Source: Hydrogenovibrio halophilus DSM 15072 | Lineage (GTDB): Bacteria; Pseudomonadota; Gammaproteobacteria; Thiomicrospirales; Thiomicrospiraceae | Length of the DNA: 64,000 nucleotides | Assembly: GCF_000384235.1 (NCBI RefSeq) | Contig: NZ_KB913033.1 | Coordinates: 937,164-1,001,163, forward strand | Reading direction: 5' to 3' | Part shown: in pieces, positions 1-64,000 of the stretch | Layout of the letters: every line of letters begins with the position of its first letter | How positions within the stretch are numbered: the first letter of the stretch is position 1 | Notes under the pieces: model-generated | What the model was told of the DNA's origin: nothing | Seen by the model: the letters and a program-made list of their open reading frames with translations, nothing else | Databases searched by the model: none | Translations under genes and position numbers: made by a program

Positions 1-207
1 CACCCAAAAATGTTGCCCGGCCTCTAACCGTTGCAAACGCTCGATAAATTGATTTGGCGCAATAAAAACCCGATCCATTTCCGACAGAAAATCTGCCGCA
101 GCGCCATAATAGTTGGAAGACGCACCGACTCCCGGTCTATCCGGGACAGACCCCGCCAACGCAGGCAAGGGCAATAAAGACCGTTTTTCAGAGTCGGGAT
201 TCGTCAT
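1..207 (-). CDS. Partial unidentified protein, N-terminal 69 residues
   Basis: An open frame runs off the left edge of the window. It would start with ATG at 207 and gives 69 residues beginning MTNPDSEKRS and containing ADFLSEMDRVFIAPNQFIER. The first 30 residues are polar and Pro/Gly-rich; the rest looks like the start of a folded helical domain. There is no signal peptide and no clear ribosome binding site. Palindromic element A lies upstream in the same orientation and ends in a TATAAT-like stretch that could serve as its promoter. The visible part is too short to name a family. The frame is supported by amino-acid composition only. Confidence 0.45.
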   Translation of the reverse strand, partial: MTNPDSEKRSLLPLPALAGSVPDRPGVGASSNYYGAAADFLSEMDRVFIAPNQFIERLQRLEAGQHFWV

Positions 208-255
208 AGGCGTGTCGTGTGAACGTCATATTTCTGTCAAAGAGGCATTATAAGC

Positions 256-479
256 TAACCCAGAAAATTCATAAAATTATGCACCATCTCGCTTGCCCCT
301 TGATTCCACAAGAAATATTTCTTCAGTCGGTCGTAATCATAGATACGACACTTCTTCAGAAACGAAGAACTCGACGCCCGAAGGGGTAAGTCGAGAAATT
401 TCCTTGTGAAAACAAGCTCCTGCGCGATCTTGGCGCAAATTTATGAATCGAAGAAACCGAAGGTAAATTTCCGGGCTAA
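256..479 (-). repeat. ERIC-like imperfect palindromic element, copy A
   Basis: This stretch is repeated, in the opposite genomic orientation, at 15757-15958 and 54551-54733. The ends are inverted repeats of the type ATTCATAAATTTGCGCC. Internal arms also pair (CTTGTTTTCACAAGG with a later CTTGTGGAATCAAG; GTCGTA with TACGAC), so the whole unit can fold into one long hairpin. Relative to copy C it carries a 36-bp insert at 358-393. It encodes no convincing protein. It lies upstream of the left-edge gene and points toward it. Confidence 0.8.
358..393 (-). repeat. 36-bp hairpin insert inside element A
   Basis: The insert has arms CTCGAC and GTCGAG around a CCCCTTCGGG-type loop. The same 36-bp sequence with one mismatch occurs at 15808-15843, but at a different internal position of the palindromic element. 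It is absent from copy C. Short flanking duplications (TTTCT here, TTTC in copy B) resemble target-site duplications. Confidence 0.65.
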
Positions 480-523
480 GTAACGGACACACCAAACCAC
501 AAACCACGATTCTCAGGAGAACC

Positions 524-853
524 ATGATGGAACGACTTGAACAGACCGGCCAGTTGATGCAGCGACTGATGCAGGACCTGCCCGCACAAACCAAGGAATT
601 CGGCGCTTTCGTCAAAATCGCAGAAAAGCAGGGCGCGCTCGACGAAAAGAACAAGCACCTGATTTTGTTGTCACTGGCCATCGCCTTTCAGTGCGGCTGG
701 TGCATTGCGGTCCACACCCAGGATTGCGTCAAAGCCGGTGCGGCCAAGGCCGAGATTCTGGAATCGGCGATGATGGCCGTGGTGATGGGCGGCGGGCCCA
801 AGCTGATGTACATGGAAGTGCTCTACGAAGAGCTGGACAAATACGACCTGTAA
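524..853 (+). CDS. AhpD-like / carboxymuconolactone decarboxylase-family protein
   Basis: This 109-residue protein has the AhpD/CMD helical-fold hallmark: a CxxC followed by His (CGWCIAVH, about residues 57-64) inside a helix rich in Ala and Cys. In AhpD the cysteines and histidine act in peroxide reduction; other family members act as decarboxylases, so the substrate is not known. AGGAG is at 515-519. Two adjacent ATG codons (524 and 527) fit it, the second with better spacing. The gene stands alone: element A lies upstream, and the ABC ATPase gene downstream is convergent, ending at 859. Confidence 0.8.
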   Translation: MMERLEQTGQLMQRLMQDLPAQTKEFGAFVKIAEKQGALDEKNKHLILLSLAIAFQCGWCIAVHTQDCVKAGAAKAEILESAMMAVVMGGGPKLMYMEVLYEELDKYDL

Positions 854-858
854 CCCGG

Positions 859-1446
859 TCACAACTGGCGTTGCTCGGTGGCGACCCGCTTCAACTGATC
901 GGCGTCGTGTGACACCCAGACCGCGCAGGCCGGGCGCTCTTGCAGATAGTCTCTGACCCAGTCTTCCACCGCATGCGTGGTGTCGGGGTCCAGATTTGCC
1001 GTGACCTCGTCCAGCAGTAGCACCTGCGGCTGGTATTGCAACCCTCGAATCAATGCCAGGCGCTGTTTTTCGCCACTGGAAAGCTGCGCCACCGGCTGAT
1101 CCAGCATGGCTTCGGGCAATTGCAAGGCCGAAAAAGCCGTTTTTAACCAGGCCTGGTCAATCTCTTCTTTAAAATGCGCGCGCACCGTGTCTTCCCACCA
1201 GGCGGTTTCGGCGGCAAACAACATCACCTGAGCGCGCCATCGACGGGCCGGGACATCGGCTTGTGCCTCTCCGTTCAGGGTCACCTCACCATCGTGTTCC
1301 AGCAAATCCGCCAGTTTTTTCAGCAGGACCGACTTGCCACCGCCCGAAGCCCCGTAAACGCCCAACACCTCTCCGGCCTCGATGGCAAACGACCAGGCAG
1401 GTTGTTCGGGTCGCGGCGTCAGCGCTTGCACTTCGAACAATGCCAT
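859..1446 (-). CDS. ABC transporter ATP-binding protein, FetA/YbbL-like
   Basis: This is a 195-residue single ATPase domain. Walker A is GASGGGKS (residues 32-39), the signature is LSSGE (122-126), Walker B is LLLDE, and a switch histidine sits in WVSHD. The Q-loop position reads AAET where related ATPases usually have a Gln. The size resembles FetA (YbbL), the ATPase of an iron-export system, but no permease gene is adjacent, so the partner is unknown. The chosen ATG at 1446 is 5 bp after the uvrD stop, suggesting cotranscription with uvrD. An iterated palindrome (1146-1157) lies inside the gene and encodes IDQAWLK. Confidence 0.8.
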   Translation of the reverse strand: MALFEVQALTPRPEQPAWSFAIEAGEVLGVYGASGGGKSVLLKKLADLLEHDGEVTLNGEAQADVPARRWRAQVMLFAAETAWWEDTVRAHFKEEIDQAWLKTAFSALQLPEAMLDQPVAQLSSGEKQRLALIRGLQYQPQVLLLDEVTANLDPDTTHAVEDWVRDYLQERPACAVWVSHDADQLKRVATEQRQL

Positions 1447-1451
1447 CGCAT

Positions 1452-3686
1452 TCACCCCATTTTTTCCAGTTTGGCAAACGCGGCCACCAGCCATTTGCTG
1501 CCCGCATGTTTGAACTCAACCTGAATGCGCGCATGACTGCCTGCGCCTTCGGTCGCGGTGACCATGCCTTCGCCGAATTTGGTGTGAAACACGGTTTCGC
1601 CGATCCGGTAGTCGGTTTGATTGAGGTTGCCACTCTGCTGACCCATGCCCGGTGACACCACCGCTCGCCCGTAAGCCTGGGCCTGACCCTGCATCCGCAC
1701 CTGCTGCACACAGTCCTGCGGCAATTCATGGATAAAACGCGACGGTTGCGGGAAAATTTCGCGCCCATACAGACGCCGGCGGCTGGCATGGGTCAGCACC
1801 AACTGTTTTTCCGCACGGGTGATGCCGACATACGCCAGACGCCGCTCTTCCTCCAGGCGCGTGGGATCTTCCTGCGCCGACTGACCGGGAAACAACCCTT
1901 CTTCCAATCCGACGATGCAGACCAGCGGAAATTCCAGCCCTTTGGCCGAGTGCAGCGTCATCAACTGCACCGAGGATTCCCAGCGATCGGCTTGCTGATC
2001 GCCCGCCTCCAATGCCGCTTTGGCCAGAAATTCGGCCAGAGGGCTCTCGTAAGCGGTGGGCGAATCCGGGCCGTTGCCATTGTCGGACGCGGCCATGGCT
2101 TCGGCCAGTGCGTCCACCTGTTGATCGGGGGTGAATTCCGACACCGCATTGATCAATTCGTCCAGGTTTTCCACCCGGCTCTGACCCTGTTCGGAGCGGT
2201 CTTTTTCAAAATGCGCCTGCAGACCCGAGCGCGAGATCACCTGAATCATCTGATCGGTCAGAGACCGGTCTTTCACCGTGTCATCAAGCTGCTCAATCAA
2301 ACTCAAAAAGCCCTGTACCGAGGTTTTGGCGCGCGCGCTCAGACCGGCCTGCACCAGATTCTGTGCGGCCTGCCACAGCGACTGCTGTTCCAGACGCGCG
2401 GTTTCGCGAATCTGATCGGCGGTTTTGTTGCCAATGCCGCGCGGCGGATGATTGTAGACGCGCTCAAACGCGGCATCGTCATCGCGATTGATCAGCAAAC
2501 GCAAATAGGCGAGCACATCCTTGACCTCGGCACGGTCATAGAAGCGCAGGCCGCCGTAGACGCGATACGGAATCTGCGCCTGCAACAAGGCCTGCTCCAG
2601 CAGACGCGACTGGGCGTTGGAGCGATACAATACCGCCACCTCGGAACGGCTGCCACCCAGCTCGCACCAGTCTTTGACCTGCTGCACCACGTATTCGGCC
2701 TCATCATAGTCATTAAAGGCCTCGTACACCCGAATCGGATCGCCTTCATCGCCACTGCTCCAGAGGTTTTTGCCCATGCGCTCGCTGTTGTGGTCAATCA
2801 GGCCATTGGCGGCCTGCAAAATGGTATTGGTCGAGCGGTAATTCTGTTCCAGACGCACGGTTTTGACGTCGGAAAAGTCCTGGTCAAACTGACGAATGTT
2901 TTCCACCCGCGCGCCGCGCCAGCCGTAAATGGACTGATCGTCATCACCGACAATGAACAGTTTGCCCGTGGCCCCGGCCAGCACACGCAACCAGGCGTAT
3001 TGCAGCGCGTTGGTGTCCTGAAACTCGTCCACCAGAATGGTGCTGTAACGGGCCTGATAATGGCCGAGCAGACCGGGGTTTTTCAGCCACAACTCATGCG
3101 CCCGCAACAGCAATTCGGCAAAATCCACCAGGCCTGCCCGCTGACACTGGGTTTCGTAAGCCTCATACACTTTGAGCATGGTCTGCATGATCGGATTGTG
3201 ACCGGGATCAATGTGTTGGGGGCGCCGCGCCTCTTCCTTTTCGCCATTGATGAAACTTTGCACCTGCCGTACCGGCCACTGAGTTTCGTCCAGTTCCATC
3301 GCCTTGAGCAGGCGTTTGATCACCCGTTTCTGGTCGTCGGCGTCCAGAATCTGAAACGACTGCGGCAGCCCGGCTTCACGAAAATGCTGCCGCAACAGAC
3401 GGTAGGCAATGCCATGAAAGGTGCCCATGGTCAGGCCGCCGGCACGCTGCCCCACCAGCGCCTCCACCCGGCCGCGCATTTCCGCTGCGGCCTTGTTGGT
3501 AAAGGTCACGGCCAGAATGTTGTAGGGCGCGATGCCCATTACCTCGACCAGCCAGGCAATGCGGTGTACCAGCACCCGGGTTTTGCCCGAGCCGGCCCCG
3601 GCCAGCACCAGCGCATGCTGGTGGGCCAGCGTGACCGCATCGCGCTGGGCATCGTTCAAGTCGTCAATCAGGTGTGAAACGTCCAT
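1452..3686 (-). CDS. uvrD: DNA helicase II (UvrD)
   Basis: This 744-residue superfamily 1A helicase unwinds DNA 3'-5' in nucleotide-excision and mismatch repair. It shows Walker A AGAGSGKT (residues 29-36), motif II LVDEFQDTN near 220, motif III VGDDDQSIYGWRGA near 250, the QNYRST motif, TLHSAKGLEF near 580 and VGITRAEKQL. The C-terminal tail (after about 680) carries the small Tudor-like region IGETVFHTKFGEGMV that contacts partners in UvrD/PcrA. The length is normal. The ABC ATPase gene follows closely and is probably cotranscribed. Confidence 0.95.
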   Translation of the reverse strand: MDVSHLIDDLNDAQRDAVTLAHQHALVLAGAGSGKTRVLVHRIAWLVEVMGIAPYNILAVTFTNKAAAEMRGRVEALVGQRAGGLTMGTFHGIAYRLLRQHFREAGLPQSFQILDADDQKRVIKRLLKAMELDETQWPVRQVQSFINGEKEEARRPQHIDPGHNPIMQTMLKVYEAYETQCQRAGLVDFAELLLRAHELWLKNPGLLGHYQARYSTILVDEFQDTNALQYAWLRVLAGATGKLFIVGDDDQSIYGWRGARVENIRQFDQDFSDVKTVRLEQNYRSTNTILQAANGLIDHNSERMGKNLWSSGDEGDPIRVYEAFNDYDEAEYVVQQVKDWCELGGSRSEVAVLYRSNAQSRLLEQALLQAQIPYRVYGGLRFYDRAEVKDVLAYLRLLINRDDDAAFERVYNHPPRGIGNKTADQIRETARLEQQSLWQAAQNLVQAGLSARAKTSVQGFLSLIEQLDDTVKDRSLTDQMIQVISRSGLQAHFEKDRSEQGQSRVENLDELINAVSEFTPDQQVDALAEAMAASDNGNGPDSPTAYESPLAEFLAKAALEAGDQQADRWESSVQLMTLHSAKGLEFPLVCIVGLEEGLFPGQSAQEDPTRLEEERRLAYVGITRAEKQLVLTHASRRRLYGREIFPQPSRFIHELPQDCVQQVRMQGQAQAYGRAVVSPGMGQQSGNLNQTDYRIGETVFHTKFGEGMVTATEGAGSHARIQVEFKHAGSKWLVAAFAKLEKMG

Positions 3687-4297
3687 AAAAAAGGCAGAAA
3701 ATCCGGTTACTTAATAAGGTTGCTAATAAAGTCGCTTAACGAGAACTCACTGAAAACACAGCCCTCTTAGGTAAGGGCCAACCGCCTATCCTATCCGATT
3801 TTGGGAGCGGAAACGAGCCACAAACCGGCGTAACCCGGCACCGGATTACGGGGGGTTGCCGCCAATGAATCCCGGGAAGACGGGCCGCCCCTCACGGTTT
3901 ACTGCGGGGTTTGCCACAGCTTCCCCCCCGAAAATCCTGAAAAATTTTAATATGAGTTCTTGCAAATGCCCGTTAAAGTCAGTAAATTACATAAATCAGA
4001 TTTGTCATTCCCGATACGCTGGGCCTGAAAACAACGTCACCAAGCGTTGCATTCGGCCCAGTGTTTCGAAAGAAACTGACCATTCAAACCACCGTGAGTG
4101 ACGTCATAAAACTTTCACGGCAAGCCGTGGTACGACACTTACAATCAGGTCTATGTTAAAGAACATCCGGTCATCAAATGCATCCGCGTTTGAGTCAAAT
4201 GGCCCACTTTGGCTGTCCGCTTTTCCCGACGATCCCATTCAATGACATCGCCAGGCATCGCGGGCCGCAGGCCTAAAAGACACCAAGGAGCTTATAA
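3687..4297. other. Divergent intergenic region, no gene recognised
   Basis: This 611-bp gap separates the divergent uvrD and trxA genes. It contains several GC-rich inverted stretches around 3830-3930 (for example CCCGGGAAGACGGG) and an AT-rich part after 3940. I find no convincing coding frame, tRNA or known riboswitch. It probably holds the promoters of both flanking genes and could hide a structured RNA. Confidence 0.4.
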
Positions 4298-4624
4298 ATG
4301 AGCGAAAAAATTATTGCCACATCCGACGCCAACTTCGAAAGCGAAGTGCTGCAATCCGACCTGCCTGTGCTGGTCGATTTCTGGGCAGAATGGTGCGGAC
4401 CCTGCAAAATGATTGCTCCGATTCTGGACGAAATTGCCAACGAATACGACGGCAAGGTCCGAATCGCCAAACTGAACATTGACGAAAACCCGGCCACACC
4501 CCCAAAGTATGGTGTCCGTGGTATTCCGACGCTGGTTTTGTTCAAAAACGGTGAAGTCGATTCCACCCAGGTGGGCGCACTGTCCAAGTCACAGTTGAGC
4601 ACTTTCCTGAACGACAACCTGTAA
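4298..4624 (+). CDS. trxA: Thioredoxin 1
   Basis: This 108-residue thioredoxin is the cytosolic disulfide reductase that feeds ribonucleotide reductase and other targets, recharged by thioredoxin reductase. The active site WCGPCK has its cysteines at residues 33 and 36. The cis-proline loop IPTLVLF and the buried Asp in VDFWA are present. AAGGAG stands just upstream of the ATG. It precedes rho, as in many gammaproteobacteria. A GC hairpin between the two genes suggests partial termination after trxA. Confidence 0.97.
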
Positions 4625-4647
4625 CAGGTTACCGCATTCCATAACTA

Positions 4648-4662
4648 GCCCCTGCGGGGGCG
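4648..4662 (+). terminator. Hairpin after trxA
   Basis: GCCCC-TGC-GGGGGC is followed by a short T-run (GGTTTT). The stem is short but strong and the T-run weak, so it is probably a partial terminator between trxA and rho. Confidence 0.6.
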
Positions 4663-4776
4663 GTTTTCATCATTCAACGAATTTCCCGCCATGTTGGCAC
4701 CCTTTCCGATTCGCCCAAATTACCTCCTCATGCAAAATAAACGAACACAAACAACCAACAACCGAACCGAAACCCT

Positions 4777-6036
4777 ATGAACCTATACGATTTAAAAAAA
4801 ATGTCCGCCGCGGCACTGATTGATCTGGCCGCAGAAACCGGTCTGGATAACCTGGCCCGCTCTCGCAAACAAGACATCATCTTTGCCATTCTCAAAGCCC
4901 ACGCCAAAAGCGGCGAGGACATCTATGGCGAAGGGGTGCTGGAAATCCTGCCCGACGGCTTTGGTTTTCTTCGCTCTGACGACGGCTCCTATCTGGCCGG
5001 GCCTGACGACTTGTACGTCTCGCCCAGCCAGATCCGTCGCTTCGGACTGCGCAAAGGCGACACCATTCAGGGCAAAATCCGTCCGCCCAAAGACAGCGAA
5101 CGTTATTTTGCGCTGCTGAAGGTCGAGAAAATCAATTACGAAGCGCCCGAAGTCGCCCGTAAAAAGATCGCCTTTGAAAACCTGACCCCTTTGCATGCCG
5201 ATGAGCGGCTGAAAATGGAAACCGGCAACGGCAGCACCGAAGACGTGACCACCCGGATCATCGACATTGCCGCACCGTTTGGTAAAGGGCAGCGTGGCCT
5301 GATTGTGGCGCCGCCAAAATCCGGGAAGACGGTGATCATGCAGCAGATTGCGCAGTCCATCGCCGAAAACCACCCGGACGCCTACCTGATTGTGTTGCTG
5401 ATTGACGAACGTCCGGAAGAAGTCACCGAAATGCAGCGAACCGTCAAAGGGGAAGTGATTTCTTCGACCTTTGACGAGCCAGCGCAACGCCATGTGCAGG
5501 TCGCCGAAATGGTGATCGAAAAAGCCAAGCGTCTGGTTGAGCACAAAAAAGACGTGATCATTCTGCTCGATTCGATCACCCGTCTGGCCCGTGCCTACAA
5601 CACCGTGGTCCCAGCCTCCGGCAAGATACTGACCGGTGGGGTGGACGCCAACGCGCTGCACCGTCCCAAGCGCTTTTTCGGGGCCGCGCGCAACATTGAA
5701 GAAGGCGGGTCACTGACCATCATCGCCACCGCTCTGGTGGACACCGGTTCCAAAATGGACGAAGTCATTTTCGAAGAGTTCAAAGGCACCGGCAACATGG
5801 AACTGCATCTGTCTCGCAGCATCGCCGAAAAACGCATCTTCCCGGCCATCAACATCGAAAAATCCGGTACTCGGAAAGACGAGTTGCTGACCACGCCGGA
5901 AGAGCACCAGAACATCTGGATTTTACGTCGCTTCCTGCAAGGCATGAACAACGAAGTCGAGGCGATTGAAACCCTGATTGAGCAAATGAAAGTCACCAAA
6001 ACCAATCAGGATCTGTTCAACGCCATGAAGCGCTGA
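4777..6036 (+). CDS. rho: Transcription termination factor Rho
   Basis: This 419-residue hexameric RNA translocase ends transcripts at Rho-dependent sites. The N-terminal domain ([18 protein letters not shown]) and an RNA-binding cold-shock-like domain (about 50-125, with GFGFLRS and [10 protein letters not shown]) precede the ATPase domain. That domain has Walker A PPKSGKT near 180, Walker B VIILLDS near 265 and an arginine-finger region further on. The length matches E. coli Rho exactly. It lies 152 bp downstream of trxA; the leader may carry the autoregulatory Rho site known in other bacteria, but I cannot see this directly. Confidence 0.97.
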
Positions 6037-6062
6037 ACCCAGAAGCATTTGAAAAAATTGAC

Positions 6063-6086
6063 TTTTGCCCTTGCAATTGGGCAAAA
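6063..6086. promoter_or_regulatory. Inverted repeat overlapping the rpmE2 -35 region
   Basis: TTTTGCCC and GGGCAAAA form a perfect 8-bp inverted repeat with an 8-base centre. It sits over the -35 hexamer of the predicted rpmE2 promoter, so it could be an operator. C-minus L31 genes are often Zur-controlled, but this sequence does not obviously match the enterobacterial Zur box. It could also be the end-of-rho hairpin. Confidence 0.45.
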
Positions 6087-6098
6087 AGCTTCTATAAT
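6071..6098 (+). promoter_or_regulatory. Sigma-70-type promoter of rpmE2
   Basis: TTGCAA (-35) and TATAAT (-10) are separated by 16 bp. The -10 is a perfect consensus about 75 bp upstream of the rpmE2 start. The inverted repeat at 6063-6086 overlaps the -35. Confidence 0.65.
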
Positions 6099-6172
6099 TT
6101 CGCTTTCTTTTTTGAAACCGCTGAATTCTGGCAACCGTTTCGGAATCAGCCCAAATATAATGGACCGTCACT

Positions 6173-6424
6173 ATGAAAACAGGCATTCATCCAGACTACA
6201 ACGAAGTCGTTTTCCAGGATATTTCGACGGGTGAAACCTTTCTGACACGCTCAACACTGGAGAAAACTTCCGGTGAAACCATTGAGCTGGACGGCAAAGA
6301 GTACCCTTTGGTGCGCATTGAAGTTTCCAGTGCCTCTCACCCGTTCTTTACCGGCAAACAGACTCTGGTCGATACAGAAGGCCGTGTTGAAAAGTTCCGT
6401 CAGAAATACGGACTGCGCAAATAA
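6173..6424 (+). CDS. rpmE2: 50S ribosomal protein L31 type B (zinc-free form)
   Basis: This 83-residue L31 has the signature FxDISTGxxFLTRST near the N-terminus and [29 protein letters not shown] at the C-terminus. It lacks the CxxC zinc ligands of type A L31, so it is the C-minus form that many bacteria make under zinc limitation. No second L31 gene is visible in the window. It has its own promoter and is followed by a strong intrinsic terminator, so it is a single-gene transcript. Confidence 0.93.
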
Positions 6425-6457
6425 AGAACGTCTGCGCTTTTTCGATACCTGTTCGAC

Positions 6458-6483
6458 AAAAAGGCCCTTTCGGGCCTTTTTTT
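6458..6483 (+). terminator. Rho-independent terminator of rpmE2
   Basis: Stem AAAAAGGCCC/GGGCCTTTTT with loop TTTC and a terminal T-run: a textbook intrinsic terminator. Confidence 0.92.
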
Positions 6484-6526
6484 ATGCCTGCGCAAAACCC
6501 GGTTCTGGGCTTTGGCAACGAAAACA

Positions 6527-6555
6527 TTGCCACACCGAAACAGTACGCCTAAAAT
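6527..6555 (+). promoter_or_regulatory. Promoter, possibly giving a leaderless mRNA
   Basis: TTGCCA and TAAAAT are separated by 17 bp. The -10 ends only 6 bases before the ATG at 6562, so transcription would start at or next to the start codon. No Shine-Dalgarno sequence fits in between. Confidence 0.5.
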
Positions 6556-6561
6556 GGCCTC

Positions 6562-7371
6562 ATGAAACCACAACTCATTTTGTCTTTTTTGCTGTCACTG
6601 GCTTGGCTGTCACCGTTGCAGGCCGATGATTGCGCGCCCACCAATATCGACGGCTGGACTCAGGCCAGTTATGCCCTGAGCGGCGACCGGATCATTGTCA
6701 ACAACAAGACACTCAAACTGATCGGGCTGCATGCGCCCCAGCAGGAAAAGAAACAGAAATTCAACGTCAACGCCCAGCCTTTGGCCGAGGCCGCTCAGGA
6801 CCGACTCAACCGCCTGCTGGCCAACCATGACATGGAAGTCGGCATCGAATACGATCAGCGCCGGGTGGACGAATTCGGCGCGGCTGAGGCCCATGTCTTT
6901 ATCCGACAGAACGGGCAGATTGTGAGCCTGCAAAAAGCCATGCTTGAAACCGGCTTTGCTCTGGCCAAAACCGAAACCCCGAATCTGGCCCATCAAAGCT
7001 GTTATTACCGTGCGGAGCAATCCGCCCGTCAGCGCGGGGCAGGCTTGTGGCAACTGGCCGAACAACGCCCGGAACTGCGTTTTCCCATCGCCCCGTCCAG
7101 TGAAATCACCACCGCCAACGAAGGCTTTCACATTTTCAAAGGCGAGATCGTCAAGGTGGATCGAAGCGGTAAAAACTACATTCTGAACATGGACACCACC
7201 GGGCTTCGCATCCGCAAGAAAGACTGGTCCCATTTTGATTTTGACCGGCTCAAGGCGTTGGAAGGTCAGGTGGTCGAAGCACGTGGCTACGGCTTTCTTT
7301 ACGATGGCGCCATGTTTGTCAAAATCCATGCCCCCTATGCCATCGACAAACTCAATCCCGCCCTGGACTGA
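6562..7371 (+). CDS. Exported thermonuclease-like (SNase-fold) protein, probably inactive
   Basis: This 269-residue protein has a Sec signal peptide (about 1-21, cut after LQA) and an SNase-like OB-fold domain (about 40-165). The fold is recognisable from LKLIGLHAP, DEFGAAEAHVFI, and MLETGFAL-YYRAEQSARQRGAGLW. In active nucleases the first motif is usually LIGIDAPE and the second contains G-R. Here Asp is replaced by His, Glu by Gln and Arg by Ala, so nuclease activity is doubtful. The C-terminal region (about 185-265) may be a second small domain. It may bind nucleic acid or protein in the periplasm. Confidence 0.8.
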   Translation: MKPQLILSFLLSLAWLSPLQADDCAPTNIDGWTQASYALSGDRIIVNNKTLKLIGLHAPQQEKKQKFNVNAQPLAEAAQDRLNRLLANHDMEVGIEYDQRRVDEFGAAEAHVFIRQNGQIVSLQKAMLETGFALAKTETPNLAHQSCYYRAEQSARQRGAGLWQLAEQRPELRFPIAPSSEITTANEGFHIFKGEIVKVDRSGKNYILNMDTTGLRIRKKDWSHFDFDRLKALEGQVVEARGYGFLYDGAMFVKIHAPYAIDKLNPALD

Positions 7372-7456
7372 GCCTGATCCAAACCAGATTCGTCCCACTT
7401 TTGGCGTACAAACGTTAAAATAGGCGGATTCGTGTTCCGCATTCAAAGGATTTTTT

Positions 7457-8518
7457 ATGACCGCCCTGCAAAATGACCGCTTTCTTCGTGCCCTGCAAAG
7501 ACAACCTGTGGACCAGACCCCTGTCTGGATGATGCGCCAGGCCGGACGCTATCTGCCGGAATACCGTGCAACCCGCCAGGTAGCCGGGTCGTTTATGGAC
7601 CTGTGCCGTAATAAAGAGCTGGCCTGTGAAGTCACCCTGCAGCCACTGGAACGCTACGAGCTGGATGCGGCCATTCTGTTTTCCGACATTCTGACCATTC
7701 CAGACGCGATGGGACTGCAATTGCGTTTCGCCCCCGGCGAAGGGCCGATTTTTGACAAGCCGATTCGCACCGATGCCGAGGCCAAAAAGCTGTTTGTGCC
7801 CGACATGGCTTCCGAGCTGGGTTATGTGATGGACGCCGTCAGCACCATTCGCAAAGCCCTGAATGGTCGGGTTCCCCTGATCGGCTTTTCCGGTTCGCCC
7901 TGGACATTGGCCACCTATATGATCGAAGGCGGTTCCAGCAAAACCTTCTCTCAGATCAAAGCCATGCTCTATGATCAGCCCCAGACGCTGCATCACATTC
8001 TGGGCGTCCTGGCCGACTCGGTCACCGCTTACCTGAATGCCCAGATTGAAGCCGGTGCCCAGGCGGTTCAGATCTTCGATACCTGGGGCGGCGTTTTGAC
8101 ACCGCGCGACTATGACGCCTTTTCACTGCAGTACATGGCCAGAATCGTGGACGGTCTGATCCGCGAAAAAGACGGTCAGAAAGTGCCGGTGATTCTGTTT
8201 ACCAAAGGCGGCGGTCAGTGGCTGGAAAAAATGGCCGAGACTGGCTGTGATGCGCTGGGACTGGACTGGACCACCGATCTGGACGATGCGCGCGCGCGCG
8301 TTGGCGACAAAGTGGCATTGCAGGGCAATATGGACCCATCGATCCTGTATGCTTCACCCGAACGCATCCGTGAGGAAGTGGCAACGATTCTGGGCAAATT
8401 CGGCAAAAACAATGGCCATGTGTTCAATCTGGGCCACGGCATTCACCCCGAAATTGATCCGGAGCATGCGGGTGCCTTTATCAAAGCGGTCACCGAACTG
8501 AGTCCGGCCTATCACTGA
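7457..8518 (+). CDS. hemE: Uroporphyrinogen decarboxylase
   Basis: This 353-residue cytosolic enzyme converts uroporphyrinogen III to coproporphyrinogen III in heme synthesis. The family signature [17 protein letters not shown] is near residue 20, [15 protein letters not shown] near 75, and [17 protein letters not shown] near 140, with a C-terminal [15 protein letters not shown]. The length is standard. It is preceded by AAGGA and followed by a hairpin at 8569-8585. The other heme genes of the window, hemCDXY and hemW, are not adjacent. Confidence 0.97.
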
Positions 8519-8568
8519 CCGTTCTTGATCACCCCATCCGGGTGTGAGAACAAACATAACGGACTGTG

Positions 8569-8585
8569 CCCGGCTTTATGCCGGG
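8569..8585 (+). terminator. Hairpin after hemE
   Basis: CCCGGC-TTTAT-GCCGGG is followed by TTTGT. It is a likely intrinsic terminator for hemE. Confidence 0.65.
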
Positions 8586-8613
8586 TTTGTCATGTCAGGG
8601 CGACCCGTTTTTT

Positions 8614-8625
8614 ACCAGGCCTAGT
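8614..8625. repeat. Iterated palindrome, one mismatch
   Basis: ACCAGGCCTAGT preceded by a T-run lies between the convergent ends of hemE and the EAL/HDOD gene. It differs from the perfect core by one base. Confidence 0.6.
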
Positions 8626-8636
8626 ATATTTCAGGG

Positions 8637-9845
8637 TCATTTCTCGGCCAGAGCCATCACCCCATTGGCGTAGGCCATGGCTTCAAGGTAACTCTGGCTG
8701 AGCCAGCCCGGTGTCAGATCGCCAGGGCGTTCAAAATCGATGTTCCCCTGTTCAATCGCCAGCGCCGCTTTCAGGGTCCGACCCGCCTCCCCTTCAAAAT
8801 CGAGCAGGGCCAGCATCACCCGATCATCCAGATTGAGCTGTGAGAGCACATCCGGCAATCTCAGATCCATCATTGCATCCAGCACCGAAAACAGGCCAAT
8901 GGTGAAGAAGGTTTCCGCCGGCAGATCCTGTAGATGCCGACCGATTTTTTCACAGAAACGGGCACGAATCAGAGCGGTGCGCATCAGTTCCGGCGGCTTG
9001 TCGTCCATTTGCGTCATCGCCAGTAGGCTGACCCAGCTTTGCAGACGGTTCAAACCAAATTGCAGCACCGCCTGATGAATCGACTCGACCTTACCGGCCG
9101 ACGTGTTGCTGGCCAGCCGCAAAATCTTGTGGCTGAGACTCACATCCTGACTGATCAACCGGGACAGATCCTGCAGAGCGACATCGGGGTCATTGACCTG
9201 AGCCAGCAGTTGCACCAGTGTCAGCTTGTTGGCCGCCAGGGATTTGCCCTGTACCAGCTGGGGTTTGGCAAAGAAATAGCCCTGATAAAAATCAAAACCC
9301 AGACGCTGGCAGAATTCAAACTGTTCGCGGGTCTCGACTTTTTCCGCCAGCAACCGCACCCCTTGAGATTTCAAACGGGCGGCATGGGTTTTCAGCTGTT
9401 TGGGCCCCACCTGCAGAATGTCGACCTTGATGATGTCGGCATAGGCTTCCAGTTCGGCCAGTTCGGGATTGAAGATGTAGTCATCCAATGCCAGTCGATA
9501 GCCATGATCTCGCAGGGCCTTGAGCGACGACAACAAAGCCGGCGAAACCGGCGCGTCTTCCAGCACTTCGATCACCACTTGATCTCTGGGGAAAAATGGC
9601 CGGTTTTTCGATGTCAGAAGCCCTTCGGTCAGATTGATGAACGCCTTGTGCGACCCGACCACTTCCTTGACGCCCAACTCCCCGAACAGGTTGATCATCA
9701 CTTGCGCTGAGGCCGCATCGGCCTGGGCAAAATCGGCCTGAGTGCTGGTTTCTGCCGAGCGAAACAGCAGTTCAAATCCGTAAAGCGACTGATCGGCCCG
9801 AAAAATGGGCTGGCGCCCCAGAAAGATGTCGGTGAGTTGGGTCAT
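8637..9845 (-). CDS. EAL/HDOD-domain signalling protein
   Basis: This 402-residue protein joins a degenerate EAL domain (about 1-195: IFLGRQPIFRADQSLYGFELLFR, VIEVLEDAP, LALDDYIFNPE, LLAEKVETREQFEFC, GYFFAKP) to an HDOD domain (about 200-400: LSRLISQDVSLSHKILRLASN, GLNRLQSWVSLLAM). The EAL acid triad looks incomplete, so it probably does not hydrolyse c-di-GMP. Relatives such as CdgJ affect motility and signalling. It is a single gene. Its promoter lies in the short gap before yggX. Confidence 0.88.
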   Translation of the reverse strand: MTQLTDIFLGRQPIFRADQSLYGFELLFRSAETSTQADFAQADAASAQVMINLFGELGVKEVVGSHKAFINLTEGLLTSKNRPFFPRDQVVIEVLEDAPVSPALLSSLKALRDHGYRLALDDYIFNPELAELEAYADIIKVDILQVGPKQLKTHAARLKSQGVRLLAEKVETREQFEFCQRLGFDFYQGYFFAKPQLVQGKSLAANKLTLVQLLAQVNDPDVALQDLSRLISQDVSLSHKILRLASNTSAGKVESIHQAVLQFGLNRLQSWVSLLAMTQMDDKPPELMRTALIRARFCEKIGRHLQDLPAETFFTIGLFSVLDAMMDLRLPDVLSQLNLDDRVMLALLDFEGEAGRTLKAALAIEQGNIDFERPGDLTPGWLSQSYLEAMAYANGVMALAEK

Positions 9846-9986
9846 AAGCGTATAAATCGTTCAGAAAGGTCAGTGATACAGTCAGATTCTACGCTTATAT
9901 TCGGAAAAGTTAAGCGCGTTTTTCTATGGAAGGGACAAAAAAACTAATGGGATCCGACCATCCGGCCGGATCGTTTTTGCGATCCT

Positions 9987-10256
9987 TTATTCCGGCTGGT
10001 AAGCGTCCGGCAGATCGACTTCTTCGTCTCCGAACAGGAACTTTTGCATTTCTTCACGCAAAAACGCCTGCGCTTTCGGATCGAGGCTGGACAGACGGTA
10101 TTCGTTGATCAAAATCGTCTGATGGCTCAGCCACTGTTTCCAAGCCTCCTTGGAAACCTGCTCGTAAATTTTCTGACCCAACTCTCCCGGAAACGGTGGA
10201 AAATCGAGCCCTTCGAGCTCTTCTCCCAGCTTTGCGCACTGTACGGTTCTAGACAT
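9987..10256 (-). CDS. yggX: Fe(II)-trafficking protein YggX
   Basis: This 89-residue protein has the conserved YggX start [18 protein letters not shown] with one Cys at position 7, followed by [36 protein letters not shown]. The family protects Fe-S clusters from oxidative damage and is linked to iron trafficking. It follows mutY by 47 bp on the same strand, the same pairing as in E. coli, and MutY is itself an Fe-S enzyme. Confidence 0.95.
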
Positions 10257-10303
10257 GTTGCTCTCCAGTTATTTAGAGTCCTTTGCACGAGATCAATCAC
10301 GGC

Positions 10304-11398
10304 TCAAGTGCCCTGCAAAGAGACTCGTTGAACCACCTTTTGGATCGGCGCGGGCAATCCCCGTGCCAGCGCTTCCTCCACGCTCAACCACTGCCCATCT
10401 TCCTGCGGAGCCTGGTTGAGCGTGAGGGCCACCGGCGTGATCATCAGGTGGTAATGCGAAAATGTGTGTTGGAATGTTTCCCATTCTATCAAATCGCTTG
10501 CGGCCACTGGCAGGGATTCAACCCTGCTTTTGATCAGGGTTTGGCGCTGCTGAAGGGCCTCCTGAGACGACACCGTCTCCTCAAGTCGAACTTCGGGCAG
10601 CGACCAGAGTCCTCCCCAGATGCCTTGCTGAGGTCGCCGCACCAGCCAGATTTTGTGCGTGCCCTGCAAGCGCCACAACCAGACAATGGCGTGTCTGGTC
10701 GGCTTGGATTTTTTGGGTTTGCGTTTGGGCAACGTCGCCACCTGCCCGGTCAGGCAGGCACGGCAGTCGGACCTGAAAGGGCAGGCGTCACAGCTGGGCT
10801 GGCTGCGGGTACAGACGGTCGCTCCCAGATCCATGATCGCTTGCGTGTAATCGCCCGGCCGATCGGTCTGCATCAATTGATCGGCCCGTTGCCACAGGGC
10901 GTTTTCGGTCGCCTTTTCCCCAGGCCAGGTGGCCACTGCGTCAAAACGCGCCAGCACCCGTTTGACGTTGCCGTCCAGAATCGGCAGACGCTGGTTGTGA
11001 CTGATCGCCAGAATCGCACTGGCGGTGGAACGACCAATGCCCGGCAACGCGATCAGCCCTTCCAACGTTTGCGGAAACCGACCGTTGTGTTCCTGTACCA
11101 GCTGCCGGGCCGCCTTGTGCAGATTGCGACCACGGGCGTAATAACCCAACCCGGCCCAATAAGACAGCACCGTTTCCTGATCGGCTTCGGCCAGCGCCCA
11201 CACATCGGGAAAGGCCTGCATAAAACGCTGATAATAACCAACGACCGTCTTGACCTGCGTCTGTTGCAACATGATTTCCGAAACCCAGACCCGGTAAGGG
11301 CTTTTGTCGCTTTGCCACGGCAGGTCATGGCGACCAAAACGGTCAAACCAGGCCAGGAGGCGTTGAGCAAAGCTCGATTCCGTGTTTTTTTCCGGCAT
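10304..11398 (-). CDS. mutY: A/G-specific adenine glycosylase
   Basis: This 364-residue base-excision repair enzyme removes adenine mispaired with 8-oxoguanine. It has the HhH-GPD core (LPGIGRSTASAILA, then ILDGNVKRVLARF with the catalytic Asp region). The [4Fe-4S] ligands follow as C-x6-C-x2-C-x5-C in CTRSQPSCDACPFRSDC. A NUDIX-like C-terminal domain recognises oxoG. I chose ATG 11398, which has AAGGA upstream, over an in-frame ATG 51 bp further out. It is cotranscribed with yggX and divergent from trmB. Confidence 0.95.
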   Translation of the reverse strand: MPEKNTESSFAQRLLAWFDRFGRHDLPWQSDKSPYRVWVSEIMLQQTQVKTVVGYYQRFMQAFPDVWALAEADQETVLSYWAGLGYYARGRNLHKAARQLVQEHNGRFPQTLEGLIALPGIGRSTASAILAISHNQRLPILDGNVKRVLARFDAVATWPGEKATENALWQRADQLMQTDRPGDYTQAIMDLGATVCTRSQPSCDACPFRSDCRACLTGQVATLPKRKPKKSKPTRHAIVWLWRLQGTHKIWLVRRPQQGIWGGLWSLPEVRLEETVSSQEALQQRQTLIKSRVESLPVAASDLIEWETFQHTFSHYHLMITPVALTLNQAPQEDGQWLSVEEALARGLPAPIQKVVQRVSLQGT

Positions 11399-11493
11399 GC
11401 ACAAGTGGTCCTTTTCGTTGCTGATAGTTGGCACCCTGTCAGGTTTCAACCAATCGGCTATAATAGCGGGATTTGCCTTTACAGGAAACCGTC

Positions 11494-12222
11494 ATGTCAC
11501 GCGAACCGGTCACCGAAACCGACAAACCCGCCAACCCTGTCAGCCATCGCATCAAAAGTTTTGTTCTGCGCCAGGGGCGGCTGTCCAAAGGACAGAAACG
11601 GGCACTGGAAACCTACTGGCCGCAGTTCGGCTGCGAACGCGGATCGGAAAAGGGCTCACTGAGCGAATGGTTCGGGCGCGAAGCGCCCACCTTTCTGGAG
11701 ATCGGGTTCGGCATGGGCCACAGTCTGGTGACCATGGCGCAGGACCGGCCTGAGCACAACTTCATCGGGATCGAGGTGCATCGACCCGGCGTGGGCGCGT
11801 TGCTCAAGGACATCGGCGAACGGGGCGTGGAAAACGTGCGTGTGTTCAATGACGACGCGGTGGAAGTGCTGGCCAGTACGATCCCGGAAAACAGTCTGGC
11901 CGGGGTGTATGTGTTTTTTCCCGATCCCTGGCACAAAAAACGCCACCACAAGCGCCGCTTGATCCAGCCTGGGTTTCTGCAACAACTGGCCCGTTTTATC
12001 CAACCGGGCGGGACCTTGCATCTGGCGACCGATTGGGAAGACTACGCCGAGCAAATGATGAGCGTGGCCAGCGACAGCCCCTGGTTTGACAACACCCAGG
12101 AGGCCGGACAATACACGCCCCGCCCTGACACCCGCCCGTTGACCAAGTTCGAAAAACGCGGCCACAGTCTGGGCCACGGCGTCTGGGATCTGGTGTTTCA
12201 GCGCAACAACACGTCCGTCTGA
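11494..12222 (+). CDS. trmB: tRNA (guanine-N7)-methyltransferase
   Basis: This 242-residue SAM-dependent enzyme methylates G46 in the tRNA variable loop. It shows the SAM site FLEIGFGMGHSLV, the FIGIEVHRPGVG strand and the family hallmark FPDPWHKKRHHKRRL. The C-terminal TKFEKRGHSLGHGVWDL is also typical. AGGA precedes the ATG. A TATAAT stands at 11459-11464. It is divergent from mutY. Confidence 0.95.
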   Translation: MSREPVTETDKPANPVSHRIKSFVLRQGRLSKGQKRALETYWPQFGCERGSEKGSLSEWFGREAPTFLEIGFGMGHSLVTMAQDRPEHNFIGIEVHRPGVGALLKDIGERGVENVRVFNDDAVEVLASTIPENSLAGVYVFFPDPWHKKRHHKRRLIQPGFLQQLARFIQPGGTLHLATDWEDYAEQMMSVASDSPWFDNTQEAGQYTPRPDTRPLTKFEKRGHSLGHGVWDLVFQRNNTSV

Positions 12223-12281
12223 GCGACACGCAGTCGATTGCGTTAAAGCGGCGTCCCCCAACGTGGTTGAGGCGCGCCAGT

Positions 12282-14510
12282 TCAGTTCAACAATTGGCGC
12301 ACCGCGTCCAGCAGCTTCTTCTGATTGTCCGGGGTCTGCAACAGCTTATCCAGCGGGGCCTGCCAGACCATCTGATCGGTCGGCCCAGCCACCGTGACCG
12401 GCACGCTCAAGCCTTCCAGCATCGCCAGACCCTTTGGCGGGCGATCATAATTCAGATCAAAACGCATCGACAGTTCACCACGGCCCCAGTCCCAGTTTCC
12501 CGAACCCTGGGCGCTGAAACGCTCCGAAGTCACCGCCAGCGTCTCCCAGTCGACCACCCCGTCCTTGACCGGTGCGGCAAAGTTCAGACTTTCAAACCGG
12601 GTCTCGCCCGGCTGTGCTGACTGTCCCGACAACAAACGGTTCAAATCCATGCCATGATAGGCACCGTCACGAATCTCCCCTTCAAAGCGACCGGCCGCAT
12701 TCTGTTTCAATAACTGCGGATTGACCCCTTTTGACGCCAACTGAAATTGCAGAAACAGGTCGCCGCTCAAACGGCTCTGTTGCCAGGCATCGGTCATCAG
12801 CGGCTGCATGGCCACGTCGCTGATCTGTCCCGAAGTGCTGTAGGCCGGGGTGTCACCGCTCACATCCAGCGTCAGCTCGGTTTCGATCTGACCTTGATAC
12901 AAACGCAGCATAAACGGCTGCAAGTGCCATCTGCCCGATTCCGATTGCACCGAAGCGCGAACCTCATCGTAACTCACGCCCTGATGGCGCAGATGGGTCA
13001 AAGCCACGTCGCCCTCCACCTGCCAGGTGCGCAGGCCTTTTATCGGCAGGCCCACTGGCAACACGCTCCGGGGTTGCGCTTTGGCGTCGGACAGGGCCGC
13101 GTCGGAAACGGACTCGGACGCGGAATCCCCGCTCTCTTTTCCGTTCTCTTCTGTTGTCTGATCCGGTGCGGCGCTGTCCTGCGAACGCGGTTTTAACCAG
13201 GCCTGGTAGTGATCCAGATTCCAGTCCGCCCCCTGCCAGTCAAATCGAATCCGACCGTCCGGGTCACGCCGCATCCAGCCTTCCAGGCTGGCCTGATCCA
13301 GTTTGGCGACCACCTCTTCCAGTGACCATTGCGCCCCCTGCCACTGCCCCTGCAGCGTCAGAGACACATCCGTCAGGGCCTGATCGGATTGAAACCTGGG
13401 CAGATTCAGACCGGTATGACGCGCCCATTGGCGCACATTGACCCGATCCATCGACAAAGAGCCTGCCAGCGGCTTACCGGATTGGAACGGCCAGGGCCCA
13501 CTGCCAGAGGCTTCCATCCGTCCCAGCACACTGAGCAACGCCGCCTGTTTCACATGAAACGTGTCTTTTTCCCGATCCAGTTGCGCCTGAGCGAGCTTGA
13601 AGGTTGCCTGCAAAGGTGGCACCTCGTCGGAATCGATCGGTTGCAAACGCAAGTCGGCCTGCCAGTCGTTCAGGGTCACTGACTGCATCCCGTTTGTCAG
13701 AACCATTTGCCCCCGAGCGTCCAATTGGGTCTGAAACGCCAGACCGCTGCTCGCCAGTTGCCCCGAAAGCATGACCTCGCTGGGACGCTCCGGCATCAGA
13801 TCATAGACCATCAATGAAAGGTGCTTCAATGCCAGGTTGCCCTGTGGAGACTGCCAGGTCAGAACCCCATCGCGCACAATCAATGCTTCCAGGTCCCAGC
13901 TTTCCGAGGTCGCCGTATCCGTAGTCGCCGCATTCGCCTCACCGACCCCCCAATTACCCGGCGTCATCCATAAAGGGGAAGAAGAAGGCGACTGAAACAT
14001 CGACGCCAAGCTCGCTTGAACGGGAGCGAGTCGAGCCACCAGTGGCTGATAATTGCGTTGACCTCCGGCCTTTTCAATCAGGTTCAGGCGCGGGCCGATC
14101 AACTCCACTCCCGAGGCTTTGAGGCGCTGCTCCACAAACAGGGCCCACAATGACAAGGTCACTTCGGCCTGGTCGATTTCCGCCAGCGGCTGCTCAAACC
14201 CGTCGGGACTGGCCACCGTCACCGTTTCCACGCTCAAGGAAAATGGCCAGACGCTGACCCCGACTTCGCCCTCGACCGAAAGCGCATAGCCGGTGCGTTT
14301 TTGGAACTCACTCTCCAGCTGGGGCTTGTATTGATTGAAATCCATAAAATGCACCGCCCCGGCAAAGCCCAGCACGATCACCACCGGCAGCAATACGCCG
14401 ACATAGATCAGGCGGTGCGACCATTTGGCCCAGCCTTTGAGATGACGTTTGGCTCTGGAATCGGTGGTCGCTTGTTCGGTGGTGGTTTCGGTTGGTTCAG
14501 TCATGATCAT
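12282..14510 (-). CDS. AsmA-family inner-membrane protein
   Basis: This protein of about 742 residues has a cytoplasmic N-tail, one membrane anchor (HRLIYVGVLLPVVIVLGFAGAVHF, about 33-56) and a long periplasmic part that begins FMDFNQYKPQLESEFQKRTGY. That start is the AsmA signature. The family forms bridge-like structures thought to move phospholipids to the outer membrane. The C-terminal AsmA_2 region has FEGEIRDGAYHGMDLNRLL and FDLNYDRPPKG. A low-complexity Glu/Ser/Ala stretch lies near residue 445-480. The start overlaps the hemW stop by 4 bp (ATGA); an ATG two codons later is also possible. An iterated palindrome at 13196-13207 encodes YQAWLK. Confidence 0.88.
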   Translation of the reverse strand: MIMTEPTETTTEQATTDSRAKRHLKGWAKWSHRLIYVGVLLPVVIVLGFAGAVHFMDFNQYKPQLESEFQKRTGYALSVEGEVGVSVWPFSLSVETVTVASPDGFEQPLAEIDQAEVTLSLWALFVEQRLKASGVELIGPRLNLIEKAGGQRNYQPLVARLAPVQASLASMFQSPSSSPLWMTPGNWGVGEANAATTDTATSESWDLEALIVRDGVLTWQSPQGNLALKHLSLMVYDLMPERPSEVMLSGQLASSGLAFQTQLDARGQMVLTNGMQSVTLNDWQADLRLQPIDSDEVPPLQATFKLAQAQLDREKDTFHVKQAALLSVLGRMEASGSGPWPFQSGKPLAGSLSMDRVNVRQWARHTGLNLPRFQSDQALTDVSLTLQGQWQGAQWSLEEVVAKLDQASLEGWMRRDPDGRIRFDWQGADWNLDHYQAWLKPRSQDSAAPDQTTEENGKESGDSASESVSDAALSDAKAQPRSVLPVGLPIKGLRTWQVEGDVALTHLRHQGVSYDEVRASVQSESGRWHLQPFMLRLYQGQIETELTLDVSGDTPAYSTSGQISDVAMQPLMTDAWQQSRLSGDLFLQFQLASKGVNPQLLKQNAAGRFEGEIRDGAYHGMDLNRLLSGQSAQPGETRFESLNFAAPVKDGVVDWETLAVTSERFSAQGSGNWDWGRGELSMRFDLNYDRPPKGLAMLEGLSVPVTVAGPTDQMVWQAPLDKLLQTPDNQKKLLDAVRQLLN
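13546..13561. other. Weak parS-like site inside the asmA-like gene
   Basis: TGTTTCACATGAAACG matches the parS consensus TGTTTCACGTGAAACA at 14 of 16 positions, with a central change. It is weaker than the CACGTG-centred copies and may be chance. Confidence 0.3.
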
Positions 14511-15736
14511 TCGTCCAGTAAGGTTTGCAAAAGCGTGTTCAGATAACGGTGCCCTGTTTCGGTCAGGGCGCAATGGGTCAGCGGCTCCGGCAAGGGCGAG
14601 CTGAGCGTCATCCAACCCTTTTCCTGCCAGTCCAGCAACGTCGGCCAGAGTCTGGACTCGGGCAATCCGGTACGTTCGGCAAACAGCCCCAGCGCAAACC
14701 CGGACTGCAGCCGCAATAGATTGAGCAGAAATTCAAACACCCGCTCATCCTCCGCCACCCGAGTCACCCGCCCCGGCAGGGCCGCCGGTTGGCGCCCGAG
14801 CGAAACGGCCTGGACTTCGCGCTGATAACTGCCCGGCGACGCCGGCATCTGAGTGCGCAGAATCTCACCGCTGCCGTCACTCTGTAGCAGGGTCAGTTTG
14901 CCGTGTGCGCCAGCTCCCAGCCCGATGTAATCCCCGAACTGCCAGTAGTTCAGATTGTGGCGACAGCGCTGATCCACAGGCGCATTCTGTCTGGCCCAGG
15001 CAGACACTTCGTAGGCCTCAAACCCGGCGTCCCGCAGCAGCCCGTGCCCCTGCTCCTGAATCAACCAGGCCTGGTCATCGTCAGGCAAAAGCGGCGGCGC
15101 ACGATAGAACGGTGTATTGGGTTCCAGCGTCAACTGGTAATAGGAAATGTGATCCGGTGCCAGCGCCAGTGCCCGCTTGACGTCTTCGGCGGCCTCGTGC
15201 AGGGTCTGCTCAGGCAGGGCAAACATCAGGTCCAGATTGATCCGGTCAAACCCGGCTTCTCTGGCGGCCGCAAACGCGTTTTCCGCCTCTTCGACCGAGT
15301 GGATGCGCCCCAGCGCCTTGAGCAAACGGGGCTGAAAACTCTGTACGCCCAAAGACAGGCGGTTGATGCCCGCCTCGCGAAACCCCGTGAACTTGTCGGT
15401 GTCCATGGCACCGGGATTGGCCTCCAGCGTCACTTCGGTCTGAGGCCCAAACCCGAGCCGCGCGCGCAATTGCGACATCAGCCAGTTGAGCCCCTCCACC
15501 GACATCAGACTGGGGGTGCCACCGCCGAAAAAAATCGTTTCCACAGGGCGTCCCCATATGCGGGGAAGGGTGGCGTCCAGCTGCTGAATCAACGCCTGCA
15601 GATACTCCCGCTCTTGCGCCTCCGCATCGTCGGTCTGGCGCTGATGCGAATTGAAATCGCAATAAGGGCATTTTTGAATGCACCAGGGAAAATGCACATA
15701 CAGACTCAGCGGGATCGGTTGGGTAAAATGGTTCAT
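14507..15736 (-). CDS. hemW: Heme chaperone HemW (radical SAM)
   Basis: This 409-residue protein has the radical-SAM cluster motif CxxxCxxC (CIQKCPYC, residues 19-26), the SAM-binding FFGGGTPSLM near 70 and GVQSFQ near 125. HemW differs from coproporphyrinogen oxidase HemN by starting directly at the radical-SAM domain, as seen here. It delivers heme to respiratory enzymes. The ATG at 15736 begins MNHFTQPIPLSLYVHFPWC; longer versions would run into palindromic element B, which ends 21 bp upstream. An iterated palindrome at 15064-15075 encodes DDQAWLIQ. Confidence 0.92.
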   Translation of the reverse strand: MNHFTQPIPLSLYVHFPWCIQKCPYCDFNSHQRQTDDAEAQEREYLQALIQQLDATLPRIWGRPVETIFFGGGTPSLMSVEGLNWLMSQLRARLGFGPQTEVTLEANPGAMDTDKFTGFREAGINRLSLGVQSFQPRLLKALGRIHSVEEAENAFAAAREAGFDRINLDLMFALPEQTLHEAAEDVKRALALAPDHISYYQLTLEPNTPFYRAPPLLPDDDQAWLIQEQGHGLLRDAGFEAYEVSAWARQNAPVDQRCRHNLNYWQFGDYIGLGAGAHGKLTLLQSDGSGEILRTQMPASPGSYQREVQAVSLGRQPAALPGRVTRVAEDERVFEFLLNLLRLQSGFALGLFAERTGLPESRLWPTLLDWQEKGWMTLSSPLPEPLTHCALTETGHRYLNTLLQTLLDE

Positions 15737-15756
15737 CAATATGGGATCGGACTCCT

Positions 15757-15958
15757 TACCCGGAAAAGTCATAAAGTTGCGCCAGGATCGCGTAGGCACT
15801 TGTTTTCTCGACTTACCCCTTCGGGCGTCGAGTTCTTTGTTTCACAAGGCAATTTCTGAAGAAGTGTCGTATCGGTGATTACGACCGACTGAAGAAATAT
15901 GCCTTGTGGAATCAAGGGGCAAGCGAGGTGGTGCATAATTTATGAATTTTCCGGGTTA
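15757..15958 (+). repeat. ERIC-like imperfect palindromic element, copy B
   Basis: This is the second copy of the element at 256-479, in reverse orientation. It lies between the divergent hemW and pta genes and points toward pta. The ends form an inverted repeat: TACCCGGAAAAGTCATAAA at the left, and the complement of TTTATGAATTTTCCGGGTTA at the right. It contains the 36-bp hairpin insert at 15808-15843. Confidence 0.8.
15808..15843 (+). repeat. 36-bp hairpin insert inside element B
   Basis: The 36-bp sequence is identical to the one in copy A except for one base, with arms CTCGAC and GTCGAG. Here it interrupts TTGTTTTC/ACAAGG, about 15 bp away from its position in copy A. TTTC occurs on both sides. 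Confidence 0.65.
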
Positions 15959-16017
15959 ATGCAACAGTCACACAGTCCTGCTAAGCTAGAAGCCTTTCTC
16001 ACAGCAATGAGACGACC

Positions 16018-18111
16018 ATGCAAAGCAATCATTTATTCGTCGCTCCCAGAGAACGCCATGCTGGCAGCCTTCTGATTTCGCTGGGACTGATGTCTATTTT
16101 AAGGCAAAAGTTTGAAAAAATTGCGTTCTTTCGCCCGGTGGTCACCCAAAAGGCCGACCCGGACGCCGCGTTCATCCGCGAGGTGTTTGATCTGTCGCAA
16201 CCGCTGGACGACATGACCGGGGTCACGCTGGCCGAGGCCAGTCAGTGGATCGGCCATGACCGCACCCACCAGCTTTACACCCAATTGCTCAGTCAGTTGC
16301 AGACCCTGCAGGCCGATTACGATTTTGTGCTGATTCAGGGCGCGGAAATGACCCGTCACACCACCGGGCTGGACCTGGATCTGAATCTGGCACTGGCACG
16401 CGAATTCAACAGCCCCTATGTGCCGGTGCTGAACGGCCAGGGGCGCAGCGCCAGCGCGCTGGAAGACGAGATCGAACTGGAACGTCATGCCAGCGGCGAA
16501 CTCGAACCCTTCGCGCTGTTTGTCAATCGGATTGACCCGGAGCATGTGGCCGCACTGACCCGGTCCGAACGACCTTTCCCCATGTTTTTTCTGCCTGAGT
16601 CGGCCGAACTCAACACCCCGACCATGCAGGAGGTGGCCGAAACGCTGCAGGCCGAATGGCTGACCCCGCGCGATCAGGGCTGTGACCGTCTGGTGCAGGA
16701 ACCGATTGTGGCAGCCATGACGGTGGAACACTATCTGCCAAGGGTCAACGAGGGCGATCTGGTGATTGTGCCGGGCGACCGCAGCGACATTCTGCTGGGA
16801 TCGGTCATGAGTCTGTTTGCGCGCAATATGCCCAATATCGCCGGGATCATGCTCACCGGCGGTTTTCGCCCCCATGCTGTGATTCAGGATTTGCTGCAGG
16901 GCTTTCAGGTGCAGGATCTGCCCATCGTGGTGGTCAAAACCGACACCTACCCCACCGCCATGCAGGCCAGTCAGGTCAGGGCCCGCCTGAATGCCCGGGC
17001 ACCGCGCAAAACCAACCTGGCGCTGGGGCTGTTTGATCAGGCCGTGGACCGGGCCTGTCTGACCGAACGGCTGCTGGCCCGGGTCAGCGATCACAGTCAC
17101 GCGATTACCACACCAGTGATGTTTGAATACGGTTTGTTTGAGCAGGCCCGGCGTTCCCTGAAAACCATTGTACTGCCCGAATCCCATGACGAACGCATAT
17201 TGCGGGCCACCGATGTGCTGCTGCATCGTCAGGTGGTGCGCCCGATTCTGCTGGGCCAGCCCGAAGACATCCGTTACCGGGCCAGTCTGCTGGGGCTGGA
17301 TTTCAGTCAGGTCGAAATCATTGATCCAACCGAGAGCGACTGGCGCGACGATTTCATCGAAACGCTTTATCAGTTGCGCCAGCACAAAGGCCTGACCCGG
17401 GAGGCGGCGGCCGATGCGATCAGTCACGTCAGCGTCTTTGCCACAATGATGGTGCAATGCGGTCAGGCCGATGGCATGGTCAGCGGCGCCACCCACACCA
17501 CCGCCGACACCATTCGCCCGGCCCTGCAGATCATCAAAACCCGAGCGGATGTGTCGATTGTCTCCAGCGTGTTTTTCATGTGCTTTCAGACGCGGGTGCT
17601 GGTGTATGGCGACTGTGCCGTCAACCAGAACCCCAACGCCGAACAGCTGGCCGAAATCGCCATCAGTTCCGCCGACACCGCGCAACGCTTTGGCATTGAG
17701 CCCAAAGTGGCGCTGCTGAGCTATTCCACTGGCGATTCCGGGCACGGCTCGGAAGTGGACAAGGTGCGCGAAGCGACCCGGCTGGCCCAGAACAGGCGGC
17801 CCGACCTGTTGATCGAAGGCCCGATACAGTACGACGCCGCCATCGACGCCGAGGTGGCGCGCCAGAAACTGCCGAATTCCAAGGTCGCCGGGCAAGCCAC
17901 GGTGTTTGTGTTCCCCGACCTCAACACCGGCAACAACACCTACAAAGCGGTACAGCGCGCCTCGGGCGCGGTCGCCATCGGTCCGGTCCTGCAGGGGCTG
18001 AACAAGCCGGTCAACGATCTGTCGCGTGGCTGCACGGTCGCCGACATCATCAATACCGTGGCCATCACCGCGATTCAGGCCCAACCCAACGACACGGAGA
18101 CAGCCACATGA
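16018..18111 (+). CDS. pta: Phosphate acetyltransferase, long form
   Basis: This 697-residue enzyme interconverts acetyl-CoA and acetyl phosphate. It has the long three-part architecture: a P-loop-like N-terminal domain (about 1-200, with VLIQGAEM), a DRTGG domain (about 210-330) and the catalytic PTA domain (about 370-690). The PTA domain shows VLPESHDERILRA, MVQCGQADGMVSGATHTTADTIRPALQ, LSYSTGDSGHGSEVDKV and FVFPDLNTGNNTYKAVQR. It overlaps ackA by 4 bp. Together they form the acetate/acetyl-phosphate pathway, giving ATP by substrate-level phosphorylation or activating acetate. Confidence 0.96.
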   Translation: MQSNHLFVAPRERHAGSLLISLGLMSILRQKFEKIAFFRPVVTQKADPDAAFIREVFDLSQPLDDMTGVTLAEASQWIGHDRTHQLYTQLLSQLQTLQADYDFVLIQGAEMTRHTTGLDLDLNLALAREFNSPYVPVLNGQGRSASALEDEIELERHASGELEPFALFVNRIDPEHVAALTRSERPFPMFFLPESAELNTPTMQEVAETLQAEWLTPRDQGCDRLVQEPIVAAMTVEHYLPRVNEGDLVIVPGDRSDILLGSVMSLFARNMPNIAGIMLTGGFRPHAVIQDLLQGFQVQDLPIVVVKTDTYPTAMQASQVRARLNARAPRKTNLALGLFDQAVDRACLTERLLARVSDHSHAITTPVMFEYGLFEQARRSLKTIVLPESHDERILRATDVLLHRQVVRPILLGQPEDIRYRASLLGLDFSQVEIIDPTESDWRDDFIETLYQLRQHKGLTREAAADAISHVSVFATMMVQCGQADGMVSGATHTTADTIRPALQIIKTRADVSIVSSVFFMCFQTRVLVYGDCAVNQNPNAEQLAEIAISSADTAQRFGIEPKVALLSYSTGDSGHGSEVDKVREATRLAQNRRPDLLIEGPIQYDAAIDAEVARQKLPNSKVAGQATVFVFPDLNTGNNTYKAVQRASGAVAIGPVLQGLNKPVNDLSRGCTVADIINTVAITAIQAQPNDTETAT

Positions 18112-19247
18112 AAATTCTGGTCCTCAATGCCGGCAGTTCGTCCCTGAAGTACAGCCTGTTTCAGGGCGACGACTCGCATCTGGTGGCCCATGGCGTGATC
18201 GAACAACTGGCTGAACACAGCGAGCGCGACCATGCATGGGCTTTGGCACAAACCGAAGCCGCTCTGATTGAACAGGGATATATCCGGGAACTGGGCGACT
18301 GCGAAGCGGTGGGGCATCGAGTGGTGCATGGCGGCGAGCGCTTTCAGGCCCCCGCCAGAATCACGACCGAGGTGCTGGACGCGATCAAAACGCTGTGTGA
18401 ACTGGCACCGCTGCACAATCCGGCCAATCTGGCCCCGATTCAGCACATCTGGACCCATTATCCCCGGCTGCCGCAAGTGGCGGTGTTTGACACCGCGTTT
18501 CACCAGAGCCTGCCCGCCTATGCCTACCATTATGCGATTCCGCAATACTTTTATGACGCCCATCGCATTCGCCGCTATGGCTTTCACGGCACCTCCCACG
18601 AATACATTGCCCAGCGCACCGCCTCGCTGACGCAGGTGCCGCGCAACCAAAGCCACCTGATATCCATGCATCTGGGCAACGGGGCCAGCGTCTGCGCAAT
18701 CGAATACGGTCACAGCATCGACACCAGCATGGGCTTCACTCCGCTGGAAGGCCTGATCATGGGCACCCGCAGCGGCGATCTCGACCCGGCGATCCTGCTC
18801 TATCTGATCAACCATCTGGGTTACGATCCCAAAGAACTCGACACATTGCTCAACAAACAAAGCGGACTCAAGGGACTGGTGGGACACAATGACATGCGCC
18901 AACTGCTGGACATGGCCGACGCTGGCGATACGCAGGCCCACCTGGCGATTGAAATGTTCGTTTATCGGCTGGTCAAAACCGTGGGCGGGTATCTGGCGAT
19001 CATGGACAACCTGGAAGCGCTGGTGTTTACCGGCGGCATTGGCGAACACGCCGCCCAAATCCGTGAGCGGGTGATCGGACGTTTCCCCGCGCATTTCGGC
19101 TTGAAACTGGACGCCTCAGCCAATCGCAAGGTGGCGGGAGAAACTTGCATCAGCACCGCCGACAGTCGTTACCAGATCTGGGTGATTCCCACCGACGAGG
19201 AATGGCAGATTGCGCAACACACCCTGGCACAGCTTGAAACAAAATAA
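18108..19247 (+). CDS. ackA: Acetate kinase
   Basis: This 379-residue ASKHA-fold kinase makes acetate and ATP from acetyl phosphate and ADP. It begins with the classic VLNAGSSSLKYSLF. It also shows GHRVVHGG near 70, AVFDTAFHQSLP, YGFHGTSHEY, HLGNGASVCAI and MGFTPLEGLIMGTRSGDLDP, and the C-terminal VFTGGIGEHA. It is slightly shorter than the usual 400 residues but complete. It overlaps pta (ATGA), indicating translational coupling. The next gene has its own flagellar-type promoter. Confidence 0.96.
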   Translation: MKILVLNAGSSSLKYSLFQGDDSHLVAHGVIEQLAEHSERDHAWALAQTEAALIEQGYIRELGDCEAVGHRVVHGGERFQAPARITTEVLDAIKTLCELAPLHNPANLAPIQHIWTHYPRLPQVAVFDTAFHQSLPAYAYHYAIPQYFYDAHRIRRYGFHGTSHEYIAQRTASLTQVPRNQSHLISMHLGNGASVCAIEYGHSIDTSMGFTPLEGLIMGTRSGDLDPAILLYLINHLGYDPKELDTLLNKQSGLKGLVGHNDMRQLLDMADAGDTQAHLAIEMFVYRLVKTVGGYLAIMDNLEALVFTGGIGEHAAQIRERVIGRFPAHFGLKLDASANRKVAGETCISTADSRYQIWVIPTDEEWQIAQHTLAQLETK

Positions 19248-19261
19248 TCTTACGAAAAGGG

Positions 19262-19288
19262 TTAAGTTTGTCCGCAACATGCCGATAG
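19262..19288 (+). promoter_or_regulatory. Sigma-28 (FliA)-type promoter
   Basis: TTAAGTTT, an 11-bp spacer, then GCCGATAG: seven of eight -35 bases and seven of eight -10 bases match the enterobacterial sigma-28 consensus TAAAGTTT-N11-GCCGATAA. It stands 42 bp upstream of the YjfB-like gene. Confidence 0.75.
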
Positions 19289-19329
19289 CCTGATTGAGTC
19301 AAGCTTTTTTGGCTTTAAAAGGAGTCGAA

Positions 19330-19557
19330 ATGGATATTTCCAATGTGTCAGCCGGCGCCATCGCCGGCCACCTCATGCGGCAGGATCAGGCGAATACGCA
19401 CCAGCAGGTGCAGGTGTCCATGCTGAAAAAGGCCATGGATTCTCAGGCTGAAGGGGCCATGACTTTGTTGGAGTCGGTACCGGGAGCGAGCAGCGCAGGC
19501 GGATCTTCTCAGGCTCTGCCCGCCAACCTGGGCAACCACATCAACACCACGGCCTGA
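19330..19557 (+). CDS. YjfB-like putative motility protein
   Basis: This 75-residue protein begins MDISNVSAGAIAGHLMRQDQ, followed by VQVSMLKKAMDSQAEGAMTLLESV. This is the pattern of the YjfB family (small helical proteins annotated as putative motility proteins; exact role unknown). AAAAGGAG precedes the ATG. The sigma-28-type promoter upstream supports expression with late flagellar genes, although no flagellar genes are in the window. A strong terminator and then a 26-bp extended copy of the iterated palindrome follow. Confidence 0.75.
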   Translation: MDISNVSAGAIAGHLMRQDQANTHQQVQVSMLKKAMDSQAEGAMTLLESVPGASSAGGSSQALPANLGNHINTTA

Positions 19558-19612
19558 TGTCGGACAGAGTTCCGTTTCAGGTCGCCCCTTAACAGGGGTG
19601 CCCTATCGTCCA

Positions 19613-19637
19613 CTCCGGCCAGGTGCCGGAGTTTTTT
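19613..19637 (+). terminator. Rho-independent terminator after the YjfB-like gene
   Basis: CTCCGGC-CAGGT-GCCGGAG followed by six Ts. It precedes the iterated palindrome at 19658, so that palindrome is not needed as this gene's terminator. Confidence 0.9.
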
Positions 19638-19650
19638 GTTTGGGCGATGC

Positions 19651-19676
19651 CTTTTTTACCAGGCCTGGTAAAAAAG
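19651..19676. repeat. Iterated palindrome, extended to 26 bp
   Basis: The 12-bp core ACCAGGCCTGGT (19658-19669) is flanked by CTTTTTT on the left and AAAAAAG on the right, making a perfect 26-bp palindrome. It lies between the convergent YjfB-like gene and hemY. It could act as a bidirectional terminator, but the same core also occurs inside genes. Confidence 0.9.
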
Positions 19677-19692
19677 AGGTTTCACGGGTTTA

Positions 19693-20877
19693 TTACTGAC
19701 TGAGCGGTTTCTGTTCCAGTTGCAGAATCGCTTCCTTGTAGGTCAATGCGGCTTTGGCGTCCAGCCCTTCGGCTTCGTAGCATTGCGCCAGAGTGTGAAA
19801 GGTTTCGATTTCGGGTTGCAGGCGCAGACTCTCCTGCAAAAAGGTGCGTCCCTGGCCCCACAGCTGGCTGCGACAGGCCAGCCGACCCAGTGTCAACAGC
19901 AACACCGGGTTCTCCGGGTGCGCTTTGAGCCATTTTTCGGCGTGTTTCAAACGGGTAAAGGCCGGGCCCAGTTCAATCCGCCCGTACTGATACACCAGCC
20001 GTTCGTCCCAGTGCTTGCGCAACGCTTTTTCCAGAGACTCCGTCAAGCCGGTTTCATCGGCCAGAGCGCGTTTTCGGTCCACGTATTCGGCCACAATCGA
20101 CGGCGTCACCTGTTGACCGCGCGTCAGTGACTGCCAGAGGGCTTCCGCCTGCGAAAGATCCACGGCGGTCTGCAGCTGCCCGGCCAGCAAACGGTTCTGC
20201 AGGGTCAGCAGGTCGTCTTTGCCCAGGGCCTGATACTGCTTCACATCCGGCATCAGCGTTGCCAGCAGGGACCAGAGCTGCTGATCGGCCAACAGCTGGG
20301 CATAGTCGGCCAGCACCGCTTTGTGATCGGGTTCCAGACGGTGCAATTCGGCCAGAATCACCAGCGCTTCTTCGGCATCGGTTTTGGCCAACAGCCGCGC
20401 CTCGACCAGTCCAATAGTGGCCAGTTCGTGCGGATAGGCTTCTTTGGCCTGAGCAATGTGATGCTTCTGGCGATCAATCGCGCCCTGATTGTGTGCCATT
20501 TTGGCCGCAGCCAAATAATGCATCACCCCATTTTCGCTGTATTTGGCGGTGGCAATCAGATGCTTTTCCGCCTGATGCCAGTCGCCGGTTTCCTGTGCCA
20601 TCAACCCTTTGGAAAGCCGGTTTTCGGCTTTGGCATAGCGTTTCATCTGGCGGCGTCGACGCCAGTTGCGAGGCACATGCCAGATCCAGAACGTCAACTG
20701 CACCAGCGCATAGACCAATAAAAACCCGGCGATCAGCGCCGCCAGGGCAAAGGTCAGACTGGTTTCAATGACCCAGTCAAACCACACCAGCGACAGGGTG
20801 CCATTGTCATACAATGCCAGAGTCGCCAGCCCCGTGGCCAGCAGGAACCCCAGCAACCATTTCAGCAAGGTGGCCAT
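19693..20877 (-). CDS. hemY: HemY-like TPR membrane protein
   Basis: This 394-residue protein (the enterobacterial HemY, not protoporphyrinogen oxidase) has two N-terminal membrane segments (about 4-22 and 40-65), the HemY_N pattern LLYDNGTLSLVWFDWVIETSL, and helical TPR repeats in the rest (for example KGLMAQETGDWHQAEKHL). Its function in heme synthesis is uncertain. It follows hemX with no gap, as the last gene of hemC-hemD-hemX-hemY. Confidence 0.93.
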   Translation of the reverse strand: MATLLKWLLGFLLATGLATLALYDNGTLSLVWFDWVIETSLTFALAALIAGFLLVYALVQLTFWIWHVPRNWRRRRQMKRYAKAENRLSKGLMAQETGDWHQAEKHLIATAKYSENGVMHYLAAAKMAHNQGAIDRQKHHIAQAKEAYPHELATIGLVEARLLAKTDAEEALVILAELHRLEPDHKAVLADYAQLLADQQLWSLLATLMPDVKQYQALGKDDLLTLQNRLLAGQLQTAVDLSQAEALWQSLTRGQQVTPSIVAEYVDRKRALADETGLTESLEKALRKHWDERLVYQYGRIELGPAFTRLKHAEKWLKAHPENPVLLLTLGRLACRSQLWGQGRTFLQESLRLQPEIETFHTLAQCYEAEGLDAKAALTYKEAILQLEQKPLSQ

Positions 20878-22314
20878 TTACTGCACCTCCGCCACAATCT
20901 TCAACGGCTGACGCGGCTGAAATTGTGCCGTCTTCAGCGGCGTCAGCAGAGGGTTCAGGCTGTCGACCTGATTGGGGTAATAGGTTTGGCCGTAGCTTTG
21001 CATCTGCGTCAGTGCCTGAGTCAGCAGGGGTTCCGATTGCGTCTGCACCGCCCAGCGCATCCGCTCGATCAGCAATAAGCCACGCTGCTGGATCACGTCG
21101 GCCTTCACCAGCTTGTCCACCTCGGTCAGGTCCTGATCGCCTTCGCGTTTGCGCACCTCAAACAACTGACTGAAACCCTGCAGAACCCGGCTTGACCAGT
21201 CGGATTCGGCCGCTGGTTCGGAAGAGGGCGCTTGCGATGGCGATTCGGATGTTTGATCGGAACCGGGCACATCAGGTGCCCGATTCTGTGCCGCCGTCTG
21301 CACCCAGTCGGTCAGTCGTTGAAACACCGGTTCCCACTGGTCGGCACCCTGATCCTGAACGTCTTCCAGACGCGCCAGATCCTTGCCCAGCGTGCGAATC
21401 AAAACGGTTTTATTGGGCAGTTCACTGATCGCCAGAGCCTGCTCCACCGCCAACAGTTGGGAGCGCGTTTGCGCCACATTGCCGGTAATCAACCACTGGG
21501 TATTGATGTCCACCAGCCACTGCTGCATCTGCAAAGGCGTCAAGCCTTTTTCATCGTCCATCGAAGGCTCGGTGCCGTTTTCGTTTTCCGCGTTCTGACT
21601 GGCTTCCTGTTCGGCTTTGAATGAAAACAGTTCGGACAACCGATCCTGCATCTGCTTGAGTTGTTCGCGCACCTGGGTTTCCGCCTGTTTGGCGGCCTGA
21701 TCCAGTTCGGAACCGGGCTGCAGCTGACCTTCCAGCGATTTCAGAAACCGGTCTACTTTTTCCTGAGCCTGCTGGCGTGCCTGTTCGGCCGCATCCGTGA
21801 CCGTGGTTTCGGCTTGACTCAGTCGATCCTTGAGGCGGTCGCGCAATTGCTGCACCTCCTGCTCCAGCGCTTTCAGATCGCCTTTGGAGACGGCCGGTTG
21901 ATGACCGGGGCTTTGCAGAATTTCTTCGAGTTTTTGCTGCTGTGCGCTCAGCGCCTGTTCCAGCTCGGACCGGGCTTTGGACTGATCGGCTTTCAGCGAT
22001 TGGGTCTCGTTTTGCAATTGCTGTACTTGCGATTGCAGCTGGTTGATGCGTTCGATCTGACGGTTCTGCTGCTGGGTCTGTTGCCAGCGTTCATAGCCCA
22101 ATGCCGCCACAATGACCAGCAAAATCAGCGCGACCCATTTCAGCCAGCCATGCTTGCCCGGCGTCTTGTCTGAGGCAGGGGATTTGCCGGTGTTGTCGCC
22201 CCGATTACGGCGCTCATCGTGTTTGGACGACTCACTGACCTCGCCTTCCAGCACCCGCTGTTCGGCTTTCGGGGTAATCGGATCGTGAGAAGAAGATTCG
22301 GTGTGCTCTGCCAT
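20878..22314 (-). CDS. hemX: HemX-like membrane protein
   Basis: This 478-residue protein has a charged cytoplasmic N-tail (1-55), one membrane segment (WLKWVALILLVIVAALGYERW, about 57-77) and a Gln-rich coiled coil (about 80-215). The C-terminal domain is typical of the HemX/YbaX group (LLAVEQALAI, FQRLTDWVQTA, GLLLIERMRWAVQTQ). It is often annotated as uroporphyrinogen-III C-methyltransferase, but it has no methyltransferase domain. Its exact role is unknown. It sits between hemD and hemY. Confidence 0.92.
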   Translation of the reverse strand: MAEHTESSSHDPITPKAEQRVLEGEVSESSKHDERRNRGDNTGKSPASDKTPGKHGWLKWVALILLVIVAALGYERWQQTQQQNRQIERINQLQSQVQQLQNETQSLKADQSKARSELEQALSAQQQKLEEILQSPGHQPAVSKGDLKALEQEVQQLRDRLKDRLSQAETTVTDAAEQARQQAQEKVDRFLKSLEGQLQPGSELDQAAKQAETQVREQLKQMQDRLSELFSFKAEQEASQNAENENGTEPSMDDEKGLTPLQMQQWLVDINTQWLITGNVAQTRSQLLAVEQALAISELPNKTVLIRTLGKDLARLEDVQDQGADQWEPVFQRLTDWVQTAAQNRAPDVPGSDQTSESPSQAPSSEPAAESDWSSRVLQGFSQLFEVRKREGDQDLTEVDKLVKADVIQQRGLLLIERMRWAVQTQSEPLLTQALTQMQSYGQTYYPNQVDSLNPLLTPLKTAQFQPRQPLKIVAEVQ

Positions 22315-22353
22315 GGTCGTTGCCTTTGGTCTGTGAGGTGAAATGTTAGCGGT

Positions 22354-23148
22354 TTACTCGGTCGTCCATTGTTTCAGGGCCTGAATGATCCCGGCCTGAC
22401 TTTGGGGGCGGACAACCCGACAGGGACCTTGCCAACCCTGTTCGCTCAAACCCTGTGCAATGCGTTCGCTGAACACCATCGCGGGCTGTTGAAACAACCA
22501 GGCCTGGTCATTTCTGTGTCCGAAACGGTCCACCAGCCCCTGCAAATGCTCAAATCCCTGCCAGCTGGAAATCAGCACAACCGGGCAGTCACTTTCCGCC
22601 CAGGCCTGCCAGGCGCTTTGCCATTGCTGTCGCGTGTAATCAGGCAGCATGCGTCGATACACCGGCCAAGGCTCAACGTCAGCGCCGGCGGCGCTCAGGC
22701 CGTCAATCAGTGCACGACGCCCGCCTTCGCCTTTGATCAATAACACCGTCTGACCGTGCAAATCCTGCCAGTCTGTTCGTGCCAGCAGGGCTTCGGACAC
22801 AAAATCGTCGTGCGCCAGATCAGCCGTGGGCCAGCCTTGCGCCAGCAACGCCTGTTGCGTGGCTTCGCCGATGGCAAAACACTGTGCGCCCGGCTTCATG
22901 TCCTGCGCCGGATTCAGTGGTCGGCCCGTCAGCGTCTGCCAGGCTTGCGCCAGTTGCTGTACCGCATTGCGGCTGACAAACACCAGTTTGTCGGCCCGGG
23001 CCAGTGTTTCCACGGCCCGGTCGGGCAACCTCAATGCTTCAATCGCAATCACCGGACAATCCACCGAACCCAAACCGGCGGCGGCCAAGGCCTGTGACAG
23101 TGCCTGCGTCTGCCCTTCCGGGCGTGTGTTCAGCAGGGTCGGCGTCAT
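22354..23148 (-). CDS. hemD: Uroporphyrinogen-III synthase
   Basis: This 264-residue two-lobed enzyme closes and inverts the D ring of hydroxymethylbilane. The family is poorly conserved; the recognisable parts are LLNTRPEGQTQAL at the start, LVFVSRNAVQQL near 75, and QTVLLIKGEGGRRALIDGLSAAGADVEPWPVYRR near 150. I chose ATG 23148, 8 bp after the hemC stop; the frame extends upstream inside hemC but does not look coding there. An iterated palindrome (22497-22508) encodes NDQAWLFQQ. Confidence 0.93.
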   Translation of the reverse strand: MTPTLLNTRPEGQTQALSQALAAAGLGSVDCPVIAIEALRLPDRAVETLARADKLVFVSRNAVQQLAQAWQTLTGRPLNPAQDMKPGAQCFAIGEATQQALLAQGWPTADLAHDDFVSEALLARTDWQDLHGQTVLLIKGEGGRRALIDGLSAAGADVEPWPVYRRMLPDYTRQQWQSAWQAWAESDCPVVLISSWQGFEHLQGLVDRFGHRNDQAWLFQQPAMVFSERIAQGLSEQGWQGPCRVVRPQSQAGIIQALKQWTTE

Positions 23149-23156
23149 CGGTTGCT

Positions 23157-24095
23157 TTACTGGTCGGCTTCGGCGTAGACCGCTTCCAGAATCTTGCCGG
23201 CCCCCTGGGCCAGCAGGTCCTCGGCCACTACCACACCCAGCTTGTGCGCCTGGATCTGAGGCCCGGTGCATTCCGAGCGCAGAATCTTCGAGCCGTCCAG
23301 TTCCCCAACCAGACCACGCACGCGAATCTGTTCGTTGGGCAGCAATTCGGCATAGACCCCGATCGGCACCTGACAACCGCCTTCCAGGCGATGGTTCATC
23401 GCACGCTCGGCGGTGGTGCGGATTTCGGTGTCGCGATGGTTCAGCACCTCAATGATCTGGCGCACTTCGTTGTCTTTTTCAAAAAACTCGATGCCCAGTG
23501 TGCCTTGCGACACCGCTGGCAGACACACGTCCGGTGACAGCTCTTCGGCAATGCGTTCGTTCAATTCCAGGCGCTTCAGGCCGGATGTCGCCAGCACAAT
23601 GCCGTCGAATTCGCCCGCATCCAGTTTGCCCAGACGCGTGCCCACATTGCCGCGCAGATTGCGCACATCCAGATCCGGGCGCTGCGCCATCAACTGCGCT
23701 TTGCGGCGCAGACTGGAGGTGCCCAGAATCGCCCCTTCGGGCATGTCGGCAAATTGCTTGTGATGGTTGGACACAAACGCATCGGTGGGATCATGACGCT
23801 CCAGAATCGCGCCCAGTGCAAAGCCTTCGGGCAACACCATGGGCACGTCTTTCATCGAATGCACGGCAATGTCGGCTTCGCCGGCCAGCATCTGATCTTC
23901 CAGTTCTTTTGTGAACAGGCCCTTGCCGCCGATTTTGGCCAGGGGCACATCCAGAATCTTGTCGCCTTTGGTGGACATGGGCATCAGTTCCACTTTCAGC
24001 CCCGGATGGGCCTTTTCCAGCTCGGCTTTGACAAATTCGGCCTGCCACATGGCCAAGGGGCTTTTGCGGGTCGCAATGCGCAAGGGTCGATCCAT
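23157..24095 (-). CDS. hemC: Hydroxymethylbilane synthase (porphobilinogen deaminase)
   Basis: This 312-residue enzyme polymerises four porphobilinogens. It begins [16 protein letters not shown]. It also shows [22 protein letters not shown], the catalytic Asp region [12 protein letters not shown] near 85, LRRKAQL and [10 protein letters not shown], and the cofactor-bearing Cys in EGGCQVPIG near 240. ATG 24095 has GGAAGGA just upstream; an in-frame ATG 45 bp further out lacks one. It is the first gene of hemCDXY and is divergent from the thioredoxin-like lipoprotein gene. Confidence 0.96.
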
Positions 24096-24256
24096 AAAAT
24101 CCTTCCAATTGATGTTGTTCGCCTGACCCGGTTGTTTCAATGCTGGGGCAAGCGTGAAAATAACGTGAATAAACGGGGTATTGACGCCATTTTACTGAAA
24201 AACCCCATGCCTTTTGGATAAAATCCAAGTCAGGCAAAACAAAAGGAGCGAATCCC

Positions 24257-24784
24257 ATGGCTTTCCATTCTTTCTTCCGCACCCTGGCTCTGGTTGGTCT
24301 GGGCGTCTGGCTCAGTGCCTGCAACAGCGGGGTTCAGGCTCAGGCCAAAACGGTCCCGGAACTGCAGGACCTGCAAACCCTGGCCCAAAAGGCCGAGGCC
24401 AAAAATCTGCCGATCATGATCACCGTCGGTGCCGAGTGGTGCGATTTCTGTTATGTGCTGAAAAAAAACGTGCTTGATCCGATGATGCTGGGCGGCGATT
24501 ACGAGGGCAAAAAACTCTACATGCGCTATCTGAGCCTGGAAGACGACACGCCCATTCCGGGCATTGCCGGCGAAAGAATGGTGAAACGCGATTGGGCTGA
24601 AAAGCACAAGGCCGACCTGACCCCGACTGTGATTTTCATTGACAGCTATGGCCGCGAAGTGGCGGACAAAATCGTCGGCATTTCCGCACTCGAACTCTAT
24701 ATGGGTCTGATTCACCAACGCCTGAACCAGGCTTACCGCAATCTGGGCAACCCCAAACGCGTCGATTCCATGCCCACACCCTGA
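24257..24784 (+). CDS. Thioredoxin-like lipoprotein
   Basis: This 175-residue protein has a lipoprotein signal peptide with lipobox LSAC (lipidated Cys at residue 22). A thioredoxin fold follows, with the redox motif WCDFC (GAEWCDFCYVLKKNVL). The cis-Pro loop is LTPTVIFID and the C-terminal helix SALELYMGLIHQRLNQA. It resembles SoxW/thioredoxin_2-type periplasmic reductases, which reduce partners outside the cytoplasm. The partner is unknown. AAAGGAG lies upstream. An iterated palindrome lies 28 bp after the stop. Confidence 0.85.
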   Translation: MAFHSFFRTLALVGLGVWLSACNSGVQAQAKTVPELQDLQTLAQKAEAKNLPIMITVGAEWCDFCYVLKKNVLDPMMLGGDYEGKKLYMRYLSLEDDTPIPGIAGERMVKRDWAEKHKADLTPTVIFIDSYGREVADKIVGISALELYMGLIHQRLNQAYRNLGNPKRVDSMPTP

Positions 24785-24812
24785 TGGCCGCGCCGCCGCG
24801 CCTTGTTTTTTT

Positions 24813-24824
24813 ACCAGGCCTGGT
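24813..24824. repeat. Iterated palindrome
   Basis: Perfect ACCAGGCCTGGT with a T-run on its left, in the gap between the lipoprotein gene and argH. No other terminator is visible for the lipoprotein gene. Confidence 0.9.
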
Positions 24825-24871
24825 GGTTTTGGGCCCGGCAGCCTGTCGGACGCAAGCCAATCGGCTGTCAC

Positions 24872-24901
24872 CTGACAGAATCCCTGCTTTGCCGCTATAA
24901 T
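24872..24901 (+). promoter_or_regulatory. Sigma-70-type promoter of argH
   Basis: CTGACA and TATAAT are separated by 18 bp. The -10 is a perfect consensus 39 bp upstream of the argH start. Confidence 0.65.
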
Positions 24902-24940
24902 ACGGGACTTATTCAAACGTTTTGATGTCAAAGGGATTCC

Positions 24941-26347
24941 ATGAGCGATCACAGCAACGCCCACAATCAGGCCAAACTTTCCAGCGCCCGTTTTTCGGAA
25001 GCCACCGACGCCTTTGTCGAGGCCTTTACCGCCTCGATTGGCTTTGATCAACGTCTGTACAAACAGGACATTCAAGGCTCTCTGGCCCACGCCAAAATGC
25101 TGGCGCAGGTCGGCATTCTGAATCAGCAGGAACTGACTGACATCGAATCGGGGCTGGCTCAGGTTCAGGCCGACATCGAAGCCGGAAACATGGAATGGTC
25201 GATCGCGCAGGAAGACATTCACATGAACATCGAAGCGCGTTTGACCGACCTGATCGGCATCACCGGCAAAAAGCTGCACACCGGGCGATCGCGCAATGAC
25301 CAGATCGCCACCGACATTCGCCTCTATCTGCGTGATGAAATCGATGAGGTGATTCTGCCCGAATTGCGCCGCTTGCAAAAAGGGCTGTTGAGCATTGCCG
25401 AACGCGAGGCTGAGACCATTATGCCCGGCTTTACCCATTTACAGAGTGCCCAGCCGGTCACCTTCGGTCATCACATGCTCGCCTGGTTTGAAATGATCAC
25501 CCGCGATGTGGAGCGTCTGCAGGATTGTCGCAAGCGCATCAACACCCTACCGCTGGGTTCGGCGGCGCTGGCCGGCACCACCTATCCGATTGACCGCACC
25601 CTGACCGCCGAGTTGCTCGGGTTTGACCGCATCAGCCAGAATTCGCTGGATGGGGTGTCGGATCGGGACTTTGCGATTGAATTCACCGCCTTTGCCAGCA
25701 CCCTGTTGATGCATCTGTCACGTTTTTCGGAAGAGCTGGTGTTGTGGACGTCGGCCCAATTTGATTTCATTGACCTGCCCGACCGCTTTTGCACCGGTTC
25801 CTCGATCATGCCGCAAAAGAAAAACCCGGACGTGCCCGAACTGGTGCGCGGCAAAACCGGACGTGTGTACGGGCACTTGATCAGCCTTTTGACCCTGATG
25901 AAATCCCAACCGCTGGCTTACAACAAAGACAATCAGGAAGACAAGGAACCTTTGTTTGATACCGTGGACACGGTGGCGGGGTCCTTGCGTGCCTTTGCCG
26001 ACATGGTGCCGGCGATTGCGGTCAAACGGGAAAACACCTATGAGTCGGCCCGCAAAGGCTTCTCCACCGCCACCGATCTGGCCGATTATCTGGTCAACAA
26101 AGGATTGCCGTTTCGCGACGCACACGAAGCGGTCGGTTTGGCCGTAGCGCATGGCCTGAAAACCGGGCAGGATCTGTCAGAGATGTCGCTGGAAACACTG
26201 CAACAGTTTCACCCCAGCATTGCGCCCGATGTGTATGCAGTGTTGACGCTGGAAGGCTCCGTGGCCGCACGCAATCATTTGGGCGGCACCGCACCGGAGC
26301 AGGTCAAGGCGGCGGTCAAGCGTGCTCAAGAAGAGCTGACAGGCTAA
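24941..26347 (+). CDS. argH: Argininosuccinate lyase
   Basis: This 468-residue enzyme of the fumarase/aspartase superfamily splits argininosuccinate into arginine and fumarate. It shows [11 protein letters not shown] near 85, [14 protein letters not shown] near 105, [15 protein letters not shown] near 155, and the superfamily signature [12 protein letters not shown] near 285 containing the catalytic Ser. Its length is normal. It stands alone with its own promoter; arginine genes are often scattered in gammaproteobacteria. An iterated palindrome follows the gene. Confidence 0.97.
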
Positions 26348-26392
26348 GGAAACCGCTTAGCGACCCTTACCGGTTGATGCAATAAACTTTTT

Positions 26393-26404
26393 ACCAGGCC
26401 TGGT
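26393..26404. repeat. Iterated palindrome
   Basis: Perfect ACCAGGCCTGGT preceded by a T-run, between the convergent ends of argH and the GGDEF gene. Confidence 0.9.
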
Positions 26405-26421
26405 CGTTTTACCGACGGTCT

Positions 26422-27813
26422 TCAATCTTCAGCAATGGTTTGCTGGGCTTTGGCAAAAGTCACGACCTGATTGCGCCCGGCGTCCTTGGCGGTATAAAGG
26501 GCCTGATCGGCCATATCAATCAATCCCATCTCATCCCCGGCGGGTTGTTCTGGATATGACACCAGCCCCACGCTGACGGTCAATTGAATCTGCTGGGTGC
26601 CTTCCTTGAAAAACGCATCCTTGACCTGATGTCGAATGCGCTCGCACACATTGAGTGCGTTGCGCGAAGACGCCCCATGCATCAGCACCATAAACTCTTC
26701 CCCGCCATAGCGCACCACAATGTCGCCTTCACGCAGACAGTTTTTGATGATCCCCGCGATCATTCTGATCGCTTTGTCGCCGATTAAATGGCCATAGGTG
26801 TCGTTGATGGGCTTGAAGTGGTCAATGTCGATCATCGCCAGACTCAAACTCGTCTGGTCTCGCACGGAGCGGGCAAAATCCTCGCGCAGACGGTCCATGC
26901 CAAAGCGGCGGTTGTAGATGTTGGTCAGACTGTCGACCGCCGCCAATTTCTGAAATTTGGAATGAATCATGGCGTTGTTAATGGCCAGACCAATGCTGCG
27001 GCTGAAAATCTCCAGCAACTGCTCGGTGCGCTCGTCGGCCAACTCTGCGCCGGTGGCCGCCACCAGAACCCCCAAAGTGGACCCCTTGAACTCAATCGGT
27101 TTGAGGAACACTTCCGAAGGGGTAAACTGGGTCAGCACCCCATCCAATGCAATGCCGCTGGGCAGGCGGACTTTTTCTTCCTGCCCATCGCTGATGACTT
27201 TGCTGATCCGGTCATGCTCCGCCAGCTGTTCGGCCTCCAGAATTCCATAACTGCTGACCACTTCCAGTACCCCATTGCGCACCACAACCACCGCCCCGGC
27301 TTCAATATGGGTGGAACGCAACAGCAAATGCAGGGTTTCATCGGCGAGTTTTTCCAGTTGCAGGTTTTCACTCATGACCCGGGTAAAGCGGTTAAACACT
27401 CGCTCGACCTCATGCGCCTGCAGCAAAGAGGCCAGCATGCGGTTGTAGGCTTTGGCGGTCACGCCGATTTCATCCCTTGAATCCACGCGGATCTGGCACA
27501 AATCCTCATCGCAGCGCACCGTTTGCTCGGAAAAGGTTTTTTTCTCCAAGCCCTCGGCAATGTCGTGCATGCTGTTGGCCAGCAGCTTCAAGTGCGGACG
27601 GATCACGGTCGAGACCAGCAGAAAGCTGATCAGCCCCACCACCTGACCGGCGACCTGACAGACCAGATAAAATTCCAGCGTCAGCACCGATGCGGCTTCA
27701 AAGCCGTACAGCACCAAAAACTTGGGAAAAGCGAGACCGATCAGGACACCGATCCCTTGCATCAACAGAAATTGATCCAGGAAAATGCTGCGGGTCAATC
27801 GTGGAACTTTCAT
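26422..27813 (-). CDS. Membrane diguanylate cyclase (HAMP-GAF-GGDEF)
   Basis: This 463-residue protein has two membrane segments (about 15-35 and 45-75), a HAMP-like linker (STVIRPHLKLLANSMHDIA to GVTAKAYNRML), a GAF-type sensor (about 155-290) and a GGDEF domain (about 300-455). The active site reads RYGGEEF, so c-di-GMP synthesis is likely; no RxxD inhibitory site is obvious. I chose ATG 27813, which has AAGG upstream, over a TTG start 30 bp earlier. It begins 27 bp after apt and may be cotranscribed with it. Confidence 0.9.
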   Translation of the reverse strand: MKVPRLTRSIFLDQFLLMQGIGVLIGLAFPKFLVLYGFEAASVLTLEFYLVCQVAGQVVGLISFLLVSTVIRPHLKLLANSMHDIAEGLEKKTFSEQTVRCDEDLCQIRVDSRDEIGVTAKAYNRMLASLLQAHEVERVFNRFTRVMSENLQLEKLADETLHLLLRSTHIEAGAVVVVRNGVLEVVSSYGILEAEQLAEHDRISKVISDGQEEKVRLPSGIALDGVLTQFTPSEVFLKPIEFKGSTLGVLVAATGAELADERTEQLLEIFSRSIGLAINNAMIHSKFQKLAAVDSLTNIYNRRFGMDRLREDFARSVRDQTSLSLAMIDIDHFKPINDTYGHLIGDKAIRMIAGIIKNCLREGDIVVRYGGEEFMVLMHGASSRNALNVCERIRHQVKDAFFKEGTQQIQLTVSVGLVSYPEQPAGDEMGLIDMADQALYTAKDAGRNQVVTFAKAQQTIAED

Positions 27814-27839
27814 GGCAAAAGCCTTATTGTTTGCGGAAT

Positions 27840-28361
27840 TCAATCTGCAAACTGTATCAGGGAACGCACGCGTTTGCCATGGTATTCAAAGGAATTCAAT
27901 GCCTTGAGGTCAATCACGCAGGCCATGCCCATGACCTCATAACCGACCTGCTCACACAGCTGCGCCGCCGCACCCATGGAACCACCCGTCGCAATCAAGT
28001 CATCCAGCAGAATCACTTTCCTACCATCGCCCTGCTGCATTTCCAGGCTGTCGACCCCATACTCCAGGCCGTAGTCCACCGACGCAGCCACATTGGGCAA
28101 TTTGCCTGGCTTACGCGCTTTGATAAAGCCTTTGTTGTGTTTGTAGGCCAGAGCGGAGGCGAATATAAAACCGCGTGACTCCACACCCACCAGATAATCC
28201 ACTTCGGCCCATTCCGCCTCGGTAAACAGGCCAGACAGCGCATCCATGGTCTCGGTAAAATGCGACTTCAATAACGGCGAAATGTCCTGAAACACAATCC
28301 CCGGCTTGGGGAAATCGGGAATGGCATCGAGGTATTGGGCCAATGGGTGGGTCTGAGTCAT
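27840..28361 (-). CDS. apt: Adenine phosphoribosyltransferase
   Basis: This 173-residue purine-salvage enzyme joins adenine and PRPP to give AMP. It begins with DFPKPGIVFQDISPLL, binds adenine through VGVESRGFIFA, and has the PRPP motif VILLDDLIATGGSM near 120. The length is standard. AAGGAG precedes the ATG. The GGDEF gene follows on the same strand. Confidence 0.95.
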   Translation of the reverse strand: MTQTHPLAQYLDAIPDFPKPGIVFQDISPLLKSHFTETMDALSGLFTEAEWAEVDYLVGVESRGFIFASALAYKHNKGFIKARKPGKLPNVAASVDYGLEYGVDSLEMQQGDGRKVILLDDLIATGGSMGAAAQLCEQVGYEVMGMACVIDLKALNSFEYHGKRVRSLIQFAD

Positions 28362-28637
28362 GTGCGCTCCTTAAACGTGATCGATCATGACGGTGATGAT
28401 ACCAGTTTTTTCAGCACCCAACGCGCCGAGGCATGACCGTAGGTGGCTGCCAATTGCAGCCAGTTTTTTGGTTTTGGCCGTATTACTATCCGGGACAGAT
28501 GAAGAACCCGATGGCGGAATAAGTTTGAATTTGTGTGTGTTTTCATTAGAATGAAAGTAACCCATTGAAATCCGGTCAGAGCAGTTGGCTTTTCAGGAGC
28601 CATTTTGCTACCGGATATCAGCAAAAGGAGGGGCGAT

Positions 28638-29075
28638 ATGAACAGCGTAAACCCAACACTGGCTTCGGCCACCCAAGCCATGTCGCAACAGGCCAACGGC
28701 TTGACCGATGTGTTGAACAACGATCCCAAAGTGACAGACCGTCAGGGCAGCGCGTCCTCCTCGGGTGGTAATACGACTGTGACCTTGTCCGATCAGGCTC
28801 AAGCCAATTCGGTGCAGCAGGTAGATTACCGTGATCTGGCTGCCAGCCAGACTGTGAATGCAAACACGGCAGTGGAAGATGCGAACGTGAATGCCAATCA
28901 GACCACGTCTGGAACGACCTATGCGTCTGCCTTGGCGTCACAGAGTAATTACAACGCCCAGCAGGCTCAAACAGCGCAAACCACCCCTGAAAGCAACAAC
29001 ACAAGGGCGGATTCGCAGTCGGTCAATATGGCTGAAGTCAGCGGCCAGCAAGCTTCCAATCAGGATCTGGTCTAA
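28638..29075 (+). CDS. Unrecognised Q/N/T/S-rich small protein
   Basis: This 145-residue protein is dominated by Gln, Asn, Thr, Ser and Ala and has almost no aromatic residues and no Cys. There is no signal peptide or membrane segment. A consensus AAGGAGG at 28625-28631 makes the ATG at 28638 convincing. A stretch reading TTVTLSDQAQANSVQQ recalls the short VTLS motif seen in small flagellum-associated proteins, but that is only a resemblance. It is probably unstructured. It stands alone, and the iterated palindrome follows 26 bp after the stop. I do not know its function. Confidence 0.7.
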   Translation: MNSVNPTLASATQAMSQQANGLTDVLNNDPKVTDRQGSASSSGGNTTVTLSDQAQANSVQQVDYRDLAASQTVNANTAVEDANVNANQTTSGTTYASALASQSNYNAQQAQTAQTTPESNNTRADSQSVNMAEVSGQQASNQDLV

Positions 29076-29088
29076 ACGCTCCGTTTCG

Positions 29089-29113
29089 GGCCTGGTTTTT
29101 TACCAGGCCTGGT
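29089..29113. repeat. Iterated palindrome with an extra half copy
   Basis: The perfect core ACCAGGCCTGGT is at 29102-29113. A half copy GGCCTGGT just upstream (29090-29097) can pair with ACCAGGCC of the core across a T-run, making a hairpin that could also terminate transcription. Confidence 0.85.
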
Positions 29114-29339
29114 TATTTCTGACTTCCACCAAATCTTTTGCCCACGCTTTCTTAAGACTTCTGATCCGCTTTCCATTCTTCTTCAAGACTCTGACCTTGT
29201 CGGCGTTTATGAAAATCCTTAGACTGATCACAAGCTTTTACACAATCCGTTTTAAGCTCAGGTATCCCCTTATGATTTTCAGATACCGAACGATTCAAAA
29301 GGTTTCCTCAGCTTTTGAGTCAAGCTCCTCAGATTTTTA

Positions 29340-29363
29340 GCGGCGCCCATGCGCCGCATTTTT
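29340..29363 (+). terminator. Intrinsic terminator-like hairpin
   Basis: GCGGCGC-CCAT-GCGCCGC followed by ATTTTTCT. It lies 265 bp after the Q/N-rich gene and 75 bp before the next gene, so what it terminates is unclear. Confidence 0.7.
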
Positions 29364-29437
29364 CTCAATGATTCCCCCTGTTTTGTTTTCATCAAATCCA
29401 CTAAACTACGCAATTCTCATTCTATGGATATGATCGT

Positions 29438-29887
29438 ATGAGCGAACATCGGCACTATCGCCACGGACACGGCTCTGATGCAGAGCATTTACAGGATCAG
29501 GCACTGTTTGCGCAGCTACTGGAACAGCATGATGAGTTGGCGCGCGAAACTCGATTTGTGGAAAACGGCGTAATGGCACGCACCACCTCCACCAATCCCG
29601 AATTGGTCAAAGTCTTGCAGGCGCATGTGGACGGCATGGAAAAACGCTTCGGCAAAGGTCGGGCGATACGCTCCTGGGACCCGCTGTTTGCGGCCCTGTT
29701 TGAATACCGCGATCAGATCACGATGGAATATTTTCATTGCGAGGACGGGGTGGAAGCCCTGTTGACCACCGATGACCCCAAGCTGCTGGCACTGATTCAC
29801 TGCCACGATCAGACGCTGCACAATTTCGTCGAACGCGGTGGCGATGCCAGCCGCCATGAAAGCCCCAAACCGGATTGGCTGGATTGA
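29438..29887 (+). CDS. Conserved-looking His-rich hypothetical protein
   Basis: This 149-residue soluble protein has a His-rich start (MSEHRHYRHGHG) and two related halves. The first reads VENGVMARTTSTNPELVKVLQAHVDGMEKRF, the second CEDGVEALLTTDDPKLLALIHCHDQTLHNFVERG. Each half contains a DGV/NGV turn, a (T/D)xPxL step and a helix with His, as in a duplicated alpha/beta unit. I recall similar uncharacterised proteins with His-containing helices, but no function is established. Metal or heme binding is possible. It lies 77 bp before trxC on the same strand. Confidence 0.7.
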   Translation: MSEHRHYRHGHGSDAEHLQDQALFAQLLEQHDELARETRFVENGVMARTTSTNPELVKVLQAHVDGMEKRFGKGRAIRSWDPLFAALFEYRDQITMEYFHCEDGVEALLTTDDPKLLALIHCHDQTLHNFVERGGDASRHESPKPDWLD

Positions 29888-29964
29888 ACCCGGAACCGCC
29901 ACGCTTGAATTTTTGCCAGCCAACCTTATTCTTTTAAGAGAATCTTATTAGAGGAATGGATACC

Positions 29965-30390
29965 ATGATTGTGATGTGCCCACATTGTGGCGGCCTGAAT
30001 CGCGTGGCCCCGGATCGGCTGAGCCAGAATCCCAGTTGTGGCAAATGCCACCAAGCCTTGTTTACCGGCCAACCCGTTGAAATGAACGAGACTCAGTTTC
30101 GACGTGCGCTGGCCAAAACCGAATTGCCCATGGTGGTCGACTTTTGGGCCAGCTGGTGCGGTCCCTGCAAAATGTTTGCGCCCACCTTTTCCCAGGCTGC
30201 CGCACAACTGGAACCCAAAGCCCGTTTTGTCAAAATCAATACCGAACAGGCACAAAGCCTTGCGGGTGAGCTGGGCATCCGCTCCATCCCGACTTTGGCC
30301 ATCTTCCAGAATGGACAGGAAATCGCTCGACAGGCCGGTGCCATGGACCTGGGCGGGTTCACCCGTTGGGTCAACCAACACCTGAGTTAA
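29965..30390 (+). CDS. trxC: Thioredoxin 2
   Basis: This 141-residue TrxC-type thioredoxin has the extra N-terminal zinc module with two CxxC pairs (CPHCGG and CGKC) ahead of the thioredoxin domain with active site WCGPCK. TrxC reduces many of the targets of TrxA and is induced by oxidative stress in E. coli. The start at 29965 fits the GAGGA upstream; an earlier in-frame ATG (29956) overlaps that site. It lies 62 bp before a gene encoding a CnoX-like TPR domain. Confidence 0.93.
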   Translation: MIVMCPHCGGLNRVAPDRLSQNPSCGKCHQALFTGQPVEMNETQFRRALAKTELPMVVDFWASWCGPCKMFAPTFSQAAAQLEPKARFVKINTEQAQSLAGELGIRSIPTLAIFQNGQEIARQAGAMDLGGFTRWVNQHLS

Positions 30391-30452
30391 CCAAAAAAAC
30401 CCGCCTGTTCCCGGTATAATGGGGTTTTCTTTGCGCAACTTCTGGGTGCTTT

Positions 30453-31040
30453 ATGTCTGAGACCGCCAACGCACATATTTTCCAAACCGACACCGATTCG
30501 TTCGACCCGGAAAAGGCATCGGATCGGTTACGCCGTCAGGCCCGTGACAAACACCTGGAAGGCGATGCCGCCGGTGCCATTCAGTTACTGACGCAGGCCA
30601 TCCAGCAGGACCCCGCCAATGCACGGGTCGCCATGGACATGATTCAGGTCCTGCTCGACATTGGTCAGGCTCAATCCGCGCTGGCACTGTTTGAAAAGCT
30701 GCCCGAATCGGCGACTCAGAGCGAGATGGGGAAAGGCCTGAATGGGCAATTGACCTTTGCGCGTCTGGCCAGCCGTACGCCAGGCGTGGATGTTCTGACC
30801 CAGACACTGGAAGAAGACCCGGAAAATGCTCAGGCCCGTTTTGATCTGGCGGTCTGCCTGATTGCGGCCCATGCCTATGAAGAAGCGATGAAACACTTGT
30901 TTGTCTTACAGGCCGATCAACCCGATTTTGAGCAGGGCGCACCCAGAGAATTGATTCTGACCGTGATCAATTTTCTCGCCCCCACCGACCCAAAACTGGC
31001 GAAAACCTACCGACAGAAGCTCAACAATCTGCTGAACTGA
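30453..31040 (+). CDS. TPR protein resembling the C-terminal half of CnoX (YbbN)
   Basis: This 195-residue all-helical protein has TPR units (HLEGDAAGAIQLLTQAIQQDPANARVAMDMIQVLLDIGQAQSAL) and the pattern LEEDPENAQARFDLAVCLIAAHAYEEAMKHLFVLQADQPDFEQGAPRELILTVINFLAPTDPKLAKTYRQKL. This matches the end of CnoX/YbbN chaperedoxins. CnoX normally carries an N-terminal thioredoxin domain. Here that domain is missing and an intact TrxC gene lies just upstream. The pair may act together, or this may be a free-standing TPR. An AAAACCC/GGGGTTTT hairpin with TATAAT in its loop separates the two genes. Confidence 0.8.
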   Translation: MSETANAHIFQTDTDSFDPEKASDRLRRQARDKHLEGDAAGAIQLLTQAIQQDPANARVAMDMIQVLLDIGQAQSALALFEKLPESATQSEMGKGLNGQLTFARLASRTPGVDVLTQTLEEDPENAQARFDLAVCLIAAHAYEEAMKHLFVLQADQPDFEQGAPRELILTVINFLAPTDPKLAKTYRQKLNNLLN

Positions 31041-31068
31041 TTAGATCACACCTTCAAAGGACAATGCC

Positions 31069-31308
31069 ATGGAAATCGGTTCCGACGAACATCGCCGCCT
31101 GCTCAAACGCGGCATCCGACAGACCGCGATCAAAACCTTTTTGTTGGGCCTGATCCCCGGCCTTATGTTGATGCTGCCCAACCTGGTGCGCGACAACGAT
31201 TTTTCGCGCGGCCTCTGGTGGCTGGGACTGGGATTGATTGTGGTCAGTGGTCTTTACGCTGGCGCAATCGCCTACAAAAAAGCCCGCCAAACCCTGTCGC
31301 AGCTTTAA
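31069..31308 (+). CDS. Small two-helix membrane protein
   Basis: This 79-residue protein has a basic N-terminus (HRRLLKRGIRQ), two membrane segments (TFLLGLIPGLMLMLPNLV, about 23-40, and GLWWLGLGLIVVSGLYAGAIAY, about 48-69) and a basic tail. I do not recognise the family. It follows the TPR gene by 28 bp, so it is probably in its transcript. Its end overlaps the convergent BatD-like gene by 4 bp. Confidence 0.65.
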   Translation: MEIGSDEHRRLLKRGIRQTAIKTFLLGLIPGLMLMLPNLVRDNDFSRGLWWLGLGLIVVSGLYAGAIAYKKARQTLSQL

Positions 31309-32852
31309 CGCCGCGTACGCCGTAGCGGCACCCGTTTTGACCAGGCCTGGCAGGTTTTGATCAAAGCATCGCACGCTACCGGCGCATCTTCTGGATGAGC
31401 ATAACGACACTGATTGAAACAACTGACCCAGGCCCGTGCCTCGGGCGAGGCCCCGAACCGGGCCTCAAAGGCCTGAAGCCACTGTTTGGGACTGGGTGCT
31501 TCGCGTTCGTCCCAGCCGGGCAATTGGCTTTTTGACCAGGCCTGCACCGCCTGCCACACCGCCACTTGTGGATGCAGGGCCTGACCGGCACGGCGCAAAC
31601 GCCAGCGTAACTGCGCTCTGGCCCAGATCCCGTTCAGCGCCTGCCACAACCATCCCAGTGCCCACAATGCCAGCAACAGGCTGACTGCATACAAGGTCCA
31701 CACCAGCCAGCCGGGCAATACCCAGACCGTTTGCGGCGACAGAACCGACGTTTGCAACTTGCCGGTCTGGGGATTCAACGCGTTCACCGTCACCTCGGGC
31801 AGTCGTACCGGACCAAACCCCTTTATACGCAACGGCTGAGTCATCTCCGCCTCGCTGATCAGTCCTTTTTGGGTCCATGTCTGACTGACACGGGTTTTGG
31901 CCGACAACCATTCAATCGCCGAATGGCCTTGCATCTGCCTGCTCAAATCGGGCAGACGATTTTGCGCCAGATCTCGGCCAGTCAAGCGCAAGGTCCAGTG
32001 ATACAAAGCGCCGTCGGTCACCAACCACGGCAACGACTCGGCTTGCAATTGCAACCGACCCACTGGCATTTGCCAGGGCAAAAAACCGGGCAGCGCTTGA
32101 ATGTTCAATGCCACCGGCGGTGCCGCAAATACCCAGTTCCGGGCGCTTTCATTGCGCACGACCAGCAAAGGGCCCGCCAGAACAGCACGCTCACCAGACT
32201 GGTTCGCTTGGTCCGGCTGCTTCGTCTCAAGTGGCGAACGCATTTCACGCCCCAATCGCAGTCGGGTCAGTGAATTGGCTTGCGTCACCACGCTGGGCAG
32301 ATCGGCGGCGTCCTGCGGCAACACCCAGCCTTTTTCCCGCGGCGTCTGTGAAGACAGGGCCGCTTCCGGCGGACGCAGTTGCGCGGTCCAGCCGTCATCG
32401 GCGGCGTCCATTTCGACCTGCCAGCTGATCACCTGACCGGCATAGACCGTTTCCTCCGGCGGCGTCCAATCCACCCCGATGGCAGGGTTTTCGGCCACCC
32501 ACAGCGGCTGTTCCGGCATTGGAATTGTCGCATCCTTGGCTTGCGGTAATTGAATCTCGCCACTGCGATAAGGGATCAGGCGCACACTCAGGCCCGTGCC
32601 GCGTTGCCGAATCCCCTCAATATAAAAGTGTGCCTGAATCGGCGCCCAATCCATTTTTGACCAGGCCTGGTTAAACGCTTCCGTTTGCACGTCCGGCCCG
32701 CTCAACACCCAGTTGACGCCTTCGCCCATCTGAATTTCGCGCTGGGAAAATTCACTCTGCACCAGCAGGGCCGACGCCATAGGCGCAAACAGACTCAGCA
32801 TCACACCCAGCGACAAACCCAGCCAGCCATCACGCCAAAACGCTTTTACCAT
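31305..32852 (-). CDS. BatD-like membrane protein, operon 1
   Basis: This 515-residue protein has a signal peptide (MVKAFWRDGWLGLSLGVMLSLFAPMASA), a long periplasmic beta-rich region (BatD-type, about 30-385), one membrane segment (VLPGWLVWTLYAVSLLLALWALGWLW, about 385-410) and a cytoplasmic helical tail. BatD belongs to the Bat (Bacteroides aerotolerance) group found with MoxR ATPases, VWA proteins and DUF58. It is the last gene of operon 1. It contains one perfect iterated palindrome (32660-32671) and two near copies (31340, 31535), giving three QAWSK peptides. Confidence 0.8.
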   Translation of the reverse strand: MVKAFWRDGWLGLSLGVMLSLFAPMASALLVQSEFSQREIQMGEGVNWVLSGPDVQTEAFNQAWSKMDWAPIQAHFYIEGIRQRGTGLSVRLIPYRSGEIQLPQAKDATIPMPEQPLWVAENPAIGVDWTPPEETVYAGQVISWQVEMDAADDGWTAQLRPPEAALSSQTPREKGWVLPQDAADLPSVVTQANSLTRLRLGREMRSPLETKQPDQANQSGERAVLAGPLLVVRNESARNWVFAAPPVALNIQALPGFLPWQMPVGRLQLQAESLPWLVTDGALYHWTLRLTGRDLAQNRLPDLSRQMQGHSAIEWLSAKTRVSQTWTQKGLISEAEMTQPLRIKGFGPVRLPEVTVNALNPQTGKLQTSVLSPQTVWVLPGWLVWTLYAVSLLLALWALGWLWQALNGIWARAQLRWRLRRAGQALHPQVAVWQAVQAWSKSQLPGWDEREAPSPKQWLQAFEARFGASPEARAWVSCFNQCRYAHPEDAPVACDALIKTCQAWSKRVPLRRTRR

Positions 32853-34810
32853 GGCACCACTCCCGGCAGATCATGCCCTTCTTCCTGTTCGGCCTGAAAG
32901 CCTTCTTCGCGCTCAAACAGGCGCTTTAACAGGCCCGCCTGATCGTCCTGAACCGACTCCAGGGTCTGGTTCATCACCGCAATGCGCCGTCGCTTGGCCT
33001 GATCGGCCAGCACCGCCTGCCCCGAATCGCTGGTGGTGAGCGACAGGGCGCGGTTGTCCAGCCGATAATCGGTGGCCTCACCGGTCAAGGCCGGATCGGT
33101 TTTCTTTTCGCCATCGGGGATGCCCTGATCCAGCTCGTCCTCCATGCCGCTGGGGCCGCCACCGCCGGCGCTCATGCCACCATAAAAAGCGTTTTCATCC
33201 TGCTGACGATTCGGGTCCTGATCTCGGCGCTCGCCCTGTTCCGTCTCTGTGGTTTCAGGCGAACGCAACTCGGTCTCCGAATCCAGTCGTGCCTGCGCTA
33301 CGGCCAGATTGTGTTCGGTGGCCTCGCGGTCGGGGGCATAACGCAGGCTGTGCTGGTAAGCCTCAATTGCCTCCACCAACAAATCGGCTTGCAGATAACT
33401 GTTGCCCAGATTGAACAAAGCCTGGCCGCGCTCGGGATCGGTTTTGGCCTGCATCAACGCCTCGCGAAAACTGGCCACCGCCATCGTCAGATTGGGCAGG
33501 TAATAGGCCGCGACCCCTGCGCCCATCTGGGCGTCATAGCCATCCAATCCCTGATAAAGTTTGAGCGCAGTGTCATAATCTTTGTTTTGCAGGGCCGCAA
33601 ACGCCTGATGCGGATTCTCAGAGGCCGGTTCCGCCTGAACCTGAGTCGGTTGCATCAGCGTGGTCAGTCCCAAAGCGGCACTCAAAGCCATCAGAGCCAC
33701 AGACGCAACTTCAGACTTCGCCCGTCGGCGCACCGACAAAGGGTACATTGCCGCCAGCATGGTCACAAACGCCAGCCAGACAAACGGCAGAGAATGGTCT
33801 TCCCATTTGGGATCGGTGGTGGGCAGGGGCCGTTTCGACCCGGGCTGGGTCAAGGTGGTGACCATGTCGGCCAGCGTACCGGCCTGTCCGTCGCCACGCA
33901 GATAGGTGCCATCAAACTGCTCGGCCAGTGTCTGCAAGGCCCCTTCCTGCAAACGGGTGCGCGCCGGTTGGCCCAGATGCAGCAAACGGCCGCCCATTTC
34001 GGAATCATCCGGGATAAAGGTGTCGCTGCTGCGCCCCATGCCCGTAATCAGCAAAGACGGCTCACCGGGCAAAGCCTGCGGCAATTCGAACGCTTTCTGT
34101 TTTTCTTCTTCGTTTGATTTCAACGGCGGTTGCGCCGGACCATCGGTCAATACCCACAAAGCCCGGGCCTCACCCGCCACCTGATCGAGATGGCGCGCCC
34201 CAAACACCATGGCCTGCCCCAGATGGGAGCCATGCGTCGGCAACATACCGGTTTGCATCAATCCCAGATAATGCCGGGTCCAATCGCGATCAAAGCTGAG
34301 CGGGCTCACCAGATGCGGTTGCGCCGCAAACACCACCAGGCCCACCCGGTCATCGGCTTTCAAATACGGCAGCACCGACTCAACCAGATTGCGCGCCGCA
34401 TGGAATCGGTCCGGGCGCACATCTTCGGCCTGCATCGAGCGCGACACATCCACCGCGATCAGAATGTCCACGCCTTCGCGGTCCGATTGCTGCGGTGCCT
34501 GCACCAGCGTGCGTGGCCCGGCCAGAGCAATCACCAGCGCCACCCAGGCGATGGCCAGTCCCATGCCCGGATGGAACAGGGCTTTGCGAACGCGTTGAAA
34601 CCAGGCCTGGTCAGTTTTAAGGGCATCCGCCTCGGCCGAATCGGGATTGACTTGAATCCAGGGCAAAAGCGCGGCATCGGCATAGCCCTGCCAATGGCGA
34701 CGCTGACGCCAAAACAGAAACAGGCTCACAACTAGCGGCACCGCCAAAAACCATAGGGTCTCGGGCTGACGCCATTGCCAATCCATCAGGCTCAACCAGG
34801 CGTCATTCAT
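32846..34810 (-). CDS. VWA-TPR protein (BatB/BatC-like fusion), operon 1
   Basis: This 654-residue protein has an N-terminal double membrane segment (about 15-35 and 75-95), a VWA domain with a complete MIDAS start DVSRSM near 128, a further membrane segment near 355, and TPR repeats (about 420-530: ALFNLGNSYLQADLLVEAIEAYQHSLRYAPDREATEHNLAVAQARLD). The tail is acidic and Gln/Gly-rich. It overlaps its neighbours on both sides (ATGA with the VWA gene upstream), indicating coupled translation. MoxR ATPases act with VWA proteins as chaperone-like complexes. An iterated palindrome (34600-34611) encodes TDQAWFQ. Confidence 0.88.
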   Translation of the reverse strand: MNDAWLSLMDWQWRQPETLWFLAVPLVVSLFLFWRQRRHWQGYADAALLPWIQVNPDSAEADALKTDQAWFQRVRKALFHPGMGLAIAWVALVIALAGPRTLVQAPQQSDREGVDILIAVDVSRSMQAEDVRPDRFHAARNLVESVLPYLKADDRVGLVVFAAQPHLVSPLSFDRDWTRHYLGLMQTGMLPTHGSHLGQAMVFGARHLDQVAGEARALWVLTDGPAQPPLKSNEEEKQKAFELPQALPGEPSLLITGMGRSSDTFIPDDSEMGGRLLHLGQPARTRLQEGALQTLAEQFDGTYLRGDGQAGTLADMVTTLTQPGSKRPLPTTDPKWEDHSLPFVWLAFVTMLAAMYPLSVRRRAKSEVASVALMALSAALGLTTLMQPTQVQAEPASENPHQAFAALQNKDYDTALKLYQGLDGYDAQMGAGVAAYYLPNLTMAVASFREALMQAKTDPERGQALFNLGNSYLQADLLVEAIEAYQHSLRYAPDREATEHNLAVAQARLDSETELRSPETTETEQGERRDQDPNRQQDENAFYGGMSAGGGGPSGMEDELDQGIPDGEKKTDPALTGEATDYRLDNRALSLTTSDSGQAVLADQAKRRRIAVMNQTLESVQDDQAGLLKRLFEREEGFQAEQEEGHDLPGVVPW

Positions 34811-35985
34811 GGTGCGTCCTCCGTTTGCGTGAATGACATCGAGGGCCTGGCGGACTTCACAGCCTGGCGTGCTTGCTGTTTGCTGCCGATCAGGTTGCGT
34901 AACACCAGCCACCCCAGATACACCACCAATCCCATCAGCCAGAGTCCAACCACAGACGCGGTCAGCCAATGTTTGTCAAAACCGGCCCGGGTTTCGGTCA
35001 CCTTAACCCCTTCGGCCTGATCGATTTTTCTGAGCACGCTTTGCAGATCCTGACCGCTGCCCACACGGTAATACTGCCCGCCTGTGGCCTCGGCCAATGT
35101 TTCCAGCGGAGCGGGATCCAACGGCTGGTACAACAGACCGCCATGCTCACGCAGGTCGGCATCCAGACTGCCAGCACCCACACCCACGGTGTAAATCGGC
35201 AGGCCCAGTGCCTGGGCATAATCGCTCACATCCGAGAGCGGCACGTTTGTCCCCATCTGCTGACCGTCGGACAGCCACACCACCACTTGTTTGCGCGGGG
35301 TCTCGCCCGCCGCTTTGTCGGACCCATTTTCTGGCGTTTGCGCCTGCTGCAATGCCAGCCCCAAAGCGGCACCGGCGGCCACGTCATTGCGCCCGGCCAG
35401 ATAAGGTTTCAGGCGTTTGAGCATCATCCGCGCCGCAGTCTCATCCGACGTCAGCGGCATCAAGGTGTAAGCGTGATCGGCATAGACAATGGTGGCAAAG
35501 CGATTGCCCTGCAAACCGGCCACAAAGCGATCGAGAACACGGCGAATCACATCGATCCGACGGGCGGGCTGTCCCTCTACCTGATAGTCTTCCAGCACCA
35601 TCGACACCGAACTTTCGACTACAAACACCACATCGCGCACGGTTTTGGTCTGTGGTTCAGGCGGCTTGGCTTCGCGATAATAGGGTTGTGCCAGCGCCGT
35701 GACGGCCAGCAACAGCAACGCCCCGCGCAGCAGATGCAAATCCCAGATGCGTGGAGGCCGACTCGCGCCGGATTGAGGCGCAAACCGATCCATCAAGGAA
35801 TGGCGAAACTCGCTTTGCTGACGCTGTTGCAGCCAGGAAAAATCGTCGGCACTTGGGCGCGTTTGCCAGGCACGTACGACCCACAGCAGCGGCCACAGCC
35901 CCAGAAACCAATAGGCTTGGGGCCATTCAAAATACAGCGTCAACTCGCCTGACGCAAGGCGTGACCAAAGATCCCAATCGATCAT
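34807..35985 (-). CDS. VWA protein (BatA-like), operon 1
   Basis: This 392-residue protein has a membrane segment near the N-terminus (YWFLGLWPLLWVVRAW), a second near 85-105, a VWA domain and a C-terminal membrane segment (WLTASVVGLWLMGLVVYLGWLVL). The first metal-site motif reads VESSVSM. The usual DxSxS therefore has Glu in place of Asp, which may weaken metal binding; the paralogue at 49769 has a normal DLSGS. It overlaps the VWA-TPR gene by 4 bp and follows the broken DUF4381 gene. Confidence 0.88.
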   Translation of the reverse strand: MIDWDLWSRLASGELTLYFEWPQAYWFLGLWPLLWVVRAWQTRPSADDFSWLQQRQQSEFRHSLMDRFAPQSGASRPPRIWDLHLLRGALLLLAVTALAQPYYREAKPPEPQTKTVRDVVFVVESSVSMVLEDYQVEGQPARRIDVIRRVLDRFVAGLQGNRFATIVYADHAYTLMPLTSDETAARMMLKRLKPYLAGRNDVAAGAALGLALQQAQTPENGSDKAAGETPRKQVVVWLSDGQQMGTNVPLSDVSDYAQALGLPIYTVGVGAGSLDADLREHGGLLYQPLDPAPLETLAEATGGQYYRVGSGQDLQSVLRKIDQAEGVKVTETRAGFDKHWLTASVVGLWLMGLVVYLGWLVLRNLIGSKQQARQAVKSARPSMSFTQTEDAP

Positions 35986-36257
35986 CTCTGCCTCCGTTTA
36001 AACAGGCTTTGGCGCAATGTCTGGCCGGTTTTCTGCCAGGCATGATGGACGGTGTGACGCGCTTTCAATTGGGCGGCCTGATCCACACGTCGCATCAACT
36101 GAGACAGTTCTGACAAAAGGGTTTCACGTGAAACCGGTTGCGTGGAAAAGCACAAGGTCTGCAAGTGGTTGCGGTGGGTCGTGTCCTTCTGGGCACCGGC
36201 CACCGGCTTTTGAGTCTGGATTGAAATTTGCCAGGGGCGCGGACTGAAACAGGGCAT
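35982..36257 (-). pseudogene. Out-of-frame C-terminal part of the operon 1 DUF4381 gene
   Basis: This frame carries a helical, natural-looking peptide (ETLLSELSQLMRRVDQAAQLKARHTVHHAWQKTGQTLRQSLFKRR). It runs to a stop that overlaps the next start (ATGA), exactly as expected of the true end of the DUF4381 gene. It is one frame away from the N-terminal part at 36124-36558. A one-base change somewhere around 36180-36245, perhaps in the run of four Cs read on the minus strand, would join the two. Either the gene is frameshifted or the sequence has an error here. Confidence 0.55.
36120..36135. other. parS-like site (ParB binding)
   Basis: GGTTTCACGTGAAACC is a perfect 16-bp palindrome that matches the parS consensus TGTTTCACGTGAAACA at 14 of 16 positions, including the full central 14-mer. 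It lies in the frameshifted DUF4381 gene. Confidence 0.7.
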
Positions 36258-36558
36258 ACAGCTGCCAGCGCATGGCTTGCGTGGCGTTGTCTTCGCGCCA
36301 TTCGGGGTGCGGTTTCTGCCATTGGCTTTTCACTGTGCGTGCCTGTCGTCGCCAGCGAGCGGTACGGGCAAAACGGGTGCGCCACAGCCACCAGCCTGCC
36401 AGCACCACAACCAGCAAAAGCCCCCAGCCCACCAGCGTCCACACCGCCGCCCAGTCAATGCCCGGATCAACCGGCCAGACCACAGGTTCAATCGGGTCGC
36501 TGGGGCCAACGGCCTGTTTTGTCTGAACGGCTTGACTTGCGCCTTTTTCCTCGCTCAT
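36124..36558 (-). CDS. DUF4381-like membrane protein, operon 1 (probably frameshifted)
   Basis: This frame of 144 residues has a polar N-tail, one membrane segment (VWTLVGWGLLLVVVLAGWWLWRTRF, about 38-62), then a basic linker and a helix (ATQAMRWQLYALFQSAPLANF). This matches the layout of DUF4381 proteins, which sit between DUF58 and VWA genes in these operons. From about residue 115 the sequence turns into implausible Pro/Gly/His text and ends inside the parS-like site, while a plausible C-terminus continues in another frame (35982-36257). The start overlaps the DUF58 stop (ATGA). Confidence 0.65.
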   Translation of the reverse strand: MSEEKGASQAVQTKQAVGPSDPIEPVVWPVDPGIDWAAVWTLVGWGLLLVVVLAGWWLWRTRFARTARWRRQARTVKSQWQKPHPEWREDNATQAMRWQLYALFQSAPLANFNPDSKAGGRCPEGHDPPQPLADLVLFHATGFT

Positions 36559-37589
36559 GGGCGGCCTCCGATCACGGTGGCGTTCATCCCTGCCACAGAC
36601 TGGCTCATGGCATTCAGGTCGTCGCAGGTGTCCAGCGCCATCCAGGCCAGTCCGGCCTGACGCAAATGGGCCTGCACCTCGGCAAAATAGTCTTTTGACC
36701 AGGCCTGGTAGGCCTCACGCAGAGACTCGGTGACCGCATGCACCGACCCATCACGCCCGCGCAATCTCAGACCGGCCACTTTTGGCAACCGGCGTTCGCT
36801 CGGGTCCTGCACCCAGATGGCCTTGATCATCAGCTTCTGCTGCAAGGTCATCAACAGGGTTTCGGTGGCCGCATCCAGATCGGAAAAATCGCTGATCAGA
36901 ATCAAGCGGTCCCCCGGCTGTGCCCGCGCCTGCAAGTCAATCAATTCGTCATACAGCCGCGGACTCCGCCGCACCTGCTCGTCGTTCATGGGCGGACACG
37001 GCTGGCTGGCAAACTGCATCAGCGGTTCAAAACTGGCACTGCCCTCCCAGGTCGGGGAAACGCGCACCGATTCCGACAACACCACCGCCGAAACCGGAAT
37101 CGCATCGCTCTGGGCCTGCCAGGCAAAATACCCGGCGGCACGCAATGCCTGGGTGGCTTTGAGATGACAGCGCGTCCCAAAGCGCATGGGCTGGCGCAAA
37201 TCAATCAAGAGTGTCCAGCTTTCCTGGCGTTCTTCCTGATAAAGTTGGGTATAGGCGTCACCAGTGCGCGCCATCAGCCGCCAGTTGAGTCGGCGCACTT
37301 CGTCCCCCGGCTGATACAGGCGGCTTTCTTCGTATTCCATGCCTGCGCCCAGATAACGGCTCGCCTGCTCGCCCTGCTTGAAAGCGGCACTGACTTTGGG
37401 ATTGGGCACCTGCGTTTGCAACAGCCGACCCAGGGCCCGCCCCAGATGGGTAATGTCATCTCCGCTCAACAAAGGCCAGACCGGATCCACCTGCGGTGCC
37501 TGAGACAGCTTTGCTCTGCCTGTCAGCGCGGACAAAGCCGAAGACCCGACCTGGTCAAAAAACGGTTTCAGCGAACGCCAGAGCCTCAT
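36555..37589 (-). CDS. DUF58 protein, operon 1
   Basis: This 344-residue protein has the DUF58 hallmark GMEYEESRLYQPGDEVRRLNWRLMARTGDAYTQLYQEERQ near 84-122, followed by a VWA-like fold (TLLIDLRQPMRFG, LILISDFSD). DUF58 proteins always travel with MoxR ATPases and are thought to present substrates or partners to them. It begins 3 bp after the moxR stop. An iterated palindrome at 36698-36709 encodes YQAWSKDYF. Confidence 0.9.
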   Translation of the reverse strand: MRLWRSLKPFFDQVGSSALSALTGRAKLSQAPQVDPVWPLLSGDDITHLGRALGRLLQTQVPNPKVSAAFKQGEQASRYLGAGMEYEESRLYQPGDEVRRLNWRLMARTGDAYTQLYQEERQESWTLLIDLRQPMRFGTRCHLKATQALRAAGYFAWQAQSDAIPVSAVVLSESVRVSPTWEGSASFEPLMQFASQPCPPMNDEQVRRSPRLYDELIDLQARAQPGDRLILISDFSDLDAATETLLMTLQQKLMIKAIWVQDPSERRLPKVAGLRLRGRDGSVHAVTESLREAYQAWSKDYFAEVQAHLRQAGLAWMALDTCDDLNAMSQSVAGMNATVIGGRP

Positions 37590-37592
37590 CGC

Positions 37593-38567
37593 TTAATCAA
37601 CGTCCACCGGTACCGGTACCGCCTCGACAATGGCATCAATCACCGCTTGCGGTGTCCAGTTCTGGGCGCGTCCGGCAAAACTCACCCGAATCCGGTGGCG
37701 CAACACATCGCCCACCACCGCAATCGCATCGTCCGGGGTCACGTAATCGCGATCGGCCAGCCAGGCATAAGCACTGGCGGCGTGCAGCAACGACAGACTC
37801 GCCCGCGGCGAGGCCCCGATTTCCAGCACACCGGCCCAATCCGGGTTGTAATCGCCCAGACGACGGGTGGCCCCCGTCAGCGCCACCATGTATTGCTCCA
37901 CCGGCTCGGACACATACTGCTCCGCGATTTCATGACGCGCTGCCAACACCTTGTCCGGGGTCAGAAACGCCTCGAATTTTTCCTTGTCTTCGCCAAAGTG
38001 ATGCGAACGGTCGCGGCGCAGAATTTCCAACTCTTCGTCTTCGGTCGGGTAATCCAGCGCCACATGCAACATAAACCGGTCCAGCTGGGCTTCGGGCAGC
38101 GGATAAGTGCCGCTCTGCTCCAGCGGGTTCTGCGTGGCCATCACAATAAACAAATCCGGCAAGGCGCGGGTCTGTCCACCTGCGGTGACCTGTTTTTCCG
38201 CCATCGCTTCCAGCAAAGCCGATTGCACCTTGGGTGGTGCCCGGTTGATTTCGTCGGCCAGCACGATCTCATGAAAAATCGGCCCCGGCACAAAGCGCAG
38301 CGTATGGGTGTCGGTGTCCAGAATTTCGGAGCCCACCACATCGCCCGGCATCAGATCCGGGGTAAACTGAATCCGCTGAAACCGCGCCTTCACCGCCGTG
38401 GACAAGGTTTTCACCGCCGTGGTTTTTGCCAGGCCTGGTGGGCCTTCCAGCAAAATATGGCCGCCTGTGAGCAGGCCGATCATCATTTTATCCAGCAGGG
38501 CTTCCTGGCCGACAATGACCTTCTGCAAATGGGCTTTGAGCGTTTTAAACGCCTGTTGGGTCGACAT
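37593..38567 (-). CDS. MoxR-family AAA+ ATPase, operon 1
   Basis: This 324-residue AAA+ protein has Walker A EGPPGLAKT near 40-48, FTPDLMPGDVVGSEI, Walker B VLADEINRAPPKVQSALLEAM near 107, sensor-1 VMATQNP near 145, and the C-terminal lid with SPRASLSLLHAA. MoxR ATPases remodel or help mature protein complexes together with the VWA partners encoded downstream. It is the first gene of operon 1. A near copy of the iterated palindrome (38428-38439) lies over the Walker A codons PPGLAK. Confidence 0.95.
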   Translation of the reverse strand: MSTQQAFKTLKAHLQKVIVGQEALLDKMMIGLLTGGHILLEGPPGLAKTTAVKTLSTAVKARFQRIQFTPDLMPGDVVGSEILDTDTHTLRFVPGPIFHEIVLADEINRAPPKVQSALLEAMAEKQVTAGGQTRALPDLFIVMATQNPLEQSGTYPLPEAQLDRFMLHVALDYPTEDEELEILRRDRSHHFGEDKEKFEAFLTPDKVLAARHEIAEQYVSEPVEQYMVALTGATRRLGDYNPDWAGVLEIGASPRASLSLLHAASAYAWLADRDYVTPDDAIAVVGDVLRHRIRVSFAGRAQNWTPQAVIDAIVEAVPVPVDVD

Positions 38568-38805
38568 AATTCCGGCTCCTTACACTGTGCCGCGAGGCCT
38601 TACATTCAACTAATCGGTTGATTTTAAGCTCTGGTCACGCTCAATGCAATCAAACCCCTCAACCCCGCCACAGATTTTTTTTATGAGTCTCTCATCCCGG
38701 TGGCATCGACCACATGCGTCTTTTTGCTTCCAGACCAAAATAGAGATGCTTTTGTTGGCTTTTTTCAGTAAAATCTCGGGTTTTGCAACCTAATTGCGGG
38801 TCGAT

Positions 38806-39519
38806 ATGTATTTAGCGCCCTATTTCCAAGCCGATCAGGACATTGTCACCATCACGCCCGAGCAAGGCAGTGCCTTTGCCAAGCAGGTGGCCAATGATTT
38901 CAATCCACTGCACGATGCCGATTCGCGCCGTTTCTGTGTGCCCGGCGACCTGCTGTTTGCGCTAAACCTGGCCTGGTATGGTCTGTCTCAGCGTATGAGC
39001 TTCGATTACACCGGCATGGTGGGCAAAGGAGTGGAACTGGTGTTTCCGCCCACGGGTCCGGCCGAAAACGCCTTTGACATCTGCGACCGACAGGGCAAAC
39101 CTTATCTGACCATTTCCCGCGAAGGCGACATCACCCAGGACATGGATCTGATTGAAGCCTTCACCCGCGCCTATGTCGCTTTTTCCGGGCAGAGCTTTCC
39201 GCACATACTGGTGCCGTTGATGCAGAAACATCAGGTCATGATTCACCCGGACAAACCCATGGTCATTTACGAAAACATGGCCTTTGACTTTGACCGCTTT
39301 GACGCGGAAAAACTGGGTTTGAAGCTGGGTGAAAGCGCGCTGGAGATGAAAGGCAAACGCGGATTGGTGCGCATCAATTTTGACATCGTCGACGGCGAGC
39401 GTCGCATTGGTTCCGGCTACAAAACCATGGTCCTAAGCAGCCTGCGCCCATACGAACAAAGCGGGGTGGACAAGCTGATTGAGCGCTATGAGGCGGCCAA
39501 GAACGCCTACCGCCACTAA
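38806..39519 (+). CDS. DUF3581 family protein
   Basis: This 237-residue soluble protein begins MYLAPYFQADQDIVTITPEQGSAFAKQVANDFNPLHDADSRRFCVPGDLLFAL, the DUF3581 pattern found in marine gammaproteobacteria. The segment DFNPLHxxD...FCVPGDLLFAL resembles the hot-dog fold of acyl-thioester dehydratases (MaoC-like), so a thioester substrate is possible, but the function is not established. I chose ATG 38806; an in-frame TTG lies 12 bp earlier. It is divergent from moxR. Confidence 0.88.
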   Translation: MYLAPYFQADQDIVTITPEQGSAFAKQVANDFNPLHDADSRRFCVPGDLLFALNLAWYGLSQRMSFDYTGMVGKGVELVFPPTGPAENAFDICDRQGKPYLTISREGDITQDMDLIEAFTRAYVAFSGQSFPHILVPLMQKHQVMIHPDKPMVIYENMAFDFDRFDAEKLGLKLGESALEMKGKRGLVRINFDIVDGERRIGSGYKTMVLSSLRPYEQSGVDKLIERYEAAKNAYRH

Positions 39520-39604
39520 GGCTTTTTCCCTGCTCAAACCCCCTTTTCTGGTCAGGTTTGCGTACCCATTTCAGAAAAGGTCGCGTTTATTCAACTGAGT
39601 GGTT

Positions 39605-39610
39605 TATAAT
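39605..39610 (+). promoter_or_regulatory. -10 element of the ArsR-rhodanese gene
   Basis: TATAAT ends 6 bases before ATG 39617, so the transcript would begin at or near the start codon. The -35 is poor. If translation starts at the next in-frame ATG (39632), a short leader would exist. Confidence 0.45.
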
Positions 39611-39616
39611 CTCTGT

Positions 39617-40279
39617 ATGTCACAGAGTCCCATGAAAATTCATTTGTTTGAACAACTGGCTCAGGTCAGCAAAGCCATCGGTCACGCCAACCGGCTGATG
39701 ATCCTGGACGTGCTGATGCAGGCCGAGTGCGATGTGGAAACCCTGCACCAGAAAGTGGGGTTGAGCCTGGCCAATGTTTCCAAACACCTGCAAATTTTGA
39801 AGCAGGCAGGCCTGGTCAAACACCAGCGCCATGGCCAGCGGATGCTGTATTCCCTCAGTGACCAGCGAGTCCATAACCTGATTGCCGCTCTGCGCGACGT
39901 GGCCGAATCGCAACTGGCCAGCATGCAGGCCCTGCTGCAGGAACACCTCAAACCCAACACCCCATTGGCCCCGATTTCACTGGACCAGTTGCAAAAACTG
40001 TCACAGCCTTTCAAGCTGCTGGATGTGCGACCACCGGACGAATTTGCCGCTGGGCATATTCCCTCGGCCATCAATGTGCCGATTGACCAGCTGTCTGACA
40101 ACCTGCCCGATGTCCAGGACGACACCACCATTGTGGTCTATTGTCGTGGTCCCTACTGCCTCTGGTCGCAAGAGGCGGTCGAAGCCCTGCAATCCAAGGG
40201 CCTCAAAGCCAAACGCCTGGCGGACGGCTACCCCGAATGGCAGGCCCGAAAAGGGGCACATCATGACGAACCCCTCTGA
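39617..40279 (+). CDS. ArsR-type regulator fused to a rhodanese domain
   Basis: This 220-residue protein has an ArsR winged helix (about 10-105: AIGHANRLMILDVLMQAECDVETLHQKVGLSLANVSKHLQILKQAGLV) joined to a rhodanese domain (about 125-215: FKLLDVRPPDEFAAGHIPSAINVP, active-site loop VVYCRGPYCLWS with one Cys at its tip). Such fusions are thought to sense or transfer sulfane sulfur or polysulfide. The DNA-binding half lacks an obvious metal site. A near copy of the iterated palindrome is at 39805-39816. A tiny gene overlaps its end. Confidence 0.88.
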   Translation: MSQSPMKIHLFEQLAQVSKAIGHANRLMILDVLMQAECDVETLHQKVGLSLANVSKHLQILKQAGLVKHQRHGQRMLYSLSDQRVHNLIAALRDVAESQLASMQALLQEHLKPNTPLAPISLDQLQKLSQPFKLLDVRPPDEFAAGHIPSAINVPIDQLSDNLPDVQDDTTIVVYCRGPYCLWSQEAVEALQSKGLKAKRLADGYPEWQARKGAHHDEPL

Positions 40280-40370
40280 CGAATACGAACTAAGCCAACA
40301 GGAACTGGCGGCCTATGCCCGGCAACTGGAAGCACCTCACCTTAAACCCGACGGCTACGCTGTGCATTGA
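40263..40370 (+). CDS. Small 35-residue ORF overlapping the ArsR-rhodanese gene
   Basis: The peptide is MTNPSDEYELSQQELAAYA followed by RQLEAPHLKPDGYAVH. It is helical and acidic in its first half. AAAAGGGG stands about 6 bases before the ATG, and the frame overlaps the last five codons of the regulator gene, so coupled translation is plausible. I do not recognise it. Its reality rests only on the ribosome binding site, the overlap and sensible composition. Confidence 0.45.
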   Translation: MTNPSDEYELSQQELAAYARQLEAPHLKPDGYAVH

Positions 40371-40430
40371 CTGCGCCAGCGACCAGAAATCCTGAACCCG
40401 AACGTACCCGGGCCATTTATTACGCAATAA

Positions 40431-40446
40431 TGGCACGGGGTTTGCT
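40431..40446 (+). promoter_or_regulatory. Sigma-54 (RpoN)-type promoter
   Basis: TGGCAC-GGGGT-TTGCT matches the sigma-54 consensus TGGCAC-N5-TTGCA/T, with the invariant GG and GC 10 bp apart. It lies 33 bp upstream of the chemoreceptor start. Confidence 0.75.
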
Positions 40447-40478
40447 AAACTGCCCATCCGTGTGACAAGGAGATGACC

Positions 40479-41621
40479 ATGGGCATTTTTGGCAATAAGG
40501 CCGCATTGAGCCGATTGGAAAAAGAAAACAGACACTTGAAGCAGCAGTTGCATCAGGCGCAGTCGGATCAGGAAGAAGCCATTGAGCGCCTGAAAGCTGA
40601 AAACACCGAATTGAAACAAAGCCTGGATCAGTCACCAGCGGACGACTCGGCCGACAAACTGAGCCACCTGCAGGACCTGACCGTGATCAACCACCAGAGC
40701 TTTGACCGTTTCCGGAATCAGATTGCCGGGTTCAGCGGTCAGTTGCGTGACAAACGCCTGGAAATCGTCCAGGGTGGCAATGTGTCCCACGAAGCCTCAC
40801 AGAACATGAACCAGGTTTCTGACGGCATCGCCAGACTGTCGGCCGAAGCCAGCGAAACCTCGCAATCGGTCACCGAGCTGAAAAACCGGGCCGACGAAAT
40901 CGGCACCATCATCAGCATGATCGAAGACATTTCCGAGCAGACCAATCTGCTGGCCCTCAATGCTGCGATCGAGGCGGCCCGAGCGGGTGAAGCCGGACGC
41001 GGCTTTGCGGTGGTGGCCGACGAAGTGCGCGGCCTGTCTCAGCGCACGGCCAAAGCCACGGCCGAAATCGCCAGTCTGGTTCAGACCAACCAGAAACAGA
41101 TGACCGGCAGCGAAGAGCGCATGCGCAGTGTCTCGGAAAACGCCCTGGCGCTCAAATCGGAAACCGATCAGGCCTCCGACGTGATCACCCATCTGATCAA
41201 CATGCAGGGCGATCTCAGCACAAGCTTGGCTTCCAGTGCATTGCGTGGCTTTACCATGACTGCCATGGCCGACCATCTGATTTTCAAAAACGACATTTAT
41301 CAGGCCCTGCTGGACGTCAAGGCGCTGTCGCCCGATGAATTGAAAGACTCGCGCAACTGCCGTCTGGGCCAATGGTATTATCAGGGCGAAGGGGCGGATT
41401 GCTACAGCAAACTGGACGGGTATGCCGATCTGGAAGCGCCGCATCAGGAAGTGCACGAGCTGGCAAAACGCATTCTGGAACTCAAAGCCATGGGCGATTA
41501 TGACCAGGCCTGGTCAAAAGTGCGTCAACTGGAAACGGCCTCGGATCAGGTGGCCGCGGCTCTGAACCGCATTGCCGACAGTGGCGAAGCCAATGCCGCC
41601 ATTCTCTGCGCCGCAGAATAA
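40479..41621 (+). CDS. Soluble chemoreceptor with CZB zinc-binding domain
   Basis: This 380-residue methyl-accepting protein has no membrane segment. An N-terminal coiled coil (about 10-50) precedes the signalling domain with the hairpin tip [45 protein letters not shown] (about 147-190). A C-terminal CZB domain (about 260-370) carries the His/Cys ligands in [22 protein letters not shown] and HQEVHEL. CZB domains bind zinc and are reported to sense oxidants such as hypochlorite in other bacteria. AAGGAG fixes the start at 40479. A sigma-54-type promoter precedes it. An iterated palindrome (41503-41514) encodes DQAWSK. Confidence 0.93.
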
Positions 41622-41637
41622 AAGCGACGCAGACGCA

Positions 41638-42900
41638 CTACAGACTCTCAACCCGGTTTCGGCCTTTTTTCTTGGCCAGATACAGCGCCTGATCGGCGCG
41701 TTTGAGCAGCATCATTTCGCCTTCATTGGGGTGGTAGCCAGTGGCTCCGATGCTGACGGTGACCCGACCGGCTACCGGAAAATGAATGTCCGCAATCAGT
41801 TTGCGGATTTTTTCGGCCAATAAGTCGGTGCGGGCTTTGTTCAACCCCAATGCAATCAATAAAAACTCTTCCCCGCCCCAGCGGCCCAGCTGATCGGATT
41901 CACGCACTTCTTCACGCACGGCATCGGCCATCCGACAGAGGACGTCATCGCCGACATCATGGCCAAACGTGTCGTTGATTTCCTTGAAGTGATCCACATC
42001 AAACATCACCAGCCCGAACTGGGTGCCGTAACGGTCGGCGCGCTTGATTTCCGCTTCCAGCACCATCGACAGATGCCGCCGGTTATACAAATGGGTCAGC
42101 GCATCTTTCATTGCCAGCTCATTGAGCTGCTGCTGCATTTTGACCTGCTCGGACACATCCTTGCCGGTGGACACAAAATACTCAATCTCGCCCTCGGCAT
42201 TGCACACCGGGCTGATGGTGGTTTCTTCGTGGTAGGTACGGCCGTCTTTGCAGCGGTTGATGATGCGATTGTGGTAGACCTTGCCTTCCAGAATGGTTTC
42301 CCAGAGTTCCTTGGCTTTTTTCGGGTCCTGCAGTTCGGATTTGAGCATGCTGGGTTTTCGGCCCAGCATTTCTTCTTCGCTGTAGCCGGTTTTGTCCTGC
42401 AGCGCCTGATTCACAAACACCAGACGCCCGGCACGATCGGTGATCTTGACCAGATCCCCGGTCTGCTCCACCACTCTGGCAAAGACTTCCAGCCGCTCGC
42501 GGTCCTGAATCTGAGCGGTGATGTCGACCATTTTGCCCAGCAGGTGCGTGACCCTGTTCTCGTCATCGCGCTCAAAGGTAATGCGCATGTCCACCCAGGC
42601 GTAATGCTGATCGGCCTTTTTCAGCCGGATCTGACGGGTCACATAGGCCTCACCCGACTCAACCGCCTGTTCGACCGCCTTTTCCAGTTTATCAAGATCT
42701 TCCGGATGCACCAGATCACGGTAACTCAAACGACTGTCGTAAAACGCCGCCGGGGTATAGCCGAAGACCTCGAAATTGTCCGACAGGTATTCCACCGGCC
42801 AATCCGGCGCATAGCGGCAATAAAAAATCACCGTATCGCTGTGGGTCAGCAGGGTCAGAATTTTGGCCGGGAGTTGTGCGTTACTAATGGGTTGCCACAT
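41638..42900 (-). CDS. PAS-PAS diguanylate cyclase
   Basis: This 420-residue cytosolic protein has two PAS domains (about 15-130, with VEYLSDNFEVFGYTPAAFYDSRLSYRDLVHPED; and about 140-255, with ITDRAGRLVFVNQALQDKTGYSEEEMLGRKPSMLKS) followed by a GGDEF domain (about 265-420). The active site is RWGGEEF, so it should make c-di-GMP. I chose ATG 42900; a TTG 51 bp upstream is possible. It is convergent with the chemoreceptor gene, 16 bp apart. Confidence 0.9.
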   Translation of the reverse strand: MWQPISNAQLPAKILTLLTHSDTVIFYCRYAPDWPVEYLSDNFEVFGYTPAAFYDSRLSYRDLVHPEDLDKLEKAVEQAVESGEAYVTRQIRLKKADQHYAWVDMRITFERDDENRVTHLLGKMVDITAQIQDRERLEVFARVVEQTGDLVKITDRAGRLVFVNQALQDKTGYSEEEMLGRKPSMLKSELQDPKKAKELWETILEGKVYHNRIINRCKDGRTYHEETTISPVCNAEGEIEYFVSTGKDVSEQVKMQQQLNELAMKDALTHLYNRRHLSMVLEAEIKRADRYGTQFGLVMFDVDHFKEINDTFGHDVGDDVLCRMADAVREEVRESDQLGRWGGEEFLLIALGLNKARTDLLAEKIRKLIADIHFPVAGRVTVSIGATGYHPNEGEMMLLKRADQALYLAKKKGRNRVESL

Positions 42901-43026
42901 AAATACGCATCTTAAAGCAAGATTCCTTACAAAAAGTCGGCTTTTGCCCAAATCTTTCTGATTGCTGATAAGCCCGGTTTATTCGAAGCAAAGAGAGCGA
43001 GGCATTCACCCATCGGATGCTTTAAA

Positions 43027-43932
43027 ATGAACATCATGCGTATATCTCAATGGTCTGAATTCTGGCGAAGACTGCAACGGCAACCGGCCTGGCTGCGCTG
43101 GGGCTTTTTCTGGCTACCGACGGCCACCGGCTTTGTGCTGCTGCTGGCGTCCTTGACCTATTTGTACGAGGTCAAGGCCGCGCGCCCGGCCCTGGCCTTT
43201 TCCGGCGTGCCCAAAATCGACCAGGCCTGGTCAAAAATGGCACATGTTCTGCGCAATGAAGCTTTTTTGGTCGGCTACAGCGAAACACTCAAAAACCCGC
43301 TCTGGGTGGGCTATTGGGTCACGGACCAGACCCAACGTTTTGGCAAGCGTCCGCGCTTCGAAGCCGACTGGCGCACCCTCAGTTATGTCCACTACCACGA
43401 TTACACCGGATCGAACTACAACCGCGGTCATCTGGCTCCCAATTATCTGATCGGTTCCCGCTACGGGCGTCACGCCCAGAAGGAAACCTTTCTGATGAGC
43501 AACATCACCCCGCAGAAACCGCGCTTCAACCAGAAAATCTGGCAGCGGCTGGAAGAAGTCAGCGCCGACAAATTCACGCAACACTTTCAACGCTTTTACG
43601 TGGTCACTGGCCCGGTTTTTGACGACGAACCCAAAACCCTTCGCAACCGTGATGGCGACACGGACATCGCCATTCCCAATGCCTTTTACAAAATCTTTAT
43701 CCGCCCAACGCAAGACGGTACACCCTCGGCCCTGGCGTTCCTGATGCCCCAGGACGCACCGCCTAGAGCCAGTCTGAGCGATTACGTCACCAGCATTGAT
43801 GCGATTGAAGCGCGCACCCAAATCGATTTTTTTCATGCCTTGCCCGATGAGATCGAAGACCGGATTGAGGCCAGTTCCGATCCCAAAGCCTGGCATTTGC
43901 ACCGCTATGCCAATCTGCCGCCCAGGTACTGA
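43027..43932 (+). CDS. Membrane-anchored DNA/RNA non-specific endonuclease
   Basis: This 301-residue protein has one N-terminal membrane segment (LRWGFFWLPTATGFVLLLASLTYLY, about 24-48) and an extracytoplasmic nuclease domain of the NUC1/EndoG beta-beta-alpha-metal family. The active motif reads NRGHLAPN near 136-143 (family DRGHxxP, first residue Asp to Asn), followed by FLMSNITPQKPRFNQKIW with the metal-binding Asn. It may digest DNA in the periplasm for nutrition, or during uptake. An iterated palindrome (43220-43231) encodes IDQAWSKM. The following mltC starts 3 bp after its stop. Confidence 0.88.
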   Translation: MNIMRISQWSEFWRRLQRQPAWLRWGFFWLPTATGFVLLLASLTYLYEVKAARPALAFSGVPKIDQAWSKMAHVLRNEAFLVGYSETLKNPLWVGYWVTDQTQRFGKRPRFEADWRTLSYVHYHDYTGSNYNRGHLAPNYLIGSRYGRHAQKETFLMSNITPQKPRFNQKIWQRLEEVSADKFTQHFQRFYVVTGPVFDDEPKTLRNRDGDTDIAIPNAFYKIFIRPTQDGTPSALAFLMPQDAPPRASLSDYVTSIDAIEARTQIDFFHALPDEIEDRIEASSDPKAWHLHRYANLPPRY

Positions 43933-43935
43933 CGG

Positions 43936-45078
43936 ATGAAACGACGAACCTTTTTGCAACGGCTTTTGATCGCCTCGGGCGTTGGCTTAAGCGGGTGTCA
44001 GCCCCATGAAATCCGACGGGGGATTTCACTGGCCCAAAAACTGGAAAACGGCGATGTGGGCTCGGCCGTGGCCTCCCAGATTCCGGGCAGCGGCGTCGCC
44101 CCTCTGGACCAACTGGTGCGCAAACAGCTGGCCAATCTGATTGACGAACTCGCGGCCAAATGGGGCGACGAAAAGGTGGCGTCGCCCAAGGAATACGTTA
44201 AATACACCGACAAGTATCTGACCCGTGCCATCATCAATTTTGAAAACGGCGCCATTCGGGTGGAAACCATTGACCCGGATCAATCACGGCAAAAATTGCA
44301 CGACGGCATTGTCTCCACCTTGCTGACGCCGGAAAATCCGGCCAAAGTGGATCTGCTGTCCAGCGAAGCGATCGAAACCGGGCAAACGCCGTTTCTGAAA
44401 GGGCTGGTACGCGACACCGACAACAAAGCCATCTGGACCCAATGGCGCGCCAAACGCTATGCGGATCATTTATTGAAAACCGCTTACCAGCAGGACCGTT
44501 ATCACGACAAGGACCGGCATTTTGTGACCTTTCACATGGTCCAAAACCATCAGGCTTCCCAGGCCAATCAGTATGCCGATCAGGTGCTGCGCCAAAGCCG
44601 CCGCTTCGGGATTCCGACCGATCTGACCTACGCCATCATCGAAACCGAAAGCAGTTTCAATCCCTATGCCATGAGCCACATTCCGGCTTACGGCCTGATG
44701 CAGATTGTGCCCGCCAGCGCCGGGCGCGATGCCTACCAGCTGCTGCACAAAGAAGCGGGCACGCCGTCGAAAAATTATCTGTTCCAACCCAACAAAAACA
44801 TCGAAATGGGCACCGCCTATCTCCACATTCTCAACACCCGCTATCTGGCCAGAGTACGCGACCCACAGACACGGCAATACTGTGTGATCGCCGGCTACAA
44901 CACCGGCAGCGGCAATGTGCTCAAAGCGTTTGACAGCAACCGCGACCGGGCCTTTGCCAAAATCAATGCCTTGAGCCCGGATCAAACCTACCAACACCTG
45001 CGCCAACACCTGAAATACGCCGAAGCACGCCACTACCTCAAAAAAGTCACCCAGGCCCAAAAACGTTACCAAGCCTGA
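43936..45078 (+). CDS. mltC: Membrane-bound lytic murein transglycosylase C
   Basis: This 380-residue lipoprotein has a basic N-terminus, lipobox LSGC (Cys at residue 21), an MltC N-terminal domain (about 55-200, DUF3393-like) and an SLT domain (about 215-360). The SLT domain has the catalytic Glu in IIETESSFNPYAMS, then GLMQIVP and VIAGYNTGSGNVLKAF. It cleaves peptidoglycan to 1,6-anhydromuropeptides at the outer membrane. In E. coli mltC follows mutY-yggX; here it sits with the nuclease gene instead. Confidence 0.93.
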   Translation: MKRRTFLQRLLIASGVGLSGCQPHEIRRGISLAQKLENGDVGSAVASQIPGSGVAPLDQLVRKQLANLIDELAAKWGDEKVASPKEYVKYTDKYLTRAIINFENGAIRVETIDPDQSRQKLHDGIVSTLLTPENPAKVDLLSSEAIETGQTPFLKGLVRDTDNKAIWTQWRAKRYADHLLKTAYQQDRYHDKDRHFVTFHMVQNHQASQANQYADQVLRQSRRFGIPTDLTYAIIETESSFNPYAMSHIPAYGLMQIVPASAGRDAYQLLHKEAGTPSKNYLFQPNKNIEMGTAYLHILNTRYLARVRDPQTRQYCVIAGYNTGSGNVLKAFDSNRDRAFAKINALSPDQTYQHLRQHLKYAEARHYLKKVTQAQKRYQA

Positions 45079-45176
45079 TACAACCACAAAAAAGGTCATG
45101 CTTAATAAGCCCGAACGACCAGGTTTTTCAAGGAACGCCACTGGATCCCATCGCAAAGCTTTCGTCGTGCTTCTTT

Positions 45177-45245
45177 GCTTTGCCACAGGAAATACCCTTG
45201 CGCCTGTCTGAGCGAAGCGAGTTCGCAAGGGTCCTGTGGCAAAGC
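45177..45245. repeat. Long inverted repeat (14 + 9 bp stem)
   Basis: GCTTTGCCACAGGA pairs perfectly with TCCTGTGGCAAAGC. Just inside, ACCCTTGCG pairs with CGCAAGGGT after a three-base bulge, leaving a loop of about 21 bases. The stem is too long for an ordinary terminator and has no T-run, so it looks like a mobile or REP-type palindrome, or the end of mltC mRNA processing. Confidence 0.75.
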
Positions 45246-45481
45246 TTAGACAGCACAGAAAGTGTGCGCTGGGTGTGCTTTTTTGGTTCGTTTTTTGCAC
45301 AAGCAAAAAATGAATACCCTTCGCATTATTCGGAAAATAAGGATAAGCAAGACAGCAACACAAACTATCATCCTTAACGAAGCAGAGTAATCCCTTAACA
45401 CCAAGCGAAATACTGAGCCACAACAAAATATCTCTCCGCCCCGGCCGGGATGACAGCATGGCACTTGCCCAAAGGACAGAC

Positions 45482-45487
45482 TATAAT
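45482..45487 (+). promoter_or_regulatory. -10 element of cmoA
   Basis: TATAAT ends 7 bases before the cmoA ATG, and no ribosome binding site fits between. A leaderless transcript is likely if this is the promoter. Confidence 0.45.
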
Positions 45488-45494
45488 AGCCAGC

Positions 45495-46229
45495 ATGAAA
45501 GACACCCTCTACGCCCAACCCCACGAAGCCCTTGGCACCTTTCAATTCAACGAATCGGTGGCGGCGGTGTTTCCGGACATGATTCAACGCTCGGTGCCCG
45601 GCTACCAGACCATTCTGGCCGGCATCGGCGAGCTGACCGCCACCTACGCCCAGGCCGACAGCCATCTGTACGATCTGGGCTGTTCTCTGGGCGCAGCCAC
45701 CCTGACCATGCGCCGTCAATGTCCCGAAAGCTGTCGGATTCTGGCGGTGGACAATGCCCCGGCCATGATCGAACGCGCCCGCACCTATCTGGAGGGATAC
45801 CATTCCAATACGTCGGTAGAACTGAGCTGTCAGGACATTCAGGATGTGGCCATCGAAAACGCCAGTGTGGTGGTCATCAATTTCACGTTGCAATTCATCG
45901 AACCAGCACAGCGGCTGACCCTGCTCAAACGGATTTATCAGGGCCTGAACCCAGGCGGGATTCTGATTCTTTCGGAAAAGATTCACTTTGACCAGTCCGG
46001 GATTCAATCGGCGATTGAGCACCTGCACCTGCAGTTCAAACGTGCCAACGGTTATTCGGAACTGGAAATCGGCCAGAAACGCACCGCGCTGGAAGACGTG
46101 CTGATCAGCGACAGTCGTCAAACTCACCTGGATCGCATGAGCGAGGCCGGATTTGAGCAGGCTAACATCTGGTTTCAGGCGTATAATTTCGCGTCCTTTC
46201 TGGCCATAAAAACGACCGATCATTCTTAA
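45495..46229 (+). CDS. cmoA: Carboxy-SAM synthase
   Basis: This 244-residue enzyme makes carboxy-S-adenosylmethionine from SAM and prephenate. It begins KDTLYAQPHEALGTFQFNESVAAVFPDMIQRSVPGYQTILAGIG. It also shows the SAM-binding YDLGCSLGAATL near 63, LAVDNAPAMIERA near 85 and VVINFTLQFI near 122. The product is used by CmoB to modify uridine 34 of some tRNAs (cmo5U). Start 45495 is chosen because the longer frame enters the promoter. cmoB follows 9 bp later. Confidence 0.95.
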   Translation: MKDTLYAQPHEALGTFQFNESVAAVFPDMIQRSVPGYQTILAGIGELTATYAQADSHLYDLGCSLGAATLTMRRQCPESCRILAVDNAPAMIERARTYLEGYHSNTSVELSCQDIQDVAIENASVVVINFTLQFIEPAQRLTLLKRIYQGLNPGGILILSEKIHFDQSGIQSAIEHLHLQFKRANGYSELEIGQKRTALEDVLISDSRQTHLDRMSEAGFEQANIWFQAYNFASFLAIKTTDHS

Positions 46230-46230
46230 A

Positions 46231-46246
46231 GGTTTCATGTGAAACA
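46231..46246. other. parS-like site between cmoA and cmoB
   Basis: GGTTTCATGTGAAACA matches the parS consensus at 14 of 16 positions with a changed centre (CATGTG). It overlaps the cmoB start codon. The same 16-mer recurs at 48395-48410. Confidence 0.4.
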
Positions 46247-47237
46247 TTTCTGGCAGGATTACCACACTTTCTGGCCCGCTCTGGAAGACGCCAATCTGCC
46301 GCACTGGCAGGAGGCGCTCAAACCAAGGCTGGAGATCGCACTGGACCCACAAGCCAATGGCAATCTGCCCAGATGGTTGCCGGCACTGGAAAGCATCCAT
46401 CGGTTGCCCGGATCGGAACACGCGGTTCTGGACCAGCCGGTGGTGCAGGCCTGGTCAAAAACGCCCTTTGTGGACCCAGACGAACTGACCCAGACCCTGA
46501 AAGCGCTGATGCCCTGGCGCAAAGGCCCGTTTGAAATCGAAGGCGTCTACATCGACACCGAATGGCGCTCGGACCTCAAATGGGCGCGCGTCGCCCCACA
46601 TCTGAGCGACCTGACCAACCGACGGGTGCTCGACATCGGTTGCGGCAGTGGCTACCACCTGTGGCGCATGCTGGGTGCCGGAGCGCGCTTTGCTGTGGGC
46701 GTGGACCCGGGACTGCAATTCATGGCCCAGTTTCTGGCAATGAAACATTTTCTGGGCCCCGATCTGCCTGCCTGGTTCTTGCCCCTGACGCTGGAACAGC
46801 TGCCTTTGAGGCAACAATGTCAGCAGTTTGATACCGTGTTTTCCATGGGCGTGCTCTACCACCGTCGTTCCCCCATCGATCATCTGATCGACCTCAAGCG
46901 CCATCTCCGCCCCGGCGGTGAACTGGTGCTGGAAACCCTGGTGGTCCCGGACGATTACGGCCAGCTTCTGGTTCCCAAGGACCGCTATGCGCAAATGAAC
47001 AATGTCTGGTTTCTGCCTTCGGTGAGCGAGCTGCAACGCTGGCTGGAAAAGTGCGGGTATCGCAATGTGCGCTGTGTGGACGTGGACCAGACCGATACCA
47101 ACGAACAACGCAGCACCGACTGGATGCAATGGAAATCCCTGGCCGATTTTCTCAACCCGGACAACCCCGATCAGACGGTCGAAGGCTACCCCGCCCCCAG
47201 ACGCGCGGTACTGCTGGCCAACACCCCCAGAGGCTGA
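46239..47237 (+). CDS. cmoB: tRNA U34 carboxymethyltransferase
   Basis: This 332-residue enzyme transfers the carboxymethyl group of carboxy-SAM to 5-hydroxyuridine 34 in tRNA. It shows WRKGPFEIEGVYIDTEWRSDLKW near 90, SAM site VLDIGCGSGYHLWRM near 130, GVDPGLQFMAQF and a C-terminal RSTDWMQWKSLADFL. The start codon is GTG, with AAAGG upstream; it overlaps a parS-like sequence. It forms a two-gene unit with cmoA. A near copy of the iterated palindrome (46444-46455) encodes QAWSK. Confidence 0.95.
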   Translation: MKHFWQDYHTFWPALEDANLPHWQEALKPRLEIALDPQANGNLPRWLPALESIHRLPGSEHAVLDQPVVQAWSKTPFVDPDELTQTLKALMPWRKGPFEIEGVYIDTEWRSDLKWARVAPHLSDLTNRRVLDIGCGSGYHLWRMLGAGARFAVGVDPGLQFMAQFLAMKHFLGPDLPAWFLPLTLEQLPLRQQCQQFDTVFSMGVLYHRRSPIDHLIDLKRHLRPGGELVLETLVVPDDYGQLLVPKDRYAQMNNVWFLPSVSELQRWLEKCGYRNVRCVDVDQTDTNEQRSTDWMQWKSLADFLNPDNPDQTVEGYPAPRRAVLLANTPRG

Positions 47238-47379
47238 TGCCATGCTCTGTGCCATGGCCTGACAAAGCCCCGTCCGCACGCCGACTCAAACAGCGGGCTG
47301 CGGACGCCCATTGCGTCTGCTCCGGTCCTGATTATAATGAAAGGCTTTCCCATCGCCATTTCCGAGTCATGAGGTGCCC

Positions 47380-48348
47380 ATGTCCCAAGCCCTGCAAGCG
47401 CAATGTCAAACCCTGTTACAACAACTCGACACCCAGATCATCGGCCAGTCGCATCTGACCGAACGGATGCTGATCACCCTGTTGTGTGCCGGTCACCTGC
47501 TGGTCGAAGGGCCGCCGGGACTCGCCAAAACCCGCGCGATCAAAACCCTGGCGCAGATGATTGAGGGCGACTACCATCGCATTCAGTTCACTCCCGACCT
47601 GCTGCCCTCGGACATTACCGGCACCGAAATCTACCGTCAGGAAACCGGCCAGTTTGAATTGCAGAAAGGCCCGATTTTCCAGAATCTGGTTCTGGCCGAT
47701 GAAATCAACCGCGCCCCGGCCAAAGTCCAGTCGGCATTGCTGGAAGCCATGGCCGAAGAACAGGTCACGGTGGGCAAACACACTCTGGCGCTGGAAAAAT
47801 TGTTTATGGTGATGGCGACCCAAAACCCGATTGAGCAGGAAGGCACCTATCCCCTGCCAGAAGCGCAACTGGACCGGTTTCTTATGCATGTGCGCATTGA
47901 CTACCCGGACCGCGAAGCCGAAAGGGCGATTCTGACCCTGACCGAAAACGAAGCCCGCGATGACGTGGAAGCGCCGGCCCTGCCTCACCTGGACCAGGCG
48001 GACCTGTTTGCCGCGCGTCAGGCCGTGCTGGACGTGCACCTCAACGACAATCTGAAAACCTACATCATTGAACTGGTCATGGCCACGCGTCAGCCTCAGA
48101 ATTACGACGCCACTCTGGCCAGTTACATTGACTATGGTGTCAGCCCCCGCGCCACCCTGGCGCTGGCACGCACCGCACGGGCGCACGCCTGGCTGCGGGG
48201 ACAGGATTATGTGTCGCCGGACAACATTCAGGCCGTGGTCCACGACATTTTCCGTCACCGTCTGCTGTTGAGCTTCGAGGCCGAAGCCGCCAACCAGACA
48301 CCGGATTCGGTGGTGAACGCCTTGCTGGAACGGGTACCGGTGGTGTGA
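47380..48348 (+). CDS. MoxR-family AAA+ ATPase, operon 2
   Basis: This 322-residue AAA+ protein has Walker A EGPPGLAKT near 41-49, FTPDLLPSDITGTEI, Walker B VLADEINRAPAKVQSALLEAM near 108, sensor VMATQNPIEQEGTYPLPEAQLDRF and the lid SPRATLALARTARAHAW. It is a paralogue of the MoxR at 37593. It heads operon 2, which has the same gene order as operon 1 on the opposite strand. GAGG places the start at 47380. A TATAAT lies near 47333. Confidence 0.95.
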   Translation: MSQALQAQCQTLLQQLDTQIIGQSHLTERMLITLLCAGHLLVEGPPGLAKTRAIKTLAQMIEGDYHRIQFTPDLLPSDITGTEIYRQETGQFELQKGPIFQNLVLADEINRAPAKVQSALLEAMAEEQVTVGKHTLALEKLFMVMATQNPIEQEGTYPLPEAQLDRFLMHVRIDYPDREAERAILTLTENEARDDVEAPALPHLDQADLFAARQAVLDVHLNDNLKTYIIELVMATRQPQNYDATLASYIDYGVSPRATLALARTARAHAWLRGQDYVSPDNIQAVVHDIFRHRLLLSFEAEAANQTPDSVVNALLERVPVV

Positions 48349-48351
48349 TCG

Positions 48352-49257
48352 ATGGCCAGCCTGTATAGCGACCTGTCCCAACTGACCGCGCTGAGGTTTC
48401 ATGTGAAACATCGGCGACTGGTGCGCCAGCAAAAGCTGGTTTCGCAGAAAGGCGGTGCCCATCAAGCCGTGCGCAAAGGTCGGGGCATGAGCTTCAGTGA
48501 GGTCCGCGAATACCAGCCAGGCGATGACGTGCGCCACATCGACTGGAAAGTCACGGCCCGACAGCAGAAAGCCCACACCAAAGTGTTTACCGAAGAACTG
48601 GAAAAACCGGTCATGGTGCTCTGCGAACAAACCCCGGTGATGTTTTTCGCCAGTCAGGTGCGCTTCAAGTCGGTGCAGGCCCTCAATCTGGCCACCGCGC
48701 TGGGCTGGATCACCCTGCATCAGGGCGACCGGATCGGCGGCTGGAGTTTTAATCATCAGACGCACACCTTTGTGCCCGCCAAACACCAGCACCGCAGCCT
48801 GATGCGTTTTGTCCAGCAAACCCAAACATTGCAACAGAGTCTGAGCGCCCCCGGCCTGCAGGACCCCCATGCCTGGACCCGGCAACTGGAAGCGATCAGC
48901 CCCAGCCTGCGCCCGGGCACCCGGTTGATTCTAATCGGGCATCTGCTCAATCAGCCGGACGGTTTTTTTGCCCGCTTACGCCTGCTGAAAAAACACCACC
49001 AGCTGGACCTGATTCACGTGTATGACCCGCTGGAACAGCAATTGCCCCACAACGGGATGCTCACGGTCACCGACGGGCACACCCAGACCCGGCTCAACAG
49101 TGCCAGTCAGGCCGTGCAGGACGCCTGGCAAAGCGGTTTTCACCAGGCCTGGTCAAATTTGCACTTGCATTGTCAGCGACTGCACTTGCCCCTGCTGGCG
49201 ATCAACACTCAGGATGACCCGGTCACGGCACTGCAACAGGCGGGGATGATTCGCTGA
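48352..49257 (+). CDS. DUF58 protein, operon 2
   Basis: This 301-residue protein has the DUF58 hallmark KGRGMSFSEVREYQPGDDVRHIDWKVTARQQKAHTKVFTEELEKPVMVLCEQTPVMFF (about 43-100). It is closer to the typical family form than the operon 1 paralogue. It presumably works with MoxR and the VWA proteins downstream. Starts 3 bp after moxR; its stop overlaps the next start. A parS-like sequence (48395) lies near its beginning, and an iterated palindrome (49142-49153) encodes HQAWSNLH. Confidence 0.92.
   Translation: MASLYSDLSQLTALRFHVKHRRLVRQQKLVSQKGGAHQAVRKGRGMSFSEVREYQPGDDVRHIDWKVTARQQKAHTKVFTEELEKPVMVLCEQTPVMFFASQVRFKSVQALNLATALGWITLHQGDRIGGWSFNHQTHTFVPAKHQHRSLMRFVQQTQTLQQSLSAPGLQDPHAWTRQLEAISPSLRPGTRLILIGHLLNQPDGFFARLRLLKKHHQLDLIHVYDPLEQQLPHNGMLTVTDGHTQTRLNSASQAVQDAWQSGFHQAWSNLHLHCQRLHLPLLAINTQDDPVTALQQAGMIR
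48395..48410. other. parS-like site in the operon 2 DUF58 gene
   Basis: GGTTTCATGTGAAACA is identical to the 16-mer at 46231-46246 and matches the parS consensus at 14 of 16 positions. Confidence 0.4.
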
Positions 49258-49772
49258 TGCCACAACTGACGCCGCAACAGCAGGAACTGCTGGCCAAGCT
49301 CAAGGACATTCAACTGCCGGAACCGGTGGGCTGGTGGCCACCCTCCCAAACCCTGATCGGCCTGATGGTGGGACTGGGCGGCATTCTGATCGGCCTGATC
49401 TGGTATTACCTGACCCAGCGTCGCCAGAATCGCTACCGGCGCGAGGCTCTGGCCCGGCTCGACCGCATCACCGCCGACCTCGCCGACCCGCTGGCGCAAC
49501 TTCAAGCCACGCAAGCCTTGCTCAAACAAGTGGCCATCACCCAGTATGGCCGCAGCCGGGTGGCGTCTTTGAGCGACGCGGACTGGGTGGCGTTTCTGCA
49601 TGAGACCGCACTCTATCTGCCGCAGCCCGAACACCTGGCGGCCACCCTTTCCTGGCTTTACCGTGACCCATCCAGCGATGGTCTGACCGAATCGGGAGCG
49701 GCATCAGACCACGCCCAGATCACAGAAGCCCTCACCTACGCACGGCGATGGATCAAGGGGCACCACAAATGA
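49257..49772 (+). CDS. DUF4381-family membrane protein, operon 2
   Basis: This 171-residue protein is intact: a short N-tail with LKDIQLPEPVGWWPPSQTL, one membrane segment (LIGLMVGLGGILIGLIWYYL, about 32-51) and a cytoplasmic helical domain (RREALARLDRITADLADPLAQLQATQALLKQVAITQYGRSRVASLSDADWVAFLHETA). This is the standard DUF4381 layout. It shows what the frameshifted operon 1 paralogue should look like. It overlaps the gene before it (1 bp) and after it (4 bp). Confidence 0.88.
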   Translation: MPQLTPQQQELLAKLKDIQLPEPVGWWPPSQTLIGLMVGLGGILIGLIWYYLTQRRQNRYRREALARLDRITADLADPLAQLQATQALLKQVAITQYGRSRVASLSDADWVAFLHETALYLPQPEHLAATLSWLYRDPSSDGLTESGAASDHAQITEALTYARRWIKGHHK

Positions 49773-50800
49773 TCGAAACCGTGACCCAACTCTGGCAGCA
49801 TCTGGATTGGCTGCAACCGTGGCTACTGGCGCTTGCACCTCTGCCCTGGTTGCTCAAGCGTCTGCTGCCGCCGCGAAAAACCCAGACCCTGCCCTTGCAC
49901 GCGCCACACCTGCTCAATCAATGGCAGCAAGCGCCCAAAGCCCAATGGCAAGCGCCGACTCAGTCGAGTGCCATTCCGCCCCTGCTGACGCTGATCTGGT
50001 TGTGTCTGCTGCTGTCTGCAATGCGCCCGGTCTGGTTTCTGGACAATCAGCCGTTTCAGGCCAGTGGCCGCGACATGATGCTGGCGGTGGATCTGTCGGG
50101 CAGCATGGAAAAAGAGGACATGCGCCTCGGGGTCGATTATGTGGATCGCCTCACCGCGGTCAAACACGTGGTTCAGGACTTTATCCAGCGCCGTCAGGGC
50201 GACCGCATGGGGTTGGTGGTCTTTGGCACTCAGGCCTTTCTGCAAAGTCCGCTGACCCATGACCTGAATACCGTGCGCACTCTGCTGGCGGAAACCGCGA
50301 TTGGCATGGCCGGCAACAACACCGCGATTGGCGACGCCATCGGCATCAGCCTCAAGCACCTCCAGGCTTCGCAACAGGAAAACGCGGTGCTGATTTTGTT
50401 GACCGATGGCTCCAATACCGCCGGCGCTGTCACGCCCATGGATGCCGCGACTCAGGCACAGGCCGCGGGCCTGAAAATTCACACCATTGCCTTTGGCGAC
50501 GCCGACCCCAATACCCGCGGCAGCATCGAAGAATTCCTGTTCAGCAATCGAAGCAACATTGACTTGCAGACCCTGAAAACCATTGCCGAAAACACCGGGG
50601 GCGAATTTTTTGTGGCCAACAAAACCGACCAATTGGAAACCATTTACCAGACCATTGACGAACTGGAAGCCACCGAACACAACGTAAATAGCTACCGGCT
50701 ACGCGAAGAACTCTACCACTGGCCACTGGGTGCCGCGCTGCTTCTGAGCTGGCTTTATGCCCTGCGATTCGTCTGGCCCGGCAGCGGGAGGTCAATATGA
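49769..50800 (+). CDS. VWA protein (BatA-like), operon 2
   Basis: This 343-residue protein has an N-terminal membrane anchor (LQPWLLALAPLPWLLKRLL), a second segment (IPPLLTLIWLCLLLSAM), a VWA domain with intact metal site DLSGSM near 102, and LILLTDGSNTAG, plus a C-terminal segment (WPLGAALLLSWLYALRFVW). The paralogue in operon 1 has lost the first Asp of this motif. It overlaps its neighbours on both sides by 4 bp. Confidence 0.92.
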   Translation: MIETVTQLWQHLDWLQPWLLALAPLPWLLKRLLPPRKTQTLPLHAPHLLNQWQQAPKAQWQAPTQSSAIPPLLTLIWLCLLLSAMRPVWFLDNQPFQASGRDMMLAVDLSGSMEKEDMRLGVDYVDRLTAVKHVVQDFIQRRQGDRMGLVVFGTQAFLQSPLTHDLNTVRTLLAETAIGMAGNNTAIGDAIGISLKHLQASQQENAVLILLTDGSNTAGAVTPMDAATQAQAAGLKIHTIAFGDADPNTRGSIEEFLFSNRSNIDLQTLKTIAENTGGEFFVANKTDQLETIYQTIDELEATEHNVNSYRLREELYHWPLGAALLLSWLYALRFVWPGSGRSI

Positions 50801-52791
50801 ACGAGGCCCTGTTTCATTTTCTGCGACCCCAATGGCTGTGGGCGTTTGTGCCATTGCTGGTCATGTTATGGGCGCTGTGGCGTTCCCAGAAACGAAGCAA
50901 CCGCTGGCAGTCACTGATTGACCCGGCTTTTCATCGTGTGTTGCTGGGCCAGACTTCCCAGTCGCAACGACAGTACCTTGGGCTGGTTGGGCTGGGGCTT
51001 TTGTGGTCGCTGGCCGTGATCGCCTTGGCCGGTCCCACCTGGAGCAAAGTCGACACGCCGGCCGAAAAAACCCGTCAGGGCATGGTGATTCTGCAGGACC
51101 TGTCTCTGAGCCAGCGCGCCGAAGACCTCAAACCCAATCGCCTCACCCGCGCCCGTTACCTTCTCACGGACCAACTGACCCAACGCCCATGGCTGCACAC
51201 CGGCCTGGTCGGCTATGCCGGCAGCGCCCACGCCATCACCCCGATCAGCGAAGCCAACCAGACATTGCTGAGCATGCTGCCGGTACTGGACCCGGTGATC
51301 ATGCCCGAATACGGGGCCGATGCGTTGGCAGGTTTTGAGCTGGCCAACCGGCTGTTTGACGGTGCCCGGATTGACCGCAAACACCTGCTCTGGGTCACAG
51401 ACGACATCGAAGCCGACGAGGTGGATTTGCTTGCTGACTTTGTCCAAGCCAATCAGATCGATTTGCGCATTCTGGTGGTCGGCACTCAGACAGGTGGCCC
51501 CATTCCCATCCCCGATTATGGCCTGATCAAAAACGATCAGGGGCGAGCAGTAGAACCCGGTGTGCCGCTGACCCGATTTGAAACGCTGGCTCGCCGCACC
51601 AACAGCCCGATGATGCAATTGACCCAGACCCCCATCGATGCCGCTCCGCTGTTTCCGTCACCGCTGATGGCCGGCAGCGAGCCCGAAAGCGAACACACCC
51701 AACGACGCGATCAATGGCTGGATCAGGGGCTGTGGCTGCTCTGGATCCTGATCCCCGGTCTGCTGATAGGTTTTCGCCGTGGCCTGTTGCTGACGCTGAT
51801 GCCGGTGTGGGCCTTGTTGCCCGCTTTGCTTCTGAGCGGTCTGAGCTTTGCGCCCACTTCCCTGCAGGCCGAAACCAAAACGGAAACACAAGCCGAGACT
51901 GCTTCCCAGTCCCTAAATCTGCTGGAAGTGCTCAAGTCCGGCGACCAGCAGGGCTATGAAAAGTTCCAGCAAAAAGATTACGCTGCCGCCGCCGACCGGT
52001 TTGAAGACCCAATGTGGCGCGGCGTAAGCCTCTACCGTCAGGGCCATTACCAGGACGCGCTGAAAGCCTTCAATCAGGCCCAAGGACCCGAAGCCGACTA
52101 CAATCGTGGCAATGTCCTGACCCAAATGGGTCGTTTTGACGAAGCGATTGAGGCATATGAACAGGCGCTGAAAAAGGCCCCTGACCACGAGAAAGCAAAA
52201 CACAACCGAAAACTCGTTGAAAAGCTTAAAAATGCCCAACCGCCGGAGAGCGACGATCAGCCCGCCGGACAGGACCCAGGTGACAATCAGGGCGCACCGG
52301 ATCAGACGCCTCCAGAGCAGGCGGACAGCGGCCAACAGGGCCAGCAGAGCGATCAGGCGCAAGGCGAAAGTCAAAACGGTCAGGGCTCTGCGCCCAACCA
52401 ATCCGCACAGAACGATCTGGATCAACGCCAGCAAGCCCCGCCAAAAAAGCCGTCCGGCGAAAAAGGCGAAGAGGACACCAATGCGGATGCCAGTGAACAA
52501 ACCCAGGCGGAAAATCTGGGCCAGGCGGCGGAGGAAACACCCGCATCAGAGTCCGAAAGCGAAGACCCGACCAGGGAAGCCATGAATCCGGTGGATGACG
52601 CGGCACAAACCAGTGAGATGGCGGAACAGAGCGCACAGGCACGCGAATCCGAACAGGCGCGACAAACCTGGCTCAACCAGATTCCGGACGAACCGGCCCG
52701 GTTTCTGAAACGCAAATTCGACTATCAATATCAGCAACGACAACAGTCCGACACCGAGCGCGCGGATGGGCAGAACGAAAAAATATGGTGA
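50797..52791 (+). CDS. VWA-TPR protein (BatB/BatC-like fusion), operon 2
   Basis: This 664-residue protein has two N-terminal membrane segments (about 10-27 and 60-80), a VWA-like domain with QDLSLSQRAEDL near 105, two membrane segments around 310-350, and TPR repeats (about 380-470: DYNRGNVLTQMGRFDEAIEAYEQALKKAPDHEKAKHNRKL). A long, very Gln/Glu/Asp/Ser-rich, probably disordered tail (about 480-630) follows. It matches the operon 1 gene in layout, which supports duplication of a whole operon. Confidence 0.9.
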   Translation: MNEALFHFLRPQWLWAFVPLLVMLWALWRSQKRSNRWQSLIDPAFHRVLLGQTSQSQRQYLGLVGLGLLWSLAVIALAGPTWSKVDTPAEKTRQGMVILQDLSLSQRAEDLKPNRLTRARYLLTDQLTQRPWLHTGLVGYAGSAHAITPISEANQTLLSMLPVLDPVIMPEYGADALAGFELANRLFDGARIDRKHLLWVTDDIEADEVDLLADFVQANQIDLRILVVGTQTGGPIPIPDYGLIKNDQGRAVEPGVPLTRFETLARRTNSPMMQLTQTPIDAAPLFPSPLMAGSEPESEHTQRRDQWLDQGLWLLWILIPGLLIGFRRGLLLTLMPVWALLPALLLSGLSFAPTSLQAETKTETQAETASQSLNLLEVLKSGDQQGYEKFQQKDYAAAADRFEDPMWRGVSLYRQGHYQDALKAFNQAQGPEADYNRGNVLTQMGRFDEAIEAYEQALKKAPDHEKAKHNRKLVEKLKNAQPPESDDQPAGQDPGDNQGAPDQTPPEQADSGQQGQQSDQAQGESQNGQGSAPNQSAQNDLDQRQQAPPKKPSGEKGEEDTNADASEQTQAENLGQAAEETPASESESEDPTREAMNPVDDAAQTSEMAEQSAQARESEQARQTWLNQIPDEPARFLKRKFDYQYQQRQQSDTERADGQNEKIW

Positions 52792-52795
52792 CTGC

Positions 52796-54511
52796 ATGAA
52801 ACCTCGCAAACGCCGATACCACAGCCGGGAACACCGTCGACTGCTGAATTACATCAGTCTGGTCATTTTGGGGGCCGTGCTGATGCTGTTGCTGATTCCC
52901 CAATTGTATGCCGCCAATCCACAGCTGGACGTTCACGTGGACCGCGCCGAGATCGAAATGGGCGATGTGCTTAAACTCAAAATCCAGACCAATTTTGAAA
53001 CCACTGGCACGCCCGATTTCAGCGCTCTGGAAGACCAGTTTGAGATACTCGGACGCCAGCGCAGCAGCCGCATTGAGATCACCAATGGCCGCTACAAAGC
53101 GTTCTCACGCTGGGACCTGCACCTGACCCCCAGGCAGACAGGCGAGCTGGCCATCCCGCCGTTTGAAGTCGACAACGCCATCAGCGCGCCCCTGACCATT
53201 ACCGTCACAGCACCGAGCAAGAACCCGGACGCGCAGCAAGGGCCCAGTTTTGTGGAATCGTTTGTCGACGCCAAATCGGTGTATGTGCAGCAACAGGTGC
53301 ATTACACCCTGCGTTTTTATCATCTGGGCCAGTTTATCAATGGCAACATTCGTCCGCCCCGCTTTGAGAACGCCCTGTCCTTTTCGCTGCGCAACCAGTT
53401 TCAATACCAGAAACAGATCGGGCCTCACCGCTACCAGGTGTACGAATGGACTTGGGTGTTTTACCCTCAGAAAAGCGGCCAGTACACCCTGCCACCTCAG
53501 GGCTTTGACGGGCGCATTCAGTACCGTGGGCAACTGCGTCTGGTACAGGACCGGACCCAGCCGATTACTATGGAAGTCAAACCCGTACCCGATGCCTTTC
53601 CGTCCGATGCTCCCTGGCTGCCGGCCCGCGAAGTCAATCTCAAACAGACGTTTGAAAAACTGTCGAAAGCCGCGGTCGGTGACACCCTGACCCGAAAAAT
53701 CACGCTTCAGGCCAACGGCTTGCTGGCTTCGCAACTGCCCGAAATCCAGACGACCAGCTCGGAAGGCCTGTCCCTCTATCCGAAAAAACCGTCTCTGGAC
53801 AATCAGGCTCATCGCCAGAGCGTGGTCAGCGAACGTCAACAGACCATTGAAACCATTGCCCGGCAAGCCGGAAAACAACACTTTGAAGCTTTGACCCTGC
53901 ATTGGTGGAACACCCAGACCGACCAGCTGGAAACCCTGACCCTGCCGTCACGTACATTTGCGGTTAGTGAAACCGCCGGTGACCAGGGACAGGTATTTCT
54001 GCCGGAGCAGACAACGGCCGAACCGGAAACGCCCCCTGCCACCGAGAGCACAGACTGGGCCCCACCCAAATGGTGGCTCTGGGCGCTGGTGCCCCTGATT
54101 CTACTGAGTTTGTTTGCGCTGATGCGTTACCGCCCAACTGGGGGCACAAAATCGGGCAAGTCACATGCTGAACCCGCGCAAAAACACCCGCGGCACCAGT
54201 CTGACACCCCGGCAGAAGACGATTTTTGTCAGTCAAACCGCCTCACCGCGACCGAGGTTTATCGACAATTGCAGGCCCGATGCCAGCAAAGCCCCGCGCT
54301 TTGGGAAAATGCCGAATCCCAGGCACTGAAGCAGGCGCTGGAAGCCCATTTGTTTGCGCAAAGGCCATTGTCGGACCAATCCCTGAACAAACTGAAAACC
54401 CGTTTCTGTGAAACCGCTCAACACCCAACCCTGACCGATTCCAACCAACAACCGGACACACAACTGCGTCCCCTGTATCCGCAAACCCCCAAAAATGACC
54501 AGGCCTGGTAA
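52796..54511 (+). CDS. BatD-like membrane protein, operon 2
   Basis: This 571-residue protein has a basic start, one N-terminal membrane/signal segment (ISLVILGAVLMLLLIPQLYA), a periplasmic BatD region (about 40-415, with VDRAEIEMGDVLKLKIQ and FEILGRQRSSRIEITNGRYKAFSRWDLHLTPRQTGELAIPP), one membrane segment (WWLWALVPLILLSLFALM) and a cytoplasmic tail. I chose ATG 52796, just after the upstream stop. It is unusual that the iterated palindrome (54498-54509) forms the last codons, reading NDQAW-stop. Confidence 0.9.
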   Translation: MKPRKRRYHSREHRRLLNYISLVILGAVLMLLLIPQLYAANPQLDVHVDRAEIEMGDVLKLKIQTNFETTGTPDFSALEDQFEILGRQRSSRIEITNGRYKAFSRWDLHLTPRQTGELAIPPFEVDNAISAPLTITVTAPSKNPDAQQGPSFVESFVDAKSVYVQQQVHYTLRFYHLGQFINGNIRPPRFENALSFSLRNQFQYQKQIGPHRYQVYEWTWVFYPQKSGQYTLPPQGFDGRIQYRGQLRLVQDRTQPITMEVKPVPDAFPSDAPWLPAREVNLKQTFEKLSKAAVGDTLTRKITLQANGLLASQLPEIQTTSSEGLSLYPKKPSLDNQAHRQSVVSERQQTIETIARQAGKQHFEALTLHWWNTQTDQLETLTLPSRTFAVSETAGDQGQVFLPEQTTAEPETPPATESTDWAPPKWWLWALVPLILLSLFALMRYRPTGGTKSGKSHAEPAQKHPRHQSDTPAEDDFCQSNRLTATEVYRQLQARCQQSPALWENAESQALKQALEAHLFAQRPLSDQSLNKLKTRFCETAQHPTLTDSNQQPDTQLRPLYPQTPKNDQAW

Positions 54512-54550
54512 TAAACCGTATGTAAAAGTAATTGTTGTTAAAAGTTGTTC

Positions 54551-54733
54551 ACCCGAATGTTTACTTGCGTTTCTTCGATTCATGAATTTGTGCTGAGATT
54601 GCGAAGGAACTTGTTTTCACAAGGAAATTTCTGAGGAAGTGTCGTATCTATGATTACGGCCGACTGAAGAAATATTTCTTGTGGAAACAAGGGGCAAGCA
54701 AGGTCGGTGCAAATTTATGGAATATTCGGGTTA
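54551..54733 (+). repeat. ERIC-like imperfect palindromic element, copy C
   Basis: This third copy of the element at 256-479 and 15757-15958 lacks the 36-bp insert, so it shows the basic unit. Terminal arms ATTCATGAATTTGTGC and GGTGCAAATTTATGGAAT pair, as do internal arms. It lies between the BatD-like gene and a GGDEF gene and points toward the latter; TATAAT overlaps its end. Confidence 0.8.
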
Positions 54734-54760
54734 TAATCCCTGTTCAATATACGGGTTTCT

Positions 54761-55879
54761 ATGCGACGATTTCTGACACCATTTCACCATCGGCTCAAGC
54801 TGAACAAAAACACGCCCGAATACCACCGGGCGGTTTTTTTGTGGTATTACCTCTGGATCATTGCATCAATCTTTGCTTTTTTCAGTGTATTCAACTTGAC
54901 CAAAACTCTCAATTATCCTGTGGCACTGGCTGAAATTCTATTATTTTTCAGTCTCATGGGTCTGGTATACCGTTTTCAGAACCGTGAAACGATGCAACAG
55001 GTGGTCTGGGCCTTTGTTGGATTAATGACCCTGTTTGCCCTGTTTTACGCGGTCGCTTCCATCAAAACCAATGATCCGTTTGTCTGGATGCCATTGTTTA
55101 TATTCAGTAATTTTTTTCTGTTGGGTTCCAAAAATGGGTTTCGGGTCAATCTGATTTTTCTGATTCTGTTTCTGGGCTATCTGTGGTCGCCCTTTCTTCA
55201 GCAAATGACTATAGCCGGTAAAATAAACAGCACCCTGGCGCTTTTAAGCATTTTTGTCGCCATATATTTTTATGAAATCAGCCGTGAAAAGGCTTACCAT
55301 CAACTCAATGTCCGAAGCCGACAGATGTATCAAAGTTCCATTACCGATGCCCTGACCCGTTTGCCCAACCGTACAGCACTGGATCAACAGTTCAACGACT
55401 TATTCACACAGAAAAAACCTCAACCCGACTGGCATCTGCTCATTCTGGACCTGGATCACTTCAAACGATTGAATGATCGGCTGGGGCATCTGGCTGGAGA
55501 CGACGCCCTAAAAAAGGTCGCCAGGGTACTCCACCGATATCAGCCGGATGCCATGGCACTGGGACGCTGGGGCGGCGAAGAATTTCTGCTAGCACTCAAC
55601 CGGCCAGCCAATCAAGTCACTGAACTGGCAGAATCGATCCGCCAGGAGGTTGAAACGCTCTCACCGGAACTGGGGGAAAGCCGTGACCTGACCATCAGTA
55701 TCGGCATTGCCAACTGGCAGGCATCCTTTCTTGATCTCGATGACTGGATCGCCGCAGCCGACAAACAGTTATATCAGGCCAAAGCCAAAGGTCGCAATCG
55801 CGTTGTGATCGCAGAACCGAGTGGTGGGGAGATTTCACATGAAACCTTCCTGAGACCGCCAAATGACCATTTGGCTTAA
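54761..55879 (+). CDS. Membrane diguanylate cyclase (multi-TM GGDEF)
   Basis: This 372-residue protein has about six membrane segments in residues 25-170 with short loops, then a GGDEF domain (about 195-355). The active site is RWGGEEF, with DLDHFKRLND and KGRNRV, so c-di-GMP synthesis is expected. The membrane part has no named sensor domain. Element C supplies its upstream region. The first half is AT-richer than its neighbours. Its end overlaps the convergent aas gene by 4 bp. Confidence 0.9.
   Translation: MRRFLTPFHHRLKLNKNTPEYHRAVFLWYYLWIIASIFAFFSVFNLTKTLNYPVALAEILLFFSLMGLVYRFQNRETMQQVVWAFVGLMTLFALFYAVASIKTNDPFVWMPLFIFSNFFLLGSKNGFRVNLIFLILFLGYLWSPFLQQMTIAGKINSTLALLSIFVAIYFYEISREKAYHQLNVRSRQMYQSSITDALTRLPNRTALDQQFNDLFTQKKPQPDWHLLILDLDHFKRLNDRLGHLAGDDALKKVARVLHRYQPDAMALGRWGGEEFLLALNRPANQVTELAESIRQEVETLSPELGESRDLTISIGIANWQASFLDLDDWIAAADKQLYQAKAKGRNRVVIAEPSGGEISHETFLRPPNDHLA
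55831..55846. other. Weak parS-like sequence
   Basis: GATTTCACATGAAACC matches the parS consensus at only 12 of 16 positions. It is listed because stronger copies lie nearby. Confidence 0.2.
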
Positions 55880-58191
55880 AACTTCGTCGATTGAAAATGC
55901 CCTTCGGCGATTTTCTGCACCGCGGGGTAATCGGTTTTGCCGGTACCCAATACCGGAATCGCTTCCACCAGAATCACGGTTCGAGGCACCATCAGATCCG
56001 ATACCTGGGCTTCTTTTGCGGCTTCACGCACACTTTGGCGACTGAGCGATTCGTCGTTGGTCACCAGAATCAATTGCTCGCCTTTGCGCGGATCGGCCAC
56101 GGCCACCACCACGTGATGCCCCTGTGGGTTGGCCGCATTGATGTAAGTTTCCACCGCCGTCAGCGAGATCATTTCGCCCGCAATTTTGGCAAATCGCTTG
56201 GCCCGGCCGCGGATGGTGATAAACCCTTCTTCATCGATGGTGACCACATCGCCTGTGTCATACCAGCCATCCTCAGGTGGCTGTAACTGACCGGGCCGGT
56301 CGTAAAGCAGATAGCCCAGCATCACATTGGGGCCTTTTACCTGCAAACTGCCGCCTTCGGTGATGCCTTCAATCGACCGCAAACGGGCAGACACGCCCGG
56401 CACCAGCTGTCCCACTGTGCCATTTTTGAAGCTCTGTGGAATATTGACCGCCAGCACGGGCGCGGTTTCGGTGACCCCATAGCCTTCCAGCACCGGGGTA
56501 TGGAATTTGTCGGCAAACAGGCGTCGGGTTTCCGGGCGCAGTTTTTCCGCACCCGCGACCATGTAACGTACGCTGTAGAAATCGTAGGGATCGGCTTTTT
56601 TGGCGTAGCCATTGAAAAAGGTGTCGGTGCCAAACAGCAGTTTGGCGTTGAGATGATACAGCTTTTCCGGGATCACCGCGTAATGCAGAGGCGAAGGGTA
56701 CAAATACACTCTGGCCCCTTTCAAAACCGGCCACAGCAACCCGGCGGTCAGCCCGAAACTGTGAAAGCAGGGCAAGGCATTGAACAACTGTTCATTGGGC
56801 AAAAGATTGAGCATCGCCGAAATCTGGTGGATGTTGGCCACCAGATTGTCGTGGGAAAGCACCACGCCTTTGGGCACCCCTTCGGAACCGGAAGTAAACA
56901 GCACCACCGCTTCTTCATTGGGCTTTTTGACCAGGCCTGGTAAGTTTTTAGGCCGTTGGACCAGAGCCGACAATTTGTCGACTGCGGTGACGGTTTCGCG
57001 CACGTCTTCCAGATAAACCACTTCCACCAAATCCGATAGCGCCGCCAGAGTTTCGTCCAGATCAAACGCGTCCACGAACTTGCGCGAGGTGATGATCGTT
57101 TGCAACTGTGCGGTTTGACAGGCTGAGCGCATCGGACCCAGCCCGGCAGTGAAATTGAGCAGGGCCGGTACCCAGCCATAAGCCTGTAGCCCGAAAAAAG
57201 TCACCGCCAACCCGGACACATTGGGCAATAACACGCCCACTCGGTTTGGTGCTTTGTTTAATGTCTCATTGGATTCGTCGGAGGTTTGAGCCAGCCGTTG
57301 CGCCAGTTTTTTGCCCAGAATCATGGCGCCCAATCGCAGCTTTTTGCGCGTCAACGCGACCTCATTGATGTCTTCCACGCAAATGTCTTTGATGACATCG
57401 GCTTTTTCCGCATCCAGCAAGGCCTGCCAGAGGTTCTTGGGCTGGTGATTGGCCTCAAAGCTCACATCGCGCATCAACAGAAACAGCGCATTCTGATAAG
57501 CCTTATGCCGCTTATGACCGTGTGAAGACGGCGTGGCACCATTGGGCAAGTCCAGAAACCGTGGCGGGGTCAAGGTCAGGGTGATCCGTGGGAACCAGCG
57601 CAGAGGGGTGAAGGCCACCCGCATGCCATCCAGATACGAAAACCGGGAAAACTGTGCCCCTTCGATCTGGATCGGCAAAATCTGCGCGCCGGCCTTGTGC
57701 GCCACCAGCCCCGTGCCTTCGTAAATTTTCATCAGACTGCCGGTGGTGGTGACCCGCCCTTCCGGGAAAATCATGCACTGGCGACCGGTTTTGAGCGCCT
57801 TGATCACCCGTTTGATCGCATAGGGATTGTAAAAATTGACTTTGAAATGCTCGACAAAACTCAGCAGAAAGCGCTCATGCCATTTTCGGGTATGGCCTTC
57901 ATCGATCATAAACGCCGTGTGTCCGGGCACAAACACACTGATCAGGACCCCATCGATCAGGGACACATGATTGGCCACCAGCAACAGGGGCGCGTCCGTT
58001 TCCAACGCGGTCTGATAATGGGCAAGCCCCTTGACCCGAACCCGATAAAGCACCTTCAGCAAGCCCTTGAACACCAAGCGCATCACCCGATGCCGCAACC
58101 CCGGACGGTAATGGGGCAACGGGGCTTTCTTTGGTTCGGATGCCTGAGCGCCTTCGCGCCGGGTCTCGATTTTTTCTTTGCTTTCAGTCAT
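55876..58191 (-). CDS. aas: Aas: 2-acyl-GPE acyltransferase / acyl-ACP synthetase
   Basis: This 771-residue bifunctional membrane enzyme re-acylates lysophosphatidylethanolamine. The N-terminal PlsC-like acyltransferase domain (about 40-260) has an altered HxxxxD motif reading NHVSLID, followed by FPEGRVTTTGSLMKIYEG. The C-terminal AMP-forming ligase (about 300-765) has VVLFTSGSEGVPKGVVLSHDN near 427, LEGYGVTETAPVLAVN near 575 and YDTGDVVTIDEEGFITIRGR near 650. It overlaps the LplT-like gene by 8 bp. An iterated palindrome (56930-56941) is read here in another frame (LPGLVKK). Confidence 0.93.
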   Translation of the reverse strand: MTESKEKIETRREGAQASEPKKAPLPHYRPGLRHRVMRLVFKGLLKVLYRVRVKGLAHYQTALETDAPLLLVANHVSLIDGVLISVFVPGHTAFMIDEGHTRKWHERFLLSFVEHFKVNFYNPYAIKRVIKALKTGRQCMIFPEGRVTTTGSLMKIYEGTGLVAHKAGAQILPIQIEGAQFSRFSYLDGMRVAFTPLRWFPRITLTLTPPRFLDLPNGATPSSHGHKRHKAYQNALFLLMRDVSFEANHQPKNLWQALLDAEKADVIKDICVEDINEVALTRKKLRLGAMILGKKLAQRLAQTSDESNETLNKAPNRVGVLLPNVSGLAVTFFGLQAYGWVPALLNFTAGLGPMRSACQTAQLQTIITSRKFVDAFDLDETLAALSDLVEVVYLEDVRETVTAVDKLSALVQRPKNLPGLVKKPNEEAVVLFTSGSEGVPKGVVLSHDNLVANIHQISAMLNLLPNEQLFNALPCFHSFGLTAGLLWPVLKGARVYLYPSPLHYAVIPEKLYHLNAKLLFGTDTFFNGYAKKADPYDFYSVRYMVAGAEKLRPETRRLFADKFHTPVLEGYGVTETAPVLAVNIPQSFKNGTVGQLVPGVSARLRSIEGITEGGSLQVKGPNVMLGYLLYDRPGQLQPPEDGWYDTGDVVTIDEEGFITIRGRAKRFAKIAGEMISLTAVETYINAANPQGHHVVVAVADPRKGEQLILVTNDESLSRQSVREAAKEAQVSDLMVPRTVILVEAIPVLGTGKTDYPAVQKIAEGHFQSTKF

Positions 58192-59470
58192 TTTGACTCC
58201 GGTTTAACTCTCGCAAACGTCGACGATGCGACCAGATGCTGACGCCAAATACCATCGCGCTCAACATCCACAAAACGGTCAATATTCCGGCCCCCATCGC
58301 ATACACCGCCATGATCCAGAGCGCAGACAACACCATAAACAAGGCATTGATGATGTTATTCACCGCCAACACGCGAGCGCGCTGGCGTCTGGGCGATCGC
58401 TGCAACAACAAAGTATAAAGCGGCACAATCAAACGCCCGCCTATGGCCGCAATCCACAACAAAACCAGTGCCAGTGCCACGCCCTGAGGCAACATCAAAA
58501 AGCCTGGCAGGTCCAAGGCTGTTTCACGTGAAACCGGAAAGGTTTGCAGTTGCCAGGCGCTGATCGCCACCAGCAAAGCCAGCAGCAGCCAGCTGCGCCC
58601 CAGACCCTTCACCTCATGGAGTGATTCAATTCGGGGATGACGCCAGACCACCCACAAAGCGCCCAGCCCGATGCCCAAGGCAAAACTGACCAGTAAGGCC
58701 ACGGCCACCGTGTCTTCGGCCCCCAGGCCTTCCTTGACCAACACCGGAATCTGGCTCAAAAAGGTCGCCCCCACAAACCAAAAGCTGGCAATGGACAGAA
58801 TCGCAAACCAGGCCTGGTGAAACGCTCTGGCCTCGGCCACTTCTCGCCAGGTCAAACGCCATAAATGCGTGTCCAGACGCATCTCGGGCGATTGCGCTTT
58901 GGTATCGGGCAGAAACAAGGCGGTCAGCCAACCCAGTAACGCCAGGGTCACCACCGCCAGAGCCATCCAGTATTCACCGTGATCGATGATCACCACCCAG
59001 CCGCCCATCAGAGTGCCCAGCAAAATGGCGACAAAGGTGGAGGCATTCAACCAACCGTTGGCCTGCATCAGCCGGATCGGGCTCAAATACTCAGGCAGGA
59101 TGGCGTATTTGATCGGCCCGAAAAAGGTGGATTGCACCCCCATAAAAAACAAGGTGCCCAGCAACAGCGGCATCGATTGCGCGATCAGGGCCATGGCCCC
59201 AAACAACATAATCAGCAACTCGGCCAGTTTGATCCGTTTGATCAGATCGCTTTTGCAATAGCGATCGGCCAGCTGACCGGCAAAGGCCGAAAACAGGAAA
59301 AATGGCAGAATGAAAATTCCGGCCGCCATGGCCACCCACAGACCGGCTTCTTCGCCCGATTCGACCAGCGAAAAGGTGATCAGCATCACCAGCGCGTTTT
59401 TATACAGATTGTCGTTAAAAGCGCCGGCAAACTGCACCCAAAACAGGGGAATAAAAGGCCGTTTGATCAT
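58184..59470 (-). CDS. LplT-like MFS lysophospholipid transporter
   Basis: This 428-residue MFS protein has about 12 membrane segments. Its start FIPLFWVQFAGAFNDNLYKNALVMLI, then LPFFLFSAFAGQLADRYCKSDLIKRIK, is typical of LplT, which flips lysophospholipids inward for Aas. The pairing with aas supports the call. It is slightly longer than E. coli LplT (397). A parS-like site (58520) lies inside and is read as VSRET; an iterated palindrome (58807-58818) encodes FHQAWFAIL. Confidence 0.88.
   Translation of the reverse strand: MIKRPFIPLFWVQFAGAFNDNLYKNALVMLITFSLVESGEEAGLWVAMAAGIFILPFFLFSAFAGQLADRYCKSDLIKRIKLAELLIMLFGAMALIAQSMPLLLGTLFFMGVQSTFFGPIKYAILPEYLSPIRLMQANGWLNASTFVAILLGTLMGGWVVIIDHGEYWMALAVVTLALLGWLTALFLPDTKAQSPEMRLDTHLWRLTWREVAEARAFHQAWFAILSIASFWFVGATFLSQIPVLVKEGLGAEDTVAVALLVSFALGIGLGALWVVWRHPRIESLHEVKGLGRSWLLLALLVAISAWQLQTFPVSRETALDLPGFLMLPQGVALALVLLWIAAIGGRLIVPLYTLLLQRSPRRQRARVLAVNNIINALFMVLSALWIMAVYAMGAGILTVLWMLSAMVFGVSIWSHRRRLRELNRSQND
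58520..58535. other. parS-like site (ParB binding)
   Basis: TGTTTCACGTGAAACC matches the parS consensus TGTTTCACGTGAAACA at 15 of 16 positions. It is the best copy in the window. Confidence 0.75.
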
Positions 59471-60754
59471 TTAGTATCGCCACACCATTTGTGCACTGAA
59501 AATATTGACCGTGGAATCGTATTTGCCTTTCAGGGTGTTGGTGCCCAGTGAATTGGTCTGGGCATAATTCACCTTGGCCTTGTCGGCCCACAAATGGCTG
59601 TAGCCCAGATCCAGGGTCCAGTTTTGGGCCAGATCATAACCCAGCCCCACGGAAAACCAGCGGCGGTCCACATCCGGGTTGCGCGGTGAACGATGGGTTT
59701 TGTCCGGCACCGGCGTGTTGTCATAGGCCAGCCCTGTGCGCAAACGTAATGCGTCGCTGGCGTGATAAACCGCGCCCAGACTGTAGCGCCAGCTGTCTTT
59801 GAAATTTTGATTGGCGTTGGTCACATTGCCATTTTCATATTTCATCACCAACTCGTCATAGGCCGACCATTGGGTCCAGGTCGTGCTGGCCAATAATTGC
59901 CATTTTTCGGCAAGATGGTAATCCACGGCCAGAGACGCCGAAGCGGGCATGGTCACAGACGAACTGGCGTCCATGTCATACAGCGAACCGGAAACGGCCG
60001 AATCAATGCCCTGATAATCGACTTTTCCCTGGACATCGTGCTGCACTTGCGAACGGTAAGCCAAACCCATATTCAGCCGATCCAGCGGCTGAAACATGAT
60101 GCCCGCATTCCAGCCGAGGGCCCAACTGTCGCCGGTGACTTTGGCATTGCCATCCTCGGCACCCAATGCGGATTGATTGATCTTTTGCTCCAACACCACA
60201 TCCACGTATTGCGCATTCAAACCCAGCCCAACTTGCCACTGATCATTGATCGCTGTGCTCCAGGCCGGATTGAGGTTGACCGTTTTCAGATCGGTTTCGG
60301 TGGCGTGATAACGGCCGACCCAATCTTCGTCATAGGAAATATGCTGCCCGAAGGGCACATTGATGCCCAGGCCCAGCGTGTGGTTGCCAAAACGCTGGGC
60401 CCAGTACAGGTTGGGCACAAATCCCACGGTTGCACCGTCATCCCCTCCGCTGCCCTCATCCGCTGATCCGGCAAATGTTGAACCTTGATCGCTGAAACGC
60501 GCCGTCGGCGCAATCACATGCCCGGCCAACGCGATTTGATTGGATGCCAGATTCGACAACACCGCCGGATTGAACCACATGCTGCTGACGTCCTGACGTT
60601 CCGCCGCCGCACCTGCATAAGACAGGCCTTGCCCACTGGCCGATTGTTCCACCAACTGAAACCCGGAAGCCTGCAACGGCGGCGACAGCACCAGGGTCAA
60701 TGCGGACAGGGAAAACGACAAACCCTGGATGGAAACACGCGCTGCGAGCTTCAT
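59471..60754 (-). CDS. FadL/OMPP1-family outer-membrane protein
   Basis: This 427-residue beta-barrel precursor has a signal peptide (cut near LQA/SGFQL) and the FadL opening ASGFQLVEQSASGQGLSYAGAAAERQDVSSMWFNPAVLSNL, the N-terminal hatch that guides hydrophobic substrates. The rest is amphipathic beta-strands, ending in Phe-free VWRY. FadL proteins import long-chain fatty acids or other hydrophobics. It abuts the LplT-like gene with no gap, so import and phospholipid reacylation genes form one operon. ATG 60754 has CAGGAATC upstream. Confidence 0.9.
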   Translation of the reverse strand: MKLAARVSIQGLSFSLSALTLVLSPPLQASGFQLVEQSASGQGLSYAGAAAERQDVSSMWFNPAVLSNLASNQIALAGHVIAPTARFSDQGSTFAGSADEGSGGDDGATVGFVPNLYWAQRFGNHTLGLGINVPFGQHISYDEDWVGRYHATETDLKTVNLNPAWSTAINDQWQVGLGLNAQYVDVVLEQKINQSALGAEDGNAKVTGDSWALGWNAGIMFQPLDRLNMGLAYRSQVQHDVQGKVDYQGIDSAVSGSLYDMDASSSVTMPASASLAVDYHLAEKWQLLASTTWTQWSAYDELVMKYENGNVTNANQNFKDSWRYSLGAVYHASDALRLRTGLAYDNTPVPDKTHRSPRNPDVDRRWFSVGLGYDLAQNWTLDLGYSHLWADKAKVNYAQTNSLGTNTLKGKYDSTVNIFSAQMVWRY

Positions 60755-60901
60755 AAACGATTCCTGAATGAAAACATCCCTGCATTTTAGCAACTGATCA
60801 TGCCGGGCGGATTGAATCTGGTTATGGGTCATTAAATCCGCCCGGAGCGGAAACGCCTTCGGCCAAAAAAGTCTGCAAAAGCCCGGTCAAATGCCTTTTT
60901 G

Positions 60902-60913
60902 ACCAGGCCTGGT
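60902..60913. repeat. Iterated palindrome
   Basis: Perfect ACCAGGCCTGGT preceded by a T-run, between prlC and the fadL-like gene. A GCCCG-CTGCA-CGGGC hairpin lies at 60931-60945 beside it; together they may end prlC transcription. Confidence 0.9.
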
Positions 60914-60955
60914 GGTGAGGCCTGTGCAGAGCCCGCTGCACGGGCTGGTGTTTTC

Positions 60956-63025
60956 TCAGGCCGCTTTGATCCCGGTATGACGGAGCAAGGCATCGATTTT
61001 GGGTTCGCGTCCGCGGAATTGTTTGAACAACGCCATTGGATTGACCGAACCGCCTGCGGCCAGAATGGTGTTTTTAAAGCGCGCGCCCGTGTCCGGGTTC
61101 AGAATCCCGGTTTCTTCAAACAGACTGAAGGCATCCGCCGACAGCACTTCGGCCCATTTGTAGCTGTAATAGCCCGCAGCGTAGCCCCCGGCAAAAATAT
61201 GCGCAAAGCTGTGTGGAAAGCGGTGATAAGCCGGTGGTTTGACCACGGCGACCTGCTCTCGCACCTTGTCCAGATGCGCCAGAATCGCCCGGCTGTCTTC
61301 GACTGGCTCGGCGGCATGCAAACCAAAATCAAACAGCGAAAATTCCAGTTGGCGCACCATCATCATCGCCGACTGAAAACCGCGGCTTTCACGCAAACGG
61401 GCCAGCCATTCGTCCGGCAAGGTTTCGCCCGTGTCCACGTGCGCGGTCATCAGGTCGATGCCTTCACGTTCCCAGCAGAAGTTTTCCATAAACTGCGACG
61501 GCAACTCCACCGCGTCCCAGGGCACACCATTGATCCCGGAGACATCAAAATGCTCCATTTCAGTGAGCATGTGATGCAAGCCGTGACCGAATTCATGAAA
61601 CAGGGTGGTGACCTCGTCATGGGTCAGACACGCCGGCGTGTCACCCACCGGCGGGGTGAAGTTGCACACCAGATACGCCACCGGCACCTGCAAACCGTTT
61701 TTGGGATCCTGCCAGCGACTGATCGCCGAATCCATCCAAGCGCCGCCGCGTTTGTGTTCGCGCGCATACAAATCCAGATAGAATCCGGCTTTCAATTCGT
61801 CGGCTTCGTCCACCAATTCAAAATAACGCACCTCATCATGCCAGACCGGCACCCCACTTTTTTCTCGCACCCGCACCCCAAACAACCGCTCGGTGACCGC
61901 AAACAGGCCCTCGATCACTTTGGTCACGGGAAAATAAGGTTTCAGCGCTTCCTTGGACAGATTGAGCGTGGCTTGCTTGTATTTTTCCGAGGCATAGGCC
62001 ACATCCCAAGGCAGAAAATCCTGAAGACCCAGTGCCTTTTGCGCAAAGGCTTTCAGCGCGGCCAGCTCTTTTTCCGCCTGGGGTTTGGACTGTTCCGCCA
62101 GATCGTTCAAAAATTGAAACACCGCTTGCGTGGAACCGGCCATTTTGGTGGCCAGCGACAATTCGGCAGAGGACTCAAAGCCGAGCAGTTGCGCTTTCTG
62201 GTGACGCAATTGCAAAATCTCCGGCATCAGGGGGCTGTTGTCGAATTCGGTGTTGTCGGCCTGATCGGACGCGCGGGTGGCAAAGGCCTGGTAGACTTCT
62301 TCGCGCAAATCGCGGTTGTCGGCATAGGTCATCACCGCCAGATAGGACGGAATGTCCAGCGTTACCAGCCAGCCCTTCTGATCTTTTTGCTCGGCCAATT
62401 GCGCCAGCAAACCCATGGACGCGTCCGGCAACCCGGCCAGTTCGCTTTCATCGGTCACCAGTTTTGACCAGGCCTGGGTGCCTTTGAGCACATTGTTACC
62501 AAATGCGCTGCTCAATTGCGACAACCGCTGAGAAATGCGCTTGTATTCGCCCTGTTGCTCGGCGGGCAAATCAATGCCTGAGAGTTTGAAATCGCGCAAG
62601 GCGTCTTCGATCACCTTTTTCTGCGCCAGCGAATAATGGGTATATTCCTCCGAGTGCGCCAGTTGTCTGAACTTATCAAACAGACCTTTGTTCTGCCCGA
62701 TTTGCGTGCTGTAATCACTGACCATGTCCAGACAACCGGTATAGGCCTCGTGCCAGAGATCGGAATTTTTGACCCCATCCAAATGCCCAATCGGTCCCCA
62801 GACCCGTTCAAACCGATTATGCAACCGTTCCAACGGCACCACAAACGTCTCCCAAGTCGGGTCGGCGTCATCCGCCACCAACGCGTCAATCGCCGCCAGA
62901 TTTTCCGAAATCACGGTTTCCACCGCCGGCGCAATGTGTTCCACGTGAAACGATTCGAATTTCGGTAATCCGCTCACGTCCAGTAGCGGGTTGGCGTCAG
63001 AAGTGTGCAGTATTTGTGCGGTCAT
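60956..63025 (-). CDS. prlC: Oligopeptidase A
   Basis: This 689-residue cytosolic M3 zinc metallopeptidase degrades short peptides, including cleaved signal peptides. The zinc motif HEFGHGLHH is near 465, with the third ligand Glu in SQFMENFCWE downstream and the substrate loop AGGYAAGYYSYKWAEVLSADAF near 625. The length is close to E. coli PrlC (680). AAGGAC precedes the ATG. A parS-like site (62937) is read as SFHVEHI near the start, and a near copy of the iterated palindrome (62467) encodes TQAWSKL. Confidence 0.95.
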   Translation of the reverse strand: MTAQILHTSDANPLLDVSGLPKFESFHVEHIAPAVETVISENLAAIDALVADDADPTWETFVVPLERLHNRFERVWGPIGHLDGVKNSDLWHEAYTGCLDMVSDYSTQIGQNKGLFDKFRQLAHSEEYTHYSLAQKKVIEDALRDFKLSGIDLPAEQQGEYKRISQRLSQLSSAFGNNVLKGTQAWSKLVTDESELAGLPDASMGLLAQLAEQKDQKGWLVTLDIPSYLAVMTYADNRDLREEVYQAFATRASDQADNTEFDNSPLMPEILQLRHQKAQLLGFESSAELSLATKMAGSTQAVFQFLNDLAEQSKPQAEKELAALKAFAQKALGLQDFLPWDVAYASEKYKQATLNLSKEALKPYFPVTKVIEGLFAVTERLFGVRVREKSGVPVWHDEVRYFELVDEADELKAGFYLDLYAREHKRGGAWMDSAISRWQDPKNGLQVPVAYLVCNFTPPVGDTPACLTHDEVTTLFHEFGHGLHHMLTEMEHFDVSGINGVPWDAVELPSQFMENFCWEREGIDLMTAHVDTGETLPDEWLARLRESRGFQSAMMMVRQLEFSLFDFGLHAAEPVEDSRAILAHLDKVREQVAVVKPPAYHRFPHSFAHIFAGGYAAGYYSYKWAEVLSADAFSLFEETGILNPDTGARFKNTILAAGGSVNPMALFKQFRGREPKIDALLRHTGIKAA
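62937..62952. other. parS-like site (ParB binding)
   Basis: TGTTCCACGTGAAACG matches the parS consensus at 14 of 16 positions; one of the two differences is at a position that varies in Bacillus sites. Confidence 0.65.
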
Positions 63026-63060
63026 AAATGTCCTTGTTCTTAATTCAAAATTTTCCAGAA

Positions 63061-63090
63061 ATATCTAAAAATATCTAAAAATATCTAAAG
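63061..63090. repeat. Three tandem 10-bp AT-rich repeats
   Basis: ATATCTAAAA occurs three times head to tail (last copy ending in G), followed by a degenerate fourth. It lies upstream of prlC and next to the end of the AT-rich regulator gene. Confidence 0.9.
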
Positions 63091-63095
63091 TTATC

Positions 63096-64000
63096 TTAAA
63101 AATCCTTTTTAGACATTTGCCAGGATTTACCTTCTGGCTCGATCAAACCCTCCTTTTTAAGGGCCTGCAGGAGGTTCCTAACCTTATTATCTTTCTGCCG
63201 TTCATCTAAAACATCGGGAAGTTTGTCTAAAATAAGTTTGTTAATGTCTAAACGTTTCGCTTTTCCAAACTTCTCTATGTACTCGCAAATAAGCTGCTTG
63301 TAATGCTGGTCGTCTAACCCCCGGTTTCGAATATAATCAGCCTGACTTTCACTGTAAGATGCCACGCGAGCAGAGATATAAAAATTCGGCTTTCTTCCTT
63401 CAATGAAGCCTTGTCGCTTCAAATACCGGGCTTGTTCAGCCGTCAAAGGTTTTTGTTTTTGAACCCTATCTAACAAAATTATATCGTCCAAACTCAAATC
63501 AGGCATTTCCGCCAATTTTCGCGCATATTTAATATCCACCACGCGCCCGGTAATCATGACTTGTACTCGTTCATGGGATAAATCGTATTCAGGCAAAGGA
63601 AAAAAACGATCTTTCTGAATCACAAACATTTTTTTAATGCCACTACCAATCGTATCAATCATATTGAGATTGACCATTGCATCTGTAAGAAACCGGTTGC
63701 GATAACGCGGTTCAGGCGCATCCGAATGAATAACATGCTCAACGGTTCCCGGAATAAAGCTTCCAGGATTGCTAAAACACAGTCGTCCATCTTCAAATTC
63801 AACAACGGTGATCTTTCCCCCCGCTTCATAATCCTGATGAGCAATCGCATTGTTTAAAGCTTCACGAATAATATAAGGATCGTATTGATCTACCTCCTCA
63901 GGAAACAAACTCCCTTCATCCATGTAGCGGTATTTCAGATTCCTAATCTTTTTATAAACCTGTTCGGCATTGATGAGCAAAGGGCAGGAAAAGTGTTCAT
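63096..64000 (-). CDS. ATP-binding transcriptional regulator (AlbA_2/COG2865-like), partial
   Basis: The visible 301 residues are the C-terminal part of a protein that continues past the right edge. It has the HATPase_4-like block YIIREALNNAIAHQDYEAGGKITVVEFEDGRLCFSNPGSFIPG, then MIDTIGSGIKKMFVIQKDRFFPLPEYDL, as in AlbA_2/Fic-associated ATP-binding regulators. A winged-helix tail (LTAEQARYLKRQGFIEGRKPNFYIS and LLQALKKEGLIEPEGKSW) ends it. The codons are clearly AT-richer than the rest of the window, which suggests horizontal gain. Such genes are common in genomic islands, sometimes near restriction-modification systems. Confidence 0.85.
   Translation of the reverse strand, partial: EHFSCPLLINAEQVYKKIRNLKYRYMDEGSLFPEEVDQYDPYIIREALNNAIAHQDYEAGGKITVVEFEDGRLCFSNPGSFIPGTVEHVIHSDAPEPRYRNRFLTDAMVNLNMIDTIGSGIKKMFVIQKDRFFPLPEYDLSHERVQVMITGRVVDIKYARKLAEMPDLSLDDIILLDRVQKQKPLTAEQARYLKRQGFIEGRKPNFYISARVASYSESQADYIRNRGLDDQHYKQLICEYIEKFGKAKRLDINKLILDKLPDVLDERQKDNKVRNLLQALKKEGLIEPEGKSWQMSKKDF

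Follow-up and report, generated by a model that had tools for sequence, protein, structure and literature searches.

What is a perfect 26-bp palindrome doing in the gap between two convergent genes of the marine sulfur oxidiser Hydrogenovibrio halophilus? A sequence-only reading of this DNA had reported such an element, lying beside a separate standard terminator, as the best of six intergenic palindromes, and had likened them to the uptake sequences of Neisseria and Haemophilus. The DNA uptake sequence (DUS) occurs as inverted pairs at gene ends. We argue here that the palindromes are probably members of a genome-wide sequence of the uptake type serving natural transformation, a minority of which double as transcription terminators.

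The focal palindrome and its neighbourhood

As claimed, the focal site reads CTTTTTTACCAGGCCTGGTAAAAAAG, and an independent intrinsic terminator, a stem followed by TTTTTGTTTG, stands next to it (Table 1). The flanking genes are predicted and convergent, the right-hand one being hemY-like. The focal copy folds at -12.7 kcal/mol and has no U tail on either strand. Its T-run precedes the stem and its A-run follows it, which is the reverse of an intrinsic terminator, where a G+C stem comes before a T run on the transcript; the focal copy is probably not a terminator of this kind. Of 94 transcript-oriented 3'-end copies, nine have arms of at least 13, so the length of 26 bp is nothing special. Arms of this size come mostly from A/T flanks to either side of the 12-bp core, and the 26-bp arm is a by-product. 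The excess of flank symmetry is small and confined to intergenic copies.

In the window, by which we mean the whole 64-kb stretch analysed, there are 21 exact copies of CCAGGCCTGG against 0.13 expected from shuffles. All six intergenic copies listed earlier lie where they were placed, the one at 8614 as an inexact copy (ACCAGGCCTAGT, one mismatch), and three of the six are in convergent gaps, in keeping with the reading that they often are. Measured to the closest gene edge, the five exact ones are about 23-75 bp away, and each is less than 100 bp from a gene 3' end, which bears out their described nearness to gene ends. The extra half site noted at 29102 does form a hairpin (GGGCCTGGT-TTTTT-ACCAGGCC...), folding at -20.1 kcal/mol (z -4.9).

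Table 1. Palindrome copies and associated features in the window.
Feature	Position	Strand	Remarks
Focal perfect 26-bp palindrome CTTTTTTACCAGGCCTGGTAAAAAAG	19651..19676	.	core ACCAGGCCTGGT at 19658-19669; gap of convergent genes
Standard intrinsic terminator, separate from palindrome	19612..19642	+	stem 19612-19632, then TTTTTGTTTG
hemY-like TPR protein gene	19693..20877	-	TIGR00540 237 bits; 3' end adjoins focal palindrome
Intergenic core copy	24814..24823	.	tandem gap, ~30 bp past gene end
Intergenic core copy	26394..26403	.	convergent gap
Intergenic core copy with extra half site	29087..29112	.	GGGCCTGGTTTTTTACCAGGCCTGG; strong hairpin
Intergenic core copy	60903..60912	.	tandem gap
Degenerate intergenic copy	8614..8625	.	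ACCAGGCCTAGT; convergent gap, one mismatch
Coding core copy	1147..1156	.	kept in WB1
Coding core copy	13197..13206	.	
Coding core copy	15065..15074	.	kept in WB1
Coding core copy	22498..22507	.	kept in WB1
Coding core copy	31341..31350	.	
Coding core copy	32661..32670	.	
Coding core copy	34601..34610	.	
Coding core copy	36699..36708	.	
Coding core copy	38429..38438	.	
Coding core copy	41504..41513	.	
Coding core copy	43221..43230	.	
Coding core copy	49143..49152	.	
Core copy in final codons of a gene	54499..54508	.	
Coding core copy	56931..56940	.	
Coding core copy	58808..58817	.	
Coding core copy	62468..62477	.	
Half site	31537..31544	.	TTTTTGACCAGGCCTGCA; A/T tail on intact half only
Half site	39807..39814	.	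GGCAGGCCTGGTCAAACA; A/T tail on intact half only
Half site	46446..46453	.	GTGCAGGCCTGGTCAAAAAC; A/T tail on intact half only

The motif is built from an asymmetric unit

Across the 2,356,686-bp (2.36-Mb) genome CCAGGCCTGG occurs 599 times and its reversed-letter control once, a genome-wide over-representation of a short exact motif such as uptake sequences display. The density is about 0.25 per kb, and the spacing between sites is a little more regular than in a random series (CV 0.73). The consensus of 125 sites from 464 kb is ACCAGGCCTGGT extended on both sides by one free base, A/G and about four A/T. In the same 464 kb nearly every single-base variant of CCAGGCCTGG has 0-3 copies as against the 125 exact ones, the outermost position alone reaching 12. 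The core, which contains GGCC and two CCWGG sites, is 12 bp long, and similarity between copies stops about 8 bp outside it.

We sampled 824 kb (35% of the genome) as stretches for half-site and placement counts, taking as intact any half with GT after the octamer. Among the CAGGCCTG sites both halves were intact in 185, a single half in 57 and neither in 43. The A/T tail of the 57 one-half sites averaged 3.72 of 5 positions beside the intact half and 2.46 beside the broken one; complete sites averaged 4.02 and sites lacking an intact half 2.26, the background being about 2.3. The broken sites thus keep the tail on their intact half only, and the unit is therefore asymmetric and reads CAGGCCTGGT-N-R-WWWW; two such units, opposed and overlapping so as to share the core, usually make up the palindrome. 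The quality of the left and right tails is uncorrelated (rho 0.03).

Placement relative to genes

Genes in the 824 kb (765 in all, with approximate starts) were called by a codon-score gene finder made for this analysis. Exact cores numbered 125 in coding sequence against 192 expected, 27 against 3.2 in convergent gaps, 52 against 13.0 in tandem gaps and 8 against 6.5 in divergent gaps, which corresponds to densities per 10 kb of 1.7, 21.8, 10.5 and 3.2, respectively. As many as 91% of the intergenic copies are at most 100 bp from a gene edge, compared with 68% of random intergenic bases, and most gene-end copies lie 5-60 bp past the stop codon. The comparison of intergenic and coding densities that had been proposed thus bore out the bias, and the placement independent of gene ends that had been named as its refutation was not seen.

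The same counts bear on the suggestion that these elements chiefly stop transcription. In its favour, the copies sit at gene 3' ends, with convergent gaps 6.8 times as dense as divergent ones, intergenic copies have longer arms (p = 1.6e-6), and some are textbook terminators, for example AAAAACCACCAGGCCTGGTGGTTTTT at L014 18620 and the copy at the hemY end of the relative G062. On the other hand, 58% of the exact copies are within genes, and a T-run of at least 5 follows the stem on the transcript in only 13% of gene-end copies (3% of coding ones), while an A-run of at least 5 does so in 28%. A main role as terminator or mRNA 3'-end element is unsupported because most copies are genic, T-runs are few and the runs of the focal copy, which has its own terminator alongside, are reversed; we regard it as very improbable. 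Our best reading is that a minority of gene-end copies double as intrinsic terminators, which parallels the Pasteurellaceae and Neisseriaceae, in some of which as many as 22% and 37% of the terminators hold the uptake signal sequence (USS) or DUS (PMC13020248).

Coding copies fall mostly in frame 1 (64 of 96 in the 824 kb), where they encode (D/H/N/Y)QAW(S/L) peptides; one reading frame dominates, and the tag has therefore shaped protein sequences. Depletion from foreign DNA did not show clearly when genes were classed by codon score and by GC: low-GC genes have fewer copies, yet the motif-poorest 20-kb stretch of those sampled (L007, 770-790 kb of the genome) is the ribosomal protein/EF-Tu/RNA polymerase operon, from which strong coding constraint appears to keep the tag out.

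Conservation and dialects among relatives

A scan for related proteins gave Thiomicrospira sp. WB1 (HemY 82% identical) and Hydrogenovibrio sp. JE_KL2 as close relatives. When syntenic WB1 sequence was aligned, five of seven exact cores were identical as against 13% of 10-column windows (~7e-4, binomial sum); at the focal site TTTTTTACCAGGCCTGGTAAAAAA here corresponds to TTTTTGACCAGGCCTGGTCAAAAA at the orthologous position in WB1. Thiomicrospiraceae genomes mostly hold either hundreds of copies of the tag or almost none, a few being intermediate.

Counting k-mers de novo in 20-100 kb of each genome, together with listing the sites, showed that the tag exists in dialects. CAGGCCTGGT is found in most carriers, and CAGGCCTGST or CAGGCCTGNT (the latter in G022) in others. 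In the same frame stand CAGGCCTGNT and the dialects CCCAACCTGGYAGATTTT in G001 and G011, CCCAGCCTGGYAGATTTT in G004, ACCCGGCCTGTTGAGTTT in G030 and ACCGGCCGGT in G032; CCCARCCTGGYAGATTTT and CCCAACCTGGCAGATTTT are dialect forms as well, and other relatives have none. The palindrome ACCGGCCGGT occurs about once per 2.7 kb in G032 (L029, L101, L102), where it replaces ACCAGGCCTGGT. No comparable motif was noticed by k-mer counts on 20-100 kb each of G013, G019, G059, G064, G065, G069, G071 and G072. Genome-wide, CCARCCTGGYAGA was counted 358 times in G001, 315 in G004 and 314 in G011 and 0-1 times in eight other genomes; on the two strands it divides as 192/166, 176/139 and 174/140, without strong strand bias, as in uptake sequences. 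At three loci of G001 and G011 two copies of the non-palindromic dialect stand inverted a short way apart, and the A/T tail of the CCARCCTGGYAGATTTT dialect is one-sided, as it is in the half sites. In a HemY tree the genomes with non-palindromic forms make one clade (100/100) inside the genus, and all states of dialect and absence require 5 changes against 9.5 when shuffled. The dialects thus track phylogeny, as those of uptake sequences do.

Competence genes and the search for a receptor

ComEC was matched in 55 of 59 family genomes, ComEA in 52 and DprA in all 18 checked, each including our own, and prepilin-like proteins in 20 of 20 checked. ComEC, ComEA and DprA make up an uptake machinery, which is unspecific, also occurring in motif-free relatives. 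Most of these (G013, G019, G059, G064, G065) retain ComEC, and the presence of the machinery therefore does not account for that of the motif. Loss of ComEC as the cause of motif loss was rejected, as it fits only G071, which is without both.

ComP_DUS (PF16732), the Neisseriaceae DUS receptor, was above cut-off in none of the 59 family genomes, and GspH/FimT (PF12019) had no match in our genome and matched only in G013, G019 and G072, all motif-free. Both were discarded as receptors, neither being found in the genome that carries the motif. A cluster of four small pseudopilins, which reads like the type II secretion genes GspG-H-I-J, was noticed in G005, G009, G002, G016, G067, G022, G030, G032, G034 and others; our own genome (G000), G001, G004, G011 and G027 gave no matches to it.

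Comparison with known uptake sequences

The tag, which most relatives carry in versions of their own species, has the look of the 'self' labels that guide DNA uptake in Haemophilus and Neisseria, and would be a family of them not recognised before. The extended Pasteurellaceae signals are AAAGTGCGGTCAATTTT in Hin-USS and AACAAGCGGTCAAATTT in Apl-USS (PMC12616744), and the Pasteurellaceae signal GCGGTCAATTTT has in common with the Thiomicrospiraceae tag the layout GGT-N-R-A/T tract. When aligned on GGT, the tags CCTGGTCAAAA and CCTGGTAGATTTT show GGT, one base, a purine and an A/T tract, as USS does. As with USS, the copies run to hundreds or more, have a strict core ended by GGT, form clade dialects in gammaproteobacteria, and are both genic and intergenic with some co-opted into terminators (PMC12616744, PMC13020248). 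The A/T-rich segment 3' of the USS core has its counterpart here at positions +3 to +7 past the core. The core itself is not that of USS (AAGTGCGGT or ACAAGCGGT), being CAGGCCTGGT or its dialects; it forms a 12-bp palindrome, with CCTGGT in place of GCGGT, and usually bears the tail on both sides, whereas known uptake sequences are not palindromic (PMC1939737). Copies are also fewer (599, where 'thousands' are quoted for DUS and USS genomes; PMC3630211), and the family is a different one.

Neisserial DUS dialects have a common CTG core, and some genomes are without any dialect (PMC3630211). The tag resembles them in having phylogenetically coherent dialects that share an inner core, which is CTG in DUS and CCTG in most dialects of the tag, excepting ACCGGCCGGT. 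It differs in that DUS is a single unbroken run of about 10-13 bases and no palindrome, and that its receptor, ComP, has no above-cut-off homologue here. Thus the earlier comparison with Neisseria and Haemophilus is well supported by copy number, the strict core and the asymmetric A/T-tailed unit, as in Haemophilus USS, and likewise by species dialects, gene-end bias and the inverted hairpin pairs of the non-palindromic dialect. Layout and dialects are the strongest reasons for reading the tag as an uptake sequence, by way of resemblance and not as proof of homology.

Alternative explanations

A homodimeric protein that organises the chromosome or regulates genes, like MatP at matS or ParB at parS, might instead bind the palindrome at its several hundred sites. 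The dyad-symmetric core, the symmetric A/T flanks of most copies, the slightly more even spacing and the conservation of sites between two species are all consistent with such a protein. We nevertheless hold it unlikely: a related clade has substituted clearly non-palindromic forms in the same register, the 57 one-tailed half sites are kept, left and right tails vary independently, and several lineages show independent loss or absence. Flank symmetry was tried as evidence for a dimer and rejected, given the uncorrelated tails and a slight excess that only intergenic copies have. A HIP1-like palindrome of the cyanobacterial kind, which a DNA methyltransferase would make or keep together with mismatch repair, would also be highly iterated and, like the alternate HIPs that Elhai described as replacing HIP1 in some cyanobacteria, would be swapped for other palindromes, such as ACCGGCCGGT, in some relatives (PMC4390886); the GGCC and CCWGG sites of the core would suit it as well. 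HIPs, however, are denser (1-2 per kb) and come with cognate methyltransferases, whereas a search for cytosine-5 methyltransferases by PF00145 found none in our genome (G000) or most carriers (G005, G006, G010, G014, G016, G020, G023, G026, G027 and G031 among them), and a link between such enzymes and the motif was accordingly dropped. The A/T tail, the non-palindromic dialects and the strong gene-end bias differ as well, and this origin appears improbable. Least credible of all is a mobile or REP-type repeat spreading by transposition, which the many copies, some intergenic, might suggest; similarity ends just outside the core, copies lie inside reading frames as tolerated peptides such as xQAWx, and the dialect switch is genome-wide.

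We return to the uptake-type sequence. On that explanation incoming DNA that carries the unit would be bound by a putative surface receptor of the type IV pilus/competence machinery, so that DNA of the same or close species would enter preferentially via ComEA, ComEC and DprA. Uptake bias together with recombination would hold the core to its exact sequence and raise the number of copies, which would build up where they are least harmful, past the ends of genes and at protein positions that tolerate them; the dialects of relatives presumably diverged together with the receptor, and some gene-end copies, a minority, would also act as intrinsic terminators. The literature found describes uptake sequences in two families only, mostly of host-associated bacteria, and in the literature searched, most subscription papers lying outside it, there was no report of natural transformation and none of such sequences in these genera. 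We lean, by a little, towards the Thiomicrospiraceae holding a third family-level system, independent of those of Neisseriaceae and Pasteurellaceae: its palindromic sequence would be readable from both strands, its dialects would number four or more, the tag would have been lost several times, and the receptor would not be ComP. If so, uptake sequences would reach a third family, whose members are free-living chemolithoautotrophs oxidising sulfur and whose dialects shift within one genus. Such a system would offer a natural comparison for locating the receptor by co-variation and a test of whether receptor bias alone gives rise to such sequences, and could possibly aid in transforming genetically intractable organisms.

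Other repeats in the genome

Perfect palindromes resembling parS were noticed at 36122-36133 and 58522-58533 of the window (GTTTCACGTGAAAC) and at L140 12131, which suggests a replication origin region at around 0.97-1.08 Mb of the contig. At L013 11103-13397 (about 1.501 Mb of the genome) GCGGCTTAGAA recurs every ~60 bp in an array that is probably a CRISPR.
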